The notes beneath the pieces are model-generated. The model saw nothing but the letters and a program-made list of their open reading frames with translations. It ran no database searches and was not told where the DNA came from. Source: a virus. Taken from it: 21,556 bases of DNA. Shown here piece by piece: positions 1 through 21,556 of the stretch. Both the position numbers and the translations under genes were made by a program. Each line of letters opens with the position of its first letter. Position 1 is the first letter of the stretch. The DNA lies in the IMG/VR virus record IMGVR_UViG_3300031711_000090, positions 1 to 21,556 of that record. One strand, 5' to 3'.

Positions 1-1486
1 AAACGACAGGGCAGCACAACCCACAGGTGCGACCGCAGCGACCGGAGGCGTGGCGTCCCCAGACCACGTACCAGAAAGTAGCGCGAGCACGGTGGATAGC
101 CCGATTACGGATGGGGCTGGCGCGGAGATAGGTTCCGCGCCAGTCGCCGGGGAAAACACCTATTTTCTAGGCTACCAGAAGGCGTGGATTTTGGATGAGG
201 CGCGGTTGAAGATTTGTGAGAAGGGGCGGCAGATTGGGCTCAGCTACGCGGATTCATATGACTCAGTGCGGAAGGCGGCGCGCAAAAACGGCAAGGATGT
301 GTGGGTGATGTCGCGGGATGAGGTGCAGGCGAAGCAATACATCCTTTACTGCAAGCGCTGGGCGATGGTGCTGAAGTACGCGGCGCAGGATTTTGGCGAG
401 CGGGTTTTTACGACGGCGGATGGCAAGGAAGTGCGGGTGCAGGTGATCACTTTTGCGAGCGGGGCAAGTGTGTACGCGCTGTCGAGCAATCCGGACGCGA
501 TCGTGGGCAAGACGGGGCATGTAAAGCTGGATGAGTTCGCGTTGCACAAGGATCAGCGCCAGTTATTTGCGGTGGCGAAACCGGTTACCCAATGGGGGGG
601 TTCCCTATCGATCATCTCAACTCACCGGGGAATCGCCACCGTCTTCAATTCGCTGATCACGGATATCCGGGAGCGCGGGAATAAGATGGGGTGGAGTCTG
701 CACACGATACCGATTCAGCGGGCGGTGGAGGATGGCATCGTGGAAAAGATCGACCAAGCCACAGGGATGGAAGTGGCGAGTGGAGAGGGGCGAGGGGCGA
801 GAAGGGCTGAGTGGCTGGCGCAGCAGAAGGCGGAGTGCATCGATGAGGAACAATGGTTGCAAGAGTATTGCTGCCAGCCGGCGGATGAGAGCACGGCGTT
901 TATTTCGTATGAGATGATTTCGATGGCTCAGACGGATGGGTGTCACGAGGATTTCGGGTATTTGGAGGCGTGTAAAAATCCTCTGTATATCGGGTTTGAC
1001 GTGGCTCGGAAGCAGGATTTGTCGGTGATCGATGTGGAGGAAAAGGTTGGGGATGTGTTCTGGGAGCGGATGCGGATTGAGCTTTTAAAGAAGACCTACG
1101 CCGAACAGGAATTTGAGCTTTACCGGTTGCTTGCATTACCGGCGGTGAGGAGGTGCTGTATCGACTCTACTGGACTGGGGAACCAATTGGCAGAACGAGC
1201 CATGCAACGCTGGGGTTATCGAGTGGAGGCGGTGACCTTCACCGCCCAAGTGAAGGAAGACTTGGCTTACCCACTGCGGATGGCTCATGAGGATCGGAAG
1301 GTGCGGTATCCCAATGATGAGAGGCTCCGGGCGGATCTGCGCGGGGTGAAAAAGGAAACGACGGCGGCGGGCAATGTGCGGTTTGGCGGGGAGAGCGCGG
1401 ATAGTCATTGCGACCGTTTTTGGGCAAAGGGGCTTGCGCTGTATGCCGGGAAGGCGCGCGGCGAATTTGGGAGCGCGCTTATATGA
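1..1486 (+). CDS. terL: Terminase large subunit (5' end outside window)
   Basis: This is the ATPase-nuclease that packages phage DNA into the prohead through the portal. Residues are counted from the GTG at 50. A degenerate Walker A-like segment (EKGRQIGLS) lies near 57-65 and a Walker B (VKLDEF, D161/E162) near 158-163. The C-terminal RNase H-like nuclease has IGFDVAR (D317), CIDSTGLG (D372) and the signature HCDRFWAKGLAL (D455), matching the Terminase_6 / Mu gp28-like family. The frame has no stop between position 2 and the GTG at 50, so the true start may lie upstream. The Ala/Thr/Ser-rich leader before residue 37 is not conserved in this family as far as I can tell. The gene ends in an ATGA overlap with a doubtful small ORF. 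Confidence 0.93.
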   Translation, partial: NDRAAQPTGATAATGGVASPDHVPESSASTVDSPITDGAGAEIGSAPVAGENTYFLGYQKAWILDEARLKICEKGRQIGLSYADSYDSVRKAARKNGKDVWVMSRDEVQAKQYILYCKRWAMVLKYAAQDFGERVFTTADGKEVRVQVITFASGASVYALSSNPDAIVGKTGHVKLDEFALHKDQRQLFAVAKPVTQWGGSLSIISTHRGIATVFNSLITDIRERGNKMGWSLHTIPIQRAVEDGIVEKIDQATGMEVASGEGRGARRAEWLAQQKAECIDEEQWLQEYCCQPADESTAFISYEMISMAQTDGCHEDFGYLEACKNPLYIGFDVARKQDLSVIDVEEKVGDVFWERMRIELLKKTYAEQEFELYRLLALPAVRRCCIDSTGLGNQLAERAMQRWGYRVEAVTFTAQVKEDLAYPLRMAHEDRKVRYPNDERLRADLRGVKKETTAAGNVRFGGESADSHCDRFWAKGLALYAGKARGEFGSALI

Positions 1487-1752
1487 CGAATCAAATTTCA
1501 GGTTGCGGGTTGAAGGTTAAAAGGGCTGTCCGCGTTGGGGTCCAGTCGGGTGTTGAGGGGTTCACTCCTGATTGCTCGCGGACAGCCCTTTTAGCCGTCG
1601 CAAATGCCCCAGGGCTATTTGGAGGGTGCCAGCATACAGCCCCCATGGCCCCATCGAGTTTGCAAGGCATTAGGCTGCGATTGCAAGGGACTGTGGCGAA
1701 TGGTTTGGCGCGTGTGATGAAAAATTTCTACGTGGGGGTGGCGCGTGGGTAA
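1483..1752 (+). CDS. Doubtful 89-aa ORF between terminase and portal
   Basis: An ORF starts with ATG in an ATGA overlap with the terminase stop and runs 8 nt into the portal gene. That tight coupling is the only argument that it is real. Against it, a quarter of its length is a perfect inverted repeat (1518-1593), the composition is unremarkable (Gly/Ala/Arg-rich), and I recognise no family. It may be chance reading through an inserted structured element that fills the terminase-portal gap. Classical neighbours at this place would be a head-completion or small accessory gene, which it does not resemble. Confidence 0.28.
   Translation: MTNQISGCGLKVKRAVRVGVQSGVEGFTPDCSRTALLAVANAPGLFGGCQHTAPMAPSSLQGIRLRLQGTVANGLARVMKNFYVGVARG
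1518..1593. repeat. Perfect 17-bp inverted repeat with 42-nt loop
   Basis: The left arm TAAAAGGGCTGTCCGCG (1518-1534) is exactly complementary to the right arm at 1577-1593, with 42 nt between them. Pairing can extend outward through a G-U and two G-C pairs (1515-1517 with 1594-1596). The loop can form a smaller hairpin (AGGGG near 1556 with CTCCT near 1565). The right arm ends in TTTT, but the loop is far too long for an ordinary intrinsic terminator. It could be an RNA stem, a MITE- or REP-like element, or a packaging or regulatory site. Confidence 0.85.
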
Positions 1753-3913
1753 GAAGTTGGGGTTTTTCAAGCGACTGGAGGCGGCGTCGATGGTGCTACG
1801 AGGTCAAGGCGTGCCGGCGTTCTGGTTTGCTCGAGCAATCGAGATCGGGAGCCAGGAGGTTTTGCAGGAGCCTTACAAGTCTTCAGTGTGGGTGCAGGCG
1901 GCGATAAAGAAGATTGCGGGGCCGATCAGCTCGGTGCCGGTGAACTTCTACTCGACGCGGACGGCTAAAAAGAGGGGGAAGGGTTACCGCAAGCGGGATG
2001 ACGATCAGACGGTGGATTTGCCGGAGATGGATGCGCTACTTCGCGCGCCGATGCAAAATCTTGGCTATAGCGACTTTTGCGAGGCGACGGTGGGATGGCT
2101 GAAAATGTCGGGCGAATGCTTCTGGTTGCTGGATGATTCAATGCTGGTGCCATTTCCTGAAGCGCGCGGGCGGGCCTTGCCACAGGTGATCGTGGCCAGG
2201 CCGGATCGGATGCGGCATGTAATCGAAAATAATCAGCTCAAGGGGTGGAGTTACAATGATCCGTCCGGAGGGATGCATTCATTACTGCCTGAGCAGGTGA
2301 TCCAATTGAAGTACTGGAATCCCTACAATCCATGGCGTGGGTTGAGTGAGTATGAGGCAACGCTGATTGCCGCGGAATCGGATTGGCTGGCGGGAAAGTT
2401 TGCCAGAAACCTAATGGCAAACAACGGGGACACGGGGCCTTACATCGTGGCGAAGAACGGAATCCCAACGGATCCGCAGCGGGAACAAATTCTTGCCGAT
2501 TTGAGGGCAAAACGCGCGGCCCAGCAGCGCGGGGATTTCCGGCCAATCTTTTTGACAGGCGACATTACGGTAGAGGATCCGCAGGTGCGCAGTGTGGACG
2601 CGGCATTCATTGCACAGCGCCTGGAGAATCGGCACGAAATTTTCATTGGCTTTGGAGTCCCGCCGTCCATGGCGGATGTGAAGGCGGCGTATTCGATTGG
2701 CAGCGCGAGTGATTATTATCAGCTAATTGCCAATACCTGCATTCCAACGGGCGGGAAGCTGGCGGACGGCATCAAGCGGCTGACTGTAAAGCTGCAAAGG
2801 GCTGACGTGGATGTGGAGTTGGACTGGGATGAGCATCCAGTGATGCAGGAGGTGCGCAAGGAACGCCTGGCCTCGGTGGAGGTGCTGTGGAGTAAAGGCA
2901 TGCCGATGCAGGAGATAAATGAGTATTTGGGCTTGGAACTGCCAGAGTTTGACGGATGGGAAGTGGGGTATTTGCCGTTTTCGGTGTCGCCAGTGGGATC
3001 GGAGGAGTTGGAAATGGCGCAGAGCCCATCGGAGAATCCTGACCTGGCGGAGCCGATAGCGGATCAGCCCAAAGCGGTGAGGGAGATGCTTGGGGCGCTG
3101 AGGGAAACCAAGGCGGCGGCTCTAGCAGACCTAACGCGGGCGAACAAGAAGGCGATCTGGGAAGCGCATATGCGCAAGCGGGCCGGAACAATAAAGACTT
3201 ACCAAGGCAAGGCGAGCCGGGTGATTAATGAGTTTCGCGGGAAGGTCCTGAATAAGTGGGCGCAGTATGAGTCCGCCCACGCAAAGCAGATGGTTCAGCG
3301 CAGTGTGATCGATTTTATTTTTGACGCGGCGGAGTTTGGGAACGCGTTGCGGGTGGTGATGAATCCAGTCTCGCAAGCAGCCTTGCAGACGGCCGGGGAG
3401 CAACTTTTTGAGGAGATTGGCCGGAGTGACCCCTGGAAGATGCCACCGCATAAGGCGCTGGAGTTTGTGGCGAGCCGTAATGGGGCTCTGAAGGGGGTGG
3501 GGGAAACGGTGCGCGGACAGCTTAATACGGTGTTGGAGACGGGCTTCAAGGAAGGCACGAGCATCGAGAAGATGACGGATGAAATCCGGGGTGTGTTCAA
3601 CAATTTGGCGAAGTATGAGGCGAAGCGGATCGCGATGACGGAGACGTCGGTGGCGTTTGGTTTCGCGCGGGATGCCGCGATGCGCTCGGCTGGGGTGGAG
3701 CAAAAGATGTGGCTGAGCAGTCACGGTGAAACGGTGAGGCCGGCGCATGCGGCGGCGGAGGATGATTATGGGGAAAGCCCCATTCCGATAGATGAGCCTT
3801 TTGTCGTGGACGGCGAAAAGCTGATGTATCCGGGCGATCCGAATGGGTCAGCCGAAAATGTGATCAATTGTCATTGTGTGAGCATCGCGGCGGCGCCGGC
3901 GGACGAAATCTAA
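1745..3913 (+). CDS. Portal protein fused to MuF-like head morphogenesis domain
   Basis: The N-terminal part (about 1-420) is an HK97-type portal, the dodecameric ring at the head vertex through which DNA passes. Signs are the segment YKSSVWVQAAIKKIAG (44-59), the stretch VIQLKYWNPYNPWRGLSEYEA (185-205 region) and RHEIFIGFGVPPSMAD (296-311). After an acidic linker (about 420-445) comes a helical region, then a C-terminal MuF-type domain (about 600-715) with RPAH (H668) and the terminal NCHC (708-711) typical of Mu gpF / SPP1 gp7 proteins. These are usually encoded by a separate gene after the portal, so 722 aa is a natural fusion. The start is GTG 1745; no better start fits the portal N-terminus. 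Confidence 0.93.
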   Translation: MGKKLGFFKRLEAASMVLRGQGVPAFWFARAIEIGSQEVLQEPYKSSVWVQAAIKKIAGPISSVPVNFYSTRTAKKRGKGYRKRDDDQTVDLPEMDALLRAPMQNLGYSDFCEATVGWLKMSGECFWLLDDSMLVPFPEARGRALPQVIVARPDRMRHVIENNQLKGWSYNDPSGGMHSLLPEQVIQLKYWNPYNPWRGLSEYEATLIAAESDWLAGKFARNLMANNGDTGPYIVAKNGIPTDPQREQILADLRAKRAAQQRGDFRPIFLTGDITVEDPQVRSVDAAFIAQRLENRHEIFIGFGVPPSMADVKAAYSIGSASDYYQLIANTCIPTGGKLADGIKRLTVKLQRADVDVELDWDEHPVMQEVRKERLASVEVLWSKGMPMQEINEYLGLELPEFDGWEVGYLPFSVSPVGSEELEMAQSPSENPDLAEPIADQPKAVREMLGALRETKAAALADLTRANKKAIWEAHMRKRAGTIKTYQGKASRVINEFRGKVLNKWAQYESAHAKQMVQRSVIDFIFDAAEFGNALRVVMNPVSQAALQTAGEQLFEEIGRSDPWKMPPHKALEFVASRNGALKGVGETVRGQLNTVLETGFKEGTSIEKMTDEIRGVFNNLAKYEAKRIAMTETSVAFGFARDAAMRSAGVEQKMWLSSHGETVRPAHAAAEDDYGESPIPIDEPFVVDGEKLMYPGDPNGSAENVINCHCVSIAAAPADEI

Positions 3914-3916
3914 ATT

Positions 3917-4114
3917 ATGAATTTAAGGAAATTAAAAAGGGCTCTGCCTAAAGGCGCCGAGGCGCAAAGGCAAGGCGACCAGGTGGAAGTGCATTTGCGA
4001 GGGGCTACGTTTCGAGTGGAGGCCGGCCTGGGATGGGAGGAGCGGCAATTAGCGGACTATTTGGGAAGCAAAATTCCGGTGGCGGTGGCGCTCCCACCGA
4101 GAGAACAGAGGTAA
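3917..4114 (+). CDS. Small basic protein of unknown function (65 aa)
   Basis: The gene begins with ATG 3 nt after the portal stop and ends 2 nt before the protease start, so it is embedded in the operon. The N-terminal 20 residues are Lys/Arg-rich (NLRKLKRALPKG) and the middle looks like a short beta segment (QVEVHLRGATFRVEAG) followed by a possible helix (WEERQLADYL). No signal peptide or membrane segment is present. I do not recognise the family. Its place between portal and protease suggests an accessory head-assembly role, but this is only positional. Confidence 0.65.
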   Translation: MNLRKLKRALPKGAEAQRQGDQVEVHLRGATFRVEAGLGWEERQLADYLGSKIPVAVALPPREQR

Positions 4115-4116
4115 TT

Positions 4117-4797
4117 ATGCTAAGACGCACCATTAATCCAGAGGTAAGGGTCATCGACGAAAAAACGGGCATTGTGGAGTACGTGGCCAGCGATGAAACG
4201 ATCGACAGCTACCGCGAGGTGATCAAGGCGGATGGGTGGCGGTTTGACGAGTTCAAGAAGAACGCACCGTTTGTGGACTCGCATGATTATTCGACGCTAG
4301 CAAACCTGCTAGGGCGGGTGGTTGATTTCCGAGTGGAGCAAAAGCGGCTGATTGAAACGGTAAAATGGGCGGTGGACGTACCAGAGAACGCGCTGGCGCA
4401 ACTGGGTTTCAACATGACGAAGGCGGGCTATCTCAAAGCGGTGTCGGTGGGGTTTGTGCCGACGCAATACGCCACAAAATGGGACGCGGACACGAAGGCA
4501 TGGAAATCCGCACTACAAGCGTGTGGGCGCAAGGAAGATGACGGAGTGGCCTGTATATATCTGGAACAACAGCAAAAAGAGCTGAGCGCCTGTGTGATTG
4601 GCGCGAATCCAAACGCCCTGGCAAGGGGCTACAAGGCGGGGGTCCTAACGGACGCTGACCTTGATTTACTTTCCATCGAGAGGGCTAAACGCATCACCGT
4701 CAACCCGGCTGATAGTCCCGCTGCTGCCGCGTTGACCAGGCAGCGGGCGCGGATGGCGTTCCTGGTGGGGTTAACAACAAAAATCAAATCAATCTAA
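4117..4797 (+). CDS. HK97-type prohead protease (peptidase S78 family)
   Basis: This serine protease matures the prohead by cleaving the capsid protein's N-terminal scaffold segment. The catalytic histidine is H56 in PFVDSHDYS and the nucleophile is S110 in LKAVSVGF, the family's usual His...Ser arrangement. The segment KELSACVIGANPNA (155-168) corresponds to the family's conserved LLEWSVVPxPANPxA stretch. I chose ATG 4117 because GAGG lies 5 nt upstream and the family similarity begins about 20 residues later. An in-frame extension to 4033 would add only a Gly-rich leader inside the preceding gene. At 226 aa it has the usual length. It lies directly before the capsid gene, as expected. Confidence 0.92.
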   Translation: MLRRTINPEVRVIDEKTGIVEYVASDETIDSYREVIKADGWRFDEFKKNAPFVDSHDYSTLANLLGRVVDFRVEQKRLIETVKWAVDVPENALAQLGFNMTKAGYLKAVSVGFVPTQYATKWDADTKAWKSALQACGRKEDDGVACIYLEQQQKELSACVIGANPNALARGYKAGVLTDADLDLLSIERAKRITVNPADSPAAAALTRQRARMAFLVGLTTKIKSI

Positions 4798-4799
4798 TT

Positions 4800-6197
4800 A
4801 TGTTACGCAAAATCGCGGTGTTATTGGACCTCCATGGCGCGGACGGCAATGGAGTTCTGCCGGAAGCGGACTTTCAGAGAAAGGTTTTGGGCGGGGTGGA
4901 AGCTCTGAGCAAAGAGCAGGAGAAATTCAAATCGAGCCAGCAAAAGGTGCTGGATGATTTGGACCGCTCGGACAAGGAAGTCAAAAAGGCGGTTGAGGAC
5001 CTGACGAAGGTAAAGAACCAGGTCAACACTTCCTATGAGGAAGTGATGAAGGCGATGGCTAAAGTGCAATCGCAAGTAGCGTTGAACGCGCGGAGCTCGT
5101 TTGCGAATCCCATTGACCGGGTGCTGGCGAATGAGGAGACGAAGTTTTACCTGAATGCGTTGATCCGCTATTGCCATCACATAAAGGATGGCTCGCTCAG
5201 CCGAGTGCCGGCCGAAATGCGCAAGGTGGTGGAGGAAGGCAGCGCGGTGGCTAAGTCTTTGACTGGCGTGGATAGCTCACTCGGCCAGGCTACTGTGCCG
5301 CAACAAACCTTCAACGAAATCTATGACACGCTGCTTGAATACGGCGACTGGCCGAGCTTGGGTGTGATTCGCGTGGGCATGCGTACAACGGTAGTGCCAA
5401 TCGGGACGGCGCGGCCATTGTTCTACTGGATTGGATCAGGCACTGGCGGACACGGGGAAAGCTCAGCCATTGCGGAGGGAGCATTTACCGGGTCTTCGGT
5501 GAATTTGGTCATTCAGACTTTGGCGGCTTACCTGACGGTGGCGCGTGAACTTCTCGCGGATTCAACCGTTGACCTGGCGGGTTACATCCTGAAGCAAATG
5601 GCTCAAACCATCAGCTTCGGTTTGGACACGGTAGCGTTTTCCGGCCAGGCCGCGGCGAGCCAAACGGACGCCGGGTATCGCGGAATCTTCTACGCCGATG
5701 GCGCGAATGTGAACCTAGCGGCCGCGGCGGCGGCGGGGAACGTTTCGATCACCGGTTTGGAGCTGGATGACTTTGTGCGCTGCTTGACGACGGTTTCGCC
5801 AATTGTGCTGAAACGCCAGGCGAAATGGTGGATTCACCCACAGGTAATCGCGCTGTTCGTCTTGATTCGCGATAAGAACAACCGGCCTATTTTCCAGACG
5901 TGGCAGGAAGTGCCGACGCCAGGAGCGATTGGAAGCATTTTAGGCTACCAAGTGAAGCCGACAGCGGTGGCGCCGAGCACGGACGGACCTGGGCTGCCGG
6001 TGGCGGTGTTTGGCGATCCGGATGGCCAGGCGGTGGGCATCCGCTCAGACATGGAGCTGGCGACTAGCGACGACATCAAGTTCGCAGAGAATATGCGCGC
6101 TTTCCGGGCGCTGATGCGGACGGGTGTGATGATCAAGACCGCGTCGGCCTCAACCACGCTGAAACCGTTTGCTGTTTTGAAAACCGCAGCGTCATAA
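4800..6197 (+). CDS. Major capsid protein, HK97 fold, with N-terminal scaffold domain
   Basis: This is the main shell subunit of the head. Residues about 30-95 are highly charged and predicted coiled coil (KEQEKFKSSQQKVLDDLDRS and after). That is the delta-type scaffold segment normally removed by the neighbouring protease. The fold proper starts near 100. The region around 185-235 (VRVGMRT, FYWIGSGTGGHGESSA) and WWIHPQVIALFVLIRDKNNR (about 345-365) resemble the E-loop/spine and P-domain of HK97-family capsids. The start is ATG 4800, 2 nt after the protease stop. The cleavage position (perhaps 95-105) is inferred. Confidence 0.9.
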   Translation: MLRKIAVLLDLHGADGNGVLPEADFQRKVLGGVEALSKEQEKFKSSQQKVLDDLDRSDKEVKKAVEDLTKVKNQVNTSYEEVMKAMAKVQSQVALNARSSFANPIDRVLANEETKFYLNALIRYCHHIKDGSLSRVPAEMRKVVEEGSAVAKSLTGVDSSLGQATVPQQTFNEIYDTLLEYGDWPSLGVIRVGMRTTVVPIGTARPLFYWIGSGTGGHGESSAIAEGAFTGSSVNLVIQTLAAYLTVARELLADSTVDLAGYILKQMAQTISFGLDTVAFSGQAAASQTDAGYRGIFYADGANVNLAAAAAAGNVSITGLELDDFVRCLTTVSPIVLKRQAKWWIHPQVIALFVLIRDKNNRPIFQTWQEVPTPGAIGSILGYQVKPTAVAPSTDGPGLPVAVFGDPDGQAVGIRSDMELATSDDIKFAENMRAFRALMRTGVMIKTASASTTLKPFAVLKTAAS

Positions 6198-6220
6198 GCC
6201 CATACGGCAACAAACCGAAA

Positions 6221-6230
6221 GGAAAGGATC
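6221..6230 (+). promoter_or_regulatory. Double Shine-Dalgarno before the secreted head-region gene
   Basis: Two overlapping AAGGA-type cores (ending near 6223 and 6228) stand before ATG 6234, the nearer at 5 nt. This is one of the strongest ribosome binding sites in the window and suggests high translation, in keeping with an abundant product. Confidence 0.6.
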
Positions 6231-6233
6231 TAA

Positions 6234-6689
6234 ATGAGAATTATTAAACAGGTGTTTGGAGTGGCGCTGGTTGTCACCTCGCTGATTGGCACAGCGCAGG
6301 CGCAATACAAGGTCACAACTTTGGTGACGACGAATGACGTGCCAAACAGTTCGACCACGACAGCAAATTTGGGTGGACCGATAACGGCGACCAAATATGG
6401 CGAAGTGGGGCTGTCCATTCAGTTCGCGTTGAACGCGGCGGGAACTACCGCCTGCACTTTCAACTTTGTGAAGTCGCCAAATGCGGGAACCAATTACGAA
6501 ACCGGCGCATGGTACTCGGTATCGATGGTTCCGAACGGCACTACGATGGTCTCGACGAACGTCACGGTGACAATGGGGCCGTTTGGCTACTTGAAGCCAT
6601 TTTCGTTTGTGGCGGCAAATAACACTGCCGCGATGACGAACATCTCGATCCAGTACGTGTTAAAACCAAATCGACTGGACGGTAAGTAG
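6234..6689 (+). CDS. Small protein with signal peptide next to the capsid gene (decoration-like position)
   Basis: The 151-aa product starts with a textbook Sec signal: a basic n-region (MRIIK), a hydrophobic core (VFGVALVVTSLIG) and an AQA cleavage site before Q24. The remainder is Thr/Asn/Val-rich, likely all-beta (NVTVTMGPFGYLKPFSFVAAN), with no cysteine pair or catalytic motif I can see. It occupies the place where many phages encode a capsid decoration or head-fibre protein, and it is followed by a strong terminator. A signal peptide is unexpected for a decoration protein, which must reach the cytoplasmic head. It could instead be a lysogen-expressed envelope or surface protein. Confidence 0.82.
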   Translation: MRIIKQVFGVALVVTSLIGTAQAQYKVTTLVTTNDVPNSSTTTANLGGPITATKYGEVGLSIQFALNAAGTTACTFNFVKSPNAGTNYETGAWYSVSMVPNGTTMVSTNVTVTMGPFGYLKPFSFVAANNTAAMTNISIQYVLKPNRLDGK

Positions 6690-6710
6690 GTTTAGGCCGA
6701 AGGGTCACGG

Positions 6711-6742
6711 CCCGGCGGCGTCGAGGGTCGCCGCCGGGTTTT
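6711..6742 (+). terminator. Intrinsic terminator between head and tail modules
   Basis: CCCGGCGGCG (6711-6720) pairs perfectly with CGCCGCCGGG (6729-6738) over 10 bp, with an 8-nt loop, followed by TTTT (6739-6742). It sits 22 nt after the stop of the secreted head-region gene. The T-run is short, so termination may be partial and tune the ratio of head to tail transcripts. Confidence 0.85.
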
Positions 6743-6758
6743 AGCCAAAATTACAAAT

Positions 6759-6938
6759 ATGCCAATTCCAATAGGGCCGAGAGAAAAGATGGCCAGCGAA
6801 GCCTGTCGGGCTGGACGCGGTGAGCCGGAGATAAAAGACCGCATGGTTCGCCGGCTTCACGTGCGTAAGGGCAACCCACGGGCAGATGCGCGAAAAGTGG
6901 AACGAGAAGGCGTGATTGCCGGAGCTGAGGAGCAATGA
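6759..6938 (+). CDS. Small basic ORF (59 aa) coupled to the connector gene
   Basis: The ATG at 6759 opens a 59-codon frame that ends in an ATGA overlap with the connector start at 6935, the coupling used elsewhere in this operon. The product is strongly charged (REKMASEACRAGRGEPEIKD, RKGNPRADARKVEREG) with no hydrophobic segment. No family is recognised. The first 40 nt after the terminator contain no obvious strong promoter. It may be a genuine small head-tail joining accessory protein or only a leader ORF that promotes translation of the connector. Confidence 0.5.
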   Translation: MPIPIGPREKMASEACRAGRGEPEIKDRMVRRLHVRKGNPRADARKVEREGVIAGAEEQ

Positions 6939-7561
6939 TCGCAGGGCTGACAAATTTGGATACGCTGAAAAAGGCGCTGCTGGCGGAAACGCTGGTGAAT
7001 GAGACGAGGTTTGATTTGATGATTCAGACCATTGGTCTGGGCGTGGCTGGGATATTTAACGCGTTCACGAATCGGCGACTGGCTTGGATGCTCGGAGATA
7101 CTATCACGTTCTCCGGAGACCGCCCGCACTATTATTTACCGCGCTACCCGATTTTAAACGTGATGAGCGTGCAGATGAAGTATTTCCGCACGGACAATTG
7201 GAACGATATCAGCGACCAGCCGATCACAGTGAACTACGAAACCGGCTTAATTCATTTTGGATATACGCTTGGGCGTTTTCCTTTGCAGGTGAAGGCGATT
7301 TGGGATGGCGGCTATTGGTTTGAACCGCTGGAGCCTGATGATGATGCATATCCGAGCACGGCGCCAGTTGGGGCTGTTTTATTGCCGGATGATTTGAAAG
7401 CGGCCTTCCTTTTGCAATGCGAGGAGGTCTGGGCCCAGAGAGATAAGCTCGGAAGTGGAATTATAGATAAGCCCGGCGCGCAAAGCGGACTGTCGAAACT
7501 GGAACTGGCGCCGCTAGTGAAGATGGTTCTGCAAACACACATCAGATACCAACTTTCATAA
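6935..7561 (+). CDS. Head-tail connector (adaptor) protein, gp6-like
   Basis: The 208-aa protein fits the adaptor that sits under the portal and opens the way to the tail. The N-terminal half is helical (LDTLKKALLAETLVNETRFD, then an amphipathic helix ending in AFTNRRLAW). A central beta segment follows (FSGDRPHYYLPRYPILNVMSVQ) with the Tyr/Pro-rich LPRYPI element seen in gp6/gp15-type connectors, and the C-terminal part is again helical (DDLKAAFLLQCEEVWAQRDK). Position supports this: first full gene after the head block and directly before a tail-completion protein. The assignment rests on pattern and context. Confidence 0.72.
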   Translation: MIAGLTNLDTLKKALLAETLVNETRFDLMIQTIGLGVAGIFNAFTNRRLAWMLGDTITFSGDRPHYYLPRYPILNVMSVQMKYFRTDNWNDISDQPITVNYETGLIHFGYTLGRFPLQVKAIWDGGYWFEPLEPDDDAYPSTAPVGAVLLPDDLKAAFLLQCEEVWAQRDKLGSGIIDKPGAQSGLSKLELAPLVKMVLQTHIRYQLS

Positions 7562-7563
7562 CT

Positions 7564-8145
7564 ATGGCTGGGCAAATCCAATTGAGTGAGGAGGCGCAGA
7601 GGATTCTGAGGGATCTGGAGGCGCCGGAATGGATGATGGAGGCGATGGCGGGGTCGATGAAGCGAGAGAATCAATTTACGCTGTCGAAAATCCAGAGGGA
7701 TTATCTGACGGGGCGCGGGCCGTTTCCGCCGGAGGAGCATAAGCTGGGGGTGAGATCGAGCCGGCTGCGCGGGGCGGCCAGGGCATCTGACCCGGTGGTG
7801 TCTGGCACGCGGGTGCAATCGAGCATTGGCGATAATGTGGAGTATGCGGCGATTCATGAGTTTGGCTGGCGGATTGTGCATAAGCCGCGGACTGGCACGG
7901 TGAGGCTGCGGACGGATGCGCAGGGGAATTTGCTGAGGCAAGCTGCCGGGACTGGCGCGCTGGGGCATTTGGCGATTTTTGCGAAGGCGGAGCATAAGCG
8001 GGTAAAGGTGCAATTCCAAAGCAAAGGCTTTGAAACGGTCATTCCGGAGCGGGCGCCGTTCCGGACGGGGATCGGCGAACGGTTGGATGCAATGGGACGC
8101 GGGATGAGCAGTGACCTGGTCGCGGAGTGGCGCGCCCGAAAATAG
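7564..8145 (+). CDS. Tail completion protein, HK97 gp10 / phage virion morphogenesis-like
   Basis: The 193-aa product has the hallmark VEYAAIHEFGW (about 97-107), which marks HK97-gp10-like and Mu gpG-type tail completion proteins. It is preceded by a basic region with GRGPFPPEEHKLGVRSSRLR (about 55-75) and followed by a flexible basic segment (RTGTVRLRTDAQG). Such proteins cap the head-proximal end of the tail and help head-tail joining. The gene begins 2 nt after the connector stop. The C-terminal motif RAPFRTGIGERLDAM also fits the family's usual R-PFL-G-xG ending. Confidence 0.85.
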   Translation: MAGQIQLSEEAQRILRDLEAPEWMMEAMAGSMKRENQFTLSKIQRDYLTGRGPFPPEEHKLGVRSSRLRGAARASDPVVSGTRVQSSIGDNVEYAAIHEFGWRIVHKPRTGTVRLRTDAQGNLLRQAAGTGALGHLAIFAKAEHKRVKVQFQSKGFETVIPERAPFRTGIGERLDAMGRGMSSDLVAEWRARK

Positions 8146-8168
8146 ACACAAATTAACACGCATTTTTG

Positions 8169-8939
8169 ATGATTACAGCTTTGGACATTATCGACCGGTT
8201 GCCTTACGAGCTGAAAGACAGGCTCGAGGCGGATTCGTTTTTTGAGGATATCCCGGTGGTAGTGGCAGAGGACGGTAATGTGAAGCGTGAGATTGAGAAG
8301 AAACAAGCCGCGGTGACAGCGAAGAGCGGACGGCGCGGGGTGGCGGTGCTGGTGCTGCAAATTGTCGCGGACGACGATTTCCCGAATTTGGGGTTTGGTC
8401 CGATGACGCTGCGTCCGGCGTTCCAGGTGATCGAGAACGTGGAGTTGAATCGGGACACGAATGGGACGCATAAGTCGGCGCGCAAGGTTGCTCGGCGGAT
8501 CCGCGACGTGGTGAAGGTGTGCGGGATGCAGGGCTTGGTGGCGAGTATTCAGACGGATAAGCCGTGCATTGAGCCGGTAAATTTGGGTGAGGAGATGGGA
8601 AAGCTGCTCAAGGGGTATCAGGTAAATTTTAAGTGTTTCGAAATTCCGGATAAGAACATGAGCCAGGTGCAAACGCCGGTGTTTAGGTCGCTCATGCCGG
8701 CAGGGACAAGTCCAGGGAGTTCTTCTGCCGCATTCCAGGTGGTGATTGATTGCGCGACTCCGGAGGCGACGATTTTCTACACGCTGGATGATTCGTATCC
8801 GCGGGAAGGGAACCCGCAGGCGCATGTTTACGCGGATCCGATCGATGTGCCGGTGAGCGGGTTTATTTTGCGGGCATGCGGGTATGGGGCGGGGATGATT
8901 GCGAGCTGGGTGAACCGGGCGGAAATCGTGGTTCAATGA
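8169..8939 (+). CDS. Probable tail terminator with C-terminal chitobiase-like beta domain
   Basis: Residues 1-165 look like a small alpha/beta tail terminator of the Gp37/DUF1834 type, which stops tube polymerisation: an N-terminal helix (ITALDIIDRLPYELKDRLEA), strand GVAVLVLQIVAD (57-68) and the helix HKSARKVARRIRDVVK. This part is judged by order and shape. Residues about 168-256 form a separate domain with ATPEATIFYTLDDSYPREG and a terminal FILRACGYGAGMIASWV. This closely fits the CHB_HEX_C-type immunoglobulin-like domain found at the ends of chitobiases and surface proteins. ATG 8169 is preferred over the preceding TTG. No catalytic residues are expected in the beta domain. Confidence 0.72.
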   Translation: MITALDIIDRLPYELKDRLEADSFFEDIPVVVAEDGNVKREIEKKQAAVTAKSGRRGVAVLVLQIVADDDFPNLGFGPMTLRPAFQVIENVELNRDTNGTHKSARKVARRIRDVVKVCGMQGLVASIQTDKPCIEPVNLGEEMGKLLKGYQVNFKCFEIPDKNMSQVQTPVFRSLMPAGTSPGSSSAAFQVVIDCATPEATIFYTLDDSYPREGNPQAHVYADPIDVPVSGFILRACGYGAGMIASWVNRAEIVVQ

Positions 8940-8969
8940 AACAAGCACACAGAGTAACAGAAAACTGAA

Positions 8970-8973
8970 AGGA
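8970..8973 (+). promoter_or_regulatory. Shine-Dalgarno for the tail tube gene
   Basis: AGGA lies 5 nt before ATG 8979 in an A-rich 39-nt gap. It is among the clearer ribosome sites here and suits a product needed in many copies. Confidence 0.5.
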
Positions 8974-8978
8974 ACTTT

Positions 8979-9974
8979 ATGTCAGTCACTTTATATACGG
9001 GACCGGGGAAGGTTTACATGGGCGCGGCGGGCATTTTCCCACAAGAGGAAAATGGGCAAATCGTCGCGACGGTGAATCAAGAGGCGAATAAGGTCGCCGC
9101 CGGGATGCATGGCCGGGTGAGCGCGACGCAGGGTGATGGGACAGCGAAGGTGGCGCTGACACCTTTCGACAATTGGGGTCTGCTGGGTGTGCTGTTTCCG
9201 GCGTTTTTGGGGGTGAAGGTAGGAGCGACAGCGGCGGCGTTTGTGAAGGGGACGCGACCGCATAATCCGGGGGGCGCGGGGGACGCAGCTTGCGTGCTCT
9301 GGGGCAATGATGGCCGGAAATATTCTTTTCCGCATGCGGCGATTACGAAGCATCCGGACATGCATTTAGGTGTGGATAAACCGCTTTACGGTGGGATTGA
9401 AATCACGGCGCTCGGGGCGACGGGTGTGGCAATGGGGACTGCGGGGTTTCTTTACACCATCACGGAGAGTGGAGCGGCGGATCCCGGCGGGCCGATGACG
9501 CTGGCGGATTTTGTGAGGGGCCGCTGGACGGGCGTTTATGGGACGGTGGCTGGCTTTGGCGGCGACGCCGGCGGGACGCCGATTGAAGCGGAGGATGAGT
9601 GGACGATTTCGGCGGATATCAAGTACTCCACCAGGCCGGTGCAAAAGTTGACGCGGTGTTATGTGCTGGATTCGGTGGAGTTTATGGCGAAGGTACGCCC
9701 GTATGGTCCGACGCACACGCAGATCGACGCCGCGCTCGGGATGCATAGCGGACGGCTGCTGGGGTCGAGGTTTGCGACGTCCGGCATTGACCTGGTGTTG
9801 ACTGGGCCGCCGATTGGAGGCACGGCGAAGACTATCACGCTGAAGAATGCGGACGTGGTGGGCGCGGGCTACGAGTTTGGCGGAACGAAGCTCGGGACTG
9901 GGGAAATAGGGTTTATCAACGGGATGACGTTTACGGCGGGGGCGCCGGGAAGCTTGATTGAATTTTCGGCATAG
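8979..9974 (+). CDS. Probable major tail (tube) protein
   Basis: The 331-aa protein is Gly/Thr/Ala-rich and likely beta-rich. It starts SVTLYTGPGKVYMG, the usual style of tail-tube N-termini (a short statement of the tube strand), and contains FDNWGLLGVLFPAFLG and a late beta segment (EWTISADIKYSTRPVQ). The strong ribosome site and position after the tail terminator and before the tape measure fit the tube subunit. I see no signal peptide. The extra length compared with minimal tube proteins (150-250 aa) could mean an added surface domain, but I cannot place its boundary. A structural model would decide. Confidence 0.65.
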   Translation: MSVTLYTGPGKVYMGAAGIFPQEENGQIVATVNQEANKVAAGMHGRVSATQGDGTAKVALTPFDNWGLLGVLFPAFLGVKVGATAAAFVKGTRPHNPGGAGDAACVLWGNDGRKYSFPHAAITKHPDMHLGVDKPLYGGIEITALGATGVAMGTAGFLYTITESGAADPGGPMTLADFVRGRWTGVYGTVAGFGGDAGGTPIEAEDEWTISADIKYSTRPVQKLTRCYVLDSVEFMAKVRPYGPTHTQIDAALGMHSGRLLGSRFATSGIDLVLTGPPIGGTAKTITLKNADVVGAGYEFGGTKLGTGEIGFINGMTFTAGAPGSLIEFSA

Positions 9975-9997
9975 GACCGATGGGACCGATAGGACCA
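9971..9997 (+). repeat. Tandem 9-bp repeat, three units (left copy)
   Basis: Three units ATAGGACCG-ATGGGACCG-ATAGGACCA follow one another, overlapping the tail tube stop and ending just before the next gene. The AGGA in the last unit lies 8 nt before GTG 10003 and may act as its Shine-Dalgarno. A related three-unit tract in the same orientation occurs at 17418-17444. Confidence 0.9.
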
Positions 9998-10002
9998 ATG
10001 AC

Positions 10003-10407
10003 GTGAAGATAAGTTACCGAACACAAGGCAGCGGGGCTTATACGCTGCTGGCGGATGATACGGCGGGGACTTACATCTTCGGATTCCAACCCCGGATGAT
10101 GGGGCGGAGCCAGGTGACGCCGCTGTTTCGCAGCTCGAAACCGTTTGTGGCGGCGCGGGGGAATCGGCTGTGGCAGTTGGGGGGGACTGTCATCAAGGAT
10201 AACGGAACGGCGGCGGCCGCTGCAGCTTTCATTCAATCGAATGCGGCGGCATTTCCAGATTTTGTGGATTTGAAAATCGAGGAGGGTGCGACGGCGATTT
10301 ATTTGACTCCGGCGGTGCTGGTGGAGTTTTCACCAGCGGTGAATGGGGCGGAGACGGTGATTTCTTATGGGTTTGTGGGCGGAGACCTGACGACGACGGC
10401 GCCATAA
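10003..10407 (+). CDS. Hypothetical tail-region protein (134 aa)
   Basis: GTG 10003 is taken as the start because the frame upstream runs only through the 9-bp repeat tract (TDGTDRTND), which is unlikely to be protein, and an AGGA sits 8 nt before it. The product is a compact alpha/beta protein: early beta strands (KISYRTQGSGAYTLLADDT), a run of six alanines (TAAAAAAFIQSNAAAF) and C-terminal strands (VLVEFSPAVNG). I recognise no family. Its place after the tube gene is where a tail assembly chaperone or a minor tail protein would be, but no frameshift partner is seen. Confidence 0.72.
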   Translation: MKISYRTQGSGAYTLLADDTAGTYIFGFQPRMMGRSQVTPLFRSSKPFVAARGNRLWQLGGTVIKDNGTAAAAAAFIQSNAAAFPDFVDLKIEEGATAIYLTPAVLVEFSPAVNGAETVISYGFVGGDLTTTAP

Positions 10408-10410
10408 GAA

Positions 10411-10439
10411 GTGGCGAGCCACCTAGCGGTGGGGACCAC
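10411..10439 (+). repeat. Two small hairpins with GTGG/CCAC stems before the fibre gene
   Basis: GTGG-CGAG-CCAC (10411-10422) and GTGG-GGA-CCAC (10429-10439) are two short palindromes separated by CTAGCG. The first GTGG can also pair with the last CCAC. There is no T-run, so this is not a terminator. It begins with GTGGCGAG, a motif repeated at two other junctions of the downstream cassette. Confidence 0.55.
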
Positions 10440-10454
10440 TAGATAAAAGATAAT

Positions 10455-13400
10455 ATGAAACCGAAATGGATTCTGGCGGTGGTGATGGTGATGACGCTGG
10501 TGAGCGCGCAAGGCGCGGTGGTGACGTTTTCTGAGGGGCGACTGGCGAGCGGGGCCCAGAATCGGCTGATTACGATTTCACTGGCGAGTGATCCGCTGGC
10601 GGTGACGACGAATATTGTCTTTGGGACACCGATGAAGCTGCAGCCGGTGGGAGGCGTGGTGACGGTGACTAACCTGGTGGCGGCGAATTATTGGGTGCGG
10701 ATTGACGGGGTGGAGAAGCCGATGTTCATGCCAGTGCCGGACTCGACGAATACCTATAATGCGGTGGATTTGATCACGGACGGGCTGAAGCACATGATTG
10801 GGCAGACGAATTATGTGCTTATCGCAGGGCTGCCTACGGTGAGCTCGATTACGTCGACGGATACGGTAGTCGTGCAGGTGGGGGCTTTCCCCTTCAACGC
10901 GCCTCGGCAAATCTCCGGCAGCGGTCTTGCAACCAGCTTGTCTTTGATGGGATTGGCGAGCACGGGTTTCGTGGCCCAGACGGAGGCGCCGCTGGCGAGC
11001 ACGAATTATGTGAACTCGGTTTTTGCGGCGGCGCTGGCGGCGAGTGTGAGTGGGGTGGCGAGTGTGAACGGGCGGACAGGGGCGGTGAGCCTGGTGAGTG
11101 GAGATGTGACGGGGGCGCTGGGGTTTGTGCCGGTGACACCGAGCCAGTTTGCGAATGCGCTGACGAATAATGAGGCCGTGGCGTTCGCGCTGCATGGCGC
11201 CGTGACGATTAATCCGAATCTTGGAACTCCTGGTTTTGGACTTGATGTGCAGCCATCGAGCGGATTTAACGCGCTGAGTGTGAGGGATCGGAATGGGGTT
11301 TTGACAAGCTGGTTTGACCAGGACGGAAAGCTTCATGCTGATGGCGGGTTTCTAAGCAACCTTGGGTTATCCGCGTTGCAGGCCGGAGGGGCGACGGTGG
11401 GCCAGGCGCTGATATACAATGGCAGCATTTGGGCGCCGACAACGATTGTGGGTGGTGGTGGTGGCGCTCCGGGATTCACAGTGGGGACAAACGTTACGAC
11501 GTTTCTGGGTGGGCTCGGCGGGACTAACACGGTGCTGAATGCGGATGTGTCGCACTCGGAGGTGGTGGCATCGACAAACAAGTTAAATACGGACCTGCAG
11601 GCGCAATTGGCGCCGACGCTGGCGAGGTTTCGAGCGCAGACACAGTTCTCAGATATGCTGGATCCGGGTGGACTGCCGATCATTGACGGGAACACGAATG
11701 TGGGTTTTCGCAGGATTTACGATCCGCTGGGGCTTCTGTCTGTAAAGATTGAGACAAATCTCGTGACGTTTTCGCAGGCGGTCAAGGGGTTGGGACCGGT
11801 GTCGGCGAATAATTTTCAGGGGACGGTGGGGAGCTCGAATATAGCGGGAGTGGTGGCGCAAGCGAGCCAAGCGGCGGTGAGCGGTTTGACGATGAGTTAT
11901 GGTCCGAGGCTGGCGCTGGCGGTGTTTATTTGCGGTGATTCCTGGTCGGATACGAACACGGCGACTGGGGTGGCGCCGTACGGACTTTGGACGGAGATGT
12001 TGAGGACGAACCTGATCGGGGCGGGCTACACGATAGCGGCGTGGAGCAATAACGCGCATGCGGGCTACACGATCGGAGACCAGACAAATAATTTTGAGGT
12101 GTGGTATGGACCGATGACGAATTGGGTGGGGAGTGGGACAAATGTGCTGTTTGTGGATCTGACTGGAATCAATGACAGCCGGGGCTATGACGCGACGGGA
12201 TTTTGGGTGCCGACAGCAGGGCAGGCTTTTGCGGCGAGCACGAATATGTGGTCGCGGGCGCGGGCCAAGGGGGCGACGGTATTTGCGGCGACGGTGCCGG
12301 CGTCGGCGTTTCCTGGGACGGTGGAACCGGCGAGCTTTTTTAGTTTTCGGACAACTTACAATTCGGCGGTGCTGGGGACTCCAGGGCTATACGACGGGCT
12401 GGCGGATTTGAGGTCGGTGTTTATGAATCCGCAAAATACGTCGCTTTATCAATCATCTGATGAGCTGCATCCAACTACAGCCGGTCATGTGGAGCTGGCG
12501 CGTTTGTGGATGGAGGCGATTTCATCGTCGCTGTCGGCGCGGCCGTCGATGAGGGCGATGCCGACTGAGCTTGACTGGGTGAGCGCGTTACAGAATCGCA
12601 TGGTGAGCCCATCAATCAGCGGAGGATTTACAATCACGGACCCGAACGGAACGCCGAGCATGACGCAGTATTCGACCAATATTGCGGACTCGATTGGGAC
12701 GGTGCTGGTGCTGACAAATCCATTTGTTTCGGGCCACAGGCTGATGGCCAGGGTGCGGGCGTTTATACCTGGGCCCGGCATCGCAAATGACGCGATAGCG
12801 TTGACGTTTACGGATCCGGATCATGGCTTCACGAATCTCGATGGGCTGATCATCACGCGGGATGGGAAGGTTTATGGGGATGCTATCAGCATGTCGAATA
12901 CGGTGCCGCCGAATGTGACGTTGGTGAATCAAGCCACAATGATAGCGGCGAGTGGAAGCCCGAATGGGTATTATTTGGATTCGTGGGGACAATCGGCAGC
13001 GACTCCCTTGAATGTGTGGATGACGAATGCCGCGCTGGGCACAAATCTGTTTCGGCTGGAGACGGTGTTGTCCGGGACGGCGCCGACAGCCAAGACCTGG
13101 AGTTTTCATTTTCAAGATGCGGCTTTCACCGATCATTTGGGAATGGAAGTCAATTCGCAGGGGGATGGGTATTTCCCAGGGCGAGTGACGGCTGCGGGTG
13201 GGGCGAGCATTTTGCTGAGTGACGTGACATCGGTTTTGGGATTCACGCCGAGCGCGGCGGAATTGACGAATGGGCAGACGACACTGGTGAGACTTGGGGG
13301 AAAGTTGTGGCTGGAGAATTGGGGCGCAGCAAACACGAATGCGCTGACTTTTTTTGGGCCGACGAATAGCGCTTCGGTGGATTTTTGGAGGGCGTTTGAC

Positions 13401-14321
13401 GGGACGGGCAGCTATGTCGCAAGCCTGGATAGCCAAGGCAGGCTGAACGCAAATTACATCCATGTTTTGCTGGCTAGTCCGAACACCACGGCGGCCTTCA
13501 ACTCTTTGGGTGATTTGACTTCGGTGGCGACAACTCCGACTGAGCTGGGTTATGTGCATAACGTCACAAGCTCGATCCAGGCGCAGCTTAATGCGCTGGC
13601 GAGCGCGGGTGGGGGGAATCTGAACGCGGTGACGAATAATGACACGCGGTCGATTACGCTGAGCAACGGTCTGACGGTGGTGGGGCCGATGACAATCATT
13701 TCGTCCACAAATATTGATTGGTCGGTGAACGGGGTTTTGACGGGGTGGCTGGCGGCGTCAAATGGATTTTATGGCGCGCTGCACGGGCAGGCGGACACGG
13801 CGAATGGGTTAAGTGCCACGGCGAGTCTAAGCGGCGGGACGCAACTGGCGATGGTGTATTACGATAATAATGGGCATATAGCCACGATGAGCCAGGGCGG
13901 AACGGCGAACTTGCTGCATGGCGGATCAGGTTCGACGGCGCCGGCGTTTGGGCCGGTGATGGGCAGTGAGGTAAGCGGGGCGGTGGCGACGGCCACGGGG
14001 GCGAGCTATTCCACCAATGCGTTTGATGCGACCACTAATGTTTTCGGCGGCAATATTGTGCTGGGGCAGTCTTGCACAACAAATTTCTCAGGCAACGTGA
14101 CGATCAGCGGTTTAACGAGTTTGCCGGGGTCGACGGAGCGAGCGGGAAGATTTATGGGGTTGAACACGGACTCGGCGACGCACACGGTGACGACGCCGGC
14201 GAGCTGGCGATGCTCGGATTACACGAGCACCCACTATGTCACTAATGGCTTTGCGATTGCGCTGGTTCCGGATGTGTTGCCGGGGCAGATGACGAATTGC
14301 GCGGTGGCGTACTTCAAGTGA
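10455..14321 (+). CDS. Large tail-fibre-like protein with signal peptide and embedded SGNH/GDSL esterase
   Basis: The 1288-aa protein opens with a signal peptide (MKPKWILAVVMVMTLVSAQG, cleavage near 19-21). Fibre-type motifs follow: SVNGRTGAVSLVSGDVTGAL (203-222) continuing into LGFVPV, a second copy DVTSVLGFTPS (923-933), and TPTELGYVHNVTSSIQAQLN (1027-1046). These are hallmarks of trimeric phage fibres. Residues about 484-692 form an SGNH hydrolase: block I ICGDSWSD with S496, block III GINDSRG with N573, and block V DELHPTTAGH giving D669 and H672. Such enzymes de-esterify glycans, and fibre-borne ones strip acetyl groups from host surface polymers. A Gly-rich hinge is at 333-340. The remaining beta-rich regions (about 720-1288) are likely receptor-binding. 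The signal peptide is odd for a virion part. Confidence 0.87.
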   Translation: MKPKWILAVVMVMTLVSAQGAVVTFSEGRLASGAQNRLITISLASDPLAVTTNIVFGTPMKLQPVGGVVTVTNLVAANYWVRIDGVEKPMFMPVPDSTNTYNAVDLITDGLKHMIGQTNYVLIAGLPTVSSITSTDTVVVQVGAFPFNAPRQISGSGLATSLSLMGLASTGFVAQTEAPLASTNYVNSVFAAALAASVSGVASVNGRTGAVSLVSGDVTGALGFVPVTPSQFANALTNNEAVAFALHGAVTINPNLGTPGFGLDVQPSSGFNALSVRDRNGVLTSWFDQDGKLHADGGFLSNLGLSALQAGGATVGQALIYNGSIWAPTTIVGGGGGAPGFTVGTNVTTFLGGLGGTNTVLNADVSHSEVVASTNKLNTDLQAQLAPTLARFRAQTQFSDMLDPGGLPIIDGNTNVGFRRIYDPLGLLSVKIETNLVTFSQAVKGLGPVSANNFQGTVGSSNIAGVVAQASQAAVSGLTMSYGPRLALAVFICGDSWSDTNTATGVAPYGLWTEMLRTNLIGAGYTIAAWSNNAHAGYTIGDQTNNFEVWYGPMTNWVGSGTNVLFVDLTGINDSRGYDATGFWVPTAGQAFAASTNMWSRARAKGATVFAATVPASAFPGTVEPASFFSFRTTYNSAVLGTPGLYDGLADLRSVFMNPQNTSLYQSSDELHPTTAGHVELARLWMEAISSSLSARPSMRAMPTELDWVSALQNRMVSPSISGGFTITDPNGTPSMTQYSTNIADSIGTVLVLTNPFVSGHRLMARVRAFIPGPGIANDAIALTFTDPDHGFTNLDGLIITRDGKVYGDAISMSNTVPPNVTLVNQATMIAASGSPNGYYLDSWGQSAATPLNVWMTNAALGTNLFRLETVLSGTAPTAKTWSFHFQDAAFTDHLGMEVNSQGDGYFPGRVTAAGGASILLSDVTSVLGFTPSAAELTNGQTTLVRLGGKLWLENWGAANTNALTFFGPTNSASVDFWRAFDGTGSYVASLDSQGRLNANYIHVLLASPNTTAAFNSLGDLTSVATTPTELGYVHNVTSSIQAQLNALASAGGGNLNAVTNNDTRSITLSNGLTVVGPMTIISSTNIDWSVNGVLTGWLAASNGFYGALHGQADTANGLSATASLSGGTQLAMVYYDNNGHIATMSQGGTANLLHGGSGSTAPAFGPVMGSEVSGAVATATGASYSTNAFDATTNVFGGNIVLGQSCTTNFSGNVTISGLTSLPGSTERAGRFMGLNTDSATHTVTTPASWRCSDYTSTHYVTNGFAIALVPDVLPGQMTNCAVAYFK

Positions 14322-14324
14322 CGC

Positions 14325-14346
14325 GTGGCGAGTGGTGAGTGGCGAG
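14325..14346 (+). repeat. Imperfect GTGGCGAG direct repeat
   Basis: GTGGCGAGTG-GTGAGTGGCGAG fills the gap between the fibre stop and ATG 14347. It consists of GTGGCGAG at both ends with a GTGAG spacer. It supplies the purine-rich GAG just before the start. Similar tracts occur at 10411, at 16761 and inside the terminase gene (773-803). Confidence 0.7.
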
Positions 14347-15408
14347 ATGAAAAGAACGATTTTAGCTGTGGTTGCATTGCTGAGCTGGGGGACGGCTTTT
14401 GGGCAGTTCACGTTCAATGATGCGGGCTTTTTGGGTGCGCTCACTCCACCAGCCGCCACTTCGGGTGGCTCGGCGCCGGTGATTTCGAATGTGAGTTGCG
14501 GAACGCCGACCAGCTCGGGGATGACGATTACTTGGAACACGGACGTGTCGACGGTGAATAATAAGGTGCAGTACTCGATCCACGCGGACATGAGCGCATC
14601 CAGCACGGCGACGGGGAGTGATGGTGGGACTTCGCACAGCGTGCCGCTTACAGGGCTGACTGCGAGCACGGTCTACTACTACCAGGTGCAAAGCGACGCG
14701 AACTCGCAGACGACGTTTTCGAGTGAGGGGAATTGTACGACGGCCGCGGGTGGAAACCTGCTTTCGGCGATGAATCCTAACTTTGTTTGGCTTAACACGA
14801 CAAATGTGACGCTGGTTTCTGGGACGCAAAATGTGACCAATTGGGTTGATTGCTCGAATCTCTTCGTGCTGAAGGCGAGAAGCACCTCGGCTTACCCCAC
14901 AAACAACACCTCAGCAAATGGCGGGGTTTGGTTCACGGGTAATGGCAACTGCTATTTGACGAATCTGTCTGTGCCGGCAGGGATTTCTTTTTCGTCCAGC
15001 GGGAATTGGACGCTGGCTTGGCGGTCTGCGGTGAACTCGGGTAACTCGGGCCGCGGGGCATTATCCATTCCAAACACAGGGGACGCCGGGGTAGTTTTCG
15101 GGAACCCAACCACGCCTTCATTGAGCGTGATTTACGGGGCCACGGATGTGAGTCGAACGCTGGTGGCGGGGACGCTTTACTCGATCATGCTAAGCTGCTC
15201 GAGCGGGACTTGGACGCTGTACACTAATGGCGTCTCGGCATTGACCGGCACTGGCTTTAGCACGTGGGTTGCTCAGTGTGTTGGGAATGATCCGACCACC
15301 GACCCGTTAACGGGCTACATCCAAAAAATGGCCTATTGGACGAACTCGGCCAAGACACAGACGGACGCAACGAATTGGCACACGTTTTGTGTGCAGAATA
15401 ACCCGTGA
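14347..15408 (+). CDS. Secreted Fn3 + LamG-like lectin protein
   Basis: The start ATG 14347 gives a clean signal peptide (MKRTILAVVALLSWGTAFGQ, cleavage near 18-20); the in-frame GTG at 14332 lies in a repeat tract. Residues about 44-133 are an Fn3/purple-acid-phosphatase-N-like domain (PVISNVSCGTPTSSGMTITW, then GLTASTVYYYQVQSDA). Residues about 140-353 look like a LamG/ConA-type jelly roll (SSSGNWTLAWRSAVNSG, LYSIMLSCSSGTWTLYTNGV). Both domains usually bind carbohydrate or protein surfaces; no catalytic motif is seen. The last four bases overlap the next gene (GTGA), so the two are translationally coupled, a pairing typical of binding and hydrolysing partners. Confidence 0.85.
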   Translation: MKRTILAVVALLSWGTAFGQFTFNDAGFLGALTPPAATSGGSAPVISNVSCGTPTSSGMTITWNTDVSTVNNKVQYSIHADMSASSTATGSDGGTSHSVPLTGLTASTVYYYQVQSDANSQTTFSSEGNCTTAAGGNLLSAMNPNFVWLNTTNVTLVSGTQNVTNWVDCSNLFVLKARSTSAYPTNNTSANGGVWFTGNGNCYLTNLSVPAGISFSSSGNWTLAWRSAVNSGNSGRGALSIPNTGDAGVVFGNPTTPSLSVIYGATDVSRTLVAGTLYSIMLSCSSGTWTLYTNGVSALTGTGFSTWVAQCVGNDPTTDPLTGYIQKMAYWTNSAKTQTDATNWHTFCVQNNP

Positions 15409-16754
15409 AATACTGGGCGATCATCTTATTTGCAGTGTGCAGCGCGAGCGCCCAGGTGGCTTATCCTTTGAAGCTTTCGGCGGGGAAGCATTATTTGGTG
15501 GATCAGAATGGGACGCCGACGTTTTTGCAGGGGGAAGGGGCTTACTCGATGATTGCACAGTTGAGCGGGCCGCAGGCGGATCAATACCTGTCGAACCGAT
15601 GGACGAAGGGGTTTAACTGCGCGCTGGTGAATTTGATTGAGCATCAGTTTACGACGGTGCATCCCGCTCCGGCCAACGCCTACAACGTCAAGCCGTTCAC
15701 TGGGCTAATATCGGGGACCTGGTACGATTTCTCGACGATCAACGCCGACTATTTCACGAATGTGGATTATCAGCTTTTACGCGCGAGCAATTACAACGTG
15801 TGCTTGTTCGTCTTCCCGGCTTACTTAGGCTTCGGCGGCGGGAGCGAGGGTTGGTACGCGGATATGACGCACAATTCGCTTACTTCGCTGACAAACTGGG
15901 GCAAGTACGTCGCGGGCCGGTATATGAATTTCCCGAACATCGTGTGGGTGGGAGGTGGGGACTACAACGCGGCGGACAAGACAGGGATCGACGCGGTGAT
16001 GTATGGGATCTTGAGCGTGGATTCGAATCACATTGTTTGCGCGCACAGTGCTCGAAACCACAGCGGGTTGACGGATTACACTGAGTCTTGGGATCTATTC
16101 AATTCGACCTACACGGCGAACATCACAGCGAGCCAGACGTTGACGGATTATCAGCGGAGCCCGGTATCGCCGACGTTTATGATTGAATCGGATTACAATG
16201 GGGAAAACAGCGCGACGGCGTTGACTTGCCGGGAAGAGGCGTGGCAAACGGTGTTTTCGGGTGCGATGGGGAATTTCTTCGGCCAGACAGCGACTTGGCA
16301 GTTTACGAGCGGATACCTCACAGAGTTGGACAATAGCGCAAGCACCAGCATCACAAACCTGGTGAAGTTGCTGCGGACAAAGAGTTGGTGGCTAGGGGTG
16401 CCGGATACGAATAGCTCTGTTTTTACCAGTGGGCGGGGCACGGGTGGGATTTCGTCGCAGGGGTATATCTCCGGGCTGAGAGCGACGGATGGGACGTTTG
16501 TGCTGGCTTATTTTCCGGATGGGGTGAGCACGCCGACTATCGACATGAGCAAGCTGCAGGCGCAGGTGAGCGCGAGTTGGTTCAATTGCCGGGATGGCAG
16601 CTCGAGCAATTTTGCGAGTTATGCGAACTCTGGGAGCCGAACTTTTACGGCGCCGGATTCGAATGACTGGGTGCTGGTGCTGGATGCGCCGACTGTGGCG
16701 ACGACGTTTACGAAGACTTACGGCGCGGGAAAGCATGGGACGGGAACGAGGTGA
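15405..16754 (+). CDS. Secreted DUF4038-type glycoside hydrolase with putative collagen-binding-like C-terminal domain
   Basis: The GTG at 15405 overlaps the previous stop as GTGA and gives a signal peptide (MKYWAIILFAVCSASAQ). The rest follows the DUF4038 (apiosidase-like TIM barrel) pattern: HYLVDQNGTPTFLQGEGAYS, then WVGGGDYN (D186), MIESDYNG (E261, candidate catalytic acid) and CREEAWQTVFSGAMGNFFGQ, which fits the family's R-x-x-x-W-x-x-L-x-G-x-x-G-x-x-Y-G. Residues about 345-428 match the usual C-terminal beta domain (FVLAYFPDG, WFNCRDGSS, DWVLVLDAP). Family members cleave terminal glycosides of plant or microbial polymers; the substrate here is unknown. At 449 aa it is complete. I infer a depolymerase-like role. 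Confidence 0.88.
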   Translation: MKYWAIILFAVCSASAQVAYPLKLSAGKHYLVDQNGTPTFLQGEGAYSMIAQLSGPQADQYLSNRWTKGFNCALVNLIEHQFTTVHPAPANAYNVKPFTGLISGTWYDFSTINADYFTNVDYQLLRASNYNVCLFVFPAYLGFGGGSEGWYADMTHNSLTSLTNWGKYVAGRYMNFPNIVWVGGGDYNAADKTGIDAVMYGILSVDSNHIVCAHSARNHSGLTDYTESWDLFNSTYTANITASQTLTDYQRSPVSPTFMIESDYNGENSATALTCREEAWQTVFSGAMGNFFGQTATWQFTSGYLTELDNSASTSITNLVKLLRTKSWWLGVPDTNSSVFTSGRGTGGISSQGYISGLRATDGTFVLAYFPDGVSTPTIDMSKLQAQVSASWFNCRDGSSSNFASYANSGSRTFTAPDSNDWVLVLDAPTVATTFTKTYGAGKHGTGTR

Positions 16755-16760
16755 AGGGAA

Positions 16761-16770
16761 GTGGCGAGGG
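16761..16770 (+). repeat. GTGGCGAGGG motif before the HTH gene
   Basis: A third junction copy of the GTGGCGAG motif lies 3 nt before ATG 16774 (or directly before GTG 16771). Its GAGGGG may double as Shine-Dalgarno, though the spacing is very short. Confidence 0.5.
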
Positions 16771-16773
16771 GTG

Positions 16774-17010
16774 ATGGGCGAGATTACAGAACGTCAAAGG
16801 AGTGTGGTGAAGGCATGGATGGCGGCGGGGTCGGTGAAGGGCGCGGCGGGGCGGCTGGGGCTCGCGAGCAAAACGGTGGAGTACCATTTAACTGCGGCGC
16901 GGTATCGGCTGGGAATAGGGCCGCTGATGTGGCTGGCAGTTTGGGCAACAAAAAACGGAATGGTGCCGGGGGTGAGACGGGGGCTTGGCGCGGGAAAGAA
17001 TAAGATATGA
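16774..17010 (+). CDS. Stand-alone LuxR/GerE-type HTH protein
   Basis: The 78-aa protein is little more than a LuxR-type helix-turn-helix: ITERQRSVVKAWMAAGSVKG (4-23), the turn AAGRLGLAS and the recognition helix KTVEYHLTAARYRLGIG (33-49). No receiver, PAS or autoinducer domain precedes it. The C-terminus is a short hydrophobic stretch (PLMWLAVWA) and a basic tail. It would bind DNA, probably as a dimer, in the cytoplasm. ATG 16774 is chosen; GTG 16771 would add one residue. The reading frame upstream to 16594 is a shadow of the hydrolase gene. It ends in an ATGA overlap with the next gene. A DNA-binding regulator inside a tail-fibre cassette is unusual. Confidence 0.8.
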   Translation: MGEITERQRSVVKAWMAAGSVKGAAGRLGLASKTVEYHLTAARYRLGIGPLMWLAVWATKNGMVPGVRRGLGAGKNKI

Positions 17011-17408
17011 AAAAATATTTGGCGTTGATTGGAATGGTGGCTTTCGTAGGACTGGCGGCTGGGACGGCAAGCAATCGAACGCTGCAATTTAAGTGGGCGC
17101 CGAATCCGGTTGATCTGGGCGGGATGTCGACGAATGACTACTGCACGAATATCACGATTGTGGCGTTTTCGGTCACGGACTGCACTGTGCCGACGAACTT
17201 ATGGCCAGCGGTGGCGAGCTGGCCGGCGACGTATTTTTTGAACCAAGGGCCGCCAGGGTCGCAATGGGCTGCGGTGGTGCAGACGGATCAGTCGGTGAGG
17301 TTTTACATGCTGGCAGCGACGAACGGGAGTGGAGTTGCTAGCCCTTTTTCAAATGCCGCCACTTGGGTGCCGGCGCCCCCGGCGGGAGTGGTGCTGGGAA
17401 TAAGGTGA
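17007..17408 (+). CDS. Small secreted Fn3-like protein (133 aa)
   Basis: Start ATG 17007 overlaps the HTH stop. A signal peptide is clear (MKKYLALIGMVAFVGLAAGT). The mature part is one beta-sandwich, Fn3-like domain: TLQFKWAPNP at the start and VRFYMLAATNGSGVASPFSN near its end, the Y-x-x-x-A-x-N-x-x-G-x-S-x-x-S pattern of the last Fn3 strands. It contains two cysteines (in TNDYCTNIT and VTDCTVP) that could pair after export. No enzyme motif is visible. It closes the secreted group and precedes the right copy of the 9-bp repeat. Confidence 0.78.
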   Translation: MKKYLALIGMVAFVGLAAGTASNRTLQFKWAPNPVDLGGMSTNDYCTNITIVAFSVTDCTVPTNLWPAVASWPATYFLNQGPPGSQWAAVVQTDQSVRFYMLAATNGSGVASPFSNAATWVPAPPAGVVLGIR

Positions 17409-17417
17409 CTGTTCGGA

Positions 17418-17444
17418 ATAGGACCGATGGGACGAATGGGACGG
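17418..17444 (+). repeat. Tandem 9-bp repeat, three units (right copy)
   Basis: Units ATAGGACCG-ATGGGACGA-ATGGGACGG lie in the 43-nt gap before the tape-measure gene, in the same orientation as the tract at 9971-9997. Both tracts have exactly three units, begin with ATAGGACCG, are preceded by CGG(C/A), and are followed by ATG. Confidence 0.9.
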
Positions 17445-17451
17445 ATGTTAG

Positions 17452-18783
17452 ATGGAACGCGAGTTTAAAATACTAATTACGGGGGACGCGGGCGGGCTGG
17501 CAAGCTCGGCTAAGGAGGGGGCGAGCGCGCTGCGGGATGAGCTGAATCCCGCGGTGGAGAGTTTCCACAAGAACTGGAAGGCGGCGGACGCGTCGGTGGA
17601 GGAATCTGTAAGCAAGGGATCGCTAAGCAAGATGGTGCGTGGTCTGAGCCATCAGTTTCCGGAGCTGGGGATGTTGGCGCGGGTGGCAATCAACCCGATT
17701 GTGGGCGGGTTTATGGCGCTGCTGGCGTCCGCAAAGGCGGTGAATAAGGTTTTTACGCAGATTATCGCGAATTCAAACACGGGGATTTTTTCAGGGACGT
17801 TTTCGCGGGATATGGATGCGTCCACGAAGGCGGCGGTGGAGGGTGAGGTGGCGTGGAGGTCGTTTGAGCGGGCTTTGAGCGCGGTGGCTGCGGCTGGGAA
17901 GTCTGTAAAGACAAACACTGAGGAAGCGATTGCGGCGATTCGGCAGCATGGGGTGGCGGTGGCAGAACAGCAAAACGCGGCCAAGGCGCAAGAGCTGGCC
18001 AAAATAAACATGCTGGAGGAGACAGACCAAATGGGGCATCCGCAGGCAATCCAGGCGCGGCTTGATATCGAGGACGAGTATGCGCGTCGGAAGCTGGTGG
18101 CGAATATCGAGGCTAAGGATGCGCAGATCGAGGCGAAGCGTAAAGAGGTGGAAAAGCTGAGCCAGGGCGCCGAGCATGAGGAGCAAAACGCGGCGGCCGC
18201 GCGGAAGGAGTATGAGGATGCGCAGCGGGATTTGGAACGGTTTCAGGCGCTGAAGTCGGCCACTGATAAGGCGCTGGCGGAGACGACTAAGCAGGTGAAT
18301 GCGCTGCAAGGGGCTAATTTCATTGGTCCGGGGCAGATTAACCAATTGGACACTGCAAGGGCGCTGCAAGCGCAATTAAGGACGCGTGCAGGGGTATTGG
18401 GTGGGCAAGGGGTGGATTACGCGGACGCAGCGCGGGCGGCGAAGGAGCGCTATGACACCTCGATGACGCGGGCGCGGGAGCTGCGCGGGAGCGCGACTGA
18501 TATCGGGCAGGGAATACCAGCTGAGCAGGCGCTGGCGAATCAAGGGTATCGCGACGCCGGCGAAGTGGCGGCGACGGAGCGGCTGACGCGGACTTACAAA
18601 GCCACGGCGGATGTGGCTAAGGAGCAAAGCCAGGTGAGTGGAGCTATCGACAAAGCGGTGGAGGGAATGCATGGGGTGGCGGTGTCGAGTCTGATAAAAT
18701 TGCAGGCGACGACACAAGCGCTGGCGGATTTGCAGAAGAGGGTGGCGGGGTTGGAGGCGGCGAAAGATAACCGACATCTGTAA
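17452..18783 (+). CDS. Tape-measure-like coiled-coil tail protein
   Basis: The 443-aa product begins EREFKILITGDAGGLASSAK, in the style of tape-measure N-termini. It then has a hydrophobic stretch (VAINPIVGGFMALLASAKAV, about 80-100), which tape measures often carry, and long charged helices (about 170-300: EAKDAQIEAKRKEVEKLSQG and beyond). At about 0.15 nm per residue it would set a tail of roughly 65 nm, so it is short for this class. It ends in a TAATG overlap with the next gene, which looks like a hub protein and supports the role. Alternatively it is a tail chaperone-like helical protein. I see no lysozyme or peptidase domain. Confidence 0.7.
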   Translation: MEREFKILITGDAGGLASSAKEGASALRDELNPAVESFHKNWKAADASVEESVSKGSLSKMVRGLSHQFPELGMLARVAINPIVGGFMALLASAKAVNKVFTQIIANSNTGIFSGTFSRDMDASTKAAVEGEVAWRSFERALSAVAAAGKSVKTNTEEAIAAIRQHGVAVAEQQNAAKAQELAKINMLEETDQMGHPQAIQARLDIEDEYARRKLVANIEAKDAQIEAKRKEVEKLSQGAEHEEQNAAAARKEYEDAQRDLERFQALKSATDKALAETTKQVNALQGANFIGPGQINQLDTARALQAQLRTRAGVLGGQGVDYADAARAAKERYDTSMTRARELRGSATDIGQGIPAEQALANQGYRDAGEVAATERLTRTYKATADVAKEQSQVSGAIDKAVEGMHGVAVSSLIKLQATTQALADLQKRVAGLEAAKDNRHL

Positions 18784-20795
18784 TGGCCACTTACTGGACT
18801 TTGACTTACGGCGGGCTGGAGAAAAGCTTTGCGGCTTGGGGCTTGGACGAAGAGACGGCGGAAGCGCAGTTCGCCAATATGGCGATTGATATTTTCACGG
18901 TGGCAGTGCCGGGGGCAAAGGTGGAGGCGGACCCGATTTTTGCGTTTGAAGCGGCGGTGGTTATTCAGCGGGCTCGGGTGCTATCACTGATTGATGGAAG
19001 CTGGTCTGGTGGGGTGATTGAATTTCAAGGAAAGCGGCTTTTGCATGTGCTGGACGGGCGGCCGGATTACGAGGGGATTATCTACCAATTTAGCGGGCCG
19101 TGGTACGACATTGCGCAAACGCCTTATCAGCAGACGGTGTACTCTTACTCAGGGGATCCGGATGCGCCGAATGCGGATTTGGTGTCGAATGTGGTGTTGT
19201 TTCAAAAGGTGACGGCGCCGGGTGTGGGCGCGGCGCGCAATAGCGGCCAGCAGATCGGAGACATTTTGCAGCATGTGCTGGATCAATATTCAGCGCAGGG
19301 GATGGCGGCTCCTTACCAGATCGGGACGATTGACCCGGCGGTGAATTTGATGACTTACCAGCTTAAGGACATCAAATGCGATGAGGCTATCCAGATGTGT
19401 CTGCGGAGTTCGCCGGAGGTGAAGGTGTGGTTTAATTATCTGACAGCGCCGCCCACGGTGAATGTGCGGGCGCAGGCGAACTGCACGGCGGCTTCGGTAG
19501 CGATCGGGGATGGGGTATCGCATGAGAGTATAAGGCTCAGCCCGCGGTATGACCTTCAGGCGCGGGCGGTGGTTCTTTATTTTGAGCAGGTGAACACGGT
19601 GTCCGGGGTGAGCTGGCTGCAACGGACGAAGCAAAAGTATCCGGCGGACGGACCTGAAGGCGGGCTGAGGGTGATAGTGCAGACGATTGACCTGGCGGGG
19701 GCGAATGTATCGACGGTGAGCGGGTCGCTGAGTTGCACGGCGGTGGCTAATAACCGGGCCTGGTGGGCGAAGTATATCCCCGAGCTGCAAAGTAAGAAGA
19801 TTCGCGGGTTTTCGGTGGGAGCAATGACTGTGCTGGATGAAACGGGTGCGGCGGTGAGTCTGAGCACTTATCCGAATGTGCTGGATGATGGGTCGAATAT
19901 AGCGACCTGGATGAAGTTAACCGGCGGCGCTGACGTGGCGGGAGTGAAGGCGACGATCACGGCGATTGCTAGCTACACGGAGTGGGATTCAGACGCGAGC
20001 GGGGATCCGGAGACGTCCACGAATGGGCGCAAGTTGACGGTGTTTCCGAGCAAGGGATTGGCGCTGAGGGTGACGCTGACGAATGGGGTGAGCGGGCCTT
20101 ACTCGACGGTGGCAAGCTCGATTGCAGGGGAGGATATCCCAAGCGGATTGGCGCAGTCGATTTGGACTTCACTGAACACATTGCAGTACGACGGGTCGGT
20201 GCAGATTGTGGAGACGGAATGCTCAGGGTCTGTGGGGATGGGCAATGTGCTGAATCTGACAGGCGGCCGGACTGAATGGGCGACGATGAAGGCGCTGATT
20301 CAGACGGTGACGCGGAAGTATGGGACGGGCCAAACGCAGGTGGCAGTGGGGCCGGCGAGGGACTTGAGCGCGGGGGATTTGACGCAGCTATTTTTGATTA
20401 ACCGCAATCGCCGAGTCTGGATGGACCCGAGCTTTCAAAAGTCGCCTGAGATTAGGGGGCGCGCGGCGGTGGTGCTGGGAGCAAAAACGGCTAAGGAAAA
20501 CAGCCAGACGGGGCTCGAGGAGCGGAGCTTGCTGGTGACGTCTGCCGCCAGTGGCGGAAACATCGCGCAGATCATGAAGGATGCGTCCAATAAGCAGTTT
20601 GTGATGAATACGGTGGATTCGGCAGGCGCACAGGTGAGCGCGACTTCGAGTATTAAGATGGCGATGGCGGATATCGAGGTAGGATCAGCGCATCGGCAGG
20701 CTAGTTTTCAATGGTTTTATTTCAAGGATGCGAAGGATTCGTGCTCGGCAAAGAAGTGCCTGGTATTGATGACGGCGCCGGAGGCTGACACGTGA
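18783..20795 (+). CDS. Tail hub / baseplate-like protein
   Basis: The 670-aa protein has the layout of tail hub proteins (gp27 / gpD type) lying at the distal end of the tube. An early beta domain contains GGVIEFQGKRLLHVLDGRPD (76-95) and YQFSGPWYDIAQTPYQQ (101-117). A helical insertion with GQQIGDILQHVLDQYS (155-170) follows, then KDIKCDEAIQMCLRSSPEVK, which resembles the hub stretch that sets the next ring. The start is ATG 18783, coupled to the tape measure. The C-terminal third (about 450-670) looks like another beta region plus a helical tail. No enzyme motif is visible, and the family is inferred from shape and order. Confidence 0.65.
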   Translation: MATYWTLTYGGLEKSFAAWGLDEETAEAQFANMAIDIFTVAVPGAKVEADPIFAFEAAVVIQRARVLSLIDGSWSGGVIEFQGKRLLHVLDGRPDYEGIIYQFSGPWYDIAQTPYQQTVYSYSGDPDAPNADLVSNVVLFQKVTAPGVGAARNSGQQIGDILQHVLDQYSAQGMAAPYQIGTIDPAVNLMTYQLKDIKCDEAIQMCLRSSPEVKVWFNYLTAPPTVNVRAQANCTAASVAIGDGVSHESIRLSPRYDLQARAVVLYFEQVNTVSGVSWLQRTKQKYPADGPEGGLRVIVQTIDLAGANVSTVSGSLSCTAVANNRAWWAKYIPELQSKKIRGFSVGAMTVLDETGAAVSLSTYPNVLDDGSNIATWMKLTGGADVAGVKATITAIASYTEWDSDASGDPETSTNGRKLTVFPSKGLALRVTLTNGVSGPYSTVASSIAGEDIPSGLAQSIWTSLNTLQYDGSVQIVETECSGSVGMGNVLNLTGGRTEWATMKALIQTVTRKYGTGQTQVAVGPARDLSAGDLTQLFLINRNRRVWMDPSFQKSPEIRGRAAVVLGAKTAKENSQTGLEERSLLVTSAASGGNIAQIMKDASNKQFVMNTVDSAGAQVSATSSIKMAMADIEVGSAHRQASFQWFYFKDAKDSCSAKKCLVLMTAPEADT

Positions 20796-21556
20796 GCGGA
20801 ACGGGCTCTTGGCAGGCGGACTTTTGCTGTGGGTGTGAGGATTCGCCGCTGAGCGCGGCGGTGCGGGCAGTGATGCTTTGGCCGGGGTTTTTACCGTTTA
20901 CTTATATTGGGAGCGGGGACACGTCTGGGGTGAAATATCGGACAATAACCGTCAGTAAATGGGATTTTAATCTCGAAACCTTGGTCACAGCTTCACTCAC
21001 ATGCCACGATCTTAACGGTTCGATCATGGCAGACGGTTTAACGGGGTTGGTGACTACGCGTCCGCAAGATTTTTGGCCGGCCTGGCCGCCGGATGTGACG
21101 CCAACAGCAACGCATTTGGAATGGTCTGGTGGCGACTTTCCGCCGGCGACCGTGGACTTAAGCACACCGATTTCGCTAGGGGATATTGGGACAAGCTGTC
21201 AGGGTCTGCTGGATTCTTTGGATGTGGCGGGGGTTACTTTGGGGACAGAAAAAAGGGTGAGGTACAACACAGACACCGCGCCGGATTTTATTTTTAATTC
21301 AGCATCTTGGCCAGTGTTCAATTATGACGTAATCGCGGGAGGGTATTATTGGATGGATGTCATTTCCCAGGCGCCTTACAACACGCCTTTGACGCCATTT
21401 GAGTACACCGAGGCGATGATGGTCACTGAGGATATGGACGGGGTAGTGGTGGGGCCAGAGGCTTGGAGCATGTATGAGCAGGAAAACCGATGGGTGATGC
21501 GGAAGACGTTTTCGTCGCCAGTGACCGCGCCGGTTTGCTGCCAGGATATATATACT
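20792..21556 (+). CDS. Tail protein of unknown type, 3' truncated by window
   Basis: A GTG at 20792 overlaps the hub stop (GTGA) and opens a frame without a stop to the last base, 255 codons. The product starts SGTGSWQADFCCGCEDSPLS with a cluster of cysteines and another pair near the visible end (APVCCQD), separated by beta-like, Trp/Pro-rich sequence (TTRPQDFWPAWPPDVTP). It has no signal peptide. The place after the hub suggests a distal tail or baseplate component, perhaps metal-binding or disulfide-linked, but no family is recognised. Confidence 0.75.
   Translation, partial: MSGTGSWQADFCCGCEDSPLSAAVRAVMLWPGFLPFTYIGSGDTSGVKYRTITVSKWDFNLETLVTASLTCHDLNGSIMADGLTGLVTTRPQDFWPAWPPDVTPTATHLEWSGGDFPPATVDLSTPISLGDIGTSCQGLLDSLDVAGVTLGTEKRVRYNTDTAPDFIFNSASWPVFNYDVIAGGYYWMDVISQAPYNTPLTPFEYTEAMMVTEDMDGVVVGPEAWSMYEQENRWVMRKTFSSPVTAPVCCQDIYT

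Follow-up and report, generated by a model that had tools for sequence, protein, structure and literature searches.

The 21,556-nt stretch of viral DNA analyzed here (the window) contains, at 10455-17408, the variable fiber/enzyme host-interaction slot of a Verrucomicrobiota siphophage lineage, in which fibers, lectin-like proteins, and glycan-acting enzymes are swapped as blocks. The cassette is a variant of the known fiber-module kind; what is new and unexplained about it is its export feature, the predicted Sec signal peptides on its products. The repeats found near it are ordinary. The features of the window discussed below are as follows.

6234-6689, plus strand: 151-aa protein with a predicted Sec signal peptide, directly 3' of the capsid gene, the usual place of a capsid-decoration gene
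8979-9974, plus strand: tail-tube-like core gene (331 aa), identified by position and conservation in 28 loci, with no direct family match
9971-9997, plus strand: tandem tract 1, a host-type intergenic repeat between the tube and post-tube genes, outside the cassette
10003-10407, plus strand: post-tube gene (134 aa), a core family in a chaperone-like position, outside the cassette
10455-14321, plus strand: tail-fiber-like protein (1288 aa) with a predicted Sec signal peptide and a weak GDSL/SGNH esterase match at residues 494-678
14317-14346, plus strand: junction tandem repeat of a second type, with an AGTGGCG unit
14347-15408, plus strand: Fn3/purple-acid-phosphatase-N and lectin-like protein with a predicted Sec signal peptide
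15405-16754, plus strand: apiosidase-like glycoside hydrolase with a predicted Sec signal peptide and a C-terminal putative collagen-binding domain
16735-17010, plus strand: GerE/LuxR-type HTH protein of about 91 aa, with no signal peptide at its start, a regulator inside the slot
17007-17408, plus strand: 133-aa protein with a predicted Sec signal peptide and no Pfam match
17418-17444, plus strand: tandem tract 2, degenerate, in the gap before the tape-measure gene
17452-18783, plus strand: tape-measure-like protein (443 aa), the right slot boundary, with a homolog in relative L004 (E 2e-9)
18783-20795, plus strand: 670-aa tail-tip-like core gene, next after the tape measure and found in 17 loci

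The sequence-only reading had listed a 134-aa gene, a fiber, a lectin-like protein, a glycoside hydrolase, an HTH protein, and an Fn3 protein between the two tracts. The first five are present, but the Fn3 assignment does not hold, as the fn3-type domain found by Pfam belongs to the lectin-like protein, and the 133-aa protein has no match. The window fiber had no match among PHROGs or in the phage collection, the tube family had no homolog in the phage collection, and a single-protein search of viral contigs with the 670-aa protein returned no relative. A tube profile search of genome contigs likewise found nothing. BLASTP between the 134-aa gene and its neighbor in L004 was not significant, and homology came from profiles. 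An AlphaFold model of the tube, built from two sequences, had a pLDDT of 28 and was discarded without use in fold searches.

Relatives were collected with the tube profile, which matched 14 of 388 Verrucomicrobiota genomes and, after enlargement, 28 of 346 genomes of one class. Because the tube relatives were found among Verrucomicrobiota genomes, we assign the phage lineage to that group. Genes were called and profiles built for 30 loci, and a member of the 134-aa post-tube family comes next after the tube in 26 of them. It is therefore a core gene and not the cassette member it had been taken for, which leaves tract 1 outside the cassette and sets the true cassette at 10455-17408. The gene order in relatives is tube, post-tube, cargo, in some cases a minor head protein and a neck-like protein, then tape measure and tail tip. 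In four relatives (L201, L245, L246, and L247), the slot is empty, and the tape measure and tail tip directly follow the tube and post-tube genes; L004, whose tube is 59% identical, also has no fiber cargo before the tape measure. In at least 12 others (L202, L203, L204, L205, L209, L210, L212, L213, L249, L251, L253, and L258), all closed on both sides, the slot is filled with different cargo of 1 to about 10 unrelated genes each, and further filled loci, cut by contig ends, stand outside these 12. Cargo matches include GDSL (weak), apiosidase-like, fn3, collar, fiber repeat, collagen, BNR_2, and FGE-sulfatase. The gene at the tape-measure position in L203 matches tape-measure families (9e-34), which supports the tape-measure assignment. 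With empty slots in some relatives and different cargo in others, the exchangeable host-interaction cassette of the sequence-only reading is confirmed for 10455-17408.

Several further observations concern the slot and its surroundings. Regulators occur among the fiber genes, namely the GerE/LuxR HTH protein of the window (16735-17010) and a sigma-70-like factor in L203 (12820-13365). A signal-bearing slot protein on the minus strand of L206 (2168-3553) has an FGE-sulfatase domain, a fold type that is diversified by retroelements. Three relatives (L202, L203, and L205) have a separate minor head protein between slot and tape measure, and the portal of the window (1745-3913) is fused to a Mu-F-like domain, so a head gene has moved relative to the window.

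The two tracts are not a product of chance, since the looser pattern (ATRGGACNN)x2+ATRGGAC has two matches in the window and none in 1500 Markov-resampled copies. Tract 1 (ATAGGACCG ATGGGACCG ATAGGACCA) consists of three exact ATRGGACCR units, contains the TAG stop of the tube gene, and fills the gap to the next gene. Tract 2 (ATAGGACCG ATGGGACGA ATGGGACGG) lies within the 43-nt gap 5' of the tape-measure gene. Both had been described as three-unit ATRGGACCR tracts; their position, orientation, and unit count stand, but in tract 2 the motif fits the first unit only, the second and third being ATRGGACGR. A separate contig (L003) that equals window 2901-9997 at 99.99% stops with the final base of tract 1, as is usual for assemblies where a sequence recurs within the sample.

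The same unit recurs in many bacterial genomes. A strict four-unit scan with one genome per species hit mostly Verrucomicrobiota, Lentisphaerae, Hydrogenedentota, and Planctomycetes, along with a few others that include one acidobacterium. Ten tract-bearing genomes held 4 to 419 three-unit matches each, and the reversed control pattern gave zero. Among Verrucomicrobiota, 36 of 388 genomes carry tracts, with up to 85 matches and almost none for the reversed control. The intergenic repeats of PVC/Verrucomicrobiota genomes, (ATRGGACNN)n, share with the window tracts the 9-bp unit, the position between genes, and their occurrence at several per genome; the window tracts differ in sitting inside a phage. 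In the acidobacterial MAG (G009), tracts stand at many sites as closely spaced inverted pairs (about 50 bp), hairpin- or terminator-like, whereas the phage window has single direct tracts. We conclude that both ATRGGACC tracts are intergenic tandem repeats of the host type, without a part in cassette exchange.

Two other explanations of the tracts were weighed. The sequence-only reading had them as recombination or insertion scars bounding the exchangeable cassette, which we now regard as very improbable. The tracts do agree in orientation, show 81% similarity over 42 nt, and roughly flank the block, but a conserved core gene sits between tract 1 and the cassette, so that the left tract is on the wrong side of it. 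Moreover, no three-unit tract occurs in the locus of any relative, whether the slot is filled (at least 12) or empty (4). Only 2 of the 30 genomes with the tube family have three-unit tracts at all, and there they lie away from the phage locus, not at cassette edges and only there as scars would predict. The sequence-only reading had itself named relatives that retain the gene order but lack the tracts, and tracts scattered at random through the host genome, as observations that would refute it; for the repeats both were made, the latter by tens in Verrucomicrobiota/PVC genomes. An origin as fossils of a collagen-like gene was considered because many viral matches are repeat-coding, and it appears even less credible. 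In frame, the tracts read Gly-Pro-Met/Ile, as in phage fiber genes, with tract 1 giving IGPMGPIGPMT and then a stop, and in most viral contigs that have it the strict pattern falls in long repeat-coding frames. In the window, however, the frame stops at once. The two N positions of ATRGGACNN vary freely in host tracts, which appear to be under no triplet-frame constraint and are enriched in predicted intergenic DNA (59 of 130 tracts of fetched loci, or 45%, versus 11% of random points).

The second repeat type of the window, with its AGTGGCG unit, marks cassette junctions: AGTGGCGAG, found at 14317-14346, also occurs at 10410 and about 16760 (16757-16782), with one further copy within the terminase gene (772). 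As no exact 3-unit copy was present in 18 genomes searched, we rejected it as a second host-wide repeat.

Signal peptides were called with one fixed home-made rule, not SignalP, that looks for an n-h-c layout and an A-x-A type cleavage site. In the window, textbook Sec signals start the fiber (MKPKWILAVVMVMTLVSA), the lectin-like protein (MKRTILAVVALLSWGTA), the hydrolase (MKYWAIILFAVCSASA), the 133-aa protein (MKKYLALIGMVAFVGLA), and the post-capsid 151-aa protein (MRIIKQVFGVALVVTSLIGTAQA), the last of which is small and beta-rich-looking. Across the loci, 38 of 69 slot proteins were signal-positive compared with 2 of 232 proteins of core families (Fisher p 9.5e-27), as were 10 of 15 products of the gene 3' of the capsid gene against the same core set (Fisher p 9.8e-13), although the counted loci share ancestry and these p-values overstate their independence. 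Other genes were positive in 21 of 169 cases, and an internal-Met control in 7 of 706. The first cargo gene was signal-positive in 16 of 19 loci; the slot cargo of L204 has no signal peptides. Applied to lambda, TP901-1, P12026, GBK2, and AL, the rule picked only Lom, Rz, holins, and one endolysin, and none of the structural genes.

Hydrophobic N termini of this kind could instead be uncleaved parts of the virion, such as membrane-active or packing segments in fibers, and not export signals. Fiber N termini often anchor to the virion, which counts in favor of such a role, yet we consider it quite improbable. The segments are organized as n-h-c, ending in an A-x-A type site, and the sequence beyond them contains few Lys and Glu residues and many Thr, Ser, and Asn. 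They are also found on proteins that have no relation to one another (hydrolase, lectin, 133-aa protein, and post-capsid protein). In addition, most of the corresponding signals on Cellulophaga phage fiber and pectate-lyase proteins have Ala or Ser as the last residue and Gln next, which is the Bacteroidota signal-peptidase rule (PMC10367356).

Several of the signal-bearing proteins in relatives also carry phage tail domains. The one in L209 matches Phage Tail Collar (2.3e-19) and a tail collar fiber PHROG (1.6e-28), that in L245 matches Phage_fiber_2 (3.9e-8), and that in L202 matches collagen and tail-fiber PHROGs. The L251 protein matches BppU_N at 4.4e-5, above the curated cut-off, and is the only one of 14 aligned relatives to pass; there was no detectable match to TP901-1 BppU. 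The 14 signal-bearing proteins align over a common N-terminal region past the signal, the most divergent only loosely. In three relatives with an empty slot (L201, L245, and L247), the gene for a signal-bearing protein of this N-terminal family is found 3' of the tail-tip gene. The slot resembles siphophage receptor-binding and fiber modules such as BppU/BppL of lactococcal TP901-1, which likewise place variable adhesin genes in the tail operon, and the slot protein of one relative has the BppU_N match given above. It differs from them in that it precedes the tape measure, whereas TP901-1-type modules come after the tail tip, and in that its proteins have predicted Sec signal peptides, whereas TP901-1 structural genes do not.

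A likeness in signal content is found in the cultured Cellulophaga phages phi10:1, phi19:1, and phi18:3, in which fiber and glycan-lyase proteins also form a block and all bear a Sec signal peptide. In phi10:1, this block is placed after the tape-measure/tail-tip region, unlike the slot described here. The fiber and pectate-lyase proteins of these three phages for which virion MS/MS is cited all start with Sec-type signals. The records of the three cite virion MS/MS for most block proteins, and in the five Cellulophaga phages L260 (41847-48878), L265, L266, L267, and L268, every fiber/pectate-lyase gene of the block has a Sec signal.

These observations bear on the main rival to a virion role, lysogenic conversion, in which the signal-bearing proteins would be secreted or displayed by the lysogen (as adhesins, polysaccharide enzymes, or for superinfection exclusion) and would not be virion parts. 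We regard lysogenic conversion as less likely than a virion role. Morons and lysogenic conversion genes likewise form variable accessory cargo among late genes with predicted secreted products, and the signal peptides and the apiosidase-like hydrolase fit such a secreted set, as the regulators in the slots of the window and L203 fit separate control. The slot genes, however, are embedded in the tail operon, and a sigma-70-consensus-only scan, which is a weak test in this phylum, gave no excess of promoters or terminators around them. The collar, fiber-repeat, or BppU_N domains on several signal-bearing proteins of relatives and the MS/MS records of signal-bearing Cellulophaga fibers as virion proteins also argue against it.

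We favor, by a modest measure, the reading that the slot is a host-interaction block whose products are predicted to be exported by Sec and, we infer, attached outside the cytoplasm. During the lytic phase, heads, tubes, and tape measures would be made in the cytoplasm, while the outermost parts of the virion (fibers, enzymes, and perhaps the capsid-surface protein) would cross the inner membrane via Sec and fold in the periplasm. They could then be added to completed particles when the holin has opened the inner membrane, or after lysis. More tentatively, the tailed phages of both Verrucomicrobiota and Bacteroidota may, independently of each other, send fibers, enzymes, and probably a capsid-surface protein through Sec and add them outside the cytoplasm.

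The assembly of tailed phages is regarded as cytoplasmic, and a two-compartment route, if it exists, would be undescribed for tailed phages in the literature searched. Lack of a signal peptide has been used to support a phage origin for a variable binding protein (PMC6199706), and phage genes with signal peptides have been read as host-modifying (PMC10367356). We found no paper describing signal peptides on tail fibers in a literature search with limited coverage of subscription journals. If fibers do carry signal peptides, then in phages of at least two phyla the adhesion apparatus would be exported, would fold outside the cytoplasm, and would be added at a late stage. A prophage "secreted enzyme" may then be a tail part, which would change how receptor-binding proteins are found. 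The question is testable with phages already in culture.

Two structures in the head region of the window were also noted. The 151-aa gene is followed by a long gap (6690-6934) with a strong GC hairpin and then T (ggcccggcggcg ... cgccgccgggtttt); this hairpin, spotted by eye and absent from the scan listing, is likely a terminator that splits the head and tail operons. The terminase-portal gap (1512-1599) holds an inverted repeat with 23-nt arms that are 91% complementary and 42 nt apart.

Follow-up and report, generated by a model that had tools for sequence, protein, structure and literature searches.

Phage polysaccharide depolymerases and tailspikes are sugar-cutting enzymes encoded among tail and fibre genes, and such depolymerases are sought for use against capsules and biofilms. 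In the sections considered here, the DepoScope paper reports 984 folds for the INPHARED phages, comprising 844 beta-helices, 119 beta-propellers, 11 alpha/alpha toroids and 10 TIM barrels; its training folds were beta-helices, beta-propellers and triple helices only, and PF13204, the family of the enzyme described below, is not named in these sections (PMC11326577).

The best-characterized relatives of this enzyme are the GH140 beta-apiosidases, represented by BT_1012 (PDB 3kzs/5msy) and a mangrove-metagenome protein (8t9w), which likewise combine a TIM barrel with a beta-sandwich and carry a catalytic Asp/Glu pair. For BT_1012, the first solved PF13204 member, the part of the structural report used here assigns Asp187 and Glu284 to the putative active site, with Trp63, Trp149 and Tyr287 as probable sugar-binding aromatics (PMC4032388). 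A further set of homologs, annotated as DUF4038 proteins, is encoded on plasmids of Sinorhizobium, Shinella, Agrobacterium, Rhodovastum, Neorhizobium and Rhodococcus, among genes for exopolysaccharide (EPS) synthesis and outside phage operons; their role is putative there as well.

Here, we describe a PF13204 gene within the structural operon of a phage. The stretch of DNA analysed, referred to as the window, is the entire IMG/VR virus record IMGVR_UViG_3300031711_000090, 21,556 bases in length. With a probability of roughly 60%, we consider this gene to encode a glycoside hydrolase that cuts EPS or capsule at the host cell surface, i.e. a depolymerase, which would work with a lectin and an esterase-bearing fibre. 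In the following, the families, predicted fold, catalytic residues, genomic slot, recurrence in phages, tree branch and EPS-cluster neighbours of the enzyme are results of computation.

Organization of the locus

The long plus-strand operon of the window encodes a terminase (PF17289/PF03237) and, next, a portal that includes a Mu F-like part (PF04860, PF04233). Between the portal and a lectin/enzyme gene pair lie genes assigned by their position to capsid, connector and tail; a gene in tape-measure position and a tail protein follow the pair (Table 1). Since terminase, portal and Mu F-like domains are found upstream in what is a whole virus record, the tail operon proposed in the initial annotation is a sound label. 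The region 10455-17408 had no blastn match in phages, and querying with the 670-aa tail protein gave no match either. The site of the LuxR/GerE gene, after the hydrolase and before the tail genes, is odd for a regulator, and this gene shares an ATGA overlap with the next one.

Table 1. Features around the hydrolase gene and the evidence for each
Feature	Position	Strand	Evidence
Fibre-like protein, 1288 aa	10455..14321	+	signal-like N-terminus (home-made rule), GDSL/SGNH hydrolase-like domain at residues 494-678
Lectin-like protein, 353 aa	14347..15408	+	fn3/purple-acid-phosphatase N domain at residues 48-132; C-terminal half LamG-like; N-terminus signal-like
GTGA stop/start overlap	15405..15408	+	sequence
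Glycoside hydrolase PF13204 + PF12904, 449 aa	15405..16754	+	profile match, AlphaFold model, D186/E261 pair, signal-like N-terminus
LuxR-type (GerE) helix-turn-helix protein, 78 aa	16774..17010	+	PF00196 6.7e-7, 29.3 bits vs cut-off 23.5
133-aa protein, signal-like N-terminus	17007..17408	+	no family match
Coiled-coil-like protein, 443 aa, tape-measure position	17452..18783	+	synteny with L018, L013; no tape-measure family match
Tail protein, 670 aa	18783..20795	+	homologue adjoins tape-measure-like gene in L018: 32.7% over residues 5-117, E 4e-8

The fibre-like protein matches PF13472 at E 1.9e-5 (25.7 bits, under the cut-off of 32.9) and contains the motifs GDSW, GINDS and DELHP at residues 494, 571 and 669. 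It further holds one copy of VNGRTGAV and two of LGF[TV]P, motifs that we take to be typical of tail fibres.

The lectin-like reading frame starts at ATG 14347, with an in-frame GTG also present at 14332, and its stop codon (15406-15408) lies within the four bases that it has in common with the enzyme frame. As no purine-rich ribosome site is seen ahead of the GTG start of the enzyme at 15405, this overlap makes translational coupling of the two genes probable. The overlap and coupling thus stand as initially annotated, but the LamG label given to the first gene is weaker: a full-length scan of its product found the fn3-like domain (5e-12) and no LamG family, and its C-terminal 220 residues alone matched PF13385 (Laminin_G_3) at 4.3e-4 and 20.9 bits, which is below the curated threshold of 27.6. 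A single-sequence fold prediction reached a pLDDT of 33.3, a search for relatives with the gene gave no match, and homologues in Verrucomicrobiota (10/240 genomes) match mainly on the fn3 part. Independent evidence that a LamG domain and a PF13204 enzyme act together comes from another viral contig, L077, where both are fused in a single protein of 1075 aa.

A PF13204 hydrolase with an intact catalytic pair

By profile matches far beyond chance, the 449-aa protein is a TIM-barrel glycoside hydrolase of the PF13204 (DUF4038/apiosidase-like) family. Residues 26-329 cover positions 2-319 of the 320 in the Apiosidase profile (E 8.2e-42, 144.4 bits vs a cut-off of 26.5), and residues 356-427 match the beta-sandwich PF12904 (Collagen_bind_2, E 2.5e-13), which is the architecture that had been anticipated. 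The nearest PDB chains by sequence are the apiosidase 8t9w (1.5e-17), then 3kzs and 4qfu. An AlphaFold model built on 24 rows has a pLDDT of 82.9, with high confidence across most of the barrel, and its top match in Foldseek is again 8t9w (TM 0.77, E 6e-33). Among the viral structures of BFVD, no close fold match was found, the best having E 2.6e-10 at 11% identity; the GH5-like glycoside hydrolase of Erwinia phage phiEaP8 (A0A3G1QTK8), like our protein a predicted phage hydrolase, is a weak fold match (E 2.3e-7, 11% identity).

The putative catalytic residues, D186 in WVGGGDY and E261 in MIESDY, are both intact, as the initial annotation had noted. Both align with their catalytic counterparts in 8t9w, and D186 in addition with the Asp of BT_1012; the enzyme is presumably of the retaining type. 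We compared them in an alignment of 44 rows (8 phage enzymes, 15 bacterial members of the branch described below and 21 GH140-type enzymes), which leaves out 8 Verrucomicrobiota rows, one row from a contig filed as phage, two partial plasmid rows and three phage enzymes found later (L136, L138, L139). D186 is kept in 44/44 rows and E261 in 43/44. In a branch member on a Phyllobacterium plasmid (L109), Arg replaces the catalytic Glu and a pyruvyl transferase is absent nearby; this protein is possibly inactive.

In the same alignment, Y264, R276 and H214 are also kept in our enzyme, and three pocket positions are changed in it alone: E44 and N265 stand where the other 43 rows have D, and E or D, respectively, and Y47 where 42 of the 44 rows have W; the phage enzymes of L086 and L087, for instance, retain D and W at positions 44 and 47. 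These changes weaken the claim of activity, so that the earlier verdict of a likely active enzyme, which the intact pair supports, is fair but not settled. They would also suit a decayed enzyme whose barrel is retained as a receptor-binding domain and no longer hydrolyzes its ligand, as would the long terminal branch of the protein in our tree (1.18). Against this stand the retained D186, E261, Y264, R276 and H214, the full-length reading frame with its C-terminal domain and the high model confidence across most of the barrel, and we regard such decay as unlikely.

Relationship to GH140 and to enzymes of EPS clusters

As GH140 apiosidases are the top PDB matches by both sequence and fold, the enzyme might be a true apiosidase with plant pectin (RG-II) or apiogalacturonan as its substrate. 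It shares the catalytic Asp/Glu pair with them, but it is only about 20-22% identical to them, falls outside the GH140-annotated and PUL-encoded enzymes on a separate branch supported by 100/100, and lacks their set of sugar-binding aromatics. By alignment with the PDB chains, Trp63 of BT_1012 corresponds to Y47 (with a numbering offset of 20) and Trp149 presumably to Y140, while Tyr287 is kept as Y264. The GH140 signature of E48, A79-E80, W140, R187 and a Pro after the catalytic Glu is replaced by S, EH, Y, Y and S, respectively. Given further that pectin cleavage has no obvious use in a tail module, we consider a true apiosidase highly improbable.

The 100/100 branch instead unites the phage enzymes with EPS-type enzymes (11 phage, 14 EPS-type and one further row), apart from GH140 and SusC/D-linked enzymes. 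Its signatures in the 44-row alignment are S48, E79-H80 and Y140, together with Y187 in 5/8 phage and 12/15 bacterial members; most of the EPS-cluster proteins share them with our enzyme, whereas GH140 enzymes mostly have E48, A79-E80, W140 and R187.

A plasmid search with the enzyme of viral contig L086 matched 34 records (best: Sinorhizobium, 38%), 21 of which were fetched for their gene context. The bacterial branch members are mostly from Alphaproteobacteria, but also from Rhodococcus, and their DUF4038 gene mostly adjoins a polysaccharide pyruvyl transferase (PPT); the alphaproteobacterial loci additionally contain a flippase, a glycosyltransferase and sometimes Wza/Wzc-type genes. On the basis of these neighbours, we regard the loci as EPS-synthesis clusters. 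In flanks of 8-10 kb, tblastn detected a PPT at 13/15 bacterial branch members, the exceptions being Phyllobacterium L109 and Acidisarcina L106, and at 0/26 other PF13204 loci. This contrast is real, but its p value of 6e-9 is overstated, because related genera are counted repeatedly and the four queries (three proteobacterial, one from Rhodococcus) were all drawn from loci counted positive. The controls were 6 plasmid loci (4 placed in the tree; L116 and L119 unplaced) together with 20 Verrucomicrobiota loci, of which 16 fall into the GH140-type branch and some are truncated at contig ends. The relatives that matter here are hence not the polysaccharide degraders emphasized at first, be they GH140 enzymes or SusC/D loci, but enzymes of EPS-biosynthesis clusters.

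The tree allows for one or more acquisitions by phages. The eight phage enzymes known at an earlier stage formed one clade (100/99), which was broken once plasmid relatives were added, and the final tree needs two changes for the phage enzymes; a single phage clade is nevertheless not rejected, with p-AU of 0.0945 for all 11 and 0.362 without L077.

Recurrence in other viral contigs

A search of viral contigs with our enzyme alone gave no match, and alignments were required to find relatives. As these scans depend on short peptide patterns, the 10 further IMG/VR contigs that they revealed (L074, L075, L076, L077, L086, L087, L088, L136, L138 and L139), all with a PF13204 match above the cut-off, are a lower bound. 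In nine of the ten, virion or packaging genes are found at a distance of no more than about 10 kb from the enzyme. Terminase and portal flank it in L087 (phrog_15 and phrog_21) and L088, whereas in L086 it follows the portal and precedes a major head gene (terminase phrog_38, portal phrog_1216). Genes for tail terminator, tail tube and tape measure come after it in L076, and those for a major tail protein and tape measure in L136. In L138 and L139 it is found near virion structural or internal virion proteins, and in L075 it is part of a 1236-aa protein with a virion structural gene near. The fusion protein of L077 consists of further N-terminal parts, Laminin_G_3 and then Apiosidase, with a collagen-like tail fibre gene next to it. 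The exception is L074, which has portal, head and tape measure genes on the contig, but with the enzyme some 24 kb from the closest identified structural gene. Some of the carriers differ in their terminase and portal families, which suggests that the enzyme moves among unrelated phages or was gained repeatedly.

In several of these phages, a small beta-rich domain, similar by eye, precedes, follows or is fused to the enzyme (L086 7533-8285, L139 11242-11952, L077 8468 onward, L087 12662-15058, L088 5243-8104); it may be a virion adaptor.

Homologues are thus not confined to bacterial loci, which would have spoken against the initial annotation, and its suggestion of a depolymerase type without record in phages stands as a proposal. 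The open PMC literature yielded no paper that treats DUF4038 or PF13204 in phages and, judged by titles, none on phages among those on apiosidase or on GH140, the latter being on bacterial genomics or metagenomics. Among 50,697 INPHARED records, two match the enzyme (L014 and L015, i.e. MT835628 and MT835684). Both are filed as ‘Bacteriophage sp.’, but we rejected them as phage relatives for their bacterial-looking gene content, with neighbours that, from their sequence, we take to be SusC/SusD-like and sugar-ABC-transporter-like genes of polysaccharide utilization and sugar transport.

Slot, signal-like N-termini and host

The lectin/enzyme pair occupies a slot between tail-protein and tape-measure-position genes, as judged by synteny with a phage relative (L018) and a Rubritalea contig (L013), where the slot holds fibre-like and unknown genes. 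In this, the enzyme resembles the described phage depolymerases, whose carbohydrate-active domains lie in a structural or host-recognition module. L018 and L013 are the sole portal relatives that cover the slot, and the PF13204 enzyme is absent from it in both, so it is dispensable in this lineage. Such absence would be expected of a host gene captured recently, by chance and without a role in the phage. We consider this very unlikely, since the enzyme is found in 10 other viral contigs, the gene is tightly packed with its neighbours, and no close bacterial relative was found: the best is 36% identical over aligned columns, and the Verrucomicrobiota rows are at about 20-28%.

Portal relatives occur on one Rubritalea MAG contig and in 2/240 Verrucomicrobiota genomes, the Rubritalea one included, which suggests that the host probably belongs to the Verrucomicrobiota. 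PF13204 is present in 53 of these 240 genomes; in one Verrucomicrobiota genome (G189:C29, 109859-116819), two adjacent, very long reading frames (1744 and 1521 aa) each contain a PF13204 domain.

By a home-made rule, which called 200/9000 shuffled N-termini and 3/98 internal Met starts as background, signal-like N-termini are found in 5/18 genes of the window, namely those starting at 6234 (6234-6689), 10455, 14347, 15405 and 17007; the predicted cut in the enzyme is after residue 16. Sec-signal-like N-termini on genes within a late structural operon recur in the same slot of L018, where three genes carry them (2380-5178, minus strand), compared with none in L013. They were seen in 6/8 bacterial branch members checked and in 0/7 other phage enzymes, a set that does not include L136, L138 and L139. 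These N-termini argue against ordinary virion assembly of the enzyme, the lectin and the GDSL-bearing fibre; instead of becoming part of the virion, these proteins may be exported.

Signals on enzyme and lectin are also what one would expect of a lysogenic conversion trait, in which a prophage supplies its host with a secreted polysaccharide-degrading enzyme for nutrition, as the initial annotation had envisaged. PF13204 is an ordinary carbohydrate enzyme in Verrucomicrobiota, and an upstream gene in a contig near-identical to the window (L003) is, as we presume from its sequence, repressor-like. The gene, however, lies in the tail slot of a late structural operon, its product belongs to a branch other than that of the GH140 degraders, the enzyme is retained next to virion genes in other phages, and no transporter or sugar-catabolic gene was recognized among the reading frames and family matches of the window. 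We therefore find little to recommend this explanation.

Proposed function and implications

The branch shared with EPS-cluster enzymes and the PPT beside 13/15 of their loci favour an EPS or capsule depolymerase over a trait in carbohydrate use. We infer that the hydrolase gene, located in the host-recognition slot that follows the major tail protein and precedes the tape-measure position, would be expressed late, and that its product would be made together with the esterase-bearing fibre and the coupled fn3/LamG-like lectin. In this cooperation, the lectin would hold the polymer, the fibre esterase would take off acyl groups and the hydrolase would cut the polysaccharide chain. The window copy would either ride on the virion or be Sec-exported as a free or loosely bound enzyme.

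A more speculative version, which we put forward tentatively and hold to be possible rather than probable, extends the latter option to all three proteins. Fibre-like SGNH esterase, fn3/LamG lectin and EPS-branch DUF4038 hydrolase would form an exported kit for attacking polysaccharides, which leaves the infected cell late in infection, instead of or before mounting on the tail, and strips EPS from the host and from neighbouring cells in advance of the virions. As the slot of L018 contains three other genes with such signals, the export of slot products may be a habit of this lineage.

As far as can be judged from sequences and models, the depolymerase described here would represent a new enzyme branch for a known job, the degradation of surface polysaccharides by a phage-encoded enzyme, with the window copy possibly exported. 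Given the training folds of DepoScope stated in the sections considered here, a recurring class that is built on another fold and carried by phages whose terminases and portals are unrelated would escape this tool (PMC11326577). The signal-bearing fibre and lectin raise the question whether host-recognition proteins are exported by some phages. Finally, the link to the EPS-cluster enzymes provides a testable guess at the substrate, namely pyruvylated EPS, for the alphaproteobacterial-like members, and such a link would also explain the role of the DUF4038 genes in bacterial EPS clusters.
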